Positions 1 through 64,000 of a DNA stretch of 64,000 bases are shown here, in pieces; the first letter of the stretch is position 1; each line of letters starts with the position of its first letter. This DNA comes from Aeoliella mucimassa (GTDB taxonomy: Bacteria; Planctomycetota; Planctomycetia; Pirellulales; Lacipirellulaceae): assembly GCF_007748035.1 (NCBI RefSeq), contig NZ_CP036278.1, forward strand, positions 2,604,001-2,668,000, given 5' to 3'. The position numbers and the translations under genes were made by a program. The notes beneath the pieces are model-generated. The model had not been told where the DNA came from. It saw only the letters and a program-made list of their open reading frames with translations, and ran no database searches.

Positions 1-308
1 TCGCCCTGCTGCGTAACAGTGTGGAAGCGATCGGCTTCGGCGGCTCTATTACCACCGAGCTGCAAGGCTGCGACGAGTGGGCCGAAATCGCCGTGACCGA
101 CACTGGTCCCGGCGTGCCGGTGGAAGTCCGTGAGCATATGTTCGACCCCTTCTATAGCGGGCGCGAAGCGGGGCGTGGGTTGGGCTTTGGGCTCAGCAAG
201 TGCTGGCGTATCGCCCAACTGCATGGCGGCAACGTCAAACTCGTGGAGAGCGGCCCGGTCGGCTGTCGATTCGTGCTGCGGTTGCCAATCGCCGAGCGGG
301 AAGCATAG
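1..308 (+). CDS. Sensor histidine kinase, C-terminal fragment (HATPase domain)
   Basis: The 5' end lies outside the window; the frame is open from base 3. The visible part is the ATP-binding half of a two-component sensor kinase. The N-box (LLRNSVEAIG) lies at the very start, followed by a G1-type box (VTDTGPGVP), an F-box-like segment (MFDPFYSGR) and a glycine-rich G2 box (GRGLGFGLS). The protein ends shortly after the last beta strand, so no receiver domain follows. Sensor, HisKA and any membrane parts are out of view, so the stimulus cannot be guessed. The next gene starts 2 bp after this stop, which suggests co-transcription. The family call is secure. Confidence 0.9.
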   Translation, partial: ALLRNSVEAIGFGGSITTELQGCDEWAEIAVTDTGPGVPVEVREHMFDPFYSGREAGRGLGFGLSKCWRIAQLHGGNVKLVESGPVGCRFVLRLPIAEREA

Positions 309-310
309 CC

Positions 311-1153
311 ATGGGGTGGCTCTGGCAAGTTGGTGCCCGCATGCTCGGTTCGCGGATGGTCAGCGAGGCGAAGCAGGCCGCTACGAGCGAAGTCGCCAAG
401 GCGATGCTGAAGAGTGGTCCGAGTGACCCCGCCGCGGCGATCGCGGTGCTTTGCGAGAACAAGTGGTTGTTCGATGCCGTGGTCGACGAACTGGTCGACA
501 AACGCCGGTTGGAAGCCGACCGCATGCAAATCGCCCAAGGACAGTTGGCTGAGGTGCCTGTGGTGGTCGCCCGCCCTCTCGGCGAGGCGGTTGAACCGCT
601 GCGGATGGTGACCGCGGTGGTCGACGCACACCTGCCGAAGTTCGCGATGTCGGTGGCCGAGGGCATATGTCTCGATCGCGAACTCAAGCACGGCACTTTG
701 GTCATGGCGACCCGACTCATCGACTCCGCGGGGCGCTCGCTGCGAGTCGAACTCACCCCACCCACAGGCGAGGGGCTGCGTGGCGGAACAGTTGGCACTA
801 TTGGTGCTCCGGTAGTCGGCGAGCTAGCCGCGACCGAGCAGTTGCCGGTGGTCGAAGATGCCTGGAGCAGTGCGGTAGCGCGGGCGTGCCAGCGAGTGGG
901 GTTGCCGTTGGTGGCCGTGTCGGCGGTGGTGCAGTTGCCGCTGAGCGAGCGTTCGCAGGCGGCCGAGGCCATGCATCGCCAGCGATCGATGGCGGGCCGC
1001 GCCGGCGTATTGACCGGCATGCTGTTCAAAAAACGGAGCGGGCTGAAGCATCTCTGGAACGACAAGCAGGCGAAATGGGATGCCACGGTCCGAATCGCTG
1101 GACTGGCTAAGTATCTGGCCAAAAGCGTTGAAGTGCCGAAGTCGAATGAGTAA
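311..1153 (+). CDS. Hypothetical protein following the histidine kinase
   Basis: A 280-residue protein that I do not recognise. The ATG at 311 was chosen because it lies 2 bp after the kinase stop; the frame stays open further upstream but only inside the kinase gene. The N-terminus (MGWLWQVGARMLG) is weakly amphipathic and is not a clear signal peptide. The middle part is rich in Val and Ala and looks like an alpha/beta domain. The C-terminal third is basic, with KKRSG and WNDKQAKW segments. No catalytic motif is visible. It is probably co-transcribed with the sensor kinase and might act in the same signalling route, but that is context only. Confidence 0.7.
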   Translation: MGWLWQVGARMLGSRMVSEAKQAATSEVAKAMLKSGPSDPAAAIAVLCENKWLFDAVVDELVDKRRLEADRMQIAQGQLAEVPVVVARPLGEAVEPLRMVTAVVDAHLPKFAMSVAEGICLDRELKHGTLVMATRLIDSAGRSLRVELTPPTGEGLRGGTVGTIGAPVVGELAATEQLPVVEDAWSSAVARACQRVGLPLVAVSAVVQLPLSERSQAAEAMHRQRSMAGRAGVLTGMLFKKRSGLKHLWNDKQAKWDATVRIAGLAKYLAKSVEVPKSNE

Positions 1154-1239
1154 GCGCTCTGCTTGATGTCGCAGCGGGTCGCCGTGCCGGGTATATTAGA
1201 TGGTGTTCCCCTTCCTTGCAGACATCCACAAGCAGCGTT

Positions 1240-2067
1240 ATGAGCAAAACTGGCGAAGCGTTCACTCACTTTAATTCCACCGTGCGAACCGTGTTGATGG
1301 CCGTGTTGGTCGGCGTGTTCGGGTACGGTGGGTTTCAGGCGTATCAGGCTTACAGCGAACCTCGCCGCGAGCTGGAAGGCAAAGAGCGCGAACTCGAACA
1401 GGCGTATTCCGACCTCGACGACGTAAAGCAACAGCTTGTGACGCGCGACGAGAAAATCTCGGAACTCAACGACGACATCACCGAACGCGATGTTCGTATC
1501 GACGAGTTGCAGGAAGACCTCGATCGGGTGCAAACTGCGGTACGACTGTTGAAGCTCCATCGCCGCCTCGCCCGAGTGGAAGTACTCGATCAGCAGACCG
1601 ACGAATCGGGGCAGCTGCAAACCAAGATCCGCTTTATCGAGGTGGCTGACGAAGGCCAGCCGATTGGCGAGCCTGCCGAATTGACGCTGGAGGGAGATCG
1701 GGTTTATATCGAATACCTGGTGGTAAAGTTTGACGACCAGTACGTGGAGCAGGCCGACATTGAGCGCGGCACCGCGATCTGCTTGTTCGAGAGAATCTTC
1801 GGCGAGAATCAGAATCCCGACGAGGGGTTTGTGATCGACAAGGTGGGCTCTCGGCCGAATGCCTACGATCGCGGCTCGGTGACCAGTGACTTCGAGCAGC
1901 AGATCTGGAACGACTTCTGGACCATCGCCAACGATCGCAAAAAAGCCGAAGAGCTTGGTATCCGCGCGACACACGCCTTGGCACCTTCGATTCGGATGGA
2001 ACCGGGCGCGACCTACGAACTGGATCTTCGTGCTACCGGCGAGTTCAGCCTGAAGCGGGTCGATTAG
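1240..2067 (+). CDS. Membrane-anchored coiled-coil protein
   Basis: A protein of 275 residues if started at the ATG at 1240; a TTG at 1216 would add eight residues. After a short polar N-terminus there is one membrane segment (about residues 14-30, VLMAVLVGVFGYGGFQ). A heptad-rich coiled coil dense in Glu, Asp, Lys and Arg follows to about residue 105. The last 160 residues look like a mixed beta domain. The layout suggests an inner-membrane anchor with a periplasmic stalk and globular domain. No enzyme motif is visible and I do not recognise a family. It stands alone between the kinase pair and the GH16 gene. Confidence 0.75.
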   Translation: MSKTGEAFTHFNSTVRTVLMAVLVGVFGYGGFQAYQAYSEPRRELEGKERELEQAYSDLDDVKQQLVTRDEKISELNDDITERDVRIDELQEDLDRVQTAVRLLKLHRRLARVEVLDQQTDESGQLQTKIRFIEVADEGQPIGEPAELTLEGDRVYIEYLVVKFDDQYVEQADIERGTAICLFERIFGENQNPDEGFVIDKVGSRPNAYDRGSVTSDFEQQIWNDFWTIANDRKKAEELGIRATHALAPSIRMEPGATYELDLRATGEFSLKRVD

Positions 2068-2123
2068 TTCGTCCGCAAAGCGTATTGAGTAACATCTGGT
2101 TTTCAACAGCTTGGGAGGTTTCT

Positions 2124-2933
2124 ATGATCGGCAAATTCTTCATCGCATGGCTATTGATGGTGGGTGTCGTGGCAACGGCTGCGGAGCCTCGCACCGCCGA
2201 AGAAGTCGATGCGAGCCGATGGACCCTCGCCTGGCAGGATGAGTTCGAAGGGGACGAACTGGATGCCGAAAAGTGGACGCGATGCAAACGCGGCAAGCCG
2301 GATTGGCAGAACACGATGTCCGACGATCCGCAGTTGCTGGAGATCGCTGATGGAGTGCTGCATTTGAAAGCAATCCAGAATCCCAATCTCGAACAAGATT
2401 CGTCGCCGTACCTCACCGCGGGAGTCACTAGCGAGGGCAAGTACTCGTTCAAGTATGGCAAGGTGCAGATTCGGGCGCGGTTCAAGTCGGCGCAGGGTTC
2501 CTGGCCGGCGCTGTGGATGCTCGGCAACGAGAAGGGCTGGCCCGCGAATGGCGAGATCGACCTGATGGAGCATCTGAACTTCGATACCATCGCCTATCAA
2601 ACCGTCCACTCGAAGTACACGCACCGTCCTGGGGTGAAGGACGATCCGAAGCATGGATCGACTTCCGACATCAACCGCGACGAGTGGAATACGTACGGCT
2701 GCGAGTGGGATGCCGACAAGATCGTGATGACCATCAACGGCGAGCCAACGCACACCTACCCCCGCGTCGAGGCGCTGGGGGAAGAACAGTGGCCGTTCTG
2801 CCAGGAGTTCTACTTCATTCTCTCGATGCAAGTCGGCGGAGGCTGGGTGAACCAAACCGGCCCAACCGATCCGGCCCACTACCCGGCTGGCATGGAAATC
2901 GACTGGGTGCGCGTCTACAAGCCCGCCGAGTGA
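2124..2933 (+). CDS. Secreted glycoside hydrolase family 16 (beta-glucanase/laminarinase-like)
   Basis: A 269-residue protein. The ATG at 2124 is preceded by a GGAGG ribosome-binding site and opens a signal peptide ending near TAAEP (residue 20), so the enzyme should be exported. The GH16 signature EIDLME gives nucleophile Glu144, helper Asp146 and acid/base Glu149. Upstream the fold-typical WQDEFEG and GKVQIRARFK strands are present, and the end (IDWVRVYKP) is the classic GH16 last strand. Family members cut beta-1,3, beta-1,4 or galactan backbones in an endo fashion; the exact substrate cannot be read here. A single catalytic domain with no binding module. Length is normal for the family. 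Confidence 0.92.
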   Translation: MIGKFFIAWLLMVGVVATAAEPRTAEEVDASRWTLAWQDEFEGDELDAEKWTRCKRGKPDWQNTMSDDPQLLEIADGVLHLKAIQNPNLEQDSSPYLTAGVTSEGKYSFKYGKVQIRARFKSAQGSWPALWMLGNEKGWPANGEIDLMEHLNFDTIAYQTVHSKYTHRPGVKDDPKHGSTSDINRDEWNTYGCEWDADKIVMTINGEPTHTYPRVEALGEEQWPFCQEFYFILSMQVGGGWVNQTGPTDPAHYPAGMEIDWVRVYKPAE

Positions 2934-3174
2934 GCCAGCAGCAATGCCTGGCGAGCAAAGCTCGTCGCCCGCTAAAGCTACAGATTGATTCCAACGGTTT
3001 TCGCCGTTTTTGCTGGCAATTGGCCAGTGGTGGTGTTCTAATGGACAGGTATGTGTTGTCCGTTGTTAGTCGTCAGTGGTTCGTTGTTGGAGGGTGGAAA
3101 GATGTAACCGAGTGAGCATCAAATCGATTGAAACCATTTGCCACGCATGCGCGCTGTAGCGACTGTCTTGAAAA

Positions 3175-4128
3175 TCAAGTCTCCCGGGGGTCATTCCAGG
3201 TGGAATTTGTTTTAATCATGGCATTGAGTATCAGTAGTAGTTTTCGCATGCAGGCGGTAAGGGCGATCATTTTGGCTTTGCCTCGTTGCAGCAGCTGCTG
3301 GTAGTGCTCGCGAATGACTCGGTTATGCTTGGTCGCGACGAGAGTGGGCATGTAGAGCATCTTGCGTACGACCGCTCGGCCGCCGCCAATCATCCGCTTG
3401 CCTCGCAAGGTTCCGCTATCACGGTTAATCGGTGCCAGGCCTGCAAGACGTGACGCTTCGCCACGATTAAGCGATCCCAACTCTGGCAAGTGAGCGATCA
3501 AGGCTGCGGCCGTCGTTGCCCCCACGCCAGGCACCGAGGTCAGCAGTGCCGAGCGTTCTCGAAACTGATCGTCGGCTTGTAATAGCTGTTGGATCTGTTG
3601 ATCGAGCTGTTCAAGCTGTCGTTGGTAGAAGTCAATGGCTTCTTCAATCGACTGGCGCACCAAGTCATCGTGCTGTGTACCCAACCGGTTTTTCTCCCGC
3701 GTCAGAGCATCGCTCACTTGCTGCCGACGTGTCCGGAGGGAACCGAGTTTCCGCTCGTTTTCCGAGGGTTTTTTGGTCTTCTTGGGCTGCATCAGTACCG
3801 CATAACGAGCGATCACTAGCGCGTCGAGACGATCGGTCTTGGCAAGCTGGCCTTGAACACGGGCGAAATCGCGAATCTGACGTGGGTTGGCGATACTCAC
3901 CACGATCCCTTGCTCACGAAGGAAGTCGGCTAACATTCGTTCGTAGCCTCCTGTCGCTTCGAGGCAGGCATGGGTTACCTGATGCTGAGCGAGCAACTGC
4001 TGAAGTTGCTGGCATCCCTCTTGGTCGGCAGGGAAGTGATGCACCTGGGTTTGCCCGGCAACGACCACGTCCCAATGACGCTTGGCAACATCAACCCCAA
4101 TCCAAGTACTTTGCAAACTGTTTTCCAT
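3175..4128 (-). CDS. IS110-family transposase (DEDD recombinase)
   Basis: A 317-residue transposase, full length for the family. The N-terminal RuvC-like DEDD domain shows Asp13 (GVDVAKRHWD), Glu57 (CLEATGGYE), Asp99 and Asp102 (KTDRLDALV). A coiled central region (about 120-190) links to the C-terminal Transposase_20 domain, with the helix-hairpin-helix-like SVPGVGATTAAAL and the conserved Ser238 (INRDSGTLRGK) that attacks DNA in this family. No frameshift or stop is seen, so the element may be active. These recombinases are guided by a bridge RNA from the non-coding end next to the start codon, which fits the structured DNA just upstream. Confidence 0.95.
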   Translation of the reverse strand: MENSLQSTWIGVDVAKRHWDVVVAGQTQVHHFPADQEGCQQLQQLLAQHQVTHACLEATGGYERMLADFLREQGIVVSIANPRQIRDFARVQGQLAKTDRLDALVIARYAVLMQPKKTKKPSENERKLGSLRTRRQQVSDALTREKNRLGTQHDDLVRQSIEEAIDFYQRQLEQLDQQIQQLLQADDQFRERSALLTSVPGVGATTAAALIAHLPELGSLNRGEASRLAGLAPINRDSGTLRGKRMIGGGRAVVRKMLYMPTLVATKHNRVIREHYQQLLQRGKAKMIALTACMRKLLLILNAMIKTNSTWNDPRET

Positions 4129-4263
4129 CGGTTACCCTTCCTTGCTTATACGAGCTTGTTGATGAGACAGCTCCGGCGACTGTTCGGGCTACTTCGACAG
4201 GCGGCCGACCGGCGATCCAGCTACAATTTCGGTCTCGTGAGGACCCAGGAGGGCACGATCTAC

Positions 4264-4369
4264 CGGCGGCCGCCGTCTTCTGCTACGTTCGCTGCGCTCA
4301 CTCCGCAGAAGACGGCTCGGTTATTGATACCAACCTTTCTGCAAGATACAAGGAGGGCTCTCCGAGCCC
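4264..4369 (-). ncRNA. Candidate IS110 bridge RNA region
   Basis: The non-coding left end of the IS110 element contains two clean hairpins. One has 12-bp arms at 4272-4283 and 4305-4316 (GCCGTCTTCTGC and its complement, 21-nt loop). The other has 6-bp arms at 4355-4360 and 4364-4369 with a 3-nt loop. IS110-group bridge RNAs are encoded in this position and carry a stem-loop plus internal loops that pair with donor and target. Strand is assumed to match the transposase. Ends and loop pairing were not determined. Confidence 0.35.
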
Positions 4370-4429
4370 GATTTCGGTTTCGTGGGCGTTTACTGCTGCG
4401 CGGGTGGTAATGCAGGTGATGGGTCTGCG

Positions 4430-4522
4430 TCGCTGGAAGCTCCTGGACCACATCCTACGGGGCGCTCGTTGGTGACACGTTCGAAGTGGCGGGCTGAGAT
4501 CTTTCAGTCGCTGGAAGCTCCT
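4430..4522. repeat. 15-bp direct repeat flanking the IS110 left end
   Basis: TCGCTGGAAGCTCCT occurs at 4430-4444 and again at 4508-4522. Shortly after, a 14-bp unit CATCCAACTCCCAA is tandemly duplicated at 4540-4553 and 4554-4567. They may mark a previous insertion boundary or repeated target DNA. No coding function is visible. Confidence 0.6.
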
Positions 4523-4589
4523 TCAAGATGACATTTCTACATCCAACTCCCAACATCCAACTCCCAACCGCAGAATACTTTCCCATGGG

Positions 4590-4717
4590 TGGGAATCTAT
4601 TTTGGGCCATTTCGCTGGAGGGATCGATGTAAACCACTACCCACTAACGACTTGCGATTGATTCCCACTGCGAAAATAGATTCCCACTCGATGCGTTTTG
4701 GGAAATGGGAATCTATT
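4590..4717. repeat. Three copies of a 12-bp motif in direct and inverted orientation
   Basis: TGGGAATCTATT occurs on the plus strand at 4590-4601 and 4706-4717 and on the minus strand at 4675-4686. The last two form a perfect inverted repeat with a 19-bp spacer. A shorter copy (GATTCCCACT) lies near 4659. The stretch from 4446 to 5009 has no other gene signal. The motif cluster lies 290-420 bp upstream of the HAF-repeat gene and could be a regulator-binding array or a small repeat element. Confidence 0.65.
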
Positions 4718-5009
4718 CGGAGCCGAAAACCACTGGTTTTGTAGAGTGGGCGGAGATTCAATTTTCCCATCGGTGGGAAAATTGGGAAACAATCCTCTGG
4801 GAGCTTTGAGGACCGCGGAGCAGGGTTCGGCGTTGCGGGTTATCGCGGTTTTCGGTATCGTCCGCCCGAATCTCCTCCGACTCGCATCCAGAACAGAGGG
4901 AACGACCATTTTCGCCCGATATAGGGAGAAGAGTCGTCCGCCCGACGAAGTTGTAAACGCTATGTTTTCTATATGGTTTCGCGTTTTACCTACACTCACT
5001 AGGTTCGTC

Positions 5010-6269
5010 ATGAAGAGTCTCCTACTTGCCATCGCACTCGTTAGTGTTGGAACCCTGGCGGAAGCTGCCGACTTCTACGGCATCTCCGGTAGCCGGATTC
5101 ATGGGGCCGAACCAGGTAGTATGCTGAGCAATTGGTCGCCGAAGGTGAACGTCACTTCGATCTCTGGCGATGGAAGCACGATCGCGGGGTCGACCCAAAT
5201 GTTAGGAATCAATTTTGACTGCGCCTCGCAAGATTGCAGTAGCAGTGGATTTGTCTGGGCGTACGAAGCCGAGCAAGGGTATTCGTTGGGGCGGTTGCCG
5301 GAGACGGACTATCCGTTTGCGAATCCGAAAAGGGTCGAAGCGCTGAGCTACGACGGGTCGACCGCGCTGGTGAGTTATGAGCATAGCTTTGGCTACGCGT
5401 CGGGATTGGTCCACGGAGAAACCATTACTCCGCTGCGATCGAGCACCCCAACGGACGAATGGCTCAACGGCTTTGCCATGTCGGCCGACGGCAGTAAAGT
5501 GGTCGGCACCAGCTCCACAGGGCCCCGAATGTGGACTGCCGAGCAAGGGATGGTCGCGTTGCCTTCGATCGAGTCGGCTCCGGCTACCAGACCGAGTGCA
5601 ATCTCAAGCGATGGTTCGACCATTCTGCTCAACAATTGGAACACGTATGCGGGAGGAGCGATCACCGCAGCAGGGTTCGGCACCGCGGTTCGTTTCACCC
5701 CCGATGGAGAGCTGTTTGAACTGCCGGCCGATAATGCCGCTGGCACCTCGCGGGTGGCTGCATCGTCGTTCGATGGCTCGGTAGTGGTCGGAAGTTGGAC
5801 TCCAGTGATGACGATGGATGGTTGGTTCAAGTCGCACGCAACGAAATGGGTGAATGGGGAGCCGATCTCACTCGAAATGGGTGGCTCGTCGGTTGCGTTG
5901 GACGTTTCGGCCGATGGCGAGACGATTGTCGGGACGCTTGATTTCTCGGATCCCTTGACCGACGCGTACTTCGAACCAATCGCCATGCTCTGGGCGAATG
6001 GCAAAAGCTACGAGTTGGAAACTATGCTGCGCGACAAATATGGCCTCGGCAGCAAGCTCGACGGGTGGAAGCTGACTTCGGCGACTGCTATCTCGGACGA
6101 CGGTCGGGTGATAGCCGGCAACGGGATCGACCCCGCCGGCAACCAATCTGCATGGGTCGCGGTGCTGCGAGTCCCAGAACCCGCGTCGGCCATGTTGCTA
6201 GTGGTGGTTGGATGCCTCGTTCTGGCAATGGCTCGCGTGCGTGCGGCAAAACCTGCGAATGCTCTTTAA
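5010..6269 (+). CDS. HAF-repeat PEP-CTERM protein
   Basis: A 419-residue protein. The ATG at 5010 starts a signal peptide (KSLLLAIALVSVGTLAEAA). The body is built from repeated strands of the type ISxDGSTIxG and MSADGSKVVGTS, seen about eight times; this is the extracellular HAF-repeat pattern and probably forms a beta-propeller-like fold. The tail VPEPASAMLLVVVGCLVL followed by MARVRAA is a PEP-CTERM sorting signal, so the protein should be handled by an exosortase at the cell envelope. The frame is open upstream to 4698, but that part lies in repeat-rich non-coding DNA. The role is unknown; surface display is inferred. Confidence 0.88.
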   Translation: MKSLLLAIALVSVGTLAEAADFYGISGSRIHGAEPGSMLSNWSPKVNVTSISGDGSTIAGSTQMLGINFDCASQDCSSSGFVWAYEAEQGYSLGRLPETDYPFANPKRVEALSYDGSTALVSYEHSFGYASGLVHGETITPLRSSTPTDEWLNGFAMSADGSKVVGTSSTGPRMWTAEQGMVALPSIESAPATRPSAISSDGSTILLNNWNTYAGGAITAAGFGTAVRFTPDGELFELPADNAAGTSRVAASSFDGSVVVGSWTPVMTMDGWFKSHATKWVNGEPISLEMGGSSVALDVSADGETIVGTLDFSDPLTDAYFEPIAMLWANGKSYELETMLRDKYGLGSKLDGWKLTSATAISDDGRVIAGNGIDPAGNQSAWVAVLRVPEPASAMLLVVVGCLVLAMARVRAAKPANAL

Positions 6270-6374
6270 AAATCGATATCGACCGCGACCGACTCGCGAT
6301 AAAATGCAGCAGAACGACGTTCCGGTTCACTGCCGGATTCTGCAGATGGTTCCTCGCAAGTAGGTGCGAAGGTC

Positions 6375-7058
6375 ATGGGACTCGACGCTGTTGAGTTGGT
6401 GATGGAAGTCGAAGATCACTTCGGCATTTCCATCGACGATCACGAAGCGCAGCAAGTACGCACGGTCGGTGATCTCGTTGCCCTGATTCGCACTCGCATC
6501 GAAACCGCCCGCCGGGAAGTCTGTCCCACGTTGCGTTCGGTTCTGTCGCTACGTCGCACGGTCCGCGAAGTGGTCGACGATACGAGGGCTCGCGTTCGAA
6601 CACGAGCGTTGGTGGTCGACCGATTGGATCGTCGCGAGCGACAGCAGTTGTGGAGAGAGTTGTCGTCGACCATTGCCGCGCTGCCATGGTTGCGTCGCCC
6701 TGGTTGGTTGCGGTGGTCGCTTGGTCTCACTACGACTGGGTTAATGGTCGCGTTCACTTGGAGTCTGGTCGAAGCATCGCCGGCGTTGCCGATGGTATTC
6801 GTTGCCGCGCTAGGGTGGCCAGTCGCTGGAGTGCTGGCGACGCGGCCGATGCGGTGGGTATCACCGGAAGGTTGGACCACGTTCGGCGACATCGCCCGCA
6901 AGTATCCTGGAGCGAAAGTCGCAACCAAGCAAACCGATCTCGAAACAGACGAGCAGGTGTTTGATGAACTGAGGCCAATTATTGCGAGTCAACTTGGAAT
7001 CGCGGAGTCGAAGATCGTAGTGACGTCGAGTTTTGTGAACGACCTGGGATTGAGTTAA
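6375..7058 (+). CDS. Acyl-carrier-like protein with permuted halves around a membrane hairpin
   Basis: A 227-residue protein. Residues 1-45 (MGLDAVELVMEVEDHFG, then EAQQVRTVGDLVALI) match the part of an acyl carrier protein that follows the phosphopantetheine serine. The last 33 residues (DELRPIIASQLGI, then SSFVNDLGLS) match the part that comes before it. Between them lie a basic helical stretch and two membrane segments (about residues 117-133 and 137-154). The order is therefore circularly permuted relative to normal ACP, and the DSL serine position is Gly2 in the N-terminal half. An in-frame start further upstream was looked for and not found. Whether it carries an acyl group is doubtful. 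No fatty-acid genes are adjacent. Confidence 0.75.
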   Translation: MGLDAVELVMEVEDHFGISIDDHEAQQVRTVGDLVALIRTRIETARREVCPTLRSVLSLRRTVREVVDDTRARVRTRALVVDRLDRRERQQLWRELSSTIAALPWLRRPGWLRWSLGLTTTGLMVAFTWSLVEASPALPMVFVAALGWPVAGVLATRPMRWVSPEGWTTFGDIARKYPGAKVATKQTDLETDEQVFDELRPIIASQLGIAESKIVVTSSFVNDLGLS

Positions 7059-7103
7059 CCGAACAACCATAAGCCGAACGGAGGTTTCAACACCGACATA
7101 ACT

Positions 7104-7739
7104 TTACTCGCCATCGAGCAGGTCCTCACCGTATCCAGGGGGGAACGGGTTCTCGAAATCGCCATCGGCGGTCGGCGGAGCATGTGGTTGCCGTTTGGTG
7201 GTTTTCGGCCTGAGCTTCGGCTGCGTCGTGCGGCGTAGCTCGGCTTCCATCTGCTCGAGTTCGGCCGACTGAAATTGATCGACCCAGTAGTCGACGCTGC
7301 CGCCGGGCTTGGGCTTTGTCGATCCCCCAGGTCGCTGAGGCCGACGAGTCACCAGATCGCGATACCATTGGTCGCTGTCGACATAAGCGGCCCCTCGCCG
7401 GCGAGCCGCTCGTTGCACCCGATGGTCGCTCGACACCACGGTCAGCCCGCGGGGAGCCCGGTGAGTTTCGATGATCTCCTCGAGCAGCGCGTCGGCATCG
7501 GCGTACTCGCGGGCGTACCGCACGGTCATGTGGTCCCAGTGCACCTGCTTGGGCAGCCCCGGCGGAGCCCCCGCGGCATCGAACACGATGGCCATGGCCC
7601 GCCGCTCGCCAGCCGAAAGCATGTCGGCCAGCCGGGCAAGCAGGGCTTCGCGAGAGCCTTGCAGCGTGCCCGCAAGCTTGCCTTGGCCGAACAAATCGGT
7701 TGCGTGCAACAGGTTATAGCCATCAATTAGGAGTCTCAT
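7104..7739 (-). CDS. NYN/PIN-like (YacP-type) RNA-processing protein
   Basis: A 211-residue protein. It opens with MRLLIDGYNLLH, the first acidic strand of the NYN/YacP nuclease fold. Further acidic strands follow (AIVFDAAGAPPG, EYADADALLEEII and VVSSDHRVQRAARRRGA), ending in VDSDQWYRDL. These spaced Asp residues are the metal site expected for PIN-like nucleases. The C-terminal 70 residues are Pro-, Lys- and Arg-rich and probably disordered. The start at 7739 gives the canonical N-terminus; an ATG six bases earlier is possible. Relatives such as Rae1 act in ribosome-associated mRNA or rRNA cleavage; the exact role here is inferred. The gene diverges from pgi across about 217 bp. Confidence 0.85.
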   Translation of the reverse strand: MRLLIDGYNLLHATDLFGQGKLAGTLQGSREALLARLADMLSAGERRAMAIVFDAAGAPPGLPKQVHWDHMTVRYAREYADADALLEEIIETHRAPRGLTVVSSDHRVQRAARRRGAAYVDSDQWYRDLVTRRPQRPGGSTKPKPGGSVDYWVDQFQSAELEQMEAELRRTTQPKLRPKTTKRQPHAPPTADGDFENPFPPGYGEDLLDGE

Positions 7740-7956
7740 GGACATATTGTAGCAAAGCATCGGCAAATCGCCCGCGCCCACCCGAAGGGCCAGTCAACCC
7801 TTGCGACATGGCGGAAGTATGCGACGATAGACGAGGAAATGAACCGCGTCCGGCGGCCGGTCTCCCCGCTCGCTTGGAGAGGTCCATTCCGTGTTCGAAA
7901 ATCAGCCGAACCTCGGCACCTTATAGCGATCAAGACCCATCCATCCACAACCCCAC

Positions 7957-9351
7957 GTGACAGACATGATGCTTGAATACAATCTCGACGGAACGCTCAT
8001 CGGACCTGGCGGACTCGAAGCTGCCGATTTGGAAAAGCTGGCCGTGCCGCTGACCTCGGTGCGAGAAGAAGTACTGGCCGATGCCGATCTGTGGGCCGGC
8101 GGTGGCAACGTGCCCGAGGCTAAGCAGCCGCTCGACGCAGGTTTTCACTTGCTGCCGAATCGCTTGCTCGACGAGTTGGCCGAGAAAGGCGACGAGAGCG
8201 AGCTGGCCCAGATCAAGGCGACCGCCGATCGCCTGAGCGACCTGGTGGATCGGGTCGTGGTGCTCGGCATCGGTGGCTCGTACATGGGCGCTCGGGCGCT
8301 GCTCGAAGCGTGCTGCCATCCGTTCTACAACCAAGTGGCTCCGACGCTTCGCAACGGCCGCCCCGAGGTATACTTCGAAGGCAATAATGTCGACAACGAT
8401 GCGGCTCAAGGTTTGCTCGATTTGCTCGGTTCCACCAGCGGCAACTGGGGCATCGTGGTGATCTCGAAGAGCGGTGGCACGCTGGAAACCGCCGCTGCGT
8501 TCCGCATCTTCCTGCGTGAGCTCAAAGAGTCGCTCACCGATACCGACGATCTCGGCAAGTTCATCGTTCCGGTGACTGGCACCAGCGGCAAGCTGTTTGA
8601 TCTCTCGACGGAGCTGGGATGCCCCGAGAAGTTCCCCGTGCCCGATGGCGTGGGTGGACGCTTCAGCGTGCTCTCGGCGGTTGGTTTGCTGCCGGCGGCC
8701 ATCATGGGACTCGACATCGAGGCCTTGCTCACTGGTGCGGCCGACATGAATGAGCACTTCGCCAGCACTCCGTTCGACAAGAACGTAGTGCTTCGCTACG
8801 TGGCCGCTGGGCACGCGATGGAAGAGAAGCACGGCGCCGACATCCGCATCCTATCGACGTGGGGCAAGCGGCTCGAAGCTGTGGGCCTGTGGTACGACCA
8901 GTTGCTCGCCGAGAGCCTCGGCAAGCAAGAGCGTGGAGCAATGCCGCTGACGATTGTGAACACTCGCGACCTGCATTCGCGTGGCCAGCAGCATCAAGAA
9001 GGCAAACGCGACAAGTACATCACGAACGTAATTGTGAAGGAAGGTACCCGCGAGCCTTTGGCCATCGGCGAGAGCGACAACAACCAGGACCAACTCAACG
9101 AGCTGGCCAAGAAGACGCTACCCGACATCCTGTCGGCGGCCATCGCTGGTACGAATCAAGCCTATCGCGAAGACAATCGCCCCACGGCCGACTTGGTGCT
9201 TCCCAAGTTGGACGAGTACACCCTGGGTGGGCTATTGCAAATGCTGATGCTGGCCACCGTGGTCGAAGGCCGACTGATCGGCATCAACCCCTACGGCCAA
9301 CCTGGCGTCGAGGCGTACAAGAAGAACATGAACGCGATCCTGCGGAAGTAA
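7957..9351 (+). CDS. pgi: Glucose-6-phosphate isomerase
   Basis: A 464-residue enzyme interconverting glucose-6-phosphate and fructose-6-phosphate in the cytoplasm (glycolysis and gluconeogenesis). The SIS fold is clear: a phosphate-binding loop after VVLGIGGSYMGARALLEA, the second loop VVISKSGGTLETAAAF, the PGI signature VGGRFSVLSAVGLLPAA, and the terminal GQPGVEAYKKNM helix that carries the conserved lysine. The GTG at 7957 gives MTDMMLEYN; an ATG at 7966 is equally likely and no strong ribosome-binding site decides. Length is typical of the shorter bacterial form. A strong palindrome follows the stop at 9389-9420. Confidence 0.95.
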   Translation: MTDMMLEYNLDGTLIGPGGLEAADLEKLAVPLTSVREEVLADADLWAGGGNVPEAKQPLDAGFHLLPNRLLDELAEKGDESELAQIKATADRLSDLVDRVVVLGIGGSYMGARALLEACCHPFYNQVAPTLRNGRPEVYFEGNNVDNDAAQGLLDLLGSTSGNWGIVVISKSGGTLETAAAFRIFLRELKESLTDTDDLGKFIVPVTGTSGKLFDLSTELGCPEKFPVPDGVGGRFSVLSAVGLLPAAIMGLDIEALLTGAADMNEHFASTPFDKNVVLRYVAAGHAMEEKHGADIRILSTWGKRLEAVGLWYDQLLAESLGKQERGAMPLTIVNTRDLHSRGQQHQEGKRDKYITNVIVKEGTREPLAIGESDNNQDQLNELAKKTLPDILSAAIAGTNQAYREDNRPTADLVLPKLDEYTLGGLLQMLMLATVVEGRLIGINPYGQPGVEAYKKNMNAILRK

Positions 9352-9388
9352 TCGCAGGCGTCGCAGTTTGAGAATAGTGAAACGAGTT

Positions 9389-9420
9389 CGCCCTCGCTCA
9401 CACCGGTGTGAGCGAGGGCG
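9389..9420. terminator. Perfect 32-bp palindrome between pgi and cysE
   Basis: Arms of 16 bp (CGCCCTCGCTCACACC at 9389-9404 and its exact complement at 9405-9420) meet with no spacer. It sits between two convergent genes, so it can serve transcripts from both sides. There is no T-run on either side, so a hairpin that blocks readthrough or protects 3' ends is as likely as an intrinsic terminator. Confidence 0.6.
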
Positions 9421-9458
9421 ATAGGTGTTAGGTGTTCGCGTAACGATGCGCTGCGAAG

Positions 9459-10394
9459 CTACTTCGCAGCACCGGCAGCGTCGCGGATGCGGAGCTGCGG
9501 TTTTTCGAGCACAACGGTGCTGTGCGGATCGACCGACTTGGTGATCCAGACGCTGGAGCCAATCACCGAATCGTGTCCGATGACGGTCTCGCCGCCGAGG
9601 ATGGTCGCATTCGCGTAAATCACTACGCGGTCCTCGATGGTGGGATGCCGCTTAAGGCCACGCACCAGGTTGCCTTCGCCATCGGTGGCGAAGCTCAACG
9701 CACCGAGCGTTACACCTTGATAGATCTTCACGTGCTCGCCGATGTGGCAGGTCTCGCCGATCACGACACCGGTGCCGTGGTCGATGAAAAAGTAGTTGCC
9801 AATGGTAGCACCAGGATGGATGTCGATGCCGGTGCGGCCGTGAGCCCATTCGCTCATCATCCGCGGGATGAAAGGAATATCGAGCTCGTACAGCAAGTGA
9901 GCAAGGCGATAGACCGTGATGGCTTCGAGACCCGGGTAGCAGAAAATCACCTCGTCGGGCGACTTGCATGCTGGGTCGCCATCGTAGGCGGCACGCACAT
10001 CGGTAGCCAGCGTCGATCGCAACTCAGGCAGCCGGTCAAGAAACAACATCGTCTTGGCCTGGCCCAAGGCTTCGAAGTCTTCGATCGTATTGCAGTCGCT
10101 GGTCGCGCCGGCTTCGTGGCGTAGGGCGCGGCCGATCTGCCGGGTAAGGCGGTCGTGTAGGCGGCCGATCAGGTCGCCGACGTAGAACTCGACATTGCTA
10201 CGATGGAGTCCTTCGCGACGGCGATATCCTGGAAACAGGATTTCGTCCAAGTCGTCCAGCACGGCGACCACTTCGTCGTAGCTCGGCAGCGGGCAGTGAC
10301 CTAGGTGGTTGATGCTGCCGAGGCTGTCGTACGTGCCGACGATGCGTTTGGTTAGATTGGGTAGTTGGTCTTTCAGGCGGAAATCGGTCGCCAT
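9459..10394 (-). CDS. cysE: Serine O-acetyltransferase
   Basis: A 311-residue enzyme that makes O-acetylserine from serine and acetyl-CoA, the first step of cysteine synthesis. The C-terminal half is the left-handed beta helix with hexapeptide repeats: [17 protein letters not shown] supplies the catalytic His-Asp region, followed by [22 protein letters not shown]. The N-terminal helical domain is somewhat long, as in the EpsC/SAT type. The ATG at 10394 is preceded by AAGGA at good spacing, whereas an ATG at 10403 would overlap that site. No cysK neighbour is visible. The gene converges on pgi. Confidence 0.93.
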
Positions 10395-10807
10395 GGTTGG
10401 CATTCCTTCTCGGGGCGGGGGCTTACCAGGTAAGCAGTGAGCGGGCTTCAGAAACTAGCGGTAACCAGCAAGGGTGGCCGCATAGGCACAGCGGTTCCGG
10501 CTTCTAGGCCGGGCACGTACAGATGCACCCGGTCGGGTTGAGAAAGTATGCAAATATTGGAATAGGTAAGCCCATGCTGAACATTTTAAGCGTCGTGGGT
10601 CCGGAAAGGCAAATGTCCTCCACCAAACTCGGCTACTCAGAGCCCCATAGTTTAGCGTTTTACGGCGATCGCCTGCTCGTATCGTAGTCGCCAGATGGAA
10701 ATCGACCGCTGCCTTGCAGGGCTGCTAGCGATGGATTCAACTGGTGGATTGGAGTGTTTCCTTTTGTTTCGCAACCTGTTAACGCGGTGGTTTTAGCCAT
10801 TTCTGCC
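10395..10807. other. Gene-free stretch between cysE and hisC
   Basis: About 410 bp separating two divergent genes, so it should hold both promoters. No convincing -35/-10 pair, riboswitch or coding frame was recognised. A small GC-rich inverted repeat (CCGGCTTCTAGGCCGG) lies near 10497. Confidence 0.5.
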
Positions 10808-11851
10808 ATGATTCGACCCGCCATTCAAAGCATGACCGGCTACCAGCCCGGCGAGCAGCCTCGCCGTGGCAAGGTCATTAAATTGAATACTAATGAGAAT
10901 CCCTATCCGCCGTCGCCCCGGGTGGTGGAAGCCATTCGCCAGGCTGCCGAGGCGGGGCTGCAGAAGTATCCCGACCCCATGGCGGGAGCCTTCCGGCTGC
11001 GGGCCGCGGAAGTGCTAGCTGACGACTTGCCGCAGATCACGCCTGAGTGGATTCTGTGCGGCAACGGCAGCGACGACATTCTCACCATCCTCACCCGCAC
11101 CTTTGTCGGCGAGGGAGACCTGCTGCGGTATCCCAAACCGAGCTACGTGCTGTACAAGACGCTGGCCGACATCCAAGGCGCCCAGGTCGACGTGGTCGAT
11201 TTTCAGGCCGACTGGCAATTGGGCGAGCGCTTCACCGCCGCGACCGACCGATTGCGCCTGGCATTTGTCGCCAACCCCAACAGCCCGAGCGGCACCGTGC
11301 TATCAGTCGCTGAAGTGGCCAAGCTAGCAGACTCGCTCCCCTGCCCTCTGGTGGTGGACGAGGCGTACGTGGATTTCGCCGAAGCCAATTGCCTTTCGCT
11401 GGTCGGCGAGAATCCCAGCGTGATCGTCACAAGGACGCTCAGTAAGTCGTACGCGCTGGCTGGTTTGCGCTTCGGATACTGTGTCGCCCAACCTCAGGTG
11501 ATTGAACAGCTTGTTAAGGTAAAAGACTCCTATAATTGCGACGCCCTCTCGATCGCTGCGGCCACGGCTGCTATAGACGATCAGGCTTGGTTGAAGCAAA
11601 ACTGCGAGAAGGTACTCGCCACTCGTGCACGCATGGCAGATGCCTTCAAAGATAAAGGGTTTGTGATAACCGACTCGCAGGCGAACTTTGTGTGGTGCAC
11701 GCATGAGAGTCGCGATCTGAAGCAACTGTATGAGGATCTCAAGTCGGCTGGCATCCTTGTAAGGTATATGTCGTACGACGGTTGGCCTGAGGGAATTCGC
11801 GTCTCTGTTGGTACCGACGATCAGGTGGATGCCTGCCTCGCGATGCTGTAA
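10808..11851 (+). CDS. hisC: Histidinol-phosphate aminotransferase
   Basis: A 347-residue, PLP-dependent class I/II aminotransferase; in histidine synthesis HisC converts imidazole-acetol phosphate to histidinol phosphate. The N-terminus IKLNTNENPYPPSPRV is the HisC hallmark. WILCGNGSDDILT, VANPNSPSGT and VVDEAYVDF line the cofactor pocket, and Lys213 in TRTLSKSYALAGLRFGY is the Schiff-base lysine. The start at 10808 (MIRPAIQSM) fits the family; the frame runs 18 codons further upstream without support. No other his gene is next to it. Some HisC-like enzymes act on other amino acids, so the substrate rests on homology. Confidence 0.92.
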   Translation: MIRPAIQSMTGYQPGEQPRRGKVIKLNTNENPYPPSPRVVEAIRQAAEAGLQKYPDPMAGAFRLRAAEVLADDLPQITPEWILCGNGSDDILTILTRTFVGEGDLLRYPKPSYVLYKTLADIQGAQVDVVDFQADWQLGERFTAATDRLRLAFVANPNSPSGTVLSVAEVAKLADSLPCPLVVDEAYVDFAEANCLSLVGENPSVIVTRTLSKSYALAGLRFGYCVAQPQVIEQLVKVKDSYNCDALSIAAATAAIDDQAWLKQNCEKVLATRARMADAFKDKGFVITDSQANFVWCTHESRDLKQLYEDLKSAGILVRYMSYDGWPEGIRVSVGTDDQVDACLAML

Positions 11852-12062
11852 AAATGCTAGCGTTCGGGCGTCCGAAGGGGTGAATTGGGAAAACTCTTCG
11901 GTTTCTGACGATGTTGCTGGCCGGCGGGTGCCCGTTTGGTCGATCCCCTTTACCAGGATCGGTGCGACTTTGGTGCGCGGACGGCGTGCACCACAGCACC
12001 TCTACCTGATCTCGTCAGGGAGTAAGTACGGGCTCAGGTTCATTGTGGGGGAACATTGAATC

Positions 12063-13313
12063 ATGCGTTGTCGCAGTTATACAGTACGGTTCGCGGTTGC
12101 TTGCATCTTACACACGGTGCTGGTTCAAACCGCTCAGGCTCAAACCACGCAACTTGGCACGATGGAAGGTGCGGGTTCGGATATTGTTTATTCCGAGCCG
12201 GTGACTCCTAAAGGGAGTGGCTCTTCGGCCTATCCCAATGGAGACTTCTACCGGCAGCTCGGTGCTGCCAGCGGTCAAGGCGGCTCTTGCGGCACCAGTG
12301 GGTGTGGCGAGTGGGGATGCGGGGGCTCGCCCTATCGCACCGGCCCAGGATGTGGAGACGACTGGAAGGTCGGCCCACGCTGGCGCATTCAGGCTGACGG
12401 GATCTTCCTGTTCCGAGACGAAGTCGATTTGGACCCGCTGGCTACGCAGCTCGGTACCACTCTCGACGCTCTGGATCAGTATGAGAACTTCGACCATTCG
12501 GCAGGTGCTCGTTTGGTGGGTACGGCTTACTATCCCCAGTGCAAGAACTATGAGCTGGTATTGGGCTACATTGGCGTCGACGACTACAACGCCAGCCTTA
12601 TCATGCCGGTAACCAATGTGCCTGCTGTGGTTGGTCCACCAGCCAGTGTGGCTCTCGATGAGCGTCGCTCGCTGAACTACAGTTCGAGCTTGCATGCTCT
12701 GGAACTGAACTTCCAAGCATTGAATACCAGCTACTGGAAGCCTTACGCTGGTGTGCGTTACTTCTCGCTCGACGAAGTGGTTCGCGACGAAACGCATCAG
12801 TATCCTTCGGTGCCGCTGGCGATTGGCGATGCTTCGATCACGAGTGATGCACTCAATTTGCATAAGGTCGAAAACAACCTGATTGGTTTCCAAATGGGTG
12901 TGCGACGGGATCTCTGGAATATCTCGCAAAAGGTTTACTTCCAAGGCTTTGCGAATAGTGGTATTTACTGCAATATGATCAACCGTTCGCATCTGAACCA
13001 AATCACGACCACCACGACCGAAGTGTTGGACGACGATCCTGCGACAACCGACACCGACGAAACCGGTACGATCAACTCCAATACCTACACCACGGGTAAC
13101 CGGGTGAAGACGGAGCGAACCGAGCTGTCGTTTGCTGGTGAAGCCTCGGTCGCCTTGATTTGGAAGATCAACAGTTGCTTTGCCTTGCGGACTGGTTACG
13201 AAGTGATGTACATCACGGATGTGGAACTGGCGAACGATGCCTACTTAGGGCTGAATGATACGCACGACATGCTGTATCACGGTGGTTTTGCTGGTTTCGA
13301 GTACCGTCGCTAA
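12063..13313 (+). CDS. BBP7-like outer-membrane beta-barrel protein
   Basis: A 416-residue protein. A signal peptide (VACILHTVLVQTAQAQ) is followed by a Gly- and Cys-rich linker with GSCGTSGCGEWGCGG, then by alternating aromatic and polar strands ending in a C-terminal aromatic strand (HGGFAGFEYRR). This pattern matches the planctomycetal BBP7 barrel family, which is distantly related to Legionella MOMP-like barrels. Strand segments such as WRIQADGIFLFRDE and YWKPYAGVRYFSLDE support a pore or structural barrel. Function within the family is poorly known. A gggggaac box precedes the ATG. A hairpin at 13333-13371 probably ends its transcript. Confidence 0.85.
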   Translation: MRCRSYTVRFAVACILHTVLVQTAQAQTTQLGTMEGAGSDIVYSEPVTPKGSGSSAYPNGDFYRQLGAASGQGGSCGTSGCGEWGCGGSPYRTGPGCGDDWKVGPRWRIQADGIFLFRDEVDLDPLATQLGTTLDALDQYENFDHSAGARLVGTAYYPQCKNYELVLGYIGVDDYNASLIMPVTNVPAVVGPPASVALDERRSLNYSSSLHALELNFQALNTSYWKPYAGVRYFSLDEVVRDETHQYPSVPLAIGDASITSDALNLHKVENNLIGFQMGVRRDLWNISQKVYFQGFANSGIYCNMINRSHLNQITTTTTEVLDDDPATTDTDETGTINSNTYTTGNRVKTERTELSFAGEASVALIWKINSCFALRTGYEVMYITDVELANDAYLGLNDTHDMLYHGGFAGFEYRR

Positions 13314-13332
13314 GCGACGAACCGATCGGGTG

Positions 13333-13371
13333 GCTGCCACGTGTTAGTTCATGTTGGGATCGCGTGGCAGC
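13333..13371 (+). terminator. Hairpin after the BBP7 gene, overlapping the YqgE gene end
   Basis: GCTGCCACG (13333-13341) pairs with CGTGGCAGC (13363-13371), and TTGTTGTGT follows. The right arm lies inside the last codons of the convergent YqgE/AlgH gene, so the two transcripts overlap here. Confidence 0.5.
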
Positions 13372-13904
13372 TTGTTGTGTGGAACGCCTGGCAGCATGAT
13401 GTCGATCGCCATGCGTTCCAGCACATATTGCCAAAGATCTTCGGTTTGTTCCTGGTCGGCAAAAACGTCGCCAGGTTCTGCCGAAACAATGTGCCAGCCG
13501 CCGGCCTTCATTTCGTCTTCCAGTTGGCCTGCTCCCCAACCGGAGTGGCCGCTGTAGAGTCGCAACCGGGTGTCGGGTGCGAGTACGAGTTTTTCGATCA
13601 CGTCGCGCTGCACCGACATAAACACGCCGGGCAGCACCTCTTTTTCGCCGAGGTCCTCTATCGCGTGCAGTGCGATTAGCGGGCCGGGGACCGGGCCTCC
13701 GACGAACACCGGGGTGTCGTCTTCCAGTTCGCCGCCGTCGATTTGCGCCCAGGCTTCGGATACCGATGTCGTGGAAGGGTGATTCAGGATGACTCCCAAC
13801 GCCCCTTCTGGCGAATGCTCAATCATCATCACCACCGACTGGGTGAAGTTTGGATCGCGAAGCTCTCGCGATGCTACAAGCAATTTGCCAGCAATGGATT
13901 CCAT
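13344..13904 (-). CDS. YqgE/AlgH family protein
   Basis: A 186-residue protein of the UPF0301 (YqgE/AlgH) family. Typical segments are GKLLVASRELRDPNF near the N-terminus, VVMMIEHSPEGALGVILNHPS, the FVGGPVPG turn, and LYSGHSGWGAGQLEDEM. The last is the most conserved part of the family. It is cytoplasmic with no signal peptide. In Pseudomonas AlgH was linked to alginate regulation, but the biochemical role of the family is unresolved. It lies 32 bp downstream of trpE on the same strand and may share its transcript. The 3' end overlaps the BBP7 terminator hairpin. Confidence 0.92.
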   Translation of the reverse strand: MESIAGKLLVASRELRDPNFTQSVVMMIEHSPEGALGVILNHPSTTSVSEAWAQIDGGELEDDTPVFVGGPVPGPLIALHAIEDLGEKEVLPGVFMSVQRDVIEKLVLAPDTRLRLYSGHSGWGAGQLEDEMKAGGWHIVSAEPGDVFADQEQTEDLWQYVLERMAIDIMLPGVPHNKLPRDPNMN

Positions 13905-13936
13905 GTATCGGCTGAAGTCTTTGACGTGTGGGCTCG

Positions 13937-15484
13937 CTAGGCCTGGTTGGTGCGATGCTCGGTAATCTCAATGGCTTTTAGCAGCCCACGAGCTTTGTTA
14001 AGGGTCTCTTGGTATTCGGTGGCCGGAACGCTGTCGGCCACGATGCCGGCGCCGGCCTGCACGTAGGCGGTGTTTTCGGTTATTACCATCGTACGCAGGG
14101 CAATGCAGGTGTCCATATTGCCGGCGAAATCAATGTACCCGACGGCCCCTGCGTAGGGGCCCCGGCGGTGGGGTTCCAGCTCGTCGATAATCTCCATGGC
14201 CCGCACCTTCGGTGCGCCCGACACGGTGCCGGCTGGCAAGCAGGCGGCCAGTGCATCGAAGGCATCCCGATCGTCGGTCAGTTGGCCATTCACGTTCGAA
14301 GTGATGTGCATCACGTGGCTATATCGCTCGATGACCATCACGTCCGAGATTTCGACCGAGCCGTATTCGGCAACGCGGCCCACGTCGTTGCGTCCCAGGT
14401 CGACCAGCATCACGTGCTCGGCGCATTCCTTGGGATCGGCCAGCAGTTCGTCGGCCAGAGCCTGATCTTCGGCCTCGGTGGCCCCCCGCGGGCGGGTGCC
14501 TGCCAGCGGCCGGACGGTCACGTTGCCATCGACCACTCGCACCATGATTTCCGGCGAACTCCCCACCAGCGTGCAGTTGGCGGTTCGCAGGAAGAACATG
14601 AAGGGACTGGGATTCACCACTCGCAGCGTTCGGTAGACCTCGAACGGGTCGCTCGTGATCGGCACGTTGAGCCGTTGGCTGATCACCACCTGAAAGATGT
14701 CGCCGGCCCGGATGTAGTCGACACACTTCTCCACCGCCTTTTCGAAGCCAGGCTGGGTGAAGTTGGCGGTGTATTGCAGCGAAACACCTCCGGAGGTCGC
14801 AATGTCGACCGGCACCAATCCGGCCGGCGGGGTCGACAGCTTGCTCACCAGACGATCGACCCGCCGGCAAGTTGTCTCGTAGATTTCCTTCAGCGAGTCC
14901 TTGTCATTGGCCCCTTCCACCTTGGCAAGTGCCAGCACCAGCACGGTTTTGGTCACATTGTCGAACACCACCATATGATCGAAAAAGGCAAAAGCCATGT
15001 CCGGCAACTGGCGATCATCCTCCGGGGCGTTTGGCAATCGCTCGACGTAGCGAACCGTGTCGTAACCAGCGTAACCGACAGCCCCACCAACGAATGGCGG
15101 CAGCCCTGGCACCTTTGCCACTTTCACCTCGGCAACCCGTTGGCGGAGTTCTTCCAGCGGATTATCGCTCTCGAGCGTGGTCCGTTGTGGGGCGACGTCG
15201 GTCTTGTCGTCCGCCAGTTCAGCCGGAGGCCCGAACTTGGTCACTTCCACCTTGTTGCCGTAGGCTTCGAGCAACAGATAGGGCTCGCTGGCCAGAAAAC
15301 TGTAGCGACCCACTTTCTCGCCACCGATAACGCTTTCGAATAAACAGGCCGATTTGCCATCGTCGATCGCCTTGAACCCGCTCACCGGCGTTAACGAGTC
15401 GCTAATCAGTCGCCGGCACACCGGGACATAATCGGCAGAGTCGGTGAGCTTGGCGAAGTCTTCAAAAATAGGAAAGTGTGGCAT
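13937..15484 (-). CDS. trpE: Anthranilate synthase component I
   Basis: A 515-residue enzyme converting chorismate to anthranilate with ammonia from a TrpG partner (tryptophan synthesis). The N-terminal domain has the regulatory-site region near [14 protein letters not shown]. The chorismate-binding half shows [70 protein letters not shown] and [12 protein letters not shown], all standard TrpE motifs. The length and the N-terminal domain favour TrpE over PabB. No trpG lies next to it. The start at 15484 gives [10 protein letters not shown]. Confidence 0.94.
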
Positions 15485-15769
15485 GGAACGTATACTCGGG
15501 GCGGCCGCTAGCGATCGTCGACGGGTGGAATCAGGGGAGTTGAATTGGCTATTTCAGAGGGGGCAAGCCCCCTGGTAGAACCACAGCGTAGACCAGTCGC
15601 GGAGCCCTCGCAAGCTCACCGTGGCAGTACGTATCTTCTTGTCTGGTAATGGTTTGATGCAATGCATGCTGGCGTTCACTCGCCTTGACACTATAGGGCC
15701 CTCCGATAGAATCCCTAACGAGGGGTTTGGTTTGTTTTTCGTCTTGGTTCCCAGTGAGTGATTGCCACC

Positions 15770-16309
15770 ATGAAGTGTCAGAAATGCGATAAAAAGGCGA
15801 CATTTCACATAACCGACTTGGTGGACGGTGAACCGAGCGAAGTGCATCTGTGCGAAGACTGCGCCCAGGCGTTCCTGGCTCCTCCGGCCGACGACGATGC
15901 GTCGGATGTGATGCCGGCCATGGCGGGGTTGCTGGCTCAGCAGTTGGCCGTGGGGGAAACCGCCGAAGAACTAGCCCGGCTCGACAAGCAAGCTTGTCCA
16001 GTGTGTGGCATAACCTTCCGCGAGTTCCGCAAGCAGGGGCGGCTCGGATGTCCCCACGACTACGTCTGTTTTGCTGACGAGCTGGAGCCTTTGCTGCTGA
16101 ACATTCACGACGAGATTCATCACGTGGGCAAAGTGCCCAAGGGATATGGTGCCAATGCGGAGCAGCAAACTCAGCTGATCCGGCTCCGTCGGGAGATGAA
16201 GGAAGCCGTAGCTCGCGAAGACTACGAGGAAGCCTCGAAACTGCGCGACGAGATTCGCGCCATCGAAGCGACCCGCGATGCACCTGACCCCAGCGGCGAA
16301 AACGCTTAA
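15770..16309 (+). CDS. mcsA: McsA-like zinc-finger/UVR protein
   Basis: A 179-residue activator-type partner of protein arginine kinase. The N-terminus carries a four-cysteine zinc finger (Cys3, Cys6, Cys28, Cys31, in MKCQKCDKKATFH and CEDC). A second cysteine group lies at QACPVCGITF and GRLGCPHDYVC. The C-terminus is a UVR coiled-coil motif (MKEAVAREDYEEASKLRDEI) like those of UvrB/UvrC and ClpC. The start at 15770 fits relatives better than an upstream GTG. Only about 50 bp separate it from mcsB, the usual order. In Firmicutes McsA-McsB marks damaged proteins with phospho-arginine for ClpCP; the same role is inferred here. Confidence 0.9.
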   Translation: MKCQKCDKKATFHITDLVDGEPSEVHLCEDCAQAFLAPPADDDASDVMPAMAGLLAQQLAVGETAEELARLDKQACPVCGITFREFRKQGRLGCPHDYVCFADELEPLLLNIHDEIHHVGKVPKGYGANAEQQTQLIRLRREMKEAVAREDYEEASKLRDEIRAIEATRDAPDPSGENA

Positions 16310-16361
16310 ACTTTATTGGATGTAAGTTTCGATCGACTAGCCCACTGGGAATCTTTTGGCG

Positions 16362-17453
16362 ATGCCACTCAATTTCGAAGAACTGGCGCAAGCAAGCGGT
16401 GAGTGGCTCAAAGGCTCCGGGCCTGAGTCCGACATCGTGATCTCTAGCCGTATCCGCTTGGCTCGCAACCTGGCCGAGTTCCCTTTCATCGCGCGGGCGA
16501 CACCGGCCGACCGCATCGAGATCGAAAAGATTCTGCACGCCCGGATTGCTGCTTCGAACGATTCGAAGAAGTTTCCCGGCGAGTTGTTGTACGTGGATGT
16601 CAGCGAACTGCCGGAAGTCGACCGGGCGTTCCTCGTCGAACGGCAACTCATTAGCCGCGAGCTGTCGGAGAGCGACGGCGCCCGCGCCGTGGCGATCGAC
16701 AAGCGTGAACAATACAGTGTGATGATCAACGAAGAAGATCATCTTCGCATCCAGGTGATGCACAGCGGACTCGACCTGGAGACCGCATGGGCCCAGATCG
16801 ACATGCTCGACGACTTGATCGAAGAGCAGGTGACCTACGCGTACAACGAAAAGCTCGGTTACCTGACCGCTTGCCCAACCAATGTGGGTACCGGCATTCG
16901 CGTCAGCGTGATGTTGCACCTGCCAGCGCTGGTCATCACGCGTCAGATCGATAAGGTGTTTCGTAGTTTGCAAAAGATTAATCTCGCCGTGCGTGGTTTG
17001 TATGGCGAAGGCTCCCAGGCGATGGGCGACTTCTATCAGATTTCGAATCAGGTTACGTTGGGACTTAGCGAGCAGGAACTCGTCAAGAAAGTATCCGACG
17101 TCGTACCGGTGCTGATCGATTACGAACGCCAGGCGCGTGAGTTCCTGGTACGCGAAAGCCAGGAGACGCTGCACGATCGCGTGAGCCGGGCATATGGTAT
17201 CTTGCGAAACGCCCAGACCATCAGCAGCGAAGAAACCTTGCACTTGCTCTCCAGTGTTCGCATGGGCGTGAACCTCGGCTTGATCGGCGACGTTGCCATT
17301 CCAACGGTCAACAAGTTGTTTGTGCACACGCAACCAGCGCACCTGCAAAAGCTGGCCGGCATGGAACTCGACTCGTCGGATCGCAATATCGAACGAGCCA
17401 GCTACCTGCGCCGCCATTTGGGGGGCGATGGAGCGAATACCACGCACAACTAA
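16362..17453 (+). CDS. mcsB: Protein-arginine kinase
   Basis: A 363-residue phosphagen-kinase-fold enzyme that phosphorylates arginine side chains on proteins. Family motifs are SSRIRLARNLAEFPF (nucleotide and phosphate contacts), the INEEDHLRIQVMHSG loop with the catalytic Glu region, and LTACPTNVGTGIRVSVMLHLPAL with the reactive cysteine typical of guanido kinases. LARNL and the DRAFLVERQLISREL stretch match bacterial McsB rather than animal creatine kinases. The ATG at 16362 is preferred over a TTG six bases upstream. It sits directly behind mcsA and converges on ppk2. Confidence 0.94.
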   Translation: MPLNFEELAQASGEWLKGSGPESDIVISSRIRLARNLAEFPFIARATPADRIEIEKILHARIAASNDSKKFPGELLYVDVSELPEVDRAFLVERQLISRELSESDGARAVAIDKREQYSVMINEEDHLRIQVMHSGLDLETAWAQIDMLDDLIEEQVTYAYNEKLGYLTACPTNVGTGIRVSVMLHLPALVITRQIDKVFRSLQKINLAVRGLYGEGSQAMGDFYQISNQVTLGLSEQELVKKVSDVVPVLIDYERQAREFLVRESQETLHDRVSRAYGILRNAQTISSEETLHLLSSVRMGVNLGLIGDVAIPTVNKLFVHTQPAHLQKLAGMELDSSDRNIERASYLRRHLGGDGANTTHN

Positions 17454-17476
17454 CGCTGGTAGGTCGCTGTTAGCGG

Positions 17477-18280
17477 TTATTCCACAATAATATCTTCCAG
17501 GCCCTCCTCTTCTTCGGGGAACTTAGGGTCGATCTCTTCCAAGGTGTCGAGCAGCAACCGGCTGACTACCAGGTTGCGGTACCACTTGCGATCGGACGGG
17601 ATGATGTGCCAAGGCGCGTGCTTCGTGTTGCACTCTTCGAGTGCAACGCGGTAGGCTTCCTGGTAGTCGTCCCACAATTTGCGTTCGGCCAGATCGCCTT
17701 TGGAGAACTTCCATCGCTTGTGCGGTTTGTCGAGCCTCGCCTGCAGTCGCTCGCGCTGCTCCTCCTTGCTGATGTGCAGAAAACACTTGACGATTTTTAC
17801 GCCGCCGTCGGTGAGCAAGTCCTCGAATTCATTGATGCGATGGTAACGAGTGCTCCATTCATTTTTTGGCACCAAGTTATGCACACGAACCACCAGCACG
17901 TCTTCGTAGTGCGAGCGATTGAAGATGCCGATGTTGCCACGACGAGGAACCGCCATGTGCACCCGCCAGAGAAAGTCGTGATCGAGTTCCAAGGAGCTCG
18001 GTTGCTTGAAGGGCACAATCTGGCAACTCTGAGGATTGATGCCAGTGAGCACGGTGCGAATCGTGCCATCTTTGCCCGCGGTATCCATGCCCTGCAGCAC
18101 CAGCAGCACGCTCCGTTTGTTCTCGGCGTACAGCTTGTAAGCCAACTCGCGACTCCGCTTGGTGTACTCTGCGATCTGTTCGTAGGCGGTTTCCTTCTCC
18201 CAGTCGCCGTCGACTTTGCGAGGGTCGATTTTCTGGAGGTCGATCTTAGTACCAGGCTTGAACGTGATGGGATGACACAT
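17477..18280 (-). CDS. Polyphosphate kinase 2 family (polyphosphate:nucleotide phosphotransferase)
   Basis: A 267-residue single-domain PPK2. The Walker A loop is LVLQGMDTAGKDGTIRTVL, followed by the family segment NPQSCQIVPFKQPSSLELDHDFLWRVH. The Walker B and lid region reads GNIGIFNRSHYEDVLVVRVH, and a basic stretch LDKPHKRWKFSKGDLAERKLW probably holds the polyphosphate chain. PPK2 enzymes transfer phosphate between polyphosphate and nucleotides. One-domain types split into classes I to III by AMP or ADP preference, which I cannot assign with certainty. Cytoplasmic, with no partner genes alongside; it converges on mcsB. Confidence 0.92.
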   Translation of the reverse strand: MCHPITFKPGTKIDLQKIDPRKVDGDWEKETAYEQIAEYTKRSRELAYKLYAENKRSVLLVLQGMDTAGKDGTIRTVLTGINPQSCQIVPFKQPSSLELDHDFLWRVHMAVPRRGNIGIFNRSHYEDVLVVRVHNLVPKNEWSTRYHRINEFEDLLTDGGVKIVKCFLHISKEEQRERLQARLDKPHKRWKFSKGDLAERKLWDDYQEAYRVALEECNTKHAPWHIIPSDRKWYRNLVVSRLLLDTLEEIDPKFPEEEEGLEDIIVE

Positions 18281-18787
18281 AGCTATTCTTCATGCTTGAG
18301 TAGTAGTTCAGAGTGGGCACCGGTCTTCAGTTAACCGAATGTTATGTCAGCAAGCCGCCGGAGAATTTTGCCCCCAATGCACGGAAAACGATTCGTGGGG
18401 GCAAAATAAAGGGGACTGGCTTGCGGCAGTATTGTCGTAAATCGTGTGCTGGCAAGCGGTTCGGATTAGGGTGATTCGAGCGCTCAGGGAAGATATCGCC
18501 CCAGGGGGTGCGATTGGGGGCATTTGTAGTGCTATTGCATGAGACATATTGTCGCAGTTGTCGGTGAGTGTCGATCGCTTCGAGCGAGCTGAGTTCATGT
18601 TTTCCCCTATTAGAACAGATTCTCTGGCCATTTCCACAACTGTTTTTGGCCACTTTGCGGCCCAGGTGTGGGCGGTTCAGCCCTGTCGTCACGGGCTTGA
18701 ACGGGGCTTATGATAGGCGGCTCTATCGAATTGCTAGAAACAGGCTGTCCTTCAAATACTGGATCCCCTCCAGAGGAGTAAATTGCC
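18281..18787. other. Gene-free stretch with a GC-rich inverted repeat
   Basis: About 500 bp upstream of the di-haem peroxidase gene and of ppk2 (divergent). It holds a perfect 11-bp inverted repeat ATTTTGCCCCC at 18365-18375 and its complement at 18397-18407 with a 21-nt loop. A C- and G-rich stretch follows near 18497-18520 (CGCCCCAGGGGG). Similar G-rich text recurs near 24640. The promoter of the downstream gene must lie here, but no clear boxes were recognised. Confidence 0.55.
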
Positions 18788-19993
18788 ATGCTGATATCGA
18801 TGCACCCTGTTGGTCGTTGTCTGGCGATGGCCGCGACATGTTTCGCTGTCGTACTGGTCGCCGGCTGCAGTAAACCAGTCCAAACCCCACCAGCGCCGGA
18901 GCCCGCCGACGAAACCGCCCTCGTGACCCCCGCCGACGAAACCGCCCTCGTGACCCCCGCCGGCGAAGTGACTACCACTCCGGTAGTGGCCGAAGCCAAG
19001 TCGGAGTTGCCGGAAGGGTGGGCTCCCCTCCCCTCCTCTGCCCCCACGCCGGACGATAATCCCTCGACGGCTGCCAAGGTGGAACTCGGCAAGCAGCTGT
19101 ACTTCGATCCGCGACTCTCGGTCAACGGTACCGTGTCGTGCAACTCGTGCCACAACGTGATGGAAGGTGGCGACGACTGCCGCTGCGTCGGCATGGGCAT
19201 CCTCGGACGGACTGGCGAACGTAACTCGCCGACCGTGTGGAATGCGGCCTTCATGCCGAGCCAGTTCTGGGATGGCCGCGCCGAAACGCTCGAAGACCAG
19301 GCTGGTGGACCAATGGTGGCCGCGCCCGAAATGGGCATGGCATCGCACGATATGGTAGTCGAACGCATTCAGGCGATTCCTGGCTACGTCGAATCGTTCA
19401 AAGAAGTCTTCGGCGAAGACGCCATGAACATCAAGAACGCGACCAAGGCGATTGCTGCTTTCGAGCGCACGCTGATCACGCCCGACAGTGCTTACGATCG
19501 TTATGCGAAGGGTGAGCTGAAGGCGATGAACGAACAACAGGTTCGTGGCATGCTGCTGTTCGACGAGGTAGGCTGTGCGTCGTGCCATGACGCACCGCTG
19601 TTTGGTGGAGAGTTCTACGAGTTCCCCTCGTCGGCCGAGGAAGAGTTGGTCGCCAAGCATCATCTCGACAAAGACTACGGACGCGAGCTGGCCACCGGCG
19701 ACGAGTCGGACCGCTACTTGTTTAAGACTCCCACGCTTCGTAACGTCACCATGACCGCTCCCTACTTGCACAATGGTTCGGCCGCTACGTTGGAGGAAGC
19801 CGTGAAACTGATGGGTACGCTGCAGTTGGGCGAAGACCTTTCGGACGAGCAAGTCGCCGACTTGGTGGCCTTCCTCTCGGCCCTCGATGGAGAGTTCCCC
19901 GAGATCTCGATGCCTCGGCTCCCCTCGACCCCCGGCAGCAGTATCGTGCCGATGGATACCGAAGACGTTTCGGTTTCGAGCGACGAGTCGTAG
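18788..19993 (+). CDS. Lipoprotein di-haem cytochrome c peroxidase (CcpA/MauG family)
   Basis: A 401-residue protein. The lipobox LVAGC puts the lipid-anchored cysteine at residue 27. A Pro- and Thr-rich linker (about 30-75) includes two exact copies of a nine-residue unit (ADETALVTP), encoded by a 27-bp tandem repeat at 18905-18958. The two haem sites are CNSCH and CASCH, with CcpA-family segments LGKQLYFDPRLSVNGTVSCNSCHN, split by the normal spacing, and KTPTLRNVTMTAPYLHNG. The enzymes reduce hydrogen peroxide with electrons from small cytochromes; MauG-like roles cannot be excluded. A GGAG box precedes the ATG. A hairpin at 20030-20066 probably ends the transcript. Confidence 0.93.
   Translation: MLISMHPVGRCLAMAATCFAVVLVAGCSKPVQTPPAPEPADETALVTPADETALVTPAGEVTTTPVVAEAKSELPEGWAPLPSSAPTPDDNPSTAAKVELGKQLYFDPRLSVNGTVSCNSCHNVMEGGDDCRCVGMGILGRTGERNSPTVWNAAFMPSQFWDGRAETLEDQAGGPMVAAPEMGMASHDMVVERIQAIPGYVESFKEVFGEDAMNIKNATKAIAAFERTLITPDSAYDRYAKGELKAMNEQQVRGMLLFDEVGCASCHDAPLFGGEFYEFPSSAEEELVAKHHLDKDYGRELATGDESDRYLFKTPTLRNVTMTAPYLHNGSAATLEEAVKLMGTLQLGEDLSDEQVADLVAFLSALDGEFPEISMPRLPSTPGSSIVPMDTEDVSVSSDES
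18905..18958 (+). repeat. 27-bp tandem repeat, two exact copies, inside the peroxidase linker
   Basis: The unit starts GCCGACGAAACCGCCCTCGT; copies run 18905-18931 and 18932-18958, and a decayed third copy begins after. It keeps the frame, so copy-number change would only alter linker length. Confidence 0.85.
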
Positions 19994-20362
19994 TCGAACG
20001 CAGCCGAATAATCGGAGTAAATCACGCGGGGCCTCCGTTGCCGATGATCGGCAGCGGAGGCCTTTGTCGTTCAAAGGTGAGTGGTGTGCCTGAACCGCAC
20101 ACCGAGTGGCAGGATTCCGCTCGATTTCAGCACACAGAAGCTTCGTTTTTACGGTGTGTTCCGGCCGAACAGCTTTCGTGTCGAGGTCTTGTTTCTTAGC
20201 CGCCCCCGCTACCGTATCCCGTGGCCGGCGATTATAACAGAGCATAGGAAACAGGCGGTTTCCAACCGCTTGCTCTCGTCCGGTTGTGTGTCTTACTGCC
20301 CATTGTCCGCGGCCGACTTTCGTTCTTCTTATCATCACTGGCCCCGATGGTGCTGCGCAATT
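19994..20362. other. Gene-free stretch before the sugar permease gene
   Basis: Apart from the terminator-like hairpin at 20030-20066, about 300 bp hold no gene signal. The permease frame is open across this part but has no plausible start before 20363. A TATAAC-like box lies near 20234. Confidence 0.5.
20030..20066 (+). terminator. Terminator-like hairpin after the peroxidase gene
   Basis: GGCCTCCG (20030-20037) pairs with CGGAGGCC (20055-20062), with an inner GCCGAT/ATCGGC stem, followed by TTTGTCGTT. The strong stem and short T-run fit an intrinsic terminator. Confidence 0.7.
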
Positions 20363-21517
20363 ATGAATCTTAAGACGCTCCCGATCCTGCTCGCGTTTCT
20401 GTTGATGGGTGTGGCCGATGCCATGGGCCCGTTGTCCAATGCGGTAGGCGAGAATTATCAACTCTCCAAAGTGATGGCGACGCTGATGCCGTTCGCCGTG
20501 TTTATTGCCTTTGCCGTGTTCAGCGTGCCCGGCGGTTGGCTCGCCGCGCGTATCGGCAAGAAGCCAGTACTGCTGCTCGGTTTGGGCCTCAACACCATCG
20601 CCGTGGCGGTGCCGGCCTTTGTGGCTCCTCCTTATGCTCTGTTGCTGGGCTGCATCTTCCTGTTGGGCGTGGGTACTACGTTCCTGCAAGTTGCTGGCAA
20701 CCCGATCATGCGCGACGTGAGTGCTCCCGGTAACTACAGCCGCAACCTGGCGCTCGCTCAAGGCTTCAAGGGTATTGGTAGTTCGGCCTCCACGTACTTG
20801 CCAGCAGTGGTCGGTGCGATTGGTCTGCTCGCCCAATTGGGCTGGCGCGGTGCTTTCCCGATTTACTTTGGTTTGATGGCCATCGCGTTCGTGCTGGTTG
20901 CCATCATGCGGATCGACGAGACCAAAGCCGACGAACCACCTGGAATCATCGAGTCGCTCGCTCTGCTCCGGCTGCCAGTGTTCGCGCTGGCCGTGGTGGG
21001 TATCTTCTTGTACGTGGGTGCCGAAGTCTGCATGGGTACCTTCCTGGAACCGGTGTTGATGGATGTTGGGCTGACGCAGGACAACGCCAAGCTGCTGGGC
21101 CCCACGCTGTTCTTCGGCGTGCTCACGGTTGGTCGCTTGGTTGCTGGTTCGATTAATATCAACCCCCATTTGTTCTTCCGCCTTTCCGCGTTGTTGGGTC
21201 TCATTGGAATTGGCCTGGTGATTGCCGGCAGCAAGCCGCTGATCATCACCGGCGTAGTGCTCGGTGGTTTGGGCTTTGCGAACATCTGGCCGATGCTCTT
21301 CTCGATCACCGTGGAAGAGAAGCCCGAGCGGGCTAGTGAACTGTCGGGTTTGATGTGCATGGCCATCTCGGGTGGTGCTTTAGTGCCGCTTTTGATGGGA
21401 CAGCTCATCGACTCGAAAGTAGCCACCACGCTCGCTTTCGCGGTACCGGCGGTTTGCTTCTTGTACTTGCTCATTTTGTCGCTCCGTAGCGGTAAGGCTC
21501 CTGCAGCGGCCGAGTAA
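20363..21517 (+). CDS. MFS sugar permease (FHS/FucP-like)
   Basis: A 384-residue protein with about 12 membrane segments. The N-terminus NLKTLPILLAFLLMGVADAMG leads into the first helix, and GGWLAARIGKKPVLLLGLGLN is the MFS loop-2/3 motif. The second half (VAGSININPHLFFRLSALLG, then GLGFANIWPMLFSITVEEKP) resembles the fucose/glucose/galactose:H+ symporter group. The start at 20363 was chosen because the earlier open frame has no membrane or signal character. It stands 144 bp before a ROK-family sugar kinase, which suggests uptake and phosphorylation of one sugar by the pair. The sugar cannot be read from the sequence. Confidence 0.88.
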   Translation: MNLKTLPILLAFLLMGVADAMGPLSNAVGENYQLSKVMATLMPFAVFIAFAVFSVPGGWLAARIGKKPVLLLGLGLNTIAVAVPAFVAPPYALLLGCIFLLGVGTTFLQVAGNPIMRDVSAPGNYSRNLALAQGFKGIGSSASTYLPAVVGAIGLLAQLGWRGAFPIYFGLMAIAFVLVAIMRIDETKADEPPGIIESLALLRLPVFALAVVGIFLYVGAEVCMGTFLEPVLMDVGLTQDNAKLLGPTLFFGVLTVGRLVAGSININPHLFFRLSALLGLIGIGLVIAGSKPLIITGVVLGGLGFANIWPMLFSITVEEKPERASELSGLMCMAISGGALVPLLMGQLIDSKVATTLAFAVPAVCFLYLLILSLRSGKAPAAAE

Positions 21518-21661
21518 TTCGACTCGACGCACGTGCTCAGCGTCTGGCTGTCGAACATCGACTGCTCGTGCTGCTCGCTTTCTATCATTCGATGGCGGCC
21601 GAGGTCCTGGCGAGTCTCGCTGCGACCTCTGGCTGCTGAATCCTGACCCCTTTTCAATACC

Positions 21662-22759
21662 ATGAATAACGATTCTCGCATCGTCATGACCCTCGATGCC
21701 GGGGGAACAAACTTTCGTTTTGCTGCCATGCGTGGCGGAACGCCGGTGACCGAAACGGTCGCGTTGCCTTCGAACGCGGATGACCTCGACAAGTGCCTAG
21801 CTGGTTTGGTCGAAGGTTTCACCAAGGTCAAAGAGATGTGCCCCGAACCGCCGGTGGCCATCAGCTTTGCCTTCCCTGGGCCTTGCGATTACCCGGCCGG
21901 TATCATCGGCGATCTCGGCAACCTGCCTGCCTTCCGTGGTGGGGTTCCGCTGGGACCCATGCTCGAACAGAAGTTCGGCATCCCCGTGTTCATCAACAAC
22001 GATGGCGACCTGTTCGCGTATGGCGAAGCTATCGGCGGCATCCTGCCATATCTGAACGACTTGCTCGAGAAGGCTGGCAGCCCCAAGCGGTATCGCAACT
22101 TGTTCGGTATCACGCTCGGCACCGGCCTGGGGGGCGGTATCGTACGCGATGGTCGTGCGTTTATCGGCGACAATTCCGTTGCTGCTGAGGTGTGGACGCT
22201 TCGCAATAAACTGGCTCCTGAGATGAACGCGGAAGAAGGTGCCTGCATCCGTGCGGTCCGTCGGGTATATGCCGAGCAGAGTGGTATTGCGCTCGAGCAG
22301 GTACCTGAGCCGAAGGATATTTTCGACATCGCCCAAGGCACGGCCGAAGGCAATACCGACGCGGCGAAGGAAGCCTTCCGCCGACTCGGCGAAGTGGCGG
22401 GCGACGCCATGGCAACTGCTTTGACTCTGATCGATGGCATTGGGGTGATTGGTGGTGGTGTTTCTGGTGCCTGGCCCGCTTTCTTGCCGGCGCTAGTGGA
22501 CGAAATGAATAGCGACTGGGTAGGCCCCGACGGAAATCGTTTCCGCCGGATTCCGACTCAGGTCTTCAATCTCGAAGACCCTGCCCAGCTCGAGCAGTTC
22601 CTCAAGGGCGATTCGCGAGAGGTGACGGTTCCTGGTTCCGATCAAAAGGTGATGTACGATCCGCTGCAACGCATCGGAGTCGGCATGAGTCGCCTTGGCA
22701 CGAGCGAAGCGATCTCGCTGGGGGCCTACGCGTTTGCCTTGCAAGCACTCGACAAGTAA
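21662..22759 (+). CDS. ROK-family sugar kinase (glucokinase-like)
   Basis: A 365-residue protein. The ATP-binding P-loop TLDAGGTNFRFAAMRGG starts the fold. The catalytic stretch VFINNDGDLFAYGEA contains the conserved Asp, and GITLGTGLGGGIVRDGR is the ROK signature. The usual zinc-binding CxCGxxGCxE motif is missing; that place reads NSVAAEVWTLRNK, so this is a divergent, probably zinc-free ROK type. ROK kinases act on glucose, N-acetylglucosamine or N-acetylmannosamine. With the permease just upstream it should phosphorylate an imported sugar. A ManNAc kinase role for the distant sialic-acid locus is possible but unsupported. A strong terminator follows. Confidence 0.85.
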   Translation: MNNDSRIVMTLDAGGTNFRFAAMRGGTPVTETVALPSNADDLDKCLAGLVEGFTKVKEMCPEPPVAISFAFPGPCDYPAGIIGDLGNLPAFRGGVPLGPMLEQKFGIPVFINNDGDLFAYGEAIGGILPYLNDLLEKAGSPKRYRNLFGITLGTGLGGGIVRDGRAFIGDNSVAAEVWTLRNKLAPEMNAEEGACIRAVRRVYAEQSGIALEQVPEPKDIFDIAQGTAEGNTDAAKEAFRRLGEVAGDAMATALTLIDGIGVIGGGVSGAWPAFLPALVDEMNSDWVGPDGNRFRRIPTQVFNLEDPAQLEQFLKGDSREVTVPGSDQKVMYDPLQRIGVGMSRLGTSEAISLGAYAFALQALDK

Positions 22760-22791
22760 CCTGGCGAGCAGCTGCTAACGGACGATTCATC

Positions 22792-22820
22792 AACCCTCGA
22801 CGAAAGTCGAGGGTTTTTTT
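22792..22820 (+). terminator. Rho-independent terminator after the ROK kinase
   Basis: AACCCTCGAC (22792-22801), tetraloop GAAA, GTCGAGGGTT (22806-22815), then a run of T to 22820. Textbook form and 32 bp after the stop. The convergent sulfatase ends at 22841. Confidence 0.92.
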
Positions 22821-22840
22821 GTGTCTCACGCACCAGCCGA

Positions 22841-24412
22841 TCAATCCTGCGGCAAGCTGCCCCACCAGGTGGGATTCGGCTGCCAATCGCTGTCGAGGAA
22901 GCGAGCGTGCTTCTTTTCTAAACCTTCGAGCTGTTTGGTGCGGCTGTTAGTGAGTTTCTGCTCGAACTTCTGGCGATCGAACCGTGGGTCGGCTGTTGGA
23001 AACGTCGCGCCGGTTTCAGCAAGCCAGGCGACCAGCTTCGCACGCAGCTTACGGACGAGTTCGGGATGGTCGGCTGCCTGGTCGGTTTGTTCGCAGGTGT
23101 CGTCGGGCAGGTTGTAGAGTTCCACGCGGCCGTCTTCGTGGTAGTAAATCAGCTTCCAATCGCCGGAGCGAATGACCGACGAAGGCTCGCCCCCTTGGTT
23201 ACCGTAGTGCGGATAGTGCCAGAACAGGTCGCGGTCGGCGATCGTCTCTCCCTTCAGCACAGGAACCAGGCTCACCCCGTCGAGGTGCTGCTCGGGCATG
23301 GCTGTCACCCCAGCGAGTTCCAGGAAGGTGGGGAAGATGTCCATGCCGATCGCAGGGACCGAAGTCACCGCGCCAGGTTCGGTGATGCCGGGAGCGCGAA
23401 CGTACAACGGAACCCGCAGTCCACCTTCCCACTGCCGACCTTTGCCGCCGCGGAGCGGAAGCAAGCTAGTCGAGTACGCATCGCCCGACGAAACGCCACC
23501 GTTATCGCTGGTGAAAACGACCACGGTATTCTTATCGAGCCCGGTCGCTGCGAGTTTGTCGAGCACGATGCCGACTGCGTCGTCGAGCGTCTCCATCATG
23601 CCTGCATAAATCGGGTTGTCCTGCACTTGCCGCACAGGCAAACGCCGATCGAACTGAAAGCGATGCTCGTTGTCGAGCAGTCCTTCATCGGCTGCTTTCT
23701 GGCGGTACTTTTCGCACAACGCCTTGCTGGTTTGAATTGGGCTGTGGACGTGATGGAACGCCATGCAGGCGAAGAAGGGTTGCTGTTGATGCTGTTCGAC
23801 GAACGCAGCGGTCTCGTTCGCCAAGCGGATAGCGAGCGACTCGCCGTTGGGGCCACTTGGCAGGCGCGGATTGTTCCACGGGGCAAAGTAACCGCCATTG
23901 GGAGAGCCTGCCGACCAACCACCTTTGTTGATGTCGAAGCCATGATCCTCGGGCCAGGAACCTTTGTCGCCGAGGTGCCATTTGCCTGCGTAAAACGTCT
24001 TGTATCCGGCCGCATGCAAAGCCTCGGCAATGGTGGTGTCGCTGGCCGGAAGCCGGCGGGCGTACTCGGCCGGCATCACCGGATCGTTCCGCTTGTATTG
24101 CCAGCCGCTGGATGCGCCGATGTAGTTGGTGATGCCGATCCGAGCGGGCGTTTTGCCAAGCATCAAACTCGCTCGCGACGGACTGCAAACCTGGCACGCA
24201 GCGTACCCTTGCTCGAATCGCATGCCGGAGTTGGCCAGCGCATCGATGTGCGGTGTCTCGTAGAACGTGCTTCCTTCGACTCCTAAGTCATGGAGCCCAA
24301 GATCGTCGACCAGGATGATGAGAAAGTTGGGCTGCTCGGCCGCGATGGCCCCGACGCTCAACAGGGGACCCAACAGCAGCATAACGAACAGGCGGGAGAG
24401 TAGGCTCGGCAT
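22841..24412 (-). CDS. Secreted sulfatase (formylglycine type, arylsulfatase A-like)
   Basis: A 523-residue enzyme. The signal peptide ends near GAIAAEQP. The metal-binding NFLIILVDDLG is followed by the FGly motif CSPSR with Cys76 as the residue to be oxidised. YAGKWHLGDKG and VVFTSDNGG are further active-site segments. Such sulfatases remove sulfate esters from polysaccharides or mucins in the periplasm or outside. The start at 24412 leaves out an upstream frame without signal character. No formylglycine-generating enzyme gene is in the window. It stands alone facing the ROK operon. Confidence 0.94.
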   Translation of the reverse strand: MPSLLSRLFVMLLLGPLLSVGAIAAEQPNFLIILVDDLGLHDLGVEGSTFYETPHIDALANSGMRFEQGYAACQVCSPSRASLMLGKTPARIGITNYIGASSGWQYKRNDPVMPAEYARRLPASDTTIAEALHAAGYKTFYAGKWHLGDKGSWPEDHGFDINKGGWSAGSPNGGYFAPWNNPRLPSGPNGESLAIRLANETAAFVEQHQQQPFFACMAFHHVHSPIQTSKALCEKYRQKAADEGLLDNEHRFQFDRRLPVRQVQDNPIYAGMMETLDDAVGIVLDKLAATGLDKNTVVVFTSDNGGVSSGDAYSTSLLPLRGGKGRQWEGGLRVPLYVRAPGITEPGAVTSVPAIGMDIFPTFLELAGVTAMPEQHLDGVSLVPVLKGETIADRDLFWHYPHYGNQGGEPSSVIRSGDWKLIYYHEDGRVELYNLPDDTCEQTDQAADHPELVRKLRAKLVAWLAETGATFPTADPRFDRQKFEQKLTNSRTKQLEGLEKKHARFLDSDWQPNPTWWGSLPQD

Positions 24413-24917
24413 GGCGCGATTCCTAGGCTGGCGTGTGCAGAAAAGTGAGGACCTTGATTGTACCCGATGGAGATCACTGGACGCCAAACGGGAAATGCTC
24501 CAGAAGTCAGGAAATCGATGGGTGGGGGCTTTATTTTCGCTCGACTTACGTCACGGAGGATCGAAATAACCACTGCGTTTGTCGGCTTGTTTGGCAAACG
24601 TGTCGTCGTAAGTCGCTGAAGGAGGGGAGCAACATAAAGCCCCCTGGGGGCACAATAGTGGGTGGGATCGGGGGCAATGGGTAGGTGTTCTAATGTTCAT
24701 TTGTGTGGTTGTTTTATACCGCGCCAGGTGGCCATTTGCGAGCGAAAAATCGGGCAATGCGCAATAGTTTTTCTGCTCGCTAGCGACGAGCGAAGCAACA
24801 CCCACCCCTTGCTAGGTGACGGCCATTCGACCTCGCGGATATACTGCGATTTGACTGACAAGTGCCTGTCGCGTGCGAATCCTTGGAAGCGAGCATCGGT
24901 TGTACCCCATCACGACG
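24413..24917. other. Gene-free stretch holding a nested inverted repeat
   Basis: About 500 bp between the divergent sulfatase and a small membrane-protein gene. The main feature is the nested inverted repeat at 24524-24644. Promoters for both genes are expected here but were not recognised. Confidence 0.5.
24524..24644. repeat. MITE-like nested inverted repeat, about 121 bp
   Basis: Outer arms GGGGGCTTTAT (24524-24534) and ATAAAGCCCCC (24634-24644) are exact complements. Inner arms CGACTTACG (24542-24550) and CGTAAGTCG (24607-24615) are too. The layout fits a small non-autonomous element or a structured transcript; no flanking duplication was confirmed. Confidence 0.5.
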
Positions 24918-25385
24918 ATGACTATAGTAATCAACCCCTATCAGTCGCCCGAGGAAGTCGCGGGAGATCCTGTAGATCCGGCAGAGTTCACGCTTCTGCA
25001 GTGGGGGCTGTTTGTGGTGAACTTCACCGCTGCGTTGCTGCTTATCTTGGGAGTGCTCATCGTGCTCCCTCAGTCCGATGTACCTAGCGATTCGAAGAGC
25101 GGAATCGTACTTCTCTGCCCGCTGGGCTGGTACGCTTACGGAGAGTGGAGCGCTTGGCACTATCGGATTCGAAAGCGAGAGAAGCTACTCGGCATCGCCA
25201 ACCTTGTGGGGAGCATGTTTGTGCTGATGGCTTCGATGGGAATTGGTGCGCTGCTAACGGATGCGGGTTCTGAGGCCTCCTATTACAGGGCTCCGATCTG
25301 GGGCATGATGATCGGTGGTGCGGTGTGTGGTTACCTGTTGTTCTGTGGCATGTACCGCTTGAATGGCAGGCACAGCGATCGATAG
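24918..25385 (+). CDS. Small membrane protein with NPYQSP N-terminus
   Basis: A 155-residue protein of unknown role. The start at 24918 gives MTIVINPYQSPEE, the N-terminus seen in many small planctomycetal membrane proteins. Four hydrophobic stretches follow: WGLFVVNFTAALLLILGVLIVL, split here by family-typical spacing, SGIVLLCPLGWYAYGEW, LVGSMFVLMASMGIGALL and IWGMMIGGAVCGYLLFCGMY. No enzyme motif is visible. It ends about 150 bp before the convergent GH125 gene, with a terminator at 25455-25488 between them. Confidence 0.75.
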   Translation: MTIVINPYQSPEEVAGDPVDPAEFTLLQWGLFVVNFTAALLLILGVLIVLPQSDVPSDSKSGIVLLCPLGWYAYGEWSAWHYRIRKREKLLGIANLVGSMFVLMASMGIGALLTDAGSEASYYRAPIWGMMIGGAVCGYLLFCGMYRLNGRHSDR

Positions 25386-25454
25386 CTGGCTGTGAACGGG
25401 CGCTGATGGCTCCAGCGGAAACCGCCGAATAGCACTGAGCGTTTACGACCGATG

Positions 25455-25488
25455 GCAAAGAAAAACCCCCGGCTTTCGCCGAGGGTTT
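25455..25488 (-). terminator. Intrinsic terminator for the GH125 gene
   Basis: On the minus strand an 11-bp stem with one mismatch (25463-25473 with 25478-25488) closes a GAAA loop and runs into TTTTTCTTT. It lies about 50 bp beyond the GH125 stop. Confidence 0.85.
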
Positions 25489-25539
25489 CTGTAGGTTTCG
25501 GTTGTCACGAGCAGCGTCGGAAGTTCGCCGCAGGCTCAC

Positions 25540-26946
25540 TTACTCGAACTTGGTCTCGAGCAGGTGCGGACGCTCGTGGTCGATCTTGACGATCAGCTCG
25601 CCAAACAGGGTGTTGGCCCAGGCGAACCAGTCGCGGGTGTAGTCCTGTGGATCGTCCTTGTTAAAGGCCTCGTGCATGAAGCCGGTGCCAGCGTGCGTGT
25701 CTTTAAGCATCTGCAGGCAGTGGGTGATTTCCGCATCGTCGGTGCTGGTCATCGCCCGCAGGATGATACCCATTGGCCAGATCCGAACCTTGCCGGTGTG
25801 GGGGCTGGCCTGACCCTCGGCGGCGGTGCCGCGGAAGTAGTAAGGGTTGTTCTCGCTCAAGAGGAACTTACGCGTGCGAACGTAAATCGGATCGCTGGTC
25901 TTGTGCACACCGAGGTAAGCGAGCGACATCAGGCTTGGCACGTTCGCATCGTCCCAGAAGACGCGGTTGCCAAAACCATCGACCTCGTACGCATAGATCT
26001 CGCCGTAGTCGAGGTGGTCGAGCTTGGCGTACTTGTTGATGGCTGCTTGCACTTCGTCGGCCATCGCCTTGCATTCGTCGGCAAAATCGTCGTCGTCAAG
26101 CTGGTTGCGGAAGATGGCTTCCAGCTGCTTGAGCGATTGCACCGCGAACAGATTGCTGGGAATCAGGAAGGGGAACAGCGTGCTGTCGTCGCTCGGACGG
26201 AACGACGAAGCGATGAGCCCACACGGATTCACAGGGCGACCGGTGCCATCGAACGCCGGGGCGTCGAGCATGCGATCGGTGCTGCGGCGGAACCGGAACG
26301 GGGTGCCGTTGCGACGTTGCTCGGTGCGGAACGTCTCGACAATCAGCTTTGCACCGCGTTGCCAGTCTTCGTCGAAGATCGAAGCATCGCCGGTGAGCTT
26401 GTAGTACTCGTTGGCCAGTCGCACGGTGTAGCAGAGCGAATCGATTTCCCACTTGCGTTCGTGCACGCCGTCGATGGGACTGGGATAATCGTCTTTCCAG
26501 TGCGACTCACGCTCCATATCCTTGTAAAACGAGTTGGCGTACGGATCGAGCAGCACGCACTTCGTTTGACGACGCACGAGACCCTCGACCAGCAGGCGAA
26601 GCTTCTCGTCTTCCACGATGTAAGGCATGTAAGGCCAGACCTGGGCGGTCGAATCGCGGAGCCACATGGCATCGATGTCGCCGGTGATCACAAACGTGTC
26701 GGGCTTGCCATCGATCACCTCGTAGTCGACGGTCGTGTCGAGGGTGTTCGGATAGCAGTTCTCGAACATCCAAGCAAGTTCCGGATCCGCGATCTTGGCC
26801 TTAGTCGTGGCAATCGCCTTCTCGATGGTGGGACTCGTAAAGCATCGCTCGCTCTCTGCGGGGCGCTTCGACTCAAACTTTTGAGCCTGCAGCGGGCCGG
26901 CGCAGGTGAGGAGCAGACTAAGGCAAAGCAAGTGTTTGATATTCAT
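25540..26946 (-). CDS. Secreted GH125 exo-alpha-1,6-mannosidase-like enzyme
   Basis: A 468-residue enzyme. Signal peptide MNIKHLLCLSLLLTCAGPLQAQ is used here only in part as evidence of export. The mature protein shows the GH125 (alpha/alpha)6 features: MFENCYPNTLDTTVDY, the glycone pocket TGDIDAMWLRDSTAQVWPY, and GLIASSFRPSDDSTLFPF. The end has HEAFNKDDPQDYTRDWFAWAN, typical of the family. GH125 enzymes cut alpha-1,6-linked mannose from N-glycan or yeast-mannan cores. The GH92 gene lies 180 bp upstream on the same strand, and together they fit stepwise trimming of mannose-rich glycans. The start at 26946 begins the signal peptide; the frame is open earlier but is not leader-like. Confidence 0.93.
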   Translation of the reverse strand: MNIKHLLCLSLLLTCAGPLQAQKFESKRPAESERCFTSPTIEKAIATTKAKIADPELAWMFENCYPNTLDTTVDYEVIDGKPDTFVITGDIDAMWLRDSTAQVWPYMPYIVEDEKLRLLVEGLVRRQTKCVLLDPYANSFYKDMERESHWKDDYPSPIDGVHERKWEIDSLCYTVRLANEYYKLTGDASIFDEDWQRGAKLIVETFRTEQRRNGTPFRFRRSTDRMLDAPAFDGTGRPVNPCGLIASSFRPSDDSTLFPFLIPSNLFAVQSLKQLEAIFRNQLDDDDFADECKAMADEVQAAINKYAKLDHLDYGEIYAYEVDGFGNRVFWDDANVPSLMSLAYLGVHKTSDPIYVRTRKFLLSENNPYYFRGTAAEGQASPHTGKVRIWPMGIILRAMTSTDDAEITHCLQMLKDTHAGTGFMHEAFNKDDPQDYTRDWFAWANTLFGELIVKIDHERPHLLETKFE

Positions 26947-27022
26947 GATGTGCCTGGAAAGAAGTGTTGGAAGAAGTGATTCGGCAGCCAGGGCGAAGCG
27001 AGGCGACCGTCTGCTTGCCCCC

Positions 27023-27051
27023 CGGGTTCCCACGTAGGAAGCAGGAACCCG
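27023..27051 (-). terminator. Hairpin between the GH92 and GH125 genes
   Basis: CGGGTTCC (27023-27030) pairs with GGAACCCG (27044-27051). It lies inside the otherwise same-strand gene pair and could partly end the GH92 transcript or set the ratio of the two mRNAs. No T-run is obvious. Confidence 0.4.
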
Positions 27052-27126
27052 AGGGCCAGCGGTGTTTTCAAGAGCAGGACTTGGAGGCCGATCCCTGGCC
27101 TCGTGAATCCTTCACAAGACGACCCC

Positions 27127-29370
27127 TTACTCTTGTTCCCAATCTCCGAAGGGGCGGTCTTCGACGTCGGTGCCCCAGTCTTCGTTGGGCTCGGTGCCCA
27201 TCTTGACCGTGAGGGTACCGCCGTCTGTGATCTCTTGGTGCTTGATCCACGACCGGGAGACCGACTTGCCGTTGAGGTCGAGCGACTGCACGTGAATAGC
27301 GGTGTCGGAGTTGCCGGGAGCATCGATCACGAAATCCTTGCCGCTAGGCAGGTGGATCGTGGCCTTGGCAAAACGGGGGCTGCCGAGCACGTAACCAGCT
27401 TTGCCGGGGCAAACCGGGTAGAAGCCGAGCGTGCTGAACAGGTACCAGGCCGACATCTGGCCGTTGTCTTCGTCGCCGCAGTAACCATCGGCACCAGGAC
27501 CGTACAGCGTATCGCAGACCTGACGCACAGGAGCTGCGGTCTTCCAAGGCTTGCCCGAGAAGTTGTACAGGTACAGCACGTGATGCACAGGTTGGTTGCC
27601 GTGGGCGTATTGACCCATGTGGCACTCGACCATTTCGGTCATCTCGTGAATCACGCCGCCGTAGTGACCAACGCCGAACGTCGGCTTGGCGGCGAGCATT
27701 TCGTCGAGCTTGCCAGCGAAGGCATCGTCGCCACCCATGAGGGCGATCAAACCAGGCAGGTCGTGCAGTACGCTCCAGCTATAGTGCCACGAGCTACCTT
27801 CGGTGAACGGGCCACCCCATTCGTCGGCCTTGAAGTTCGGACGCCATTCGCCGCTCGCTTCGCGGCCACGCATCATGCCGACTTCAGGATCGAACACGTT
27901 GTGGTAGTACTGCGACTGCTTGAGCAGCATCGGCACCACGTCGTCGCGGCCAGCTGCCTTGCAAACCTGAGCAGCACACCAGTCGTCGTAGGCGAACTCG
28001 AGCGTGCGGGCGGTGGCTTCGCCGGTGCGATCGCTGGCCACGTAGCCGAGTTCCAGGTATTCCTTCAAGCCTTTGCGGCCGTAAGCGCCGTTGGTGCTAA
28101 ACGCGGTAGCGTCTTTGATGGAAGCCTCGGCGGCCGCATCGAGATCGAAATCGGTGATGCCTTTGCACAGGGCGTCGGCAATCACGCTCTCAACGTGGGT
28201 GCCGATCATGCAGTCGCGATAACCGGGGCTCGCCCATTTGGGGAACCAGCCCCCTTCTTTGTAGGCGTTAATCCAGCCGCGAACCATCGAAGCGTTGATA
28301 TCGGGATCGATGATCGACAGCAGTGGGTAAACCGCGCGGAAAGTGTCCCAGAAACCGTTGTCGGCGTACATTTCGCCTGGTTCCACTTTGCCCGAGTAGG
28401 GGCTGTAGTGCACCATCTCGTTTTCGGCGTTGTACTCGAAGAAGATGCGGGGGAACAGCAAAGCGCGGTACAGGTTGGAGTAGAAGGTCACCATCTGCTC
28501 GTCGGTGGCCCCTTCGATCTCGATGACCGACAGACGCTTGTTCCACTCGGCTTTCGCTGCCGCGACCACTTCGTCGAACGACTTGCTGCCGATTTCGCGG
28601 TCGAGGTTCAGCTTCGCCTGGTCGTGGCTGATGAACGAGCTACCGATCTTCAGATTGACGATGCCATCTTCGGCCGGAGCCAGCTTCACGGTGATCCAAT
28701 GTTGGTCGGGCGAGCGTTCGACATCCACGATCTTGCAATCGAAGTCGAGCACGTAGCGGCAACCAAAGTCACCGGCAACACCGCCGCGTTGGACGCGACC
28801 AGTGCACTCGATGGTGCCTTCGGCTTCGTTGATCTTGAACTCACTCCGCCCGTAAGCGTCGACCTGCATCCAGGCCTTGTCGCTGCTGGGATAATCGAAC
28901 CGCATGGCCGAGCTACGGCAGGTAGCCGACATTTCGGCCCGCACGCCGGAGTCTTCCATGGTGACACCATAGTAGTAAGGCTTTGCCTCTTCGGTGTCGT
29001 GGCTGAACTTCGAAACCGGCAAACGACCCTTGGCCGGGCCATTGTCGAACGGCATCACGCCGAGCATGCCGTAATCGCCCATCCAGGGGCTCGGCTGATG
29101 CGTAGCGTGGAAGCCATGGTGCTCGGTCTTGTCGTACTGATAGATCCAGCCCGACTCACGACCAGTCCGCGGAGTCCAGAAGGTCATCCCAAAGGGAGTC
29201 GCAACGGTCGGATAGATGTTGCCGTGCGAGAAGCCCGGCTCCGAGTCGGTGCCGATCAAACCGTTGACGAGCGAAGCGTAGTCGGTGTCGGCTTGGCTGC
29301 TGCGGCAAACGAGCAGCGCGAGCAATGTACAGATAGCAAATGTGACGCAGCGGTAGCGGCGGCAAAGCAT
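27127..29370 (-). CDS. Secreted GH92 alpha-1,2-mannosidase-like enzyme
   Basis: A 747-residue enzyme. Signal peptide ends near RSSQADTDY. The N-terminal beta domain opens with VNGLIGTDSEPGFSHGNIYP and GFHATHQPSPWMGDYG, which are GH92 landmarks. The C-terminal (alpha/alpha)6 domain carries GDEDNGQMSAWYLFSTLGFY and PVCPGKAGYVLGSP, the calcium and active-site region. GH92 enzymes are calcium-dependent exo-acting mannosidases for alpha-1,2, 1,3 or 1,6 links. The neighbouring GH125 gene supports use of mannosylated glycans. The ATG at 29370 has GAGGT at good spacing. Confidence 0.95.
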   Translation of the reverse strand: MLCRRYRCVTFAICTLLALLVCRSSQADTDYASLVNGLIGTDSEPGFSHGNIYPTVATPFGMTFWTPRTGRESGWIYQYDKTEHHGFHATHQPSPWMGDYGMLGVMPFDNGPAKGRLPVSKFSHDTEEAKPYYYGVTMEDSGVRAEMSATCRSSAMRFDYPSSDKAWMQVDAYGRSEFKINEAEGTIECTGRVQRGGVAGDFGCRYVLDFDCKIVDVERSPDQHWITVKLAPAEDGIVNLKIGSSFISHDQAKLNLDREIGSKSFDEVVAAAKAEWNKRLSVIEIEGATDEQMVTFYSNLYRALLFPRIFFEYNAENEMVHYSPYSGKVEPGEMYADNGFWDTFRAVYPLLSIIDPDINASMVRGWINAYKEGGWFPKWASPGYRDCMIGTHVESVIADALCKGITDFDLDAAAEASIKDATAFSTNGAYGRKGLKEYLELGYVASDRTGEATARTLEFAYDDWCAAQVCKAAGRDDVVPMLLKQSQYYHNVFDPEVGMMRGREASGEWRPNFKADEWGGPFTEGSSWHYSWSVLHDLPGLIALMGGDDAFAGKLDEMLAAKPTFGVGHYGGVIHEMTEMVECHMGQYAHGNQPVHHVLYLYNFSGKPWKTAAPVRQVCDTLYGPGADGYCGDEDNGQMSAWYLFSTLGFYPVCPGKAGYVLGSPRFAKATIHLPSGKDFVIDAPGNSDTAIHVQSLDLNGKSVSRSWIKHQEITDGGTLTVKMGTEPNEDWGTDVEDRPFGDWEQE

Positions 29371-29689
29371 AGCATACCTCGGGTGGAAGGTAACTTAGAT
29401 TTAGACGAGCCCATAAGGCTCCCACAGCCGATGACCACCCGGGGCAGCAGATAGATCGTTGGCTTTGACTTGACACTTATTTTGCCCTGAACAAGGGTAG
29501 TTTGGGAAGTGTCCCCAGGCAAAAAGTGCAAGGAAAAGACGCTGAATTCACCGTGAAAAGCATGGTAGCTAGCTGGCGAAAGCGAATTGCTAAATTGCAG
29601 AGTTGAAGCTGCAGAAGTCCGTATGCTGCTTGCTCTGTGAGTTGATCACGACGCGATAGTGCTTGTTCGACTGATTGGGCGACGAACGA
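29371..29689. other. Gene-free stretch upstream of the mannosidase pair
   Basis: About 320 bp. It contains the inverted repeat GACACTT (29472-29478) and AAGTGTC (29507-29513), with a TTGACA-like box at the left arm. It could be an operator for the mannosidase pair, but no regulator gene is adjacent. Confidence 0.45.
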
Positions 29690-30721
29690 CTAAGGCTCGG
29701 TGGACTCCACGGGGCTTTGCTGCGCGCGGTGCGTAGAAAACTTCTTCAGAATCTTTGCCATTTTTTCTGTTACCTCCGGCGAGGGAAGCTTCTCTCGTTT
29801 CATCGCGAGCAAAGCAAAGTTGTCGGCCAGAATTTCTTCGGGGTGAATGATGTAGCCGGTGTTATTTCCGACTTGCTCAAAAAAACCGCTGGCTTGTCGC
29901 AAATCGACGAGCTTCGCCTCGGCGGGCGGAGTGCTTTCGTCGGTGGTTTTCTCGGCCTCAGGATCCGCGACCACCAGCAGCTTGAACTCGAGGTAGTTGA
30001 AGAACTCACCACCGCGCTGTGGGTCGTACCGTTTGGAACTCGATAGCAGCACTGGCACCATCCATTGCTCCTGGTCGTCGATGCTCAGCCGAATGCAGTG
30101 GTCGTTTTTCGGAGCATCGGGGTTCGTGATTTTTCGTGCGGCGAGTTCCTTCGGCAGCTGTGGCTCGTCGCAAGCGACGAAGCCGATCGAATCGTAAAGT
30201 TGCTCACGAAGCTCAGGGTTCGCCCGCGAGAGCACATGGAACAACTCATGGCACAGCAGTTTGTTCAACATGGCTGGAGACTCGGCCATATGGCTGTTGT
30301 TCAGCACGATCGCGTTGCCCCGCGTGTACGCGGCTCCCCCTTCCTCGCTGCCAGTGGTCTTGATCAACAACACTTCTTTCGGCAGCGGCAAGTCGAGCGA
30401 TTCCAACATCGGTTGAACCGTCGCAAAGGCGGCAGCGATATGCTGCTGCTCTACGTCGCTCCACTCTCGAACCTGCTGGCCGACGAACTCCAGGTACTGG
30501 TCCTCGGCAACCTCTTCGCCTGACTTCAAACGCGCAGCACGATCGAAGGGGCTTAGCCGCTCGACAAAGTCGTCGCGCGCGGTCAGCACCTCGCGCCCTT
30601 GCTTGGCGGTAGCAAAGTGGAGCGATGTCGTATCGTTCAGGCGTAGCTGGGCCAGTCCATGGCTGGAAGTAAGCAGCCAGCCAGCGATCAGAAGGAAGCT
30701 TACGTGGGAAAGTCGGGGCAT
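29690..30721 (-). CDS. Secreted HExxH metallopeptidase-like protein
   Basis: A 343-residue protein with signal peptide LIAGWLLTSSHGLAQ. The zinc motif HELFH occupies residues 158-162, preceded by a hydrophobic helix start (MLNKLLC). A likely third ligand comes from the later helix HPEEILADNFALL, which fits gluzincin-like folds. I do not recognise a named family. An acidic, Pro-containing insert (EKTTDESTPPAE) separates the two parts. The end is a short basic helix. It should be exported, and a protease or a non-catalytic relative are both possible. No obvious operon partner. Confidence 0.7.
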   Translation of the reverse strand: MPRLSHVSFLLIAGWLLTSSHGLAQLRLNDTTSLHFATAKQGREVLTARDDFVERLSPFDRAARLKSGEEVAEDQYLEFVGQQVREWSDVEQQHIAAAFATVQPMLESLDLPLPKEVLLIKTTGSEEGGAAYTRGNAIVLNNSHMAESPAMLNKLLCHELFHVLSRANPELREQLYDSIGFVACDEPQLPKELAARKITNPDAPKNDHCIRLSIDDQEQWMVPVLLSSSKRYDPQRGGEFFNYLEFKLLVVADPEAEKTTDESTPPAEAKLVDLRQASGFFEQVGNNTGYIIHPEEILADNFALLAMKREKLPSPEVTEKMAKILKKFSTHRAQQSPVESTEP

Positions 30722-30834
30722 GCGTCAGCGTGGGGGCAGGTGTCGGAAGGGGGAATCGCCTGGGTCGGCGGCGAAGGCCACTCAAGTGTAGCAGAGATGG
30801 CTGACCTGCTGGTATTGATGTGCCGGGAAGGGCA

Positions 30835-31158
30835 TTAGGAACCCTGCCCGAGGATGCGGGCGATCCGCGAGCGGTACCAGGCGTTCGCGAACACCAAAGC
30901 GACACCAACCGCGATGCCGCACCCAACGCCTTGCGTCAGGCCAAGTCCCATGCCGAGTTGCAGAAGACTCGTCCCACTGTTGTTAGAGATGTGGAATACC
31001 ATGCGATAATAATCCGGCGCGAGCAGGGCAATCATCAGCCCCAGCAGCGAGCCAGCCAGGCCGAACCCAACGCCGCTCATTACCACGATGGCGAACGATC
31101 TCCACATCGATAGACTGCGGGCGACAGCGGGGCTCTCGGGCGATTGGTATGGGTTCAT
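30835..31158 (-). CDS. Small membrane protein with NPYQSP N-terminus
   Basis: A 107-residue protein starting MNPYQSPESPAVARS, followed by hydrophobic stretches FAIVVMSGVGFGLAGSLLGLM, here counted as two parts of one membrane region, and LGMGLGLTQGVGCGIAVGVALVF. Glycine-rich helices suggest a tightly packed two- or three-helix membrane protein. It belongs to the same loosely defined planctomycetal group as the protein at 24918-25385. Function unknown. Confidence 0.7.
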   Translation of the reverse strand: MNPYQSPESPAVARSLSMWRSFAIVVMSGVGFGLAGSLLGLMIALLAPDYYRMVFHISNNSGTSLLQLGMGLGLTQGVGCGIAVGVALVFANAWYRSRIARILGQGS

Positions 31159-31193
31159 GGCGTTCTGAAAAAAAGACCAGTCGAAGGAGATGA

Positions 31194-31496
31194 CTAAGTA
31201 GAATCAGGGAGTCCCCAGTTCCTTACTTTACGGAAGTAGTTTCGATAGCCGGTTACGGAGGCATCCGCAAACAGTTTGGCCATAAGCACCATCACTAGCA
31301 AGTCGATCAGAAACCTGCGGTATTCGAGATGCCATCCCCAAACGTTCGCCCAGATGTAGGTCAGCGGCCAGCCAAACTCCCGAGAGCCATCCAGGTAATA
31401 TGCGTTCCACGTATCTACCAATCGAAGTAGGTGCAGGACAAAAAGTACTGCAGTGGCCATCGTAAAGTAGAGCCACCACCTGAGGTTCTTATTCAT
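31194..31496 (-). CDS. Small membrane protein, unknown
   Basis: A 100-residue protein with a basic N-terminus (MNKNLRWWLYF), a membrane helix (TMATAVLFVLHLLRL), aromatic-rich middle (WPLTYIWANVWGWHLEYR) and a second helix (FLIDLLVMVLMAKLF). No family recognised. It lies 35 bp upstream of the NPYQSP gene on the same strand, so the two may be co-transcribed. Confidence 0.6.
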   Translation of the reverse strand: MNKNLRWWLYFTMATAVLFVLHLLRLVDTWNAYYLDGSREFGWPLTYIWANVWGWHLEYRRFLIDLLVMVLMAKLFADASVTGYRNYFRKVRNWGLPDST

Positions 31497-31639
31497 GGGA
31501 ATCGGGCATTCGAGAGTCGTACTAGTCCTACGACTGTTGAGCTTCAGCTATTGTGCATGGAGTTCGGGTCAAGTCAATCTTTCACTGCAACGCAGGCAAA
31601 AAGTGTTAAATGAAATGGAGGCTGAACCAAAAGAAGTCG

Positions 31640-33529
31640 TTAGCGATCCTTCCGTACCAAAGCGACCCAGTCGTGCGAGTCGGTACTGGCAGGCGGGGAG
31701 CCGATGTCGACGAGCCGACCGGCGGAGACGGTCGGTACGCTTCCGGCTATTAGCTCTCCACCATCGCGGGGATTGAACCATTGGATGTCGAACTCACCAG
31801 CAACATTGCGGAGGTCGAGTTCGGTGTGGTCTAGCTGGGGAAGGTAGATCACGTAACACTCGCCGATGCTAGCCAGGCAGTACTTCGTGTTGTCGTGATC
31901 GGGGTTTCCGACCAGCGAGTCGTGATTGGTCATTTGCCAGTACGGAATCTGCTGGTCGCGGAAGAAATCAATCGCGATTCGGCAGTAGTTCCAACTGCGA
32001 TCGCGGCTACGCCAGTCCTGGCACAGCAGATCGTTCTCGTCGAATTGGTAGCCAAAGTAGTACTCGACACCAGCGCCGCCTCCCATGAGGGTTCCCCACA
32101 GCGTTTGCCAGCGGACCTCATGCTCGGTATACGCCATGTTGCCCGCTTTGTCGTGCCCATCAAAGCCGCGATAGCCAAGGTCGGGGCAGACTCCGTGGGC
32201 CGCGGAACCCGACTCATCGAAGGCGACCACCCACGGTTTGCCAGCAGCGGTCGACTCTTGCACCCATTTCACGGTTTGAACGTGGGTCTCATGGATGTGG
32301 TCGTTCTGTAGCGACACGCCGGTTAATTGCGAACGCTCACCGAGTAGCGGGCGGTAGACGTTGTCCTGTTGTTGGGGATAGGTATGCAGCACGCGGAGGT
32401 GCTGGTAGGGATCGATCTCGGCCAGGTAGTCGAGCATCGCTTGTTGCTCGACGGTTGACTGGGTGTTCTCCTCGCCGAGATTCCAGTTGAGCGCCAGGTT
32501 GTGGGCGAAGCGGGCGACCAGTTCGCGGCAGTAGAGCTTACGTTCGGGACCAAGTTCTCCGCCATCGAGGGCGGTGGGTACTGGTTTGTCAGAGCCACGT
32601 TGGTCGTCATTTTCGGTCTCTTGCATCTTGAAGTGCAGGTACATCCCTTTGGTAGTCGCGTGTTCAAACACGATGCCCCATTGATCGAGCTTACTGCAGT
32701 CGTAATGCAGCTTCTCGTTGCGTTCGACGAATGGCCAGACGTTATCGCCATCGCCGCCGGCGTTGTAGGTGAGAAACGAGAAGGCGTTGCAGCCCTTGCC
32801 CGACAGGTAGTTGATCGCCCCGATGAGTCCCCTGCCCTTCTGCTGTTGCCAGGTGGGATCTCCCGGTTGCCAGTCGCGAACATGCGGTTGCCAGGTCTTC
32901 AGCGGAACACTCTTTCCCCGGCCGGCGATGGTGTTGTCGAAGTCGACGTAGCCTAGCAGCGTTTCGGGTGCGTCGGCTCCGACCTTCAGGAAGTACTCCT
33001 TGGTGCCGCTGGTCTGCAGGTATCGCTCCCCGACATAAGCGAGCCGGCCATGAGCGCGAAAGTCGCGCCCACGCTTGTCGGTCGGTGCCACGGTGAACTT
33101 GCCGCTGAGCCCATCGAATGGAGCGAGCGGTTGGCTGTCGGCCGATGAGTCGATCGCCGCGTGGTGACCTTGCCGAAACGAGATGCGATATGTCCACTCG
33201 CCGGTGAGATCGGCCGCCAGATGCGCCCGCCATTTATTGCCGGAACTGGCCGAAGTATTCGCTGCATCGCCATCGGCGGCAAAATAGCCAGGCACCACGT
33301 ACTGCAGTTGCCCCGACTCGTGGGCGAAAGTCACTTGCATCGCGTAGTCGAGAAACGGATTCGGGGTGTCGTCCGTTTCGGCCGCTTGAGGGCCATCGAG
33401 GGTGAGCGTGATGTTATGCCATTGCTTTAGCTCGCCGGAGAGTACCACCTGCGCGTCGGTGGAGCCAGCGGCCAAACAGGTCGACGCGACCAGCAGGAGT
33501 ATCGAGCCCAGAAACGGTTGCGTGTTCAT
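31640..33529 (-). CDS. DUF5060-domain glycoside-hydrolase-like protein
   Basis: A 629-residue exported protein (signal peptide ends near STDAQV). The N-terminal beta domain (about residues 25-150) has DUF5060 traits: [18 protein letters not shown] and [18 protein letters not shown]-barrel-like middle follows, with [43 protein letters not shown] and [14 protein letters not shown], which carries a candidate acidic residue. [13 protein letters not shown] could supply the second acid. The C-terminus is a small beta domain. This layout is found in proteins annotated as putative collagen-binding or GH140-like; the real substrate is unknown. It ends a run with two sulfatase genes, so a sulfated glycan target is likely. 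Confidence 0.75.
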
Positions 33530-33569
33530 CGCCGATACCCTCGCCTAGTAGGTGGAATAGGGGATTCGC

Positions 33570-35012
33570 TTACGGTGCGGCGGCCTTCTTCTCTTCGTCG
33601 CTAGGGCCTTGCCTGCTCTTGGCGGCCATTTCGGTGTCGAGTCCTTGGTCGCCTTGTTGGTGCATCCACTCGTCGAGTGCCGCCCGCAGCCGCTGTTTGA
33701 TCTCAGTATACCCGGGATCGTCGGCCAGGTTGTGAGTTTCCAGCGGATCGGACTCCAAATCGTAAAGCTCCTCGGCGGGGCGTTTGCCTAGCCAGTCGAT
33801 GCGGGCCTGCAGTTCGGCATCGTGTTTGGCATCGGCCTGCCAGGTAGCCAGTAGGCGATGCTTGTGGATGCCGCCGATGGAGTAGGTGTTTTGCGGGGTG
33901 AGGTTGAGAATCAGCTTGTAACGCGAATCTCGCACCGCCCGCATGGGATAGGGCTCGTCGTAACCATGGATGCCGACCGTGGTGTGTTGCGAGAAAATAT
34001 AGTCGCGTAGGTGCTGCTGTTTGCCAGTGAGGATGCCGAGGAAGCTCTGCCCATCGTACCCGGTGGCTCCCTTAGCGTCGGGGCAACCGACGTCGATCGT
34101 GGTGGGATCGATGCCAGCGGCTTCGAGAAAGGTGGGAACCACGTCGACGTATTGCATTAGTGCATCGCTAGTCGAATCGGGTTGCACCTTGCCAGGCCAG
34201 CGGACGAGTGTCGACACGCGGATGCCATTGTCGTAGAGGCTCCATTTGCCTCCGTAGGGGAAGCTGCTCCCTTGCTCACTGACGAACACCACCAACGTGT
34301 TGTCGCTTTGCTCGCAGTCGTCGAGCAGTTTCAGCAGATTGCCAACCTGGTTGTCGAGCTTCGTGATCTCAGCATAGTAGTTCGCCAGTGCGCGGCGCGT
34401 ATCCTGATTGTCGTGCAGGTACAGGGGGACGGTCAGTTCGGCAGGCTTGAATCGCTTCTTGGGACCGCGTGTCCAAGGCCCGTGCGGATCGTTCGAGGCG
34501 TACACCAGCAGCCAGGGTTCTTCGCCGCTGCGGCGCACGAACGCTTCGGTCTCGGTAAGGTCATCAGCCCCTTCGATATGCTCGTAGGGAAAACTCGACG
34601 GAGGCCCCACGTGCGACTTGTTCTGCAAGGCAACCCGATACCCAGCTTGCTTGAGCAGCGTGAACACACTCTTGGTTCCCTCGTAGACCCGCGTATGATT
34701 CGGGTAAGCTCCGCTGCGAATCGGATAGAGCCCGGTATACAACGCATTGCGCGAAGGAGAGCAAGTGGTCGCTGGCGTGAACATGCCAGTCAGGTGCATG
34801 CTCTCTTGGCAAAGCTGGTCGAGATTCGGCGTATGGACTTCGGAGTTGCCTTCGTAGCCGAGGTCGGTCCAGGTGAGGTCGTCGGCCACGATCAACAAAA
34901 AGTTGGGGCGATCACCCGCGGTGGCCACAGGTGCCACCCAGGCGAGTGAAGCGAGGGGCAATACCAACAGAATAAGAATAATGCCGAGCTTGCATGACCG
35001 ATGGGTTGGCAT
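33570..35012 (-). CDS. Secreted sulfatase (formylglycine type)
   Basis: A 480-residue enzyme with a signal peptide ending near PVATAGD. FLLIVADDLTWTDLGYEG binds calcium, and Cys84 in TTCSPSRNALYTG is the formylglycine site. Asn-Lys-Ser-His (NKSHVG) and DNTLVVFVSEQGSSFPYGGKWSLYDNG complete the active site; the usual SDNG loop reads SEQG, an unusual variant that resembles sulfamidase-like S1_8 enzymes. Spacing to its neighbours is about 25-40 bp, so it is in one operon with the other sulfatase and the DUF5060 gene. Confidence 0.92.
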   Translation of the reverse strand: MPTHRSCKLGIILILLVLPLASLAWVAPVATAGDRPNFLLIVADDLTWTDLGYEGNSEVHTPNLDQLCQESMHLTGMFTPATTCSPSRNALYTGLYPIRSGAYPNHTRVYEGTKSVFTLLKQAGYRVALQNKSHVGPPSSFPYEHIEGADDLTETEAFVRRSGEEPWLLVYASNDPHGPWTRGPKKRFKPAELTVPLYLHDNQDTRRALANYYAEITKLDNQVGNLLKLLDDCEQSDNTLVVFVSEQGSSFPYGGKWSLYDNGIRVSTLVRWPGKVQPDSTSDALMQYVDVVPTFLEAAGIDPTTIDVGCPDAKGATGYDGQSFLGILTGKQQHLRDYIFSQHTTVGIHGYDEPYPMRAVRDSRYKLILNLTPQNTYSIGGIHKHRLLATWQADAKHDAELQARIDWLGKRPAEELYDLESDPLETHNLADDPGYTEIKQRLRAALDEWMHQQGDQGLDTEMAAKSRQGPSDEEKKAAAP

Positions 35013-35036
35013 CGAAGTGGATCCTGTAGAATAAGG

Positions 35037-36473
35037 TTACTCGGTTCGAGTCGGTTGATCCGCACCAGCGTCTTGCGGGAGCGTTGCGTTCCAGTCCATC
35101 GCCGCTTTTTGCAGCGACTGAGCTACGTCGGGGTAGCCGCTGGCCAGATCGGTGGTTTCCGACTCGTCGTTATCCATGTTGTAAAGCTGTGGTAGGCTAC
35201 CATCGTAGTTGACGTAGAACTTCCACTTGCCCGAGCGCACGGAGAGATCGGGATTGTCTTCCTGAAAGCCTTGGCTAAAGCCAGGGCGATCGGGCGGGCG
35301 TCGCCAGAAGATCGGTGCTTGTCGACTTTGGTTCGACTTGCCGAGTAGCGTGTCGGCCAGTGGTTCGCCGTCGAGCTGGGTGTCGGCCGGGGGATTGATG
35401 CCGGCAATCTGGTAGAGCGAGCGATTCAGATCGATCGCGCTGAACATCGATTGTTTGTTTATCTGCCCCACGCGATCGGTATTGATCAGCCCTGGCCCCC
35501 ATACGATCAGCGGCGAGCGAACCCCTCCTTCGTAGAGCCAGGTTTTGGCCCCTCGCAGTGGCTTGCAGGTCCCCGCGCCGAACTCGGGGCCGTTGTCGGA
35601 GCAGAACACGATAAGCGTGTTGTTGCGAAGCTGCTCGTCGCTACGAATCCGCTCGAATAATGGACCGAGTTGGCGATCCATGTTGTCGAGCACCGCTTGA
35701 TAAAGTCCCGGTTTGGTATCGGCCCAGTCTTCGACCGGCGGGAAGAACGGAGAGTGCACATCGTCGGGCCAGACGTTCACATAGAATGGCACCCCACGGC
35801 GTTGGCTTTCGTCGATGAACGAGATGGCCGTCTGGACAAAGCCACCGGTGATCTGCGATCGCAACTTCCAGACCGGAGGGCCACCCAGGCGGACAGCTCC
35901 TTCCCAAATCTTACGTGGTTCAGGCCATTCTGGAGTCATGGCGAGCGGCAACAGCTTGGGACCCATGCCTTCGAAGTTGGTGAGGCTTTGGTCGAACCCA
36001 TAGTCGGTGATCGGGGGAGCGTCGTCGACGTCGCGCTGCCCCCCCATGTGCCATTTGCCAAAGTGCCCGGTCGCGTAGCCAGCTTGGTGAAGCTCGCGAG
36101 CGAGAATCGGAGCTTTGGGATCGAGCCATTGAGCGACTTTGCGATTGTCGTTGCTCTGCCGGTTGTCGAGGTACGAAGTGATTTGCCATCGCTGCGGGTA
36201 CTGGCCGGTGGTAATGGCCACCCGCGAGGGAGAGCAGATCGGCGAGTTCACGTAAAAGTGGTTGAAGCGAATGCCTTCAGCGGCAAGTTGGTCGATATTC
36301 TCGGTGGTGGGTCCCTCGCCGCCGAAGCAGGAGAGATCGGACCAGCCCATGTCGTCGATGAACACCAGCACGATATTCGGCGGAGTCGTCTCCGCGGCCG
36401 ACAGCACCCTCGGCATCAGCACGGCCAGGACTACAAGGAACATCAGACGTCGAATGGTGCAAATCACGCTCAA
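35037..36473 (-). CDS. Secreted sulfatase (formylglycine type)
   Basis: A 478-residue enzyme. The signal peptide ends near RVLSAAET. NIVLVFIDDMGWSDLSCFGG is the metal site, Cys80 in ICSPSRVAITTG the formylglycine site, GHFGKWHMGG the Lys/His segment and LIVFCSDNGPEFG the later metal ligand pair. All parts needed for activity are present. It is read just before the sulfatase at 33570-35012 with 24 bp between them. The GH2 gene upstream ends 265 bp earlier with a strong hairpin in the gap, so these two sulfatases may start a transcript of their own. Confidence 0.93.
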   Translation of the reverse strand: MSVICTIRRLMFLVVLAVLMPRVLSAAETTPPNIVLVFIDDMGWSDLSCFGGEGPTTENIDQLAAEGIRFNHFYVNSPICSPSRVAITTGQYPQRWQITSYLDNRQSNDNRKVAQWLDPKAPILARELHQAGYATGHFGKWHMGGQRDVDDAPPITDYGFDQSLTNFEGMGPKLLPLAMTPEWPEPRKIWEGAVRLGGPPVWKLRSQITGGFVQTAISFIDESQRRGVPFYVNVWPDDVHSPFFPPVEDWADTKPGLYQAVLDNMDRQLGPLFERIRSDEQLRNNTLIVFCSDNGPEFGAGTCKPLRGAKTWLYEGGVRSPLIVWGPGLINTDRVGQINKQSMFSAIDLNRSLYQIAGINPPADTQLDGEPLADTLLGKSNQSRQAPIFWRRPPDRPGFSQGFQEDNPDLSVRSGKWKFYVNYDGSLPQLYNMDNDESETTDLASGYPDVAQSLQKAAMDWNATLPQDAGADQPTRTE

Positions 36474-36630
36474 GTATCCTTTTCCCCTTGCTCTTAGGGG
36501 AATTGTGGTGGTGCCAGGCTTGGCATCACTAGTCTGTCAAAACTCTTAAAACGCCCGGTAGTTTGACTGTCCAGCGTTTTCTGTGAAGCACCCCATCGTA
36601 GTACGGGGATGGCTGCAATGAAAATGGCGA

Positions 36631-36666
36631 ACCGCGGCATTGCCGGTTGAGTGGCAATGCCGCGGT
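36631..36666 (-). terminator. Strong hairpin after the GH2 gene
   Basis: ACCGCGGCATTGCC (36631-36644) and its exact complement (36653-36666) form a 14-bp stem with an 8-nt loop. On the minus strand it is followed by TTCGCCATTTTCATT. It probably ends the GH2 transcript before the sulfatase pair. Confidence 0.7.
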
Positions 36667-36738
36667 CGTTGGTCTTGCAGCTAAGGTTGCAGCTGGTAGG
36701 CATGGCTTCGGCCCATCACGCGAACCAGCGCGGCTGCA

Positions 36739-38646
36739 TTACTTCTCATCGGCCGGTACTTCGTACAACGGCTGATGCAGTTTCGCCAGATCCTCGGCTG
36801 GCAACTTGATGACCTTGCGGTCGTAAGTCATCAGGCCGTTGATCTCGCCTTCGACGTCGGTGGTCTGGGTGTAAACACCAGCGGCGATGCCTTGCAGACG
36901 GAGCGAGTTCAGACGCTCGATCGAAGTCTCGTAGCGCTGCTTGTACTCCTCTTTCGTCTGCGGCAGGTCGCCGTAGCCCCAGTTGCGGGTCTCGGGGTTC
37001 CAGAGGTGCTCCTTGATGGGATACCCATGGCCGCCGAACTCGCCAACCACTTTGATGAAGCCATCGAAGCGGCCCCCTTCTCCTCGTTCGAAGGGGAATC
37101 CAGGGTGCGGATACTGGTGGGCGTCGACCACATCGCCGACTGGCCAGAAGTTACCGCCGCTGGCGATGTTCACCAGGCGCGAAGGATCGCGTTCGACAGT
37201 CCACTTGCCGACTTCCATCGTGCGGTGCTGGCCCCATGCTTCGTTGAACGGAACCCAGACCACGATCGAGGGATGGTTCTCAAGCGTATCGATCATCCGC
37301 TCGAGTTCTACCATGTACTGCTCGTGGGCGCTGTCGGGCCACTGGGCGTCTTCGGGATTCGGAGCCAAGCGGGTCCAAGCGGGACCCTTACCGGCACTCA
37401 CCTGATCTTGCCAGAGCATGATGCCGAGCTTGTCGCAGTGATAGTAGTACCGACGAGGTTCGACCTTGATGTGCTTGCGAATCATGTTGAAACCGGCCGC
37501 TTTGAGGTACTCGATGTCGCTGGCCATCGCTTCGTCCGAAGGAGGAGTCAGCAACCCATCGGGCCACCAACCTTGATCGAGCGGACCGAAGTGAAAGATG
37601 GTCTTCCCATTCAGCGTGAACCGCAAGTTACCATCTTTATCGGTGACCTTACCCACGGTGCGAATACCAGCGTACGACTTCACCGAATCCGCCGACGAGC
37701 CATCGGCAGCGAGCGTACTAACTTCCAGCGTGTAGAGATGCGGTGAGTCGGGCGACCAGAGCTTGGCGTTTTCGATCGTAAGTTCGATGCTGTCTTGATC
37801 GCTCATTTGCTCGGCGACCACTTGCTCGCCATCCTTCACCACGACCTTTACCTTGGCTCCCTCGGCTGCCCCCTTCAGGGTGGGACGCACGGTGATGCTG
37901 CCATTCTCGGCGTCGGTCGCGATCTTCAGCTTCTCGATGTAGCTGGCAGGAACCTGCTCGAGCCACACGGTTTGCCAGATGCCCGAGACGCGGGTGTACC
38001 AGATGCCGCCGGCGTTGAACACTTGCTTGCCTCGAAGCTGATACTCTTGGGTGTTGTCTTCCACACGCACGATAAGTTCGTTCTCGCCAGCTTTCACTTC
38101 GTCGGTGATGTCGAAAGCGAAGGGAGTGTTACCCCCTTTGTGAGTGCCGACCGAAGAGCCGTTGACGAATACTTCGCATTCGTAGTCGACCGCTTCAAAG
38201 TTCAGCAAGGTTCGCTCGTTCTCCACAGGAGTCGCGGTGAACGTGCGGTGGTACCACAAGGCGTCCTTCGGGGTGAGCAGTCGCTGCACCCCACCGAGTC
38301 GGGATTCCAGGCAATAAGGCACTAGGATCTCGCCGTCCCATTTCTTGGGAGCGTTCTTGCGGGTTTCGAGCCGGACCGCGTAGTCCCATTTGCCATTCAG
38401 GTTTTGCCAATTGCTGCGTTCCAGTTGCGGGCGAGGATACTCGGTCCATGCGTTCTCGGCAGTGACCTCCTCGCCCCATTTGGTAATGAGCTCCGAGGCG
38501 AATGGCTTCTTCACTTCGCGTTCATTCGCTTCTTGCGCGTTGGCCGGAGCCATCGGCAGGCTGCAGCAAAAACAAATTGCTGCCAGGCAACTGCCAAGGC
38601 GAAATGGTTTCGAGTGGAAACGTCCAAGCAGGTAATCACTCATCAT
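36739..38646 (-). CDS. Secreted GH2-family glycosidase
   Basis: A 635-residue enzyme with signal peptide (CLAAICFCCSLPMAPANAQ). The N-terminal sugar-binding jelly roll opens with YPRPQLERSNWQNLNGKWDY; an Ig-like domain follows, then the TIM barrel with FNMIRKHIKVEPRRYYYHCD. Glu469 in WVPFNEAWGQH is the acid/base, and GEFGGHG holds the nucleophile. GH2 includes beta-galactosidase, beta-mannosidase and beta-glucuronidase; the exact specificity is not clear. The sequence is closely similar in layout to the GH2 part of the fusion at 59695. It is 35 bp downstream of the GH43-like gene on the same strand. Confidence 0.92.
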   Translation of the reverse strand: MMSDYLLGRFHSKPFRLGSCLAAICFCCSLPMAPANAQEANEREVKKPFASELITKWGEEVTAENAWTEYPRPQLERSNWQNLNGKWDYAVRLETRKNAPKKWDGEILVPYCLESRLGGVQRLLTPKDALWYHRTFTATPVENERTLLNFEAVDYECEVFVNGSSVGTHKGGNTPFAFDITDEVKAGENELIVRVEDNTQEYQLRGKQVFNAGGIWYTRVSGIWQTVWLEQVPASYIEKLKIATDAENGSITVRPTLKGAAEGAKVKVVVKDGEQVVAEQMSDQDSIELTIENAKLWSPDSPHLYTLEVSTLAADGSSADSVKSYAGIRTVGKVTDKDGNLRFTLNGKTIFHFGPLDQGWWPDGLLTPPSDEAMASDIEYLKAAGFNMIRKHIKVEPRRYYYHCDKLGIMLWQDQVSAGKGPAWTRLAPNPEDAQWPDSAHEQYMVELERMIDTLENHPSIVVWVPFNEAWGQHRTMEVGKWTVERDPSRLVNIASGGNFWPVGDVVDAHQYPHPGFPFERGEGGRFDGFIKVVGEFGGHGYPIKEHLWNPETRNWGYGDLPQTKEEYKQRYETSIERLNSLRLQGIAAGVYTQTTDVEGEINGLMTYDRKVIKLPAEDLAKLHQPLYEVPADEK

Positions 38647-38681
38647 TTGTTCTCGGGGATTTGTGGAAAGGAAGACGATAA

Positions 38682-39743
38682 TTACGGCCGAGCCAGGCTC
38701 GTTAAATCGATCGCGATATCACGATCGCAGGTCAGCTGCCCCTGTTCGAGGCTCAACTCGGCCATTTGCAAATAACTGATTTTCTGGTGCGGAGTCCGCT
38801 CTTCGGGCGGTGGGGTTGGGTACGGACGATTCGGTTCGGTGTGATAGAAAACGAACGCCCGCTCGCCGACGACCGCCACACTAGGGTGACGCGCGCGGCT
38901 GTTATCTTGCAAGCCGGTACCTGGTTCGAGCAAGATGCGAGGTCGTTGCGTCCAGGTGATCGCGTCCGCGGATTCGTACACCGCAAGCCCTTCATGGGGA
39001 TCGGTTAGCATCCAGTAGCGATCTCGCCAGCGAAACACATAAGGGGCTTCCTGGTAGCCGAAGCCGCGCTGCCGGGCTGGGGCGTTCACGTCGCCGGGGC
39101 ATTTGCCTTGCGGAGTCCATTCGCTCAGGTCGGTGCTGGTGGCCCATTGAATGCCACCCCCCTTCCCGACGCGATAGTACGCGCGATACTCGTCGCCGAT
39201 TCGCAGCAGCGAGGCGTCGATCGGATCGGGCTGGTTAAAGTTGGGGACATTAACAAGCTTCCAGCCATCGAGCGGTTGAGTGGCAGAGGTCACGTAGTGC
39301 CGAATGACTCCTTTACCTCCCCAGGGAGGAATGGCGTTTTCTTTGTAAGTGACAAACATGTGCAGCGAGTCGCCATGGCTGATGATGCCCGGCGCCCAAA
39401 AGGTGGTCGACATGTCGGGCTTGCCTGGCACTGCGTCGAACGACACGTAGCCGCGAAACGTCCAGTGCACAAGATCGGGCGACGAAACCGCACCGATCGG
39501 CGTGCCCACGTAGATCGCTATGTCGCGCGTGGCTCGACGTGCGGTGTAGTAGATCCACCACTCCTGGCTGCTGTTGTTCCAAACTATTTCGGGATCACAT
39601 GATCCGTTGTAGTGGGGATCGGTAAATAGCGGTTTGCTAGGACTGTCGGCCGCGGAGAGTGCTGGTTCGTCGGCTATGCAGGGACAGCAACACACACACG
39701 CGACCATGCATAACGCCAAGCAAAAACTGTGAGAATAAGTCAT
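38682..39743 (-). CDS. Secreted GH43/GH32-like five-bladed propeller glycosidase
   Basis: A 353-residue protein with a Cys-rich signal peptide (LCMVACVCCCPCIADE). Propeller strands hold three acids in the expected order: Asp in GSCDPEIVWNN, Asp in DPIDASLLRIGD and Glu in GYQEAPYVFRWRD. WATSTDLSEWTPQG and YESADAITWTQRP are typical blade repeats. Members cut arabinan, xylan or galactan side chains; family placement between GH43 and related clans is uncertain. It is the first gene of the minus-strand run and diverges from a sulfatase across about 470 bp. Confidence 0.82.
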   Translation of the reverse strand: MTYSHSFCLALCMVACVCCCPCIADEPALSAADSPSKPLFTDPHYNGSCDPEIVWNNSSQEWWIYYTARRATRDIAIYVGTPIGAVSSPDLVHWTFRGYVSFDAVPGKPDMSTTFWAPGIISHGDSLHMFVTYKENAIPPWGGKGVIRHYVTSATQPLDGWKLVNVPNFNQPDPIDASLLRIGDEYRAYYRVGKGGGIQWATSTDLSEWTPQGKCPGDVNAPARQRGFGYQEAPYVFRWRDRYWMLTDPHEGLAVYESADAITWTQRPRILLEPGTGLQDNSRARHPSVAVVGERAFVFYHTEPNRPYPTPPPEERTPHQKISYLQMAELSLEQGQLTCDRDIAIDLTSLARP

Positions 39744-40212
39744 CTCAAGTCGTCGTGTGATGTGGGTCCAAGCTAACGTAAGCGGATTTTGGCAACAGCC
39801 GCCCGCTTACAAAAGAGTATAGGTTAAAAAGTTTGCGGAACTCGGCGCGCAAGTTCCTCGATGGCCACCAGATCCTTGGAGTACCAAGGAAATAGGAGAC
39901 AAAAAAGGGTGTAATTGAGCCGTGCGATCGGCACGTGTTCTTGGTTCTCGTGTAACCCTCTTGTGATGAGCAAAAACTACTCAACCAACAAGGGGAACCG
40001 CCGGAGAGAATCAAAAATCACCGATTCGCAAAGCCCAGGTGGGTATAGTATATTGTTTCTTGGCTGGCAAAATCTTTACGTAAATCTCTGTAGAAGGCGG
40101 CAATTCGTCAGCTTTTTTGGTTCTCCTTCGCAGGCGATGCTTGGATTCTTCCATGGATTACTCAGGCTGTGCGATACCATTGCCTGAGCACAGATCATAG
40201 TTAGGCACTTCG
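39744..40212. other. AT-richer divergent control region
   Basis: About 470 bp, lower in GC than the flanking genes, between the GH43-like gene (minus) and a sulfatase gene (plus). It contains a 7-bp hairpin TCCTTGG/CCAAGGA at 39873-39890 and a TATAGTATATT stretch near 40044. It should hold both promoters; no coding frame is convincing. Confidence 0.5.
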
Positions 40213-41847
40213 ATGAATGCGTTCCGATGTCGTGCAATCAGTGTTTGCGCAGCGATAGTCGTTGGTTGTTGTTGGATTACTGAAGTAGCGAGTCGTGCAG
40301 GTGCGGCCGAACGCCCGAATATCATTCTAATGATGGTAGACGACATGGGATTTTCCGATCTCGGTTGCTACGGCAGTGAGATCGACACACCAAACATTAA
40401 TCGCTTGGCTGCTGGTGGCGTCCGGTTTGCTCAGTTCTATAACACGGCTCGTTGCTGTCCTACTCGCGCTACGTTGATGACCGGCATGCATCCTCATCAG
40501 ACGGGCATCGGTCATATGACCAACTCACCGACGCACGTGAACGATGACTCGGTTCCAGCTTATCAGGGATACTTGAATCGCAACTGCGTTACGATCGCTG
40601 AGGTGCTGCGCGAGAGTGGCTACGCCACACTGATGGCAGGCAAGTGGCATCTTGGTTTCCACGATCAGAAGCTCTGGCCCTTGCAACGTGGGTACGACAA
40701 GTACTTTGGTTGCATTCCCGGCGCGACTCGCTATTTCTTCCCCACGCATCCACGCGGTATGACGTTCGGCAACGAGGCCATCGCGAAACCCGAAAGCACG
40801 ACCGACGAAGCGTTCTATACCACCGATGCCTTCACTGACTACGCGATTCGCTTTATCGACGAGCACCAGCAAGCACAGAGCGAAAAGCCTTTCTTTCTGT
40901 ACTTGGCTTACACTGCTCCGCATTGGCCGCTCCAGGCATTCGAGGACGACATTGCCAAGTATCGGGGTAAGTACAAGATGGGGTGGGATGAACTACGCAA
41001 GCAGCGCTACCAACGCCAGATCGAACTAGGCTTGATCGACTCGCAGTGGGAACTCTCACCTCGCCCCGAGTCGGTTCCCGCCTGGGATTCTCTGAAACCG
41101 GCTAAGCAGGACGAGATGGAATTGAAGATGGCGATCTATGCTGCGGTGATTGATCGCATCGATCAAAATGTCGGCAAGCTTGAAAAGTACCTGACTGAGC
41201 ATGATCTGCTGGATAACACGTTAATCGTCTTTCTTTCCGACAATGGAGCATGTGCCGAAGGTGGCATCCTCGGACGCGGTGAGTTCTACGATGTCGAGAA
41301 ACGCAATCAGCAAAACGATAACTCCTATGGCGAAGCATGGGCGAATGCCAGTTGCACTCCGTTCCGGCTTTACAAGCATTTTGCCCACGAAGGGGGAACC
41401 TCGTCTCCGTTCTTCATGCATTGGCCGAACGGCGTAAAGCAGCAGGCCGACTGGTATCAAAGCCCCGCCCAGCTGATCGACATCATGCCAACGTTGATCG
41501 ACGTCGCAGGTGCAACCTATCCGACGACCTACCAGGGGAACGATATCTTGCCAGGCGATGGTGTTTCGCTGCGTAGCGCGTTTACCGGAGAGGCCCTCGG
41601 CCGCGAGAATCCGATCTTCATTGAGCACGAGCACAACGCATTCATTCGCGATGGAAAATGGAAGCTCGTGGGGCGAAACGTTGCCAAGCCTCGCCGGATC
41701 GATGCGGCGCAGTGGGAGCTTTACGACCTCGAAGTCGATCGTACCGAATTGCATAACCTGGCGGCCGACATGCCCGAGAAGGTGAAGGAGATGGCCGCCA
41801 AGTGGAAGGCGTGGTCGAAAGAAGCGAAGGTGTATCCTAAGCCGTAG
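40213..41847 (+). CDS. Secreted arylsulfatase (formylglycine type, CCPTR motif)
   Basis: A 544-residue enzyme. The signal peptide ends near SRAGAAERP. NIILMMVDDMGFSDLGCYG is the metal site. The FGly motif is CCPTR with Cys81 as the target and Thr in place of the more common Ser. AGKWHLG and LIVFLSDNGACAEGG give the remaining active-site groups. The sequence resembles AslA-like S1_4 arylsulfatases. It ends 13 bp before the convergent lyase gene, so the two transcripts must overlap. Confidence 0.93.
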   Translation: MNAFRCRAISVCAAIVVGCCWITEVASRAGAAERPNIILMMVDDMGFSDLGCYGSEIDTPNINRLAAGGVRFAQFYNTARCCPTRATLMTGMHPHQTGIGHMTNSPTHVNDDSVPAYQGYLNRNCVTIAEVLRESGYATLMAGKWHLGFHDQKLWPLQRGYDKYFGCIPGATRYFFPTHPRGMTFGNEAIAKPESTTDEAFYTTDAFTDYAIRFIDEHQQAQSEKPFFLYLAYTAPHWPLQAFEDDIAKYRGKYKMGWDELRKQRYQRQIELGLIDSQWELSPRPESVPAWDSLKPAKQDEMELKMAIYAAVIDRIDQNVGKLEKYLTEHDLLDNTLIVFLSDNGACAEGGILGRGEFYDVEKRNQQNDNSYGEAWANASCTPFRLYKHFAHEGGTSSPFFMHWPNGVKQQADWYQSPAQLIDIMPTLIDVAGATYPTTYQGNDILPGDGVSLRSAFTGEALGRENPIFIEHEHNAFIRDGKWKLVGRNVAKPRRIDAAQWELYDLEVDRTELHNLAADMPEKVKEMAAKWKAWSKEAKVYPKP

Positions 41848-41860
41848 CTTCGGCGAAGCG

Positions 41861-42799
41861 TTACGGTTGTTGCACGATGAACTCCGGAATGGTGCGCTGC
41901 GCCATCTCACGTAGCGCGGGAACTACGCTGGAGGGAATCGAGCGGTAAGGCCACCTCATGTTGGGGCCAATGTCGCACCATCCCCCTACTTGAGTCAGCA
42001 ATCGGTCGCAAGCCGCATTGCAGAAACGCTGTTCGGTAATGAAGGGTTCGATCGACTCTCGCATAAAGCGGCGGATGCGTTCTTCCACCTCAAGGGCAGC
42101 CGGCAGGTTGTTGAGCATTTGATCGTACCAACGCTGCGCTGCCGCAGGATTCAAGCATGCGACGTTTGAGTACGCGCCATGCGCGCCTTGCGATATTCCA
42201 GTAGCAAGCGTATGCCCGGCGACAAAAACGCTTAGCCGCTCGAACAGCGGTTGCATCTTGGTGTACCACTCGGCATCCCCACCGGCGACCTTAATACCAA
42301 CCAGTTGTGGTACTTCGTGGGCCAGCCGAGCAAGCTCGTCGACCGACAGCACGACTTTGGAGTGTGGTGGGTTGTACAGCACGAGCCCCACGCCTGCGGA
42401 ATCATCGGCAATGCGTTGGAGAAACACGATCGCTTCGTCGATGGTCACCGGAAACCAATCGGGCAAGATGACCTGGATGGCCGAGGGACGCAGGAACGTG
42501 GCAAGGCGAACGCGTTGCCGACTGATTATGGCCGACGTATGGCTGGCGCCGATTTGAAATGGCATGCCAGCCGACTCACATTTGTCAGCTAGAAGCTTTC
42601 CAATCGTGGCGAACTCCTCCTCGGTCTGCGCATGAAACTCGCCTGCGGTGCCATTGCAATAGATACCATCGACTCCAGCGGCGATGAGCAGGTCGATCTC
42701 GACCGCGATGCGTCCCAGGTCTAGTGACTCATCGGCGTTCCAACTGGCCAGCAAGGTTGCCCAGTTGCCGCGTATCTCACGGCTTGAGAGTGGCTTCAT
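41861..42799 (-). CDS. DapA/NanA-superfamily lyase coupled to sialidase
   Basis: A 312-residue (beta/alpha)8 aldolase of the dihydrodipicolinate synthase/N-acetylneuraminate lyase family. GIYCNGTAGEFH is the GTTGE-type loop, Tyr142 (LYNPPH) the catalytic tyrosine and Lys170 (LVGIKVAGGD) the Schiff-base lysine. The YNPP pattern is closer to general DapA-like members than to classical NanA, so the true substrate is open. Its ATG overlaps the TGA of the upstream sialidase gene (ATGA), which implies translational coupling and a link to sialic acid or a related keto-acid sugar. No signal peptide. Confidence 0.88.
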   Translation of the reverse strand: MKPLSSREIRGNWATLLASWNADESLDLGRIAVEIDLLIAAGVDGIYCNGTAGEFHAQTEEEFATIGKLLADKCESAGMPFQIGASHTSAIISRQRVRLATFLRPSAIQVILPDWFPVTIDEAIVFLQRIADDSAGVGLVLYNPPHSKVVLSVDELARLAHEVPQLVGIKVAGGDAEWYTKMQPLFERLSVFVAGHTLATGISQGAHGAYSNVACLNPAAAQRWYDQMLNNLPAALEVEERIRRFMRESIEPFITEQRFCNAACDRLLTQVGGWCDIGPNMRWPYRSIPSSVVPALREMAQRTIPEFIVQQP

Positions 42800-43977
42800 G
42801 GTTGGTTTTCCAGCCATTCGATCGTGAAGGTCGCCAGCGTTAGTTTCTTGTAATCGTCCTTTTCGTAAAGCAGACCGACTTGGTGATTCGGCAACACCAC
42901 TAGACAAGAGTACGCTGCACCACCGGCGTAGATCTCTCGCGAAACCGGCCAGGTTGTTCCTTCGTCGTAACTGAGCCAAATAGTCATGTGAGAACGCTTG
43001 GTGCCTTGAGGGCTCGCAAACAAAATGCGACTCTTGCTACCAAGTTGCTCATCGTCGGGCCACGAGTAGCGAATGACCGTCGCCTGGCACACGGGCGTAT
43101 CGAGAGTCTCGTCGAGATAGAGTGAGTCCCATTTGCTGCCGCCGGTGTCGCTCGCGGCCACGGCCCGGCGGTTCTTTCCGTGATACGACCGCATGAATTG
43201 CAGGATGGAACCATCCGCCTGCTCGACGACGGCCGATTCGTTCGTGCGATCTTCGTGCACGCCGCCCAGTTGCCATGTGTCACCATGGTCGTCCGACCAA
43301 AACACATGACTTCGGTAAGGGTGTGCTTTGGGATTCGAGTGATCCGAATGGTTCGCTGGAATCAATAGCCGCCCTGCGTGCGGCCCGTGAACGAGTTGAA
43401 TCCCATTGCCGGGCCCCGTGGCGTACCATCGCCAGTGCGGTTGGCGAACCGACTCGCTAATCTTTTTTGGCGTCGACCAGGTGAGTCCGTCGTCCTCCGA
43501 TTTCAGCATGTACACATGACGCACGTCTTCGCTCGTGCCCGCCATGATTTGGCTCTCGTGATCTGATCCGAGGTTCCAAGTACAAGCGAGCCAAATGACG
43601 CCGGTTTCTTGGTCGACCACCGGGGCTGGGTTACCACAGGTATTGCTGCCATCGTTCCAAACTACGACAGGCTCCGACCAGGTTAGCCCCTGATCGGTCG
43701 AGCGACTGCAAAGCAGGTCGATATCGCCAGCGTCGCCCCGCCCTTCTTTCCTACCCTCGCAAAAAGCGAGCAGCGTGTCTTCGGTGGTCGCGACGATCGC
43801 GGGAATGCGGTAGGTGTGGTAGGCACCTTGTCCCGATACGAACACGTCGACTTCGTGAACCGTCGAGTTTTCTGTAGTCGAGCCTGATGCATCGGCTGCA
43901 TCCGCGGGACGGAAGGCAGTTGCACACATAATCAACGCTAGGACGAGTTGGAAGCAGTGGAAACGTGTCGGCGACAT
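42796..43977 (-). CDS. Secreted sialidase (GH33-like BNR propeller)
   Basis: A 393-residue protein. The signal peptide ends near FRPADAADA. TYRIPAIVATT contains the YRIP form of the sialidase FRIP motif with the carboxylate-binding Arg. Four Asp-box repeats are visible (SRSTDQGLTW, SEDDGLTW, SDDHGDTW, SYDEGTTW), as expected for a six-bladed propeller. FCEGRKEGRGDAGDIDL carries the Arg and Asp of the active site. It should release terminal sialic acids from glycans. The start at 43977 fits the leader. The downstream lyase overlaps by 4 bp; the GntR regulator diverges on the other side. Confidence 0.9.
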   Translation of the reverse strand: MSPTRFHCFQLVLALIMCATAFRPADAADASGSTTENSTVHEVDVFVSGQGAYHTYRIPAIVATTEDTLLAFCEGRKEGRGDAGDIDLLCSRSTDQGLTWSEPVVVWNDGSNTCGNPAPVVDQETGVIWLACTWNLGSDHESQIMAGTSEDVRHVYMLKSEDDGLTWSTPKKISESVRQPHWRWYATGPGNGIQLVHGPHAGRLLIPANHSDHSNPKAHPYRSHVFWSDDHGDTWQLGGVHEDRTNESAVVEQADGSILQFMRSYHGKNRRAVAASDTGGSKWDSLYLDETLDTPVCQATVIRYSWPDDEQLGSKSRILFASPQGTKRSHMTIWLSYDEGTTWPVSREIYAGGAAYSCLVVLPNHQVGLLYEKDDYKKLTLATFTIEWLENQP

Positions 43978-44124
43978 GCGAATCTCCCGAGATAAGAAGG
44001 CAGAGAGCAAATTGGCCCGGTTCGATGTGGTTTCTACGAGATCTTCCCCAGTCCGAGGTGTCATCTTAGAGCACGTGGGGCCAGCCTGAAGGCTAGTGAG
44101 CTGCAATAGTGTCTGGAAAACAGG

Positions 44125-44154
44125 TGTTTAAAACATTTCTGAAAGCGTAGAAAT
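44125..44154. promoter_or_regulatory. Candidate operator palindromes between sialidase and GntR genes
   Basis: Two palindromes lie side by side: TGTTTAAAACA (44125-44135) and ATTTCT...AGAAAT (44135-44140 with 44149-44154). They sit just upstream of the candidate promoter at 44160-44187, a common place for a GntR-type operator controlling both divergent units. Confidence 0.45.
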
Positions 44155-44159
44155 AATAC

Positions 44160-44187
44160 TTGACCTAAGGCAATATAATAGTATCAT
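44160..44187 (+). promoter_or_regulatory. Candidate sigma70-type promoter for the GntR regulator operon
   Basis: TTGACC (44160-44165), a 16-bp spacer and TATCAT (44182-44187), about 55 bp before the ATG. A nearer TATAAT was passed over because it would leave a spacer of only 8 bp. Confidence 0.45.
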
Positions 44188-44242
44188 GCGGGCAACGACT
44201 CAAGTCGCTGGCGGTATTTCTTGTCTTTTCAGTTGTAGGGTC

Positions 44243-45331
44243 ATGGCTAAGCGAGCGGTTTCTATTACTCCGCAAATTGCTGATTTGGCGGAGTTGCTGA
44301 TCGAGGATATCAAGTCCAGGCAATTGCAGCCGGGCGATCGCTATTTCTCTACGGCCGAAGCTTCTGAGTTTTTGACGGTCAGTACGAGTGCCGCTAATCG
44401 TGCGTTGCAACTGCTCGCGCGGCGACAGATTATCTCGCGACAACAGCGACGTGGTGCATTTATACTCACTACTCCAGATACAACCGAACACTTGTTGCTG
44501 CACCGCGTGCATTTTCTCGTTCACCCACTCTATTTACGGACAGAAGGGGTTGGCAACGATCACATCCTGTTGGGGATGCAAAGCGAATTGCCGGGAGTTC
44601 ACGTTCAGATCAGCTTCCTGCCTCAGGGGGATGAAGTGGGTCTGGTGCAGCAACTTATAAGCCAGGCGTTAGGGGCTGACACTACCGACGGTTTTGTATT
44701 GGTGCGGGCGAGTTGCGAGACGCAGCGGCTCGTCTCAGGATCGGGTTTGCCTGCGGTGGTTCACGGATCGGTGTATCCCGGAATTCGTGGTCTGGCCCGA
44801 CTCGATCGCGATATGTGGGATACGGGCAAAATACTCACGAACTGGCTCCTCGAACAAGGTCATAAACGATTTGCGTATTTTGTCCGCCAAATCATCTACC
44901 CGGGCGATCATTCCACGCTCGACGCAATTTCCGCTGAGCTTGCGGGCGAAGGGTTTACCACCGATCGCCTGACCATGCGTGGATTGCCATCGGATATTCA
45001 CGCATCGATCGCCGAAATTAAGACCGTACTCGACACGCCCGATCCACCGACGGCGATCATCTGCCGTACGCGTCGCATGGCGGAAGCGGTAGACGAAGCG
45101 ATCAAACAGCTTGGATTGGAGCGAGGGAAGTTCGACATCACCTTTTGCGATTACTTCGCCCGCGACAAAGAAGAGGAGCGTTACGCGTTTGCGAAGCCGG
45201 TTGCCTCGGATGAGGAAATCGGTCACCACTTGGCCAAACTGCTGTTAGCTCAGACTCAAAACAGCATTGAAGAACCAGAATGTGTGGAAGTGCCAGTGGT
45301 GCTACAAGTACCGGGACGGCTTGGTTCCTAG
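44243..45331 (+). CDS. GntR-type transcriptional regulator with LacI-like sensor domain
   Basis: A 362-residue regulator. Residues 1-75 are a GntR winged helix: DLAELLIEDIKSRQLQPGDR, TAEASEFLTVSTSAANRAL and RRQIISRQQRRGAFI. The rest resembles the periplasmic-binding-protein-like sensor of LacI regulators, with WLLEQGHKRFAYFVRQII and DPPTAIICRTRRMAEAVDEAI. This combination typically senses sugars. The start at 44243 gives MAKRAVSI; the frame continues upstream into the promoter. It diverges from the sialidase-lyase pair and is 36 bp before the LamG gene, so it probably controls both sides of the locus. The ligand is presumably a sialic-acid-derived sugar, by context only. Confidence 0.88.
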   Translation: MAKRAVSITPQIADLAELLIEDIKSRQLQPGDRYFSTAEASEFLTVSTSAANRALQLLARRQIISRQQRRGAFILTTPDTTEHLLLHRVHFLVHPLYLRTEGVGNDHILLGMQSELPGVHVQISFLPQGDEVGLVQQLISQALGADTTDGFVLVRASCETQRLVSGSGLPAVVHGSVYPGIRGLARLDRDMWDTGKILTNWLLEQGHKRFAYFVRQIIYPGDHSTLDAISAELAGEGFTTDRLTMRGLPSDIHASIAEIKTVLDTPDPPTAIICRTRRMAEAVDEAIKQLGLERGKFDITFCDYFARDKEEERYAFAKPVASDEEIGHHLAKLLLAQTQNSIEEPECVEVPVVLQVPGRLGS

Positions 45332-45367
45332 TCTCATGAGGTAACAGCTTGACTTGAGGAGTGTCCA

Positions 45368-46906
45368 ATGACGAAGAGACCTCTGTGGGTAATTGCTTTC
45401 ACCTTTTCCTCTATTCTATTTGCTCAAACAACGCAGGCGGTTCTGGTGGCTCACTGGCCATTGGACGACATCGCGGGTAGCGGTACCGCACTCGATCAAT
45501 CGGGCAACAGTTACGATGGCTCGATCGAAGGGGGAGTTACGCAAGGCGTCACCGACGGTGTCATGGGCGATGTGATGCAGCTCGATGGAGTCGATGGTCG
45601 CGTCGCTTTGTCCGACCATGTTTCCCAGTTAAACGAACTCACAAGTGGCACCATCACCGGGTGGTTTAACCACGGCAACACTTCGATTGGAGCCATTTTT
45701 ACGCTTTCGAACAGCACCGTCGGTTCTACTGAAGCTCGCTTGTTCATTGAGAATAATCGTTTGCGGTACGACGTTCGAGATGAAAGCGGCAACCCCACCG
45801 GCGAAGCGGGATTCGTCGCTAGTCAAGAAGGTGTCGACGATGGAAACTGGCATCACTTTGCAGTCTCGGTCGATAGCGTGACGGAGCTCACGAACATATA
45901 CCTCGACGGCGTTCATGTTGGACAGAGCTACGAACCGCTGTGGGGAAGTCTCACCGATGCCGCTTTGGCGCTCGATACCATGGCAGTCGGATCCAATACC
46001 GACAGCAGTGGCAACCAATGGTTCTACAATGGGCTGCTTTCCAACATTGCTCTCTACGACGACGTATTGTCGCATGGGCAAGTGCTCGATGTCATGCAAA
46101 ACGGCGTAACCGCCTCGCCTGCTAGCTTGCCTGCACCTGGAATTCGTACTTCGGGAATCCTCGCCGACTATAAATTCAACGAGTCGCAACCAGGCACTGG
46201 GTTGGTGTCGGGCGATTTGCTTGTCGATGAAACTGGAAACCACAATGGTTTCGTTCTTAGCGACACCTTGAGCTACACCAGTGGTTTAGATGCTGGAGAC
46301 TCCGCGCTTTCATTTAGCGACGATAGCGAAAGCTCGCACCGACTTTCAATTGCGAACGATAGTGACTTGTACATTTTGCCGGGCGAGAGCTTCACTGTGG
46401 AGTCGGTGTTTCGCACGTCACAGGTTGGTTCCACCATGGGATTGGTCTCTAAGAACGATACCGGCGGCGGAGAAATGTGGTTTCGTATCGAGGGAGATGG
46501 CGACGTGCGGTTCTTCCTCGACGATCATGCGACCACGACAGCTGCGGTGCGGAGCGACTCTACTTTGCTAGGACAAGAAATAACCGACGGCGACTGGCAT
46601 CATGTAGCTGGCGTCTACGACGCATTGGCTGGGGAATTACGACTTTATGTGGATCATCAACTCGTCGATATGGTCGCTGCCCCCAATGCGTGGGGCTCAC
46701 CCATCATGGGTGGAACCGCTGACTTGACGATCGGTGATTTCATTGGTGTAAGTAATCGAAAGTTCGTAGGAGATATGGATCAGGTGCGTATCTCCCTGGG
46801 AGCACTGAATCCGGATGATTTTGTAGCGATCGTGCCGGAGCCAGCAACCATAACCACAACGTTACTCGCGTTGGCAATGGCCGGTTTCTGGGCTCGACGC
46901 CGCTAA
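45368..46906 (+). CDS. LamG-domain PEP-CTERM protein
   Basis: A 512-residue protein. A signal peptide ends near AQTTQAV. Two concanavalin-like LamG folds follow: the first (about 25-245) starts LVAHWPLDDIAGSG, and the second (about 255-480) ends in YVDHQLVDMVAAPNAWGSP and IGVSNRKFVGDMDQVRI. The end is a PEP-CTERM signal (VPEPATITTTLLALAMAGF plus ARRR). LamG domains bind glycans or proteins, so the protein may hold substrate at the surface. A GAGGAG box lies before the ATG. It follows the GntR gene by 36 bp and is likely co-transcribed. A hairpin at 46934-46969 follows. Confidence 0.9.
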   Translation: MTKRPLWVIAFTFSSILFAQTTQAVLVAHWPLDDIAGSGTALDQSGNSYDGSIEGGVTQGVTDGVMGDVMQLDGVDGRVALSDHVSQLNELTSGTITGWFNHGNTSIGAIFTLSNSTVGSTEARLFIENNRLRYDVRDESGNPTGEAGFVASQEGVDDGNWHHFAVSVDSVTELTNIYLDGVHVGQSYEPLWGSLTDAALALDTMAVGSNTDSSGNQWFYNGLLSNIALYDDVLSHGQVLDVMQNGVTASPASLPAPGIRTSGILADYKFNESQPGTGLVSGDLLVDETGNHNGFVLSDTLSYTSGLDAGDSALSFSDDSESSHRLSIANDSDLYILPGESFTVESVFRTSQVGSTMGLVSKNDTGGGEMWFRIEGDGDVRFFLDDHATTTAAVRSDSTLLGQEITDGDWHHVAGVYDALAGELRLYVDHQLVDMVAAPNAWGSPIMGGTADLTIGDFIGVSNRKFVGDMDQVRISLGALNPDDFVAIVPEPATITTTLLALAMAGFWARRR

Positions 46907-46933
46907 GCTTGGTTACGCGGTGGCAGCACCGGT

Positions 46934-46969
46934 CGGGTTGGCCTCGTCGTCTGCGACGAGGCTAACCCG
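46934..46969 (+). terminator. Long hairpin between LamG and sialidase genes
   Basis: A 16-bp stem with one G-U pair (46934-46949 with 46954-46969) and a 4-nt loop. There is no T-run, so it may be a partial terminator or an mRNA-processing signal inside the operon. Confidence 0.5.
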
Positions 46970-47034
46970 GCTGGACCGCACGAACAATTGGAAACAGAGA
47001 TCCGATACTACTTATGTTATAGGACTAGCTGATC

Positions 47035-48573
47035 ATGCGACGATTGAGGCGGTTTCTCTCGTTGGGAATGGTGGTTGTGTGCACTTGTGCGATGAGTAGC
47101 ACGCTGCACGCGGAAATTCACAAGCGAGTCGTATTTGAAAGCGGAAAGGAAGGTTACAACATCTTCCGTATTCCAACCATGGTGAAAGCGGCCAACGGCG
47201 ATATTCTCGCTTTTGCCGAAGCACGATCGGGCGGCGATGCCAGCGAAATCGACGTGGTGATGAAACGCTCCACCGACAATGGCGACACCTGGGGGCCGCT
47301 TCAGGTGGTGATCGAAAACGATCACTACCGCGGCTGGGATGGCCTGCCAACCGAAAACGTAACCGCCGGAAATCAGTCCCCTGTCGTCGACCTGCTCGAT
47401 CCTCAGCACCCAGGCCGAATCTGGATGCCCTTCACTCTCGAAAACGACCGAGTGTTTGTCACTTATAGCGACGACCATGGCAAGACCTGGCAAGCCGATA
47501 GCGATGGCCGCGCCCGTGAGATAACTGCTGCTGTCAAACCGGCTGGATGGGGATGGTACGCAACTGGCCCGGTGCACGGGATTCAACTTGAGCGCGGTAC
47601 GCACGCTGGGCGGTTGGTGATTCCCTCGGACCACACCATAAGCGGCGATTGGGGTGCCCATGTCGTGTATAGCGACGATCATGGCGAGACCTGGGCGCTC
47701 GGCGCCGTGTACGACGAGACAAGCGGTGTTATCAAGCCGAACGAAAACGTAGCGGTGGAACTGGTGGATGGCTCTCTCTATTTCAACTCACGCGACAACG
47801 GAACCGCCCCGGGAACTCGTTCCATCGCCTACAGTCGCGATGGCGGCTTGACCTACGACGGACCGTTTGTCGCTGAGCCTCAGCTCAGCAGTCCGGTGGT
47901 CCAGAATGCGGTAGTTCGCTTTCAGGCGACCGATGAAGGAGACGACCAAAACATTCTACTACACTCCGCGCCGTCGAATCCGACGAGTCGCAACGATATG
48001 ACCATTAGCGTGAGTTTCGACGAAGGAACCACCTGGGAAAAGTCGACCCTAATCCACCCGGGTCCGTCCGCCTACTCCGATCTGGTGAAAATCGATTCGC
48101 AACAGTTTGGCGTGCTTTGGGAAGGTGGAGACTCGCTGTACCAAGAGATCCTGTTCGGTGCGATGTCGTTCGACGATCTCGATCCGGTAGCATTCAATGG
48201 CGTGGAAGGAGACGTGAATCAGGACGGAATCGTTGATGCGCAAGATTTAGAAGCATTCGTCGCCAGTTGGGCTCCCAACTCGGACCGGTACTTCTTGGGA
48301 GGAGCTGATAGCTATATTAATGGCGACCTTAACTTCGATGGTACCCAGAATCTGCACGATGCAGTATTGCTACGTTCGTATCTACACGACGCGGGCGTCG
48401 CTACGGCTGGCCTGCAACCACTGTTTCACCCCGTTTCTGAGCCCGGTTCGCTACCGCTTGGGGTAGCTGGAGCTTTATCGCTGGTGCATTTTTCAAGAGC
48501 CCATCAGCACAACCGTAGTTCAGAGACCTCTTTTATTACCAATATGTTCACTACTCGATATTCTCTTCCATAG
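47035..48573 (+). CDS. Secreted sialidase with dockerin repeats and PEP-CTERM-like tail
   Basis: A 512-residue protein. Signal peptide to about STLHAE, then a GH33 propeller: FRIP at residues 44-47 and Asp-boxes STDNGDTW, SDDHGKTW, SDDHGETW and SFDEGTTW. FAEARSGGDASEIDVVM matches the active-site Arg and Asp region. After the propeller, two dockerin-type calcium repeats follow: GDVNQDGIVDAQDLEAFV and GDLNFDGTQNLHDAVLL. The tail has SEPGSLPLGVAGALSLVHF, a degenerate PEP-CTERM, but then 25 further residues where such signals normally stop. It is the exported partner of the lyase and transporter genes downstream. Confidence 0.88.
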   Translation: MRRLRRFLSLGMVVVCTCAMSSTLHAEIHKRVVFESGKEGYNIFRIPTMVKAANGDILAFAEARSGGDASEIDVVMKRSTDNGDTWGPLQVVIENDHYRGWDGLPTENVTAGNQSPVVDLLDPQHPGRIWMPFTLENDRVFVTYSDDHGKTWQADSDGRAREITAAVKPAGWGWYATGPVHGIQLERGTHAGRLVIPSDHTISGDWGAHVVYSDDHGETWALGAVYDETSGVIKPNENVAVELVDGSLYFNSRDNGTAPGTRSIAYSRDGGLTYDGPFVAEPQLSSPVVQNAVVRFQATDEGDDQNILLHSAPSNPTSRNDMTISVSFDEGTTWEKSTLIHPGPSAYSDLVKIDSQQFGVLWEGGDSLYQEILFGAMSFDDLDPVAFNGVEGDVNQDGIVDAQDLEAFVASWAPNSDRYFLGGADSYINGDLNFDGTQNLHDAVLLRSYLHDAGVATAGLQPLFHPVSEPGSLPLGVAGALSLVHFSRAHQHNRSSETSFITNMFTTRYSLP

Positions 48574-48591
48574 TGCAGAAGGTGACCGACA

Positions 48592-48641
48592 ATGATGGCG
48601 TACACACCTCTTAATCGTATGTGTGAATGGCGGTTCGCAAT
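48592..48641 (+). pseudogene. 5' fragment of the giant LamG gene, cut by an IS5-type element
   Basis: An AAGGTG box precedes ATG ATG at 48592. The fragment encodes MMAYTPLNRMCEWRFA and stops at the insertion point. Removing the element and one target copy joins it in frame to base 49686, restoring the leader WRFAILILAFVLTSGSSVQA. The restored gene has 1463 codons. The insertion looks recent because both the transposase and the split gene are otherwise intact. Confidence 0.9.
48633..48641 (+). repeat. Target-site duplication, left copy (9 bp)
   Basis: GTTCGCAAT directly before the left end of the IS element; exact match to 49677-49685. Nine base pairs is the known duplication length of the IS903 group. 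Confidence 0.95.
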
Positions 48642-49676
48642 GGCCTTGTTGAACAATTAGTCACAAACCTCCGTAAAAACTAACGTGGAATGGAACCACG
48701 TACCTTTTTTACGGAGATCGAACATGGCTACGAAAGAAAAACGAACCTACAAAGTCACGAACTGGAAGGAGTATAACAAGTCGCTCATCGAGCGTGGAAA
48801 CATCACTATTTGGTTTAGCGACGAGGCGTTGGAGAACTGGGAACATCCTAACGACCAGACAAAAGTCGGTCGCCCTTTTGTCTTCAGCGATACGGCGATC
48901 GAGTGCTTGCTGACGATTCGCGAACTGCTGAAACTTCCCTATCGGCAGACTGAGGGATTCGGCCGCTCGCTGGTGGCGATGTTGGGCGTCGAGGCAGCGA
49001 TTCCCAATTATTCTTCGCTCGCCAAGCGAGCCAGCAAGCTGAATGTTTCGCTCGATATCGCTAACAAGAGGGGCGACATCGATATCGTGGTGGATAGCAC
49101 CGGCATGAAAGTGTTTGGCGAGGGCGAATGGAAGATGCGGACGCATGGCAAGTCGAAGCGGCGGACATGGCGGAAGCTGCATTTGTCGGTGAATCCTGAC
49201 ACCCGCGAGATTGTGGCGGAGATTTTGACCGAGAACAGTTGCCACGATGCCGATGCGGTTCCCGAAATGCTGGAGCAGGTGGAGCAGCCCGTAAAAAAGT
49301 TTCACGGCGACGGTAGTTACGACAAGTGGAAGGTTTATGAAGGGCTGGAATCCGAAGGCATTGAGCCGGTGATTCCGCCGCAGCACAACGCCAAGATCAA
49401 ACAACATGGCAACTCTGCGGAGGAGCCTTTGCCCCGGGACGAGGCAATTCGTCAGATTCGACGCAAGGGGCGTAGGAGTTGGAAAGAGGAAGTGGGCTAT
49501 CATCGTAGAAGCTTGGCGGAAACGACCATGTACCGAGTGAAACAAAGCTTTGGGAGCCATCTCAAAAACCGAGTATTCGAAAACCAACAAACGGAAGCCC
49601 GCTTGCGCTGTAAAATCATCAATCAATTCACCCAACTCGGGCTTCCACAGTTCGAGTGGAGTTAGTCAACAAGGCC
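48642..49676 (+). mobile_element. IS903-group IS5-family insertion sequence, complete
   Basis: A 1035-bp element. Terminal inverted repeats start GGCCTTGTTGA (48642-48652), with the exact complement at 49666-49676; these closely resemble known IS903 ends. One transposase gene fills it. The 9-bp flanking duplication proves transposition into a chromosomal gene. Confidence 0.95.
48724..49665 (+). CDS. IS5-family (IS903 group) DDE transposase
   Basis: A 313-residue transposase, full length. Catalytic residues: Asp124 in DIVVDSTGMKVFG, Asp196 in KFHGDGSYDKW and Glu266 within the Y(2)R(3)E(6)K signature (Tyr259, Arg262, Glu266, Lys273). The KRRTWRKLHLSV strand is characteristic of the IS903 group. 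The ATG at 48724 follows an ACGGAG box. The stop is 1 bp before the right inverted repeat. No frameshift, so the copy may be active. Confidence 0.96.
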   Translation: MATKEKRTYKVTNWKEYNKSLIERGNITIWFSDEALENWEHPNDQTKVGRPFVFSDTAIECLLTIRELLKLPYRQTEGFGRSLVAMLGVEAAIPNYSSLAKRASKLNVSLDIANKRGDIDIVVDSTGMKVFGEGEWKMRTHGKSKRRTWRKLHLSVNPDTREIVAEILTENSCHDADAVPEMLEQVEQPVKKFHGDGSYDKWKVYEGLESEGIEPVIPPQHNAKIKQHGNSAEEPLPRDEAIRQIRRKGRRSWKEEVGYHRRSLAETTMYRVKQSFGSHLKNRVFENQQTEARLRCKIINQFTQLGLPQFEWS

Positions 49677-49685
49677 GTTCGCAAT
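49677..49685 (+). repeat. Target-site duplication, right copy (9 bp)
   Basis: GTTCGCAAT directly after the right inverted repeat; identical to 48633-48641. Confidence 0.95.
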
Positions 49686-49704
49686 ACTCATTCTCGCGTT
49701 TGTT

Positions 49705-52700
49705 TTGACCAGTGGCTCGTCGGTTCAGGCAGTGCTCGTTATGCAGTTCGACCCGAGCGATTCACGAACCTTGTTCATGAATGGTTACGAAGACAATCGA
49801 TACGGCACCGTGCCGGCGGCTGACTTTGGAGATCACGTGGGGTGGGTAATGGATACACGCGTTCCCAGCATTCCAGCTCCTGATCCGGATAACGGTCTTG
49901 ATGAGTTTCTCGATGCCCAGCAAGGAAATGTCGCAAATAAACCAATCCTTGGCTACCATCCAGCCGGAATGGTGCTCGACTACCTCGATTCGAGCGACAA
50001 CGATAGCTTGCTTATATTCGAAGACGACGTGGCCTTGGCCGATGGATACAACGGGGCGGCCGATGTAAATATGGGCTCGTTGTTGTTAACGGCTCGAGTC
50101 GATCCCAGCGGCACTGGCAATAGCTACTTCTTCGACTTCCGCGACGATGCAGCCATTGGTGGGGGAACGAATTCTAATGATGGGTTTGGGCTGCGATATA
50201 ATCACGATACCGGCGAGCTAGAAGGCATGATCAAGCAGTCGGTAGCGGTCTCGGTGCCGGTGCCGTCTGGCGAGTGGTTTGCAGCCAGTTTGGTATGGAA
50301 TGGACCTAGTTCAACCGCAACGCTCAAAGTGGAGACATTGGCTGGCTCGAATTCAATCAGCGGCGCAGCTTCGGACGTAGCCCTCGACGTCGATCGCGCT
50401 CGGATGGGGAACAACTCCAATGGCAATAGCGGCCTAAAAGGGCAGATCGGTGGAGTCTTGTACTACAACGATATCGACGACCACACATCCACCTTCAATT
50501 CGCTAGCCCAAGACTACGTGGTCCCCTTGCCCGAACTGACCATCGATCGCGAAACCGGAAATATTTCAATCACGGTACCTGCGGGTGCTAGTGCCCTGAC
50601 TAATATCGCTGGCTACTCCATTACTTCTGATGCCGAGACTTTAAATCCTGGGCAATGGCTATCGATTGCCGAAAACTACGATGCGGGGAGCCCAGGCCCG
50701 AATCAAGTCGACCCCGACAACAATTGGACCAAGCTCAGTGCATCCAATCAGCGTTCGGATCTTACGGAACTCGAATTCGAGCAAAGCGGTGGTGCCAACA
50801 ACGGAGCTGATTTTGTCGCTGGTAGCAGCATGAACTTAGGTAACGCTTGGATTCGCTATTACAACGAAGATGTCAAAGCGAGCCTTGTTTTGGACGACGG
50901 CACGGTGATGCCGTTGCAGGTGAACTTTGTCGGCAATGGGGGTGAATCGTTTGAGTTTGGCGACCTCGATTTCGATGGCGATATTGACCAAAACGATTTC
51001 TTCGACGTATTTGTTCCTAACTACGGGGTCGATACCTCGTCGACGGTGGTTAGCCAACCAGAGCGTTATGGACTGGGCGATCTCAATGATGACGGTTCTG
51101 TGTCGCTTGAAGATTTCATTCTGCTGAACGATGCCTATCTCGCTGCTAATCCTGGCGCGGCCTCGTTGTCGCTGGAAGGAGTCTCGGTGCCCGAACCGAC
51201 CACTGCAGTAATAATGGGTATGGTCTTGCTGGTTTTGTCGTGTTGCTCGCCCTGGCGTAGACTACTTCTCAGCGTCGCAGTGTGTTTGTGTGCCACGGCC
51301 ATGCTCACCCCTTCGGCGAATGCTGCAATCGGCGGGGTGCTGGATGTTGATTTCGAGTATCTCACGCCTGACACAACTATCGGTGATGGCAGCCGAATTC
51401 AAGACTTGTCTGGCAACCGTTACCATGGCTTCTGGGGAGGTGGTGCCAGCGATGCAAACAACACGCCGATTGAATTGGCCTACGCCGGTAGCACCACGGT
51501 AATCAACAACGAAGATGCTAATGGTTTTGTGATCCTTCGCGACGGTCTGGGCGACGGCGGCAGCGAGGCCCCCAACGCGTGGTTTGGTGAGGAAGCAACC
51601 CCTTCCCCCTACTTCACGCTCGGGGCAAACACCAGTTACACCTTTGAGGCGGTGTTGAACTGGAATGGCGATGACCGCGGTCGCGATGGCATCATGGGAC
51701 AAACTGGTGGCGCCGAATGGTGGATTCGCGAAGACTCGGGAAATATCGAGTACGTGTTCGACGATGGGCCCAATCGTCATATTAATACAGGGACTATTTA
51801 TGTTGGCGATCTTATTGACAACGCAGAGTGGCATCACCTCGGCATCACGTACGAGCGCGCTACAAGTGATCCGACTCAGGTGACAGTCACCACGTACCTG
51901 GACTACACCGAAGTCTATCAAGAGGTGTTGTCGGCCGGGTTGGGAGAGGTTGGCGACGGAACTGCCGACGTACGCTTGGGAGCCTATAACACAAGTTCTT
52001 CCAACCGATTCGATGGTCTGATAGACCACTTCCGAATCAGCGACCAGGTGTTGTCGACCAACGAGTTTCTTCCGCTGCCTGAGCCTCCCTCGTACGAGTT
52101 GGTTGTAAACAAGGATACAGGGCTGGTCATGTTGGTGAACCAAACAGGCACCGATCTCACGTTCGACTCATATCGGCTGACCAGCGAGAGCGACAGTTTG
52201 AATCCCTCCGGATGGTTGAGCCTCGACGATCAAAACGTGGCCGCTCCCGAAGACTGGACGGAACTGGGAAGCACCGCCAGTGAACTTTCCGAAGGTATCT
52301 TCGGAAGCACCTGGACGCTTGCGAGTGGAGAGTTTCAGTCGCTGGGAACCGCGTACGCCGATCTCGGCCAGGAAGACACTAGTCTGAAGTTTGAGTACCA
52401 CGTGCAAGGAGAATCGGGCTTCCGCGAGATAATGGTCAGCTACGTGGTTGGTCTGCAAGGTGATTTCAACGACGATGGAATTGTTAACCTCGCCGACTAC
52501 ACTGTTTGGCGCGACAATCTTGGTGCCGACGAGTCGACCATCGCTAACAAAGGCGACGGGGCGAATGGTGTCGACATGGCAGACTACAATCTGTGGAAAG
52601 CCAACTTCGGCTTGTCGAGTTCGCCAGTAAGTGGCCTGTCGGAAGCAGCGGTGCCGGAACCTTCTACGCTCTTCATGTTGGTGATTGGAGTCGTTGCGGT

Positions 52701-54027
52701 TGCAGGTCGAAAGGTGCGAGTAGCCGGTCAAAAGTTGTTACTCACGTTGCTTTCGGCTTCGTGGTGTGTGCTTGCTAGCAATGCGAACGCCACAACCAAT
52801 GATCGCCAGTACTTGTTTGGCGATTCGGGTTCCACGGACCCAGCGGTCGGCGGAGTCTCGGTGGGCGAGGGAGTCGCGATGGGCTTCCTTTTCAATTCCA
52901 ACATGGTTACCGGCGACGAAATCGGCCCCAGCGGTGGATATCAAGACCTGATCGTCGATGGTGCGACCTACACCAGCGTATCGAACCGACCAGGCGCTGG
53001 GGCTGGCGAGTGGGGGGCAAACTTTAACGGTGCCGCATCGCTTTCGACCCCACTGAGTTTGAATCGCCCCAGCGATTTCTGGGACAATACGACTTTCTTC
53101 GTGAATGGAGAGTTCCCTAAGAACTACGAAGGTATCTATTCGCACGGTATTCAATTGTGGGCAAGACCCGATACGACCGCCCTTACTGCTGGAGATCGCC
53201 AGGACCTGGTGATCGACACCCCAGAGAATGGAGTGTATATCACCGACTCAGGTAACTGGGGACTACAGTTCGATGGTGGTGGTGACTCGGGGGTGTCAGT
53301 GGCTAGCACTCTCGACTCCAATGGTTGGGCTCACGTGATGCAGGTCGGCGGCTATCAGAACCTCAGTCAGGGGAACTCGGCCTACCAGAGCGTGCTCTTT
53401 GTGAATGGGGTTGCCGTTTATGCAACGAGTGAAACCCAGAATATGGATGCCGACTCCACATCGCTTTCGGTCGGTAGCAATCAAGCAGGCGATGGCAACT
53501 TCTACACCGGAGTGATGGACAATCTCGAGATGTTCCTCTGGGGCGACAACAGCGACGAACTTGGTGCCGACGGTTCGGCCGGTGGAACTAACGGAATCGG
53601 CGGTCTAAATGCCGACGGTCAAAACTGGGGAGCTTTCTCTCTGTTTGATGACAACCACTACATCTCTCACGAACTCAGCAGCCTTGGTATCGGCACCTTG
53701 CAGCCGGGCGATGTGGATCTCGACGGTTCGGTCGATGCCGATGATGTAACAGCCTTAGTAGAAATGTGGGATACCCCCGATCACGTGGTGAATGGCATCA
53801 CGATCGGCGATTGGGGAACACGACAAAGTGGCGATCTGAACGTGGATGGTAGAGTTGACCTCTATGATGCGGTGATTCTAAGAAGCGAACTGCTAGCGGC
53901 CGGATTGGGTTCCATTGACCTAAGCATTTTTGCTGGTGGCAATCAGGTGCCCGAGCCAAGCTCGTTCGCTGTCTTACTGTTGGCAACCGTTGTGGCCGGA
54001 GTGGCATTTCGCAAGGTACGGGCCTAG
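49705..54027 (+). CDS. Giant triple-unit LamG/dockerin/PEP-CTERM protein, body of the IS-split gene
   Basis: The body downstream of the IS; numbering is from the TTG at 49705, which is not the true start. It contains three complete units in one frame. Unit 1 (to about residue 515) has a LamG domain, dockerin repeats (FGDLDFDGDIDQNDF, GDLNDDGSVSLEDF) and VPEPTTAVIMGMVLLVL ending in WRR at residues 495-519. Unit 2 starts at once with RLLLSVAVCLCATAMLTPSA and ends with VPEPSTLFMLVIGVVAVAG at 983. Unit 3 starts KLLLTLLSASWCVLASNANA and ends VPEPSSFAVLLLATVVAGV at 1415. Each unit thus resembles an independent exosortase substrate with its own signal-like segment. Without the original start, expression is doubtful. 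Confidence 0.85.
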   Translation: MTSGSSVQAVLVMQFDPSDSRTLFMNGYEDNRYGTVPAADFGDHVGWVMDTRVPSIPAPDPDNGLDEFLDAQQGNVANKPILGYHPAGMVLDYLDSSDNDSLLIFEDDVALADGYNGAADVNMGSLLLTARVDPSGTGNSYFFDFRDDAAIGGGTNSNDGFGLRYNHDTGELEGMIKQSVAVSVPVPSGEWFAASLVWNGPSSTATLKVETLAGSNSISGAASDVALDVDRARMGNNSNGNSGLKGQIGGVLYYNDIDDHTSTFNSLAQDYVVPLPELTIDRETGNISITVPAGASALTNIAGYSITSDAETLNPGQWLSIAENYDAGSPGPNQVDPDNNWTKLSASNQRSDLTELEFEQSGGANNGADFVAGSSMNLGNAWIRYYNEDVKASLVLDDGTVMPLQVNFVGNGGESFEFGDLDFDGDIDQNDFFDVFVPNYGVDTSSTVVSQPERYGLGDLNDDGSVSLEDFILLNDAYLAANPGAASLSLEGVSVPEPTTAVIMGMVLLVLSCCSPWRRLLLSVAVCLCATAMLTPSANAAIGGVLDVDFEYLTPDTTIGDGSRIQDLSGNRYHGFWGGGASDANNTPIELAYAGSTTVINNEDANGFVILRDGLGDGGSEAPNAWFGEEATPSPYFTLGANTSYTFEAVLNWNGDDRGRDGIMGQTGGAEWWIREDSGNIEYVFDDGPNRHINTGTIYVGDLIDNAEWHHLGITYERATSDPTQVTVTTYLDYTEVYQEVLSAGLGEVGDGTADVRLGAYNTSSSNRFDGLIDHFRISDQVLSTNEFLPLPEPPSYELVVNKDTGLVMLVNQTGTDLTFDSYRLTSESDSLNPSGWLSLDDQNVAAPEDWTELGSTASELSEGIFGSTWTLASGEFQSLGTAYADLGQEDTSLKFEYHVQGESGFREIMVSYVVGLQGDFNDDGIVNLADYTVWRDNLGADESTIANKGDGANGVDMADYNLWKANFGLSSSPVSGLSEAAVPEPSTLFMLVIGVVAVAGRKVRVAGQKLLLTLLSASWCVLASNANATTNDRQYLFGDSGSTDPAVGGVSVGEGVAMGFLFNSNMVTGDEIGPSGGYQDLIVDGATYTSVSNRPGAGAGEWGANFNGAASLSTPLSLNRPSDFWDNTTFFVNGEFPKNYEGIYSHGIQLWARPDTTALTAGDRQDLVIDTPENGVYITDSGNWGLQFDGGGDSGVSVASTLDSNGWAHVMQVGGYQNLSQGNSAYQSVLFVNGVAVYATSETQNMDADSTSLSVGSNQAGDGNFYTGVMDNLEMFLWGDNSDELGADGSAGGTNGIGGLNADGQNWGAFSLFDDNHYISHELSSLGIGTLQPGDVDLDGSVDADDVTALVEMWDTPDHVVNGITIGDWGTRQSGDLNVDGRVDLYDAVILRSELLAAGLGSIDLSIFAGGNQVPEPSSFAVLLLATVVAGVAFRKVRA

Positions 54028-54096
54028 GCCCGCGCATTTATCGGTAGGGAGTGATCTATCGCTTCGTAAGTCCCGATCTTTTCTAGGAGCTTTGTG

Positions 54097-55143
54097 ATGT
54101 TAGGAGTAGAGGTCAAACGTTCGCGTGCGACAGGGTTTACGCTCGTGGAACTGCTGGTGGTGATTGCCATTATTGGCATCCTCGTAGCCCTACTGTTGCC
54201 GGCAGTGCAATCGGCTCGCGAAGCGGCGCGTCGCACCGCTTGTCAGAATAACTTCAAGCAAGTCGGTATCGCGCTGCACAATTATCACAGTTCGAAGAAG
54301 GTCTTTCCACCGGGAACCAACTTCACGGAGAATACTTCGGAGTCCGCCTGCCCTGGCATAAAGCCTGGTATTCGCAGTTTTGGCTGGAGCACATTTATTC
54401 TTCCCTACATGGAAGAAGAGGTGCTGTACGACCAGCTCGACTTTGACCTCGAGGTGTTTGCGGGAGTCAATTGGGATGCTTCCACTACGCTGGTAGAAGG
54501 TTACGTGTGTCCTAGTGAAGTGAACGACGCCAAGTGGGTCGACTGCTGTTCGGGGGCCGATCATGGTCTAGGCCCAGGCAACGACTGGCGACTTTCGAAT
54601 ATGGTGGGCATTGGTGATAGTGTCGAAGCCCACTGTTGGTTATACCAACCCCATTCCATTGGGCGCGGTATCTTCCACAACTACAGCAAGGTATCGGTGG
54701 GTAAAATCACTGATGGAACCACTAATACGATTGCCGTTGGTGAAATCACCAGTGGTATGGGAGTGGATGCCAATAGTAATCAGGCATGGATTGGAGTCAC
54801 GTGGGTCACTCGCGCGATTTCTGACGTGTACGAAGGCATCAATGGTCCTGGTACTTTGCCAGGGGGTCGGGACGACGGTATCGATCCTTTTGACGGCGAT
54901 GGCGGCAATCGCCACGACGAATACCACCGCGAAAATGGCCTGTCGAGCTATCATCCCGGTGGGGCTCATCTGCTGTTTGCCGACGGTAGTACCCAGTTTG
55001 TCAGTGACGACGTGAACCAAGACGTACTATTCGCCTGGGCGACCCGTGCCGACGGCGAGACCGTGTCGGGCGATACCGCAGGTGGGGTGAATCGGTTGCC
55101 TCCGTCGAGCGGCGGCGGTGGCACCGGGGGGCCGATTCGCTAA
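54097..55143 (+). CDS. DUF1559 prepilin-like protein
   Basis: A 348-residue protein. The type IV pilin-like leader is GFTLVELLVVIAIIGILVAL, followed by the planctomycetal DUF1559 start LLPAVQSAREAARRTACQNN and NYHSSKKVFPPG. The middle has GWSTFILPYMEEEVLYDQL, the end has HPGGAHLLFADGSTQFVSDD, all standard for the family. Such proteins are abundant in planctomycetes and are thought to be pseudopilins or surface-layer-associated; the precise role is unknown. AGGAG precedes the ATG at 54097; a GTG three bases earlier is less likely. It lies about 70 bp after the giant gene. Confidence 0.93.
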   Translation: MLGVEVKRSRATGFTLVELLVVIAIIGILVALLLPAVQSAREAARRTACQNNFKQVGIALHNYHSSKKVFPPGTNFTENTSESACPGIKPGIRSFGWSTFILPYMEEEVLYDQLDFDLEVFAGVNWDASTTLVEGYVCPSEVNDAKWVDCCSGADHGLGPGNDWRLSNMVGIGDSVEAHCWLYQPHSIGRGIFHNYSKVSVGKITDGTTNTIAVGEITSGMGVDANSNQAWIGVTWVTRAISDVYEGINGPGTLPGGRDDGIDPFDGDGGNRHDEYHRENGLSSYHPGGAHLLFADGSTQFVSDDVNQDVLFAWATRADGETVSGDTAGGVNRLPPSSGGGGTGGPIR

Positions 55144-55187
55144 CCGATCGCAGCCCAATTGTATTCCCAGGTTTAATTTCGTGCGTC

Positions 55188-55643
55188 ATGGACTTCGTGG
55201 TTATGAGTAGTTTTCGAGTTTCTTGGCCGAGCGGTCTGTTGTTTGCTGCATTACTGGCTACGATGGTCGGCTGCGGGCGGAGTTCGGATATCGATAAAGT
55301 GGTATTAGAAGGTACGATTACCTTGGATGGCCAAGGCATACCGAATGGAGAGATCCGGTTCTTCCCGATTGAAAAGACTCAGGGGCCGGTTTCTGGTGGA
55401 CCCATTAAGGATGGCCATTACGTGGCGAAGTCGCGAGGCGGAGTGCCTGTCGGGAAACACCGCGTCGAGATCCAGGCGTATCGCCCGGGCACGCAATCCG
55501 CGGGCTCGGGGCCTGGGTCGAGCAAGGTCGAAGGTGGTCCCGCCGAGCCTTACTTGCCTGCTAAATACAATACGAATTCAGAACTGACCTGTACGGTCAG
55601 CAGCGATTCGAAAACCCAAGATTTTGCTTTGCACTCGATGTGA
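55188..55643 (+). CDS. Small lipoprotein with carboxypeptidase-regulatory-like fold
   Basis: A 151-residue protein. The lipobox ATMVGC follows a hydrophobic leader. The mature part EGTITLDGQGIPNGEIRFFP and PVGKHRVEIQAYRPG matches the small transthyretin-like or carboxypeptidase-regulatory-like beta fold. These lipoproteins often follow DUF1559 genes in planctomycetes, which is also the case here (45 bp). Role unknown; a periplasmic partner of the pseudopilin is possible. An ATG at 55203 is an alternative start. Confidence 0.82.
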   Translation: MDFVVMSSFRVSWPSGLLFAALLATMVGCGRSSDIDKVVLEGTITLDGQGIPNGEIRFFPIEKTQGPVSGGPIKDGHYVAKSRGGVPVGKHRVEIQAYRPGTQSAGSGPGSSKVEGGPAEPYLPAKYNTNSELTCTVSSDSKTQDFALHSM

Positions 55644-55758
55644 TTGCGATGATGGTCATCGGATGAATAGCGAACGGAGAGTATGCGTAACCTCCTTGGT
55701 TACCAAGACTCGCTTTCGTTGAGTGCTTTTTATGTTGATGTAACTTGCGGAAATAACA

Positions 55759-56712
55759 ATGAACGGCCATGCCTTCCGGCTAATTGCTGCTACCTACACT
55801 CCATTTAACCATGATCTCTCCGTCGACTACTCAGCCATCCCGGCCTACGCGGCTGAGTTGGTGAAGGATGGCATTCGCGAGATCTTCGTGAATGGCACAA
55901 CCGGCGAAAGTCTTTCGCTTACCGTCGACGAACGCATGCAGGCGGTGGAAGCCTGGAAGAACAGCGGCAGCGATTTAGAGCTCATCGTGCACGTTGGACA
56001 CAATTGTCTGGAAGAGTGCCAACGGATGGCCAAGCACGCCGAGCAGAATGGTGTGGGGGCTATCTCGGCGATGTCGACCACATTCATCCGCCCTCGCAAG
56101 CTCGACGACCTGATCGAGTACGTAGCTCAGATTGCCCTGGCGGCTCCAGAAACCAAGTTCTACTACTATCATATTCCGTCCATGAGCGGTGTGCCGGTCG
56201 ATATGGACGCCTTCATCGCGCGGGCATGCGAAGAGATTCCCAACTTCGCTGGTGTCAAATACACCCACGAAGATCTCGGTGAATTTGCTGCCTGCTTGGC
56301 CAAGTGGAAAGATACCATCGATCTGATGTTCGGCCGCGATGAATTGCTGTTGCCAGCCACAGCGCATGGAGCCCAAATGGCAGTTGGAAGTTTCTACGGG
56401 CTGGTTCCCGAGGTGTTTCGCAATATCATCCAGGCAGTCTGGTCCGGCGATCTCGACTTGGCTCGCGCCTGGTCGCTGTATTCAAACAAGTTGATCGATG
56501 CTTGCATTAAGGTGGGAGTTCCGGCCGCTGGCAAGTACATGTTGGCGCAAAAAGGGATCGGCACTGGCAAGCTTCGGCTGCCGCTGCGCGAGCTCGATGC
56601 AACACAGAAGCTGTGGTTGCAAGAGCAGTTCGACGCGCTAACTCCGCCCAGCAATATCTCGGCCGACTCCAACAGTTCGTCAGCATCCATGGGGCTTGCT
56701 GGTGGTTCTTAA
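55759..56712 (+). CDS. nanA: N-acetylneuraminate lyase
   Basis: A 317-residue cytoplasmic aldolase that splits N-acetylneuraminate into N-acetylmannosamine and pyruvate. FVNGTTGESLSLT binds pyruvate, Tyr137 sits in FYYYHIPSMSGV and Lys167 in GVKYTHEDL forms the Schiff base. The YYYHIP motif is characteristic of NAL, including animal-type NPL, and separates it from dihydrodipicolinate synthase. The C-terminal tail is Ser- and Asn-rich. It stands directly before the mutarotase-symporter fusion, an arrangement that strongly supports sialic acid use. Its role is clearer than that of the second lyase at 41861. Confidence 0.93.
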   Translation: MNGHAFRLIAATYTPFNHDLSVDYSAIPAYAAELVKDGIREIFVNGTTGESLSLTVDERMQAVEAWKNSGSDLELIVHVGHNCLEECQRMAKHAEQNGVGAISAMSTTFIRPRKLDDLIEYVAQIALAAPETKFYYYHIPSMSGVPVDMDAFIARACEEIPNFAGVKYTHEDLGEFAACLAKWKDTIDLMFGRDELLLPATAHGAQMAVGSFYGLVPEVFRNIIQAVWSGDLDLARAWSLYSNKLIDACIKVGVPAAGKYMLAQKGIGTGKLRLPLRELDATQKLWLQEQFDALTPPSNISADSNSSSASMGLAGGS

Positions 56713-56803
56713 TCGTATCGATCTAGTGAGCGGCTGTTGAGACAAGCTTGCGATGTGTCCTCTCTGCTCGACTGGCTAGTGTTCGTTGTTTGGGGAGACA
56801 GGC

Positions 56804-59434
56804 GTGGGCGGAACTCTCAAGCTCGGTGGTTGGTTGTTTGCGGTATTATGGTTGACCGTGAATTGCATGGCAGGCGAACCTCAAACCGAATCGCCCAACG
56901 GTTTTCTCCATTGGCAATCGCTCCCTAAACTCCCCAATCCAGTTGGAGTGGCGGGGCCATTCGTCGGGGTCGATCACGATGCTCTCGTCGTAGCGGGAGG
57001 AGCCAATTTTCCTAAGCAACCTTATTGGGAAAACGACAAGGTCTGGCACGCGGATGCCTGGGTGCTGACTCGCGACAGCGAAGAGAGCTACCAATGGCAT
57101 TCAGGATTTGCGCTGGATGCTCCTATGGCCTACGGGGCGGTCGCTAATACGTCGAAGGGCATCGCTTGTCTGGGGGGAGACGATGGCAAGCAGGTTTCCA
57201 AGAAGTGCTTCTTGCTCCGTTGGATGCCCGAATCACAAAAATTAGAGCGAACTCCCCTGCCCGACCTACCGGCACCTTGCGCGTATGGCGCAGCGACCAG
57301 CTTCGGCGACGTGGTCTACCTCGCTTGTGGTCAGGCAGATCGATCGCTACTGAGTGCAACAACTAACCTCTGGCGGCTGGATCTTAACGATCCCAAGCCG
57401 GCCTGGGAAAGCCTTGCTCCGTTGCCAGGGCCTGAGCGAGCTTTCAACGATACGATTGCCCAACACAATGGCTTCAATACGTGTGTGTATGTGTTCGGGG
57501 GCCGCTGCGTGAAGAGCGAGAGTACGTCGGCCGACGACATCGTTCCCCTCAGCGATCTCTACGAGTTCAACCCAACCACAAACACCTGGCGACGGCGTGC
57601 CGATCTGCCGCATCCACTGATGGCGGGCACCGCCATACCGGCTGGTCAGTCCCATATCATTGCTCTATCGGGAGCGGATGGTTCGCTGTGGGAGCAAGCT
57701 GCCGAGCTAAAGCTTGATCATCCTGGTTTCAAGAAACAGTCGCTCGCATACCATACGATTACCAATACGTGGGTCGAGGCCGGCGAAACACCAGCCAACG
57801 CGGTGACCACTCCCGCGACCCAGTGGGGAGATCGATACGTGCTCGCTTCCGGCGAACGGCAACCAGGCGTTCGGACCGATGAGGTCTGGTTGATCGAACT
57901 GAAGCAACAGGATCATTCGTTTGGTGCGATCGATTTCTCGGTATTGGGTGTTTATCTTATTGCGATGGTCGGCGTTGGTGTGTTCTTTGCTCGGCAAAAC
58001 AAGAGTACCGACGATTACTTTCGCGGAGGTCAAAAGGTACTTTGGTGGGCGGCCGGATGCAGTATTTTTGCCACGATGCTTAGTTCCATCACATTCATGG
58101 CGATCCCCGCTAAGGCGTATGCTCAGGACTTGGTGTACTTGCTGGGAAATTGCATGATTCTGGCAGTCGCGCCGATTGCTGTGTACTTGGCGTTACCTTT
58201 CTTCCGCCAGATCGATGCAACGAGTGCGTACGAATACTTGGAGAAACGCTTTAATCGTTTGGTGCGACTGTTTGCGAGCGCATCGTTCACCTTGTTTCAC
58301 TTGTTTCGGATGGGCATCGTAATGTCCCTGGCCGCACTCACGCTGGCTACGGTTACACCACTGTCGCCAGTCGAGAGTGTTCTGCTGATGGGAGTGTTGA
58401 GTATCCTCTACTGCACCCTCGGTGGGGTGGAAGCAGTGATCTGGACCGATACCATCCAAACGGTGGTGCTTCTCGGCGGTGCTGTAGTCTGTCTATCAGT
58501 GATGCTCTGGGGCACCGGAGATTCTGCGGAGAGTTGGTCTCAACTCGCCTGGCAAGAAGGCAAGCTGCAATTTGCCAATCTGCATCTTGATCCCACGAGT
58601 GCTTCGTTGGCGTTGTGGGTAGTGGTGATCGGCGGAATTGGCCAGAACATTTCTTCGTACACTGCCGATCAAGCCGTGGTGCAACGCTACATGACGACAC
58701 CTGATCAAAGTCGCGCGGCCCGTTCCATTTGGTTTGCTGCCATCCTGGCGATTCCGGCGAGCTTCTTGTTCTTTTTCATGGGAACTGCGTTGTTCTTATT
58801 TTACCACTCGCATCCAGAGAAGCTTGATCCTACGTTCACAACCGATCAAATCCTGCCTCTGTTCATCGCCAATGAGTTGCCAGTTGGTATTGCAGGCCTA
58901 CTGGTTGCTGGCATCTTCGCCGCTGCTCAGTCGACGGTTTCTACCAGCATGAATTCTACTGCAACAGCGGTGGTCACCGATTTTCTTCGTCCATTCGCTG
59001 TACTGAGATCGGAGCACGGATATTTACAAGCTGCCCGCGGCTTCACCTTGCTGTTCGGTGTGATCGGTACCGTGATCGCACTGTTGTTTGTCAGTCCCGA
59101 CATTCGCTCGCTGTTCGACCAATTCGTCAAGGTTATCGGGCTCTTCATGGGCGTGTTGGGGGGGCTGTTTGCATTGGGCATGCTCACACGACGTGCCACT
59201 GGAATAGGAGCCTTGGTAGGTGCGATAGCTGGCGCAGTGATCATGCTCGGCATGCCCTACTATTCAGATATCAATGGCTTCTTGTACGCAACAATCGGAG
59301 TCACTTTCTGTTTTGCGATTGGCTACCTTGTAAGTCTCCTGGTGCCTGCGCAGCAGGCGAATATCGCAGGGCTGACACTTTTTTCCCTCAAAAAGTCCTC
59401 TTCTCGCGGCCCAAGCCAGTCGGTTGTGGGTTAA
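56804..59434 (+). CDS. NanM-like Kelch mutarotase fused to sodium:solute symporter
   Basis: An 876-residue fusion read from GTG 56804, preceded by GGGGAG; a TTG at 56786 is weaker. Signal sequence to about residue 23, then a six-bladed Kelch propeller (about 30-370): PNPVGVAGPFVGVDHDALVV, VVAGGANFPKQPYWEND, MAYGAVANTSKGIACLGGDD and ERAFNDTIAQHNG match NanM. From about residue 375 about 13 membrane helices form an SSS symporter: DFSVLGVYLIAMVGVGVFFA, STDDYFRGGQK, LSSITFMAIPAKAYAQD and QNISSYTADQAVVQRYM. The propeller should lie in the periplasm, turning alpha- into beta-sialic acid and passing it to the transporter. The neighbouring nanA supports this. Confidence 0.9.
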   Translation: MGGTLKLGGWLFAVLWLTVNCMAGEPQTESPNGFLHWQSLPKLPNPVGVAGPFVGVDHDALVVAGGANFPKQPYWENDKVWHADAWVLTRDSEESYQWHSGFALDAPMAYGAVANTSKGIACLGGDDGKQVSKKCFLLRWMPESQKLERTPLPDLPAPCAYGAATSFGDVVYLACGQADRSLLSATTNLWRLDLNDPKPAWESLAPLPGPERAFNDTIAQHNGFNTCVYVFGGRCVKSESTSADDIVPLSDLYEFNPTTNTWRRRADLPHPLMAGTAIPAGQSHIIALSGADGSLWEQAAELKLDHPGFKKQSLAYHTITNTWVEAGETPANAVTTPATQWGDRYVLASGERQPGVRTDEVWLIELKQQDHSFGAIDFSVLGVYLIAMVGVGVFFARQNKSTDDYFRGGQKVLWWAAGCSIFATMLSSITFMAIPAKAYAQDLVYLLGNCMILAVAPIAVYLALPFFRQIDATSAYEYLEKRFNRLVRLFASASFTLFHLFRMGIVMSLAALTLATVTPLSPVESVLLMGVLSILYCTLGGVEAVIWTDTIQTVVLLGGAVVCLSVMLWGTGDSAESWSQLAWQEGKLQFANLHLDPTSASLALWVVVIGGIGQNISSYTADQAVVQRYMTTPDQSRAARSIWFAAILAIPASFLFFFMGTALFLFYHSHPEKLDPTFTTDQILPLFIANELPVGIAGLLVAGIFAAAQSTVSTSMNSTATAVVTDFLRPFAVLRSEHGYLQAARGFTLLFGVIGTVIALLFVSPDIRSLFDQFVKVIGLFMGVLGGLFALGMLTRRATGIGALVGAIAGAVIMLGMPYYSDINGFLYATIGVTFCFAIGYLVSLLVPAQQANIAGLTLFSLKKSSSRGPSQSVVG

Positions 59435-59694
59435 ATCTGAATTTGCTTAATAAGAAGATCGTAGGCTTGCAGCATCGCGCACCGCACTAGACGCTTTCGC
59501 GCGGAATGGTTGCGGGTACAATAGTCAGCACGTGCGGAGATCGGCGAGGGCCATTCCTGCACGCACCCACCAGGCGGTCCACCATTAGGTTGGGCTATCC
59601 CGATTCCTACCTCGTTGATGCTCTGCCGATGCGCATTGATCGCATCCAAAGAGCAGCAATGCCTCAGGAGAACTCGATTTACTCGGACGGATTT

Positions 59695-62688
59695 ATGATG
59701 AACCGAAACGTCGCTTTGCCCCTGTTTACCCTCTTGGCAATTCTTGCCGCAGCCAGTGTTTCCCCTTTGCGAGCCCAGGATGCGGCGGAGTGGAAGCCGG
59801 TTGACCCGCCGATGCTCACCCGTTGGGCCAAGGATATTGATCCGAATCAGCCGCTGCCCGAGTATCCTCGTCCGCAGTTGACTCGTTCCGACTGGATGAA
59901 CCTCAATGGGCTGTGGCAATACGCGATAACCGACAAGCAGTCAACGCGTCCGATTAACTGGGATGGCCAGATCCTCGTTCCTTATCCCGTGGAAAGTGCC
60001 TTGAGCGGTGTTAAGCGATCGCTCAAGCCTGAGGATGCTCTGTATTACAGTCGCAAGTTCGAAGTACCCAGCGATTGGAGCGGAAAACGCATTCTCTTGC
60101 ACTTCGGTGCTGTCGACTACCGCTGCCAAGTGTTTGTGAATTACAAACGCGTCGGCAGTCACGAGGGAGGTTACGATCCCTTTAGTTTCGACATTACCCC
60201 CTACCTGACCGGTGACAAAGAGCAATCGCTTATGGTAAAAGTCACCGACCCCACCTACACCGAAGGTCAACCGCGCGGCAAGCAAACGCTTAGTCCCGCC
60301 GGCATTATGTACACGCCGACTTCCGGTATCTGGCAAACCGTCTGGCTCGAACCCGTCGCCGATGGCGGTGTTGAAGATCTGATAATCGTACCGGATGTCG
60401 ATGGCGAATCGGTAAAGGTCACCGTCGATCTCTATGGCGATTCCAAAGATACGGTTTCCGTCGAAGTGAAAGGTGGTGAGTCGATCAGCGGCGCCGCAGG
60501 CGAAGAGTTGACCGTTCCTGTGAAATCGCCGCGACTCTGGAGCCCCGAAGATCCTTATCTGTACGACATGACGATTCAGGTCGAACAGCAAGGCAAGGTT
60601 GTCGACGAAATCGGAACCTACTTCGGTATGCGATCCATCAAGAAAGCCGAAGTCGATGGTGTTCAGCGCTTGCTGCTCAACGGCAAGCCGCTGTTCATGT
60701 TTGGTCCGCTCGATCAGGGCTTCTGGCCCGATGGTGTGTATACCGCGCCGACGGATGAAGCTCTGAAGTATGATATCGAAATCACCAAGAAGCTTGGATT
60801 CAATACGACACGTAAGCACATCAAGGTCGAACCCGCTCGGTGGTACTACCATGCCGATCGGTTGGGACTGATTGTCTGGCAAGACATGCCTTCGGCCAAC
60901 TCGTACGACACCCCACCCGGCGGTCGTCCTGCAGTCGATAAAGATGCCTACGAAACCCAACTTAAGGCCTTGATCGACAATCTGGAGAATCATCCAGCGA
61001 TCGTGATGTGGATTGTGTTTAACGAAAGCCAAGGCAAGCACGATACCGCGAAGCTGGTTCGCATCGTTCGAGACCTCGATCCTTCGCGTCTGGTGAACGA
61101 AGATAGTGGTTTCCAAGGCCATGGTGGACCTTACCGGGGATTCGGCGACTTGTTCGACTGCCACCCCTACCCTGCCCCGCGAGTGTTCGATGCCCCTGAG
61201 GGCAAGGCCTTCGCCTTGGGCGAGTACGGTGGTATCGGCCTGAAAATGGGCAATAACCCCTGGCAAGCCAAGGGATGGGGTTACACGACGACCAAAAACT
61301 CGCGCGAACTCGAAGACCTGTATGCCCAGTTCACTGGCATGCTCAAGAAGTTCAACGAAGAGAATGGTCTCACCAGTGCCATCTATACTCAGCTGACCGA
61401 CGTCGAAATCGAAATCAATGGTTTGTTGACTTATGATCGCCAACTGAAGATCGATCCCGAGTGGATCGCCAAGGCGAATCGCTTTGAGTGGGACGGTCCC
61501 AAGTACGTTCCATTGGTAGCCGACTCGCGAACTTCGTCTGTTGAGTACACCTACACGTTCACCCAACCTGGCGACGAGTGGATGCAACCAGCTTGTGACA
61601 CCAGCAGCTGGAAGACCGGCGAAGGTGGTTTTGGCACCCGCGAAACGCCAAACATCGGAAAGCTTGGCACCAAGTGGAACACATCCGACATCTGGCTGCG
61701 TCGCGAAGTTGATCTGCCAGAATTGGATGCCGAGCAACTGTCGCAGTTGGTGCTTCAGATCTATCACGACGACGACGTGAAGGTCTACTTCAATGGTGTG
61801 TTGGCCATTGATAAGAGCGGTTTCGAATCGAACTACGCCAGCGTTAGCGTAAGCGATGAAGCACGACAGGCCCTCAAGCCTGGCGAAAAGAACTTGGTTG
61901 CCATCCATTGTCATCAAGGCACTGGTGGGCAGTACATTGATTTCGGTCTGGGAGTGCTCGATCCGAATCGTCCGGTTTCTAGTGAATCGGCTTCTGCCGA
62001 CGGAAAAGGAGAGCAGGTTAGCAAAACCTTCACCCGCACCGCGCAAGTAGAACAGCAGCTTGATTACTTGTTTTACTTGCCGAGCGACTACGATGCGAAC
62101 CGCACGGAAGGCTGGCCACTGATGCTCTTCCTGCACGGGGCCGGAGAACGTGGTTCCGACGTGTCGAAGGTAAAGGTACATGGCCCACCGAAACTGGTAG
62201 CCAACGGGAAAGACCTGCCGTGCATTCTGGTTTCTCCGCAATGCCCGAAAGGCCGCGTGTGGAACGTCGACGAGCTGAATGGCCTGCTCGATTCGATCAT
62301 GGAAGAGTACAACGTGGATGCCGATCGTGTGTATCTCACTGGATTGAGCATGGGAGGTTTTGGAACCTGGAATCTGGGAACCTCAAATCCCGAACGTTTT
62401 GCAGCCCTCGCGCCCATCTGTGGTGGCGGCGACGAGATTGCCGTGATGCTGGCCGCCGACGAGAAGAAAGAAACGCTTCGCAACTTGCCCGTGTGGGCGT
62501 TCCACGGAGAGATTGATCCCGTAGTGCCGCTGGAGGCCTCGCAAAAGATGGTCGACGCGCTCAAGAAGATTGGGTCGGAGAAGGTGAAGTTCACCACCTA
62601 TCCCGAAGCGGCTCACGACTCGTGGACCCAAACCTACGACAATCCCGAGTTCTTTAAGTGGATGTTCGAGCAAAAGCGGGGCAAATAG
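59695..62688 (+). CDS. GH2 glycosidase fused to an alpha/beta-hydrolase esterase
   Basis: A 997-residue exported fusion. After the signal peptide (AILAAASVSPLRAQ) comes a GH2 set: sugar-binding domain YPRPQLTRSDWMNLNGLWQY, Ig-like domain, and a TIM barrel with acid/base Glu444 (WIVFNESQGK) and nucleophile Glu510 (GEYGGIG). Residues of about 605-770 look like a jelly roll (DDDVKVYFNGVLAID). The C-terminal third is a serine hydrolase: LMLFLHGAGERGSD, GLSMGGFGTW with Ser885, and AAHDSWTQTY with the His. It could remove an acyl group and cut the freed sugar in one protein. Starts at 59659 and 59698 are also possible. Confidence 0.9.
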   Translation: MMNRNVALPLFTLLAILAAASVSPLRAQDAAEWKPVDPPMLTRWAKDIDPNQPLPEYPRPQLTRSDWMNLNGLWQYAITDKQSTRPINWDGQILVPYPVESALSGVKRSLKPEDALYYSRKFEVPSDWSGKRILLHFGAVDYRCQVFVNYKRVGSHEGGYDPFSFDITPYLTGDKEQSLMVKVTDPTYTEGQPRGKQTLSPAGIMYTPTSGIWQTVWLEPVADGGVEDLIIVPDVDGESVKVTVDLYGDSKDTVSVEVKGGESISGAAGEELTVPVKSPRLWSPEDPYLYDMTIQVEQQGKVVDEIGTYFGMRSIKKAEVDGVQRLLLNGKPLFMFGPLDQGFWPDGVYTAPTDEALKYDIEITKKLGFNTTRKHIKVEPARWYYHADRLGLIVWQDMPSANSYDTPPGGRPAVDKDAYETQLKALIDNLENHPAIVMWIVFNESQGKHDTAKLVRIVRDLDPSRLVNEDSGFQGHGGPYRGFGDLFDCHPYPAPRVFDAPEGKAFALGEYGGIGLKMGNNPWQAKGWGYTTTKNSRELEDLYAQFTGMLKKFNEENGLTSAIYTQLTDVEIEINGLLTYDRQLKIDPEWIAKANRFEWDGPKYVPLVADSRTSSVEYTYTFTQPGDEWMQPACDTSSWKTGEGGFGTRETPNIGKLGTKWNTSDIWLRREVDLPELDAEQLSQLVLQIYHDDDVKVYFNGVLAIDKSGFESNYASVSVSDEARQALKPGEKNLVAIHCHQGTGGQYIDFGLGVLDPNRPVSSESASADGKGEQVSKTFTRTAQVEQQLDYLFYLPSDYDANRTEGWPLMLFLHGAGERGSDVSKVKVHGPPKLVANGKDLPCILVSPQCPKGRVWNVDELNGLLDSIMEEYNVDADRVYLTGLSMGGFGTWNLGTSNPERFAALAPICGGGDEIAVMLAADEKKETLRNLPVWAFHGEIDPVVPLEASQKMVDALKKIGSEKVKFTTYPEAAHDSWTQTYDNPEFFKWMFEQKRGK

Positions 62689-62793
62689 CCTCGCGAAGGT
62701 TCGGATCGACTCGCATGCTATGCTGTTAGTAGCACGCAGCATCGCGTGTGGTACGAAGTGCAATTGTTGGTTCTCTGGATACGAGGTGTGAAT

Positions 62794-63777
62794 ATGCGTG
62801 CGCTCAAAATCGGCTCGTTGATCGTGGTCGCTATGGCGATACAGTCGGTGGGGGTGGCTCAGCCGCCAGCGACTTCCGGCAATCCGGTGGTCGAAGGTTG
62901 GTACGCCGACCCTGAAGGATTGATTTTTGAGAACACTTATTGGATCTACCCGACGTATTCGGCACCGTACGGAGAGCAGACTTTCTTTGATTGCTTCTCG
63001 TCCAAGGATATGGTGCATTGGCAGAAACACTCGCGAGTGTTGAAGGCCGACGACGTTAAGTGGGCGAGCTATGCGATGTGGGCTCCCTCGGTGATCAAGA
63101 AAGAAGACAAGTACTACTTCTTCTTTGGGGCCAACGACATCCAAAACGACGAAGCCCTTGGTGGCATCGGGGTTGCAGTTTCCGACAGCCCGGAAGGACC
63201 CTTTAAGGACCATCTTGGCAAGCCACTGATCGATAAGTTTCATAATCGTGCGCAGCCGATCGACCAGTTTGCCTTCAAGGATGTCGATGGCACCTACTAT
63301 CTGATCTATGGCGGTTGGCGTCATTGCAATATTGCCAAGCTCAACGACGACTTCAGCGGATTCATTCCTTTCGAAGATGGCGAAACGTTTCGCGAGATCA
63401 CTCCGGATCGTTACGTGGAAGGCCCGATCATGTTCGTCCGCAACGACAAGTACTACTTCATGTGGTCGGAGGGGGGATGGACGGGGCCCAACTATAGCGT
63501 GGCGTACGCAATTGCCGACTCACCGTTCGGCCCATTCAAGCGGATTGGCAAGGTGTTAAAGCAAGATCCCGAGGTCGCCACCGGTGCGGGCCACCATTCG
63601 GTGATTCAGATCCCCGGCAAGGACGAATGGTACGCAGTCTACCATCGCCGACCGTTGGGCGAGACCGACGGAAACCATCGGGTGACTTGCATCGATCGCA
63701 TGGAATTCGACGACCAAGGTCTTATCAAGCCGATCAAGATTACTTTCGATGGAGTAGAGCCTCGCCCTCTCGACTAA
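62794..63777 (+). CDS. Secreted GH43-family glycosidase
   Basis: A 327-residue protein. Signal peptide ends near GVAQPP. The catalytic triad of GH43 is visible: base Asp39 in GWYADPEGL, an Asp in QPIDQFAFKDVDG and the acid Glu in RYVEGPIMFVRND. The blades YAMWAPSVIKKEDKYYFFFG and HHSVIQIPGKDEWYAVYHRR complete the five-bladed propeller. GH43 enzymes act on arabinose, xylose or galactose side chains; the specificity is open. It follows the GH2-esterase fusion by about 105 bp and probably works on the same glycan. Confidence 0.92.
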   Translation: MRALKIGSLIVVAMAIQSVGVAQPPATSGNPVVEGWYADPEGLIFENTYWIYPTYSAPYGEQTFFDCFSSKDMVHWQKHSRVLKADDVKWASYAMWAPSVIKKEDKYYFFFGANDIQNDEALGGIGVAVSDSPEGPFKDHLGKPLIDKFHNRAQPIDQFAFKDVDGTYYLIYGGWRHCNIAKLNDDFSGFIPFEDGETFREITPDRYVEGPIMFVRNDKYYFMWSEGGWTGPNYSVAYAIADSPFGPFKRIGKVLKQDPEVATGAGHHSVIQIPGKDEWYAVYHRRPLGETDGNHRVTCIDRMEFDDQGLIKPIKITFDGVEPRPLD

Positions 63778-63926
63778 CTCGGCAAGGCGAAAGCTCTCCA
63801 CACCTCCAGCCGACGCCGCATGAGGGGAGCGATTCGCTGCATCCAAGTGGCATCCCGATCGACCCGCGTGTCTAATACGGCAAGCGTTTATTGCTCTCTA
63901 CCACCCGACCGGGAGCCCATGCGATT

Positions 63927-64000
63927 GTGAATGCCAAGCAGGCGGTTTCGACGCCAAAGCCTACCGATGTAAAGGTGGTAGGCGCAGAGCTGTATTTCCT
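63927..64000 (+). CDS. Start of a gene cut by the window end
   Basis: A GTG at 63927 with GGGAG upstream opens a frame to the window end (24 codons: start NAKQAVSTPKPTDVKVVG then AELYF). The beginning KVVGAELYF is reminiscent of an enolase-superfamily N-terminal strand, but this is too short to name. Confidence 0.35.
   Translation, partial: MNAKQAVSTPKPTDVKVVGAELYF

Follow-up and report, generated by a model that had tools for sequence, protein, structure and literature searches.

Sequence signals point to a probable secreted polyprotein of exosortase substrates in Aeoliella mucimassa

The stretch of Aeoliella mucimassa DNA analysed here (64,000 nucleotides, hereafter the window) contains, on the forward strand at 49705-54027, a frame of 1440 open codons with three PEP-CTERM tails, which raises the question of whether it encodes one protein, several proteins made as a chain, or the fusion of once separate genes. 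The exosortase system is defined by a C-terminal signal, and known PEP-CTERMs lie near the C-terminus ‘virtually without exception’ (PMC1569441); the earlier note called internal copies unexpected. According to Haft et al. 2006, PEP-CTERMs may not function where the tail is much longer (PMC1569441), which weighs against any model in which the internal copies are used. On the evidence presented below, we nevertheless consider a secreted polyprotein the likely product of the gene: signal peptidase and exosortase would cut its hairpins and so release individual surface proteins.

Whole-protein searches returned three stretches, each at E 1 or better, for both PEP-CTERM (PF07589) and LamG (PF13385), as well as two stretches of NCBIfam TIGR02595 and a single stretch of Dockerin_1 (PF00404), the latter in unit 3 only. 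The three tails announced in the earlier note are real, although the PEP motifs begin at residues 496, 984 and 1416, each one residue later than had been given (495, 983 and 1415). Its assignment of a dockerin part to every unit is not borne out by Pfam, the Asp-rich repeats of units 1 and 2 being dockerin-like by eye only. A fourth PEP, at residue 792, has no hydrophobic helix behind it, as judged by eye. Reading of the frame bears out the description of the first two tails as running into a second hydrophobic stretch that ends in AxA: each tail is followed by a basic loop (net charge +2 and +4 at the two internal junctions) and then by the second stretch, which ends in PSANA before AIGG at junction 1 (nt 51324) and in SNANA before TTND at junction 2 (nt 52791). 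The tails of the frame thus show the PEP motif, hydrophobic helix and basic residues that mark exosortase substrates; two of them lie internally and the third is terminal, so that the whole protein is classed as an exosortase substrate with atypical internal copies. Judged by sequence, both internal sites also resemble signal peptidase I sites, with a basic start, a hydrophobic core and small residues at -3/-1 (ANA in each case), and one open frame holds several prospective products with signals between them, as in a polyprotein.

The TTG at 49705 was rejected as the native start. It is an artefact, because an IS with a 9-bp duplication, the ends of which were mapped inside the signal peptide of unit 1, interrupts that peptide. 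Translation of the empty site, in which the 9-bp duplication is reduced to a single copy, places the first ATG of the frame at 48592, and the N-terminus of unit 1 is signal-peptide-like, by eye, in this reading. As the IS sits inside this signal peptide, the allele in the window is probably damaged, its native start having been lost (Table 1).

Table 1. Features of the candidate polyprotein locus, in coordinates of the window
Feature	Position	Strand	Basis or remark
GntR-type regulator with periplasmic-binding-protein-like domain	44186..45331	+	Domain search
Dockerin-bearing BNR sialidase-like protein, immediately upstream of the polyprotein gene	47035..48573	+	Pfam
Native start with the n-region of the unit 1 signal peptide, on the left side of the IS	48592..48641	+	Empty-site translation
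Left 9-bp target duplication GTTCGCAAT	48633..48641	+	Empty-site mapping
IS, with IS5-family transposase gene 48685-49665	48642..49676	+	Ends GGCCTTGTTGA inverted; 9-bp target duplication
Right 9-bp target duplication GTTCGCAAT	49677..49685	+	Empty-site mapping
Rest of the unit 1 signal peptide: remaining h-region and SSVQA end	49686..49731	+	Frame reading and empty-site translation
Unit 1 mature part	49732..51189	+	Unit 1 searched alone against Pfam, no match at 0.01; repeats resemble dockerin by eye
Junction 1 (45 residues): PEP, hydrophobic stretch, basic loop, second hydrophobic stretch, ANA	51190..51324	+	Profile 52.3 bits (junction itself a row in building the profile), no stop
Unit 2 mature part, LamG PF13385	51325..52653	+	Pfam
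Junction 2 (46 residues): PEP, hydrophobic stretch, basic loop, second hydrophobic stretch, ANA	52654..52791	+	Profile 61.5 bits (junction itself a row in building the profile), no stop
Unit 3 mature part, LamG and dockerin type I, starts TTNDRQY	52792..53949	+	Pfam
Terminal PEP-CTERM tail and stop	53950..54027	+	Pfam PEP-CTERM
DUF1559 prepilin-like protein, directly downstream	54094..55143	+	Pfam
DHDPS-family lyase	55759..56712	+	Domain search
N-acetylneuraminate epimerase-like kelch domain fused to sodium:solute symporter	56786..59434	+	Domain search

Under the proposed model, the signal peptide of unit 1 would begin export, each internal PEP-CTERM helix would act as a stop-transfer segment, with PEP on the outer and the basic loop on the inner side, and the hydrophobic stretch after it would serve as a fresh signal sequence, re-exporting the following unit. 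Signal peptidase would then cleave after AxA, freeing the N-terminus of the next unit, while exosortase would cleave at PEP, leaving the C-terminus of the previous unit free or anchored; after both cuts the hairpin would be thrown away, and the products would be three separate LamG/dockerin surface proteins in equal amounts. We infer cutting by exosortase and signal peptidase from the conserved signals described below; the membrane topology, the anchoring and any sugar binding by the products are likewise putative.

Frames of this kind number 26 in the A. mucimassa genome, where they contain 41 internal junctions. In 31 genomes, all searched relatives being Planctomycetota, 90 frames with 181 junctions were collected, a further two (in L030 and L098) having been set aside as doubtful; as the frames were collected through matching, these counts are not frequencies. 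Frames comprise from two to at least ten units, and the fused layout was read in genomes from nine families of the order. An orthologue in another genus possesses the same three fused units, retained in order, and similar neighbours. Of the two readings offered there, the polyprotein is favoured and a recent stop-loss fusion is not, on the basis of the 26 frames, the unit order shared across genera and the nine families. The genome of A. mucimassa encodes an exosortase (PF09721) at three places, and exosortase was present in all 14 other polyprotein genomes tested. A match to unit 3 at 1e-40 was absent from 19 of 43 genomes of the family, and across the phylum only one of 294 genomes, that of the window, matched at 1e-45, a weak negative with at most four candidates scored per genome. 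The junction profile matched 72 of 117 genomes of the order at 1e-7, matches that are not counted as polyproteins because many cover the ordinary tail half only, and eight of 294 genomes of the phylum at 1e-9 (with 22 candidates scored in each); full-length stop-free junctions outside the window's genome were confined, in the phylum search, to two genomes (G135 and G217).

The junction signals are conserved. The loop, as measured, has a net charge of +2 or more in 181/181 junctions, the hairpin is typically about 45 residues long, and the spacing from PEP to AxA is 42-50 residues in 126 of the 181. In 136 of 181 junctions an AxA lies no more than 14 residues from the second hydrophobic stretch, whereas shuffling these windows 500 times gave 89 on average and 111 at most; AxA is missing in 45 windows, and the locating search itself prefers AxA. 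A looser control, superseded by these shuffles, had given 81 of 104 junction windows versus 126 of 1204 mature-part windows. Third units were located by their mature part alone, PEP not being used for selection (54 rows, minus seven same-contig duplicates, with weak or partial profile matches excluded): PEP lies within 110 residues upstream in 47/47 distinct fused copies and in 0/9 first-or-alone copies, the latter having, by eye, their own signal-peptide-like stretch at the start. Among 40 three-unit frames, 11 reciprocal-best pairs, both members of which were found through PEP, were compared: 8461 of 12919 residues of the mature parts are identical (65%) and 328 of 931 of the hairpin (35%), while PEP is identical at 63/63 residues and AxA positions agree in 34/44. 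Unit order is also retained: first units find their best match in a first unit in 39/39 cases, last units in a last unit in 40/40, and middle units in a middle unit in 36/40.

These data bear directly on the possibility that signal peptidase alone cuts, the upstream units keeping both hairpin helices as a two-pass anchor and exosortase acting on the terminal tail only. The second helix and AxA do form a complete signal-peptide end, and internal exosortase action is without precedent in the literature searched; yet PEP persists unchanged between orthologues (in pairs found through PEP) while the hairpin drifts, and it precedes every fused third unit found without its use. A mere anchor would need no PEP, so its retention counts against this account, which we regard as unlikely. 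The same retention, of PEP and of AxA, would be superfluous in an uncut chain, i.e., a single protein that contains at least two membrane hairpins and shows several lobes on the surface. Such a chain agrees with the single open frame, no cut having been observed, but units are also found in genes of their own and in a different order, and can therefore stand alone, which leaves the uncut chain rather improbable.

A nearly neutral fusion of tandem paralogues by stop loss, with the internal signals as relics, is supported by the unfused tandem PEP-CTERM genes that lie close together in the A. mucimassa genome (L023, L026, L027) and by a locus where PEP tail, stop and ATG follow in direct succession in one frame (L158), and tandem duplication has evidently enlarged some frames, units 2 and 3 of L021 being 99.5% identical over 217 residues. 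However, order and signals are retained across genera at 52-65% identity, and the full-length junction matches listed for A. mucimassa comprise 33 without a stop versus three with one (150 of 601 candidates scored, with a profile that is partly built from A. mucimassa fused junctions and favours fused forms). Stop loss is thus a likely origin of the layout but fails as a full account, and the relic explanation is very improbable. For a sequencing or assembly error, to which we assign a negligible probability, no support was found; the genome is a single contig and is reported closed for this strain, and the same layout recurs in 31 genomes. Error or a lone stop loss is accordingly rejected by the genome and family surveys.

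The favoured secreted polyprotein has partial counterparts among known systems. PEP-CTERM/exosortase substrates (PF07589, TIGR02595) share the PEP motif, hydrophobic helix, basic end and exosortase genes in the genome, while in A. mucimassa tails are also internal and are then followed by a new signal-peptide-like stretch. In flavivirus structural polyproteins, a hairpin of stop-transfer and signal helices lies between units and signal peptidase makes a cut. A like hairpin and cut are proposed for A. mucimassa; the two systems are not known to be related, and in the bacterium a second cut is proposed for exosortase. The long-chain layout of units joined by short hairpins apparently made for cutting is shared with viral polyproteins. 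The Bradyrhizobium cytochrome b/c1 polyprotein FbcH is likewise bacterial, and signal peptidase cuts an internal signal peptide that belongs to its second product, but it consists of two unlike subunits, with neither an exosortase signal nor repetition of units. GlyGly-CTERM/rhombosortase and MYXO-CTERM/myxosortase likewise combine a tripartite C-terminal signal with a dedicated membrane protease, but are described as C-terminal in the published abstracts, and motif and protease differ. Polyproteins cut into separate products are, to our knowledge, rare in bacteria, and a multi-unit chain with cuttable hairpins was undescribed for bacterial sorting-signal proteins in the literature searched.

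On balance, it appears probable that in Planctomycetes the repeated stop-transfer/signal hairpin is a cellular polyprotein linker that strings exosortase substrates, from two up to at least ten, into a chain; exosortase would therefore act on internal sites, and the C-terminal position would be no rule. If widespread, a class with several internal signals would alter the annotation of such frames, as one giant protein or as several products, would supply natural multi-site substrates for testing exosortase action, and would show a route to surface proteins in fixed ratio from one frame.

As regards function, the predicted structure of unit 3 (mean pLDDT 57.5) returned 36 matches at E 0.001 or better, with a TM-score by query of 0.31 or less, to lectin-like domains from numerous proteins (pentraxin, sialidase lectin, laminin and receptor-binding domains), which only suggests a ConA-like fold. 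The polyprotein locus seems dedicated to sialoglycan use, and the DHDPS-family lyase is possibly an N-acetylneuraminate lyase, its substrate being deduced from the neighbours. The prepilin was rejected as a constant neighbour of polyprotein frames: a prepilin (DUF1559-type) motif occurs in the first or second same-strand downstream gene of 32/90 frames by a wider pattern, a narrower one having undercounted, and is hence frequent but not defining. By Pfam, the downstream prepilin is DUF1559 both in the window and at L074.

The window frame, with units 1 to 3 in N- to C-terminal order, is open throughout, with PEP-CTERM tails at residues 496, 984 and 1416; Pfam searches with the whole window protein returned three PEP-CTERM and three LamG stretches (each with an E-value of 1 or better). 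The three tails in a single frame that the earlier note described were thus borne out, as was its reading that the first two run straight into a new signal-peptide-like segment: after each internal tail, and without a stop, a basic loop leads to another hydrophobic segment that closes with ANA, an AxA-type site located 45 (junction 1) and 46 residues (junction 2) from the start of the PEP. The note assigned LamG-like and dockerin parts to every unit; Pfam recognised a type I dockerin in unit 3 alone. A fourth PEP, at residue 792, lacks a following hydrophobic helix. The original observation stands, and its extent is larger than was then stated.

Numerous long frames in the same genome (6,608,792 bases) match the window protein. 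A survey of the window and of 30 among the 33 stretches retrieved from this genome, the remaining three holding exosortases, counted 26 fused frames with 41 internal junctions, 13 with three or more units and 13 with two. Eight of the 26 were found through a junction-only profile, A2 (36 rows, 59 positions, partly built from this genome's own junctions), among whose listed matches 33 full-length ones had no stop and three had an internal stop. All told, 90 fused frames with 181 junctions were identified in 31 genomes, i.e., 21 of the window's family and ten of eight other families in the order, figures that are not frequencies because loci were fetched on account of matching. Two script-flagged frames (in locus L030, and at 10101 in locus L098) were left out of the 90 as doubtful. 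At 1e-40, a unit 3 profile had matches in 24 of the 43 genomes from the window's family and in 12 of its 14 genera. In a phylum-wide sample of 294 genomes, full-length junctions without a stop were found at 1e-9 in the window's genome and in two from beyond its order, G135 and G217. Of note, a frame in locus L155 bears two near-identical junctions 380 residues apart, without a terminal PEP tail in frame, and is possibly decaying or frameshifted.

Positions and sizes of the fused frames and other features discussed in the text
Feature	Sequence	Position (strand)	Units	Residues	Remarks
Predicted polyprotein frame	window	49705-54027 (+)	3		
IS5-family element	window	48642-49676			within predicted polyprotein gene; 11-base perfect inverted ends; perfect 9-bp target duplication
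Kelch-symporter fusion	window	56786-59434			
GH2-esterase-like fusion	window	59506-62688			
Fused frame	L131 (genome G359)		8	2298	
Fused frame	L139 (genome G376)		7	2427	
Fused frame	L130 (genome G359)		at least 10	2531	ends at contig end
Frame with two near-identical junctions	L155	4958-7744 (+)			
Unfused look-alike	L158	7250-7520 (-)			
Exosortase-TPR-like frame	L160	3229-8454 (-)		1742	G000:C1 (window's genome) near 1484638
60KD_IMP/YidC-like protein	L019	1809-4283 (-)			

Among the tests of the junction signals, the cleanest is the one in which only the mature part was used to locate unit 3. A PEP was present at most 110 residues upstream in all 54 fused rows (47 once seven loci repeating the same contigs were removed) and in 0 of 9 cases in which unit 3 stood first or alone, each of these nine having, by eye, its own signal peptide at the start; the count excludes matches poorer than 1e-15 and those that begin only late in the profile, L076 among them. 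The 40 three-unit frames yielded 11 reciprocal-best pairs, in which identity was 65% in the mature parts versus 35% in the hairpins, the PEP being kept in 63 of 63 residues and AxA positions in 34 of 44, with both members of each pair originally found through PEP. Of 181 sequence windows, 136 have an AxA after the second helix, a count above both the mean (89) and the maximum (111) of 500 composition-preserving shuffles, and the AxA signal is therefore partly alanine richness and partly more than that. Furthermore, the loops as measured are net positive in all 181 junctions, as required for a hairpin that turns in the cytoplasm.

Besides a polyprotein, the earlier note had considered a recent stop-loss fusion, and had called for a search for separate versus fused orthologues. 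A fused three-unit orthologue was found in G014, a genome of another genus, probably Pirellulimonas nuda (6,618,662 bases), whose units 1, 2 and 3 pair with window units 1, 2 and 3 at 52, 62 and 65%. Its neighbours, a GntR regulator and a BNR sialidase with dockerin upstream and DUF1559 and DHDPS-family lyase genes downstream, recur in the same order in the window, with a LamG PEP-CTERM gene, an IS and a small protein additionally present between them. Best matches keep unit position (first-first 39/39, last-last 40/40, middle-middle 36/40), so the order of the three units was probably set before the paralogues spread. Tandem duplication also occurs among the units: units 2 and 3 of the L021 frame share 99.5% identity, and for 43 of 271 units the closest unit in the set lies in their own frame. 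Units can also stand alone, as shown by unfused tandem genes (L026, L027) and by frames with the DRxY unit placed first (L024, L106). Locus L158 holds an unfused look-alike of the junction: there, a PEP-CTERM tail and its stop are directly followed, in the same frame, by an ATG that opens a signal-peptide-like start.

In a polyprotein, the chain would be threaded out, then in again, at each hairpin, and signal peptidase and exosortase would cut on the outer face; the layout fits this threaded-chain, two-protease model, in which cutting is predicted. Exosortase is encoded at three places in the window's genome and was found in 14 of 14 other genomes tested versus 1 of 14 control genomes, although its presence is not proof of internal cutting, being expected in any PEP-CTERM-rich genome. 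Of the readings that the earlier note offered, a polyprotein with predicted cutting is the best supported. FbcH is a bacterial polyprotein for comparison. In the literature searched, with subscription papers and preprints outside its scope, neither PEP-CTERM or exosortase polyproteins nor bacterial polyproteins with signal peptidase were found, and multiple, internal or tandem PEP-CTERM matched solely Haft et al. 2006, which uses the phrase in another sense. A passage of that paper (PMC1569441) places the PEP-CTERM signal near the C-terminus "virtually without exception". Locus L160 holds an exosortase joined in one frame to a very long region that is TPR-like by eye, with a small PEL-tailed protein directly upstream; long exosortase frames are also present in relatives, i.e., the same-genus G001 (1739 residues) and G014 (1769 residues).

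The TTG start of the window frame was rejected as an artefact, an IS5-family element being inserted in the gene. Reconstruction of the empty site reads MMAYTPLNRMCEWRFAILILAFVLTSGSSVQA and then VLV, from an ATG at 48592, an N-terminus that by eye is a signal peptide. Because the element sits in the gene, the 5' end of the sequenced allele is probably impaired. The genome contains at least 40 full copies, the window copy included (40 of 76 candidates scored), which suggests recent activity. A further copy has its end where a second predicted polyprotein frame (L021) begins, and five 71-bp end pieces of the element abut full copies.

The window locus looks like one for sialic-acid use, given its two sialidase-like genes, DHDPS-family lyase and epimerase-transporter fusion. 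Other such frames lie beside a sialidase-like gene (L013) and a fucosidase (L016), and a modest model of unit 3 (pLDDT 57.5) resembles lectin-like domains; we infer that the units are putative glycan-binding surface proteins. In the window, two fusions are encoded side by side, one joining an epimerase-like kelch domain to a sodium symporter and the other a GH2 glycosidase to an esterase-like domain. In locus L019, a three-unit frame has a PDZ-domain-containing 60KD_IMP/YidC-like protein nearby.
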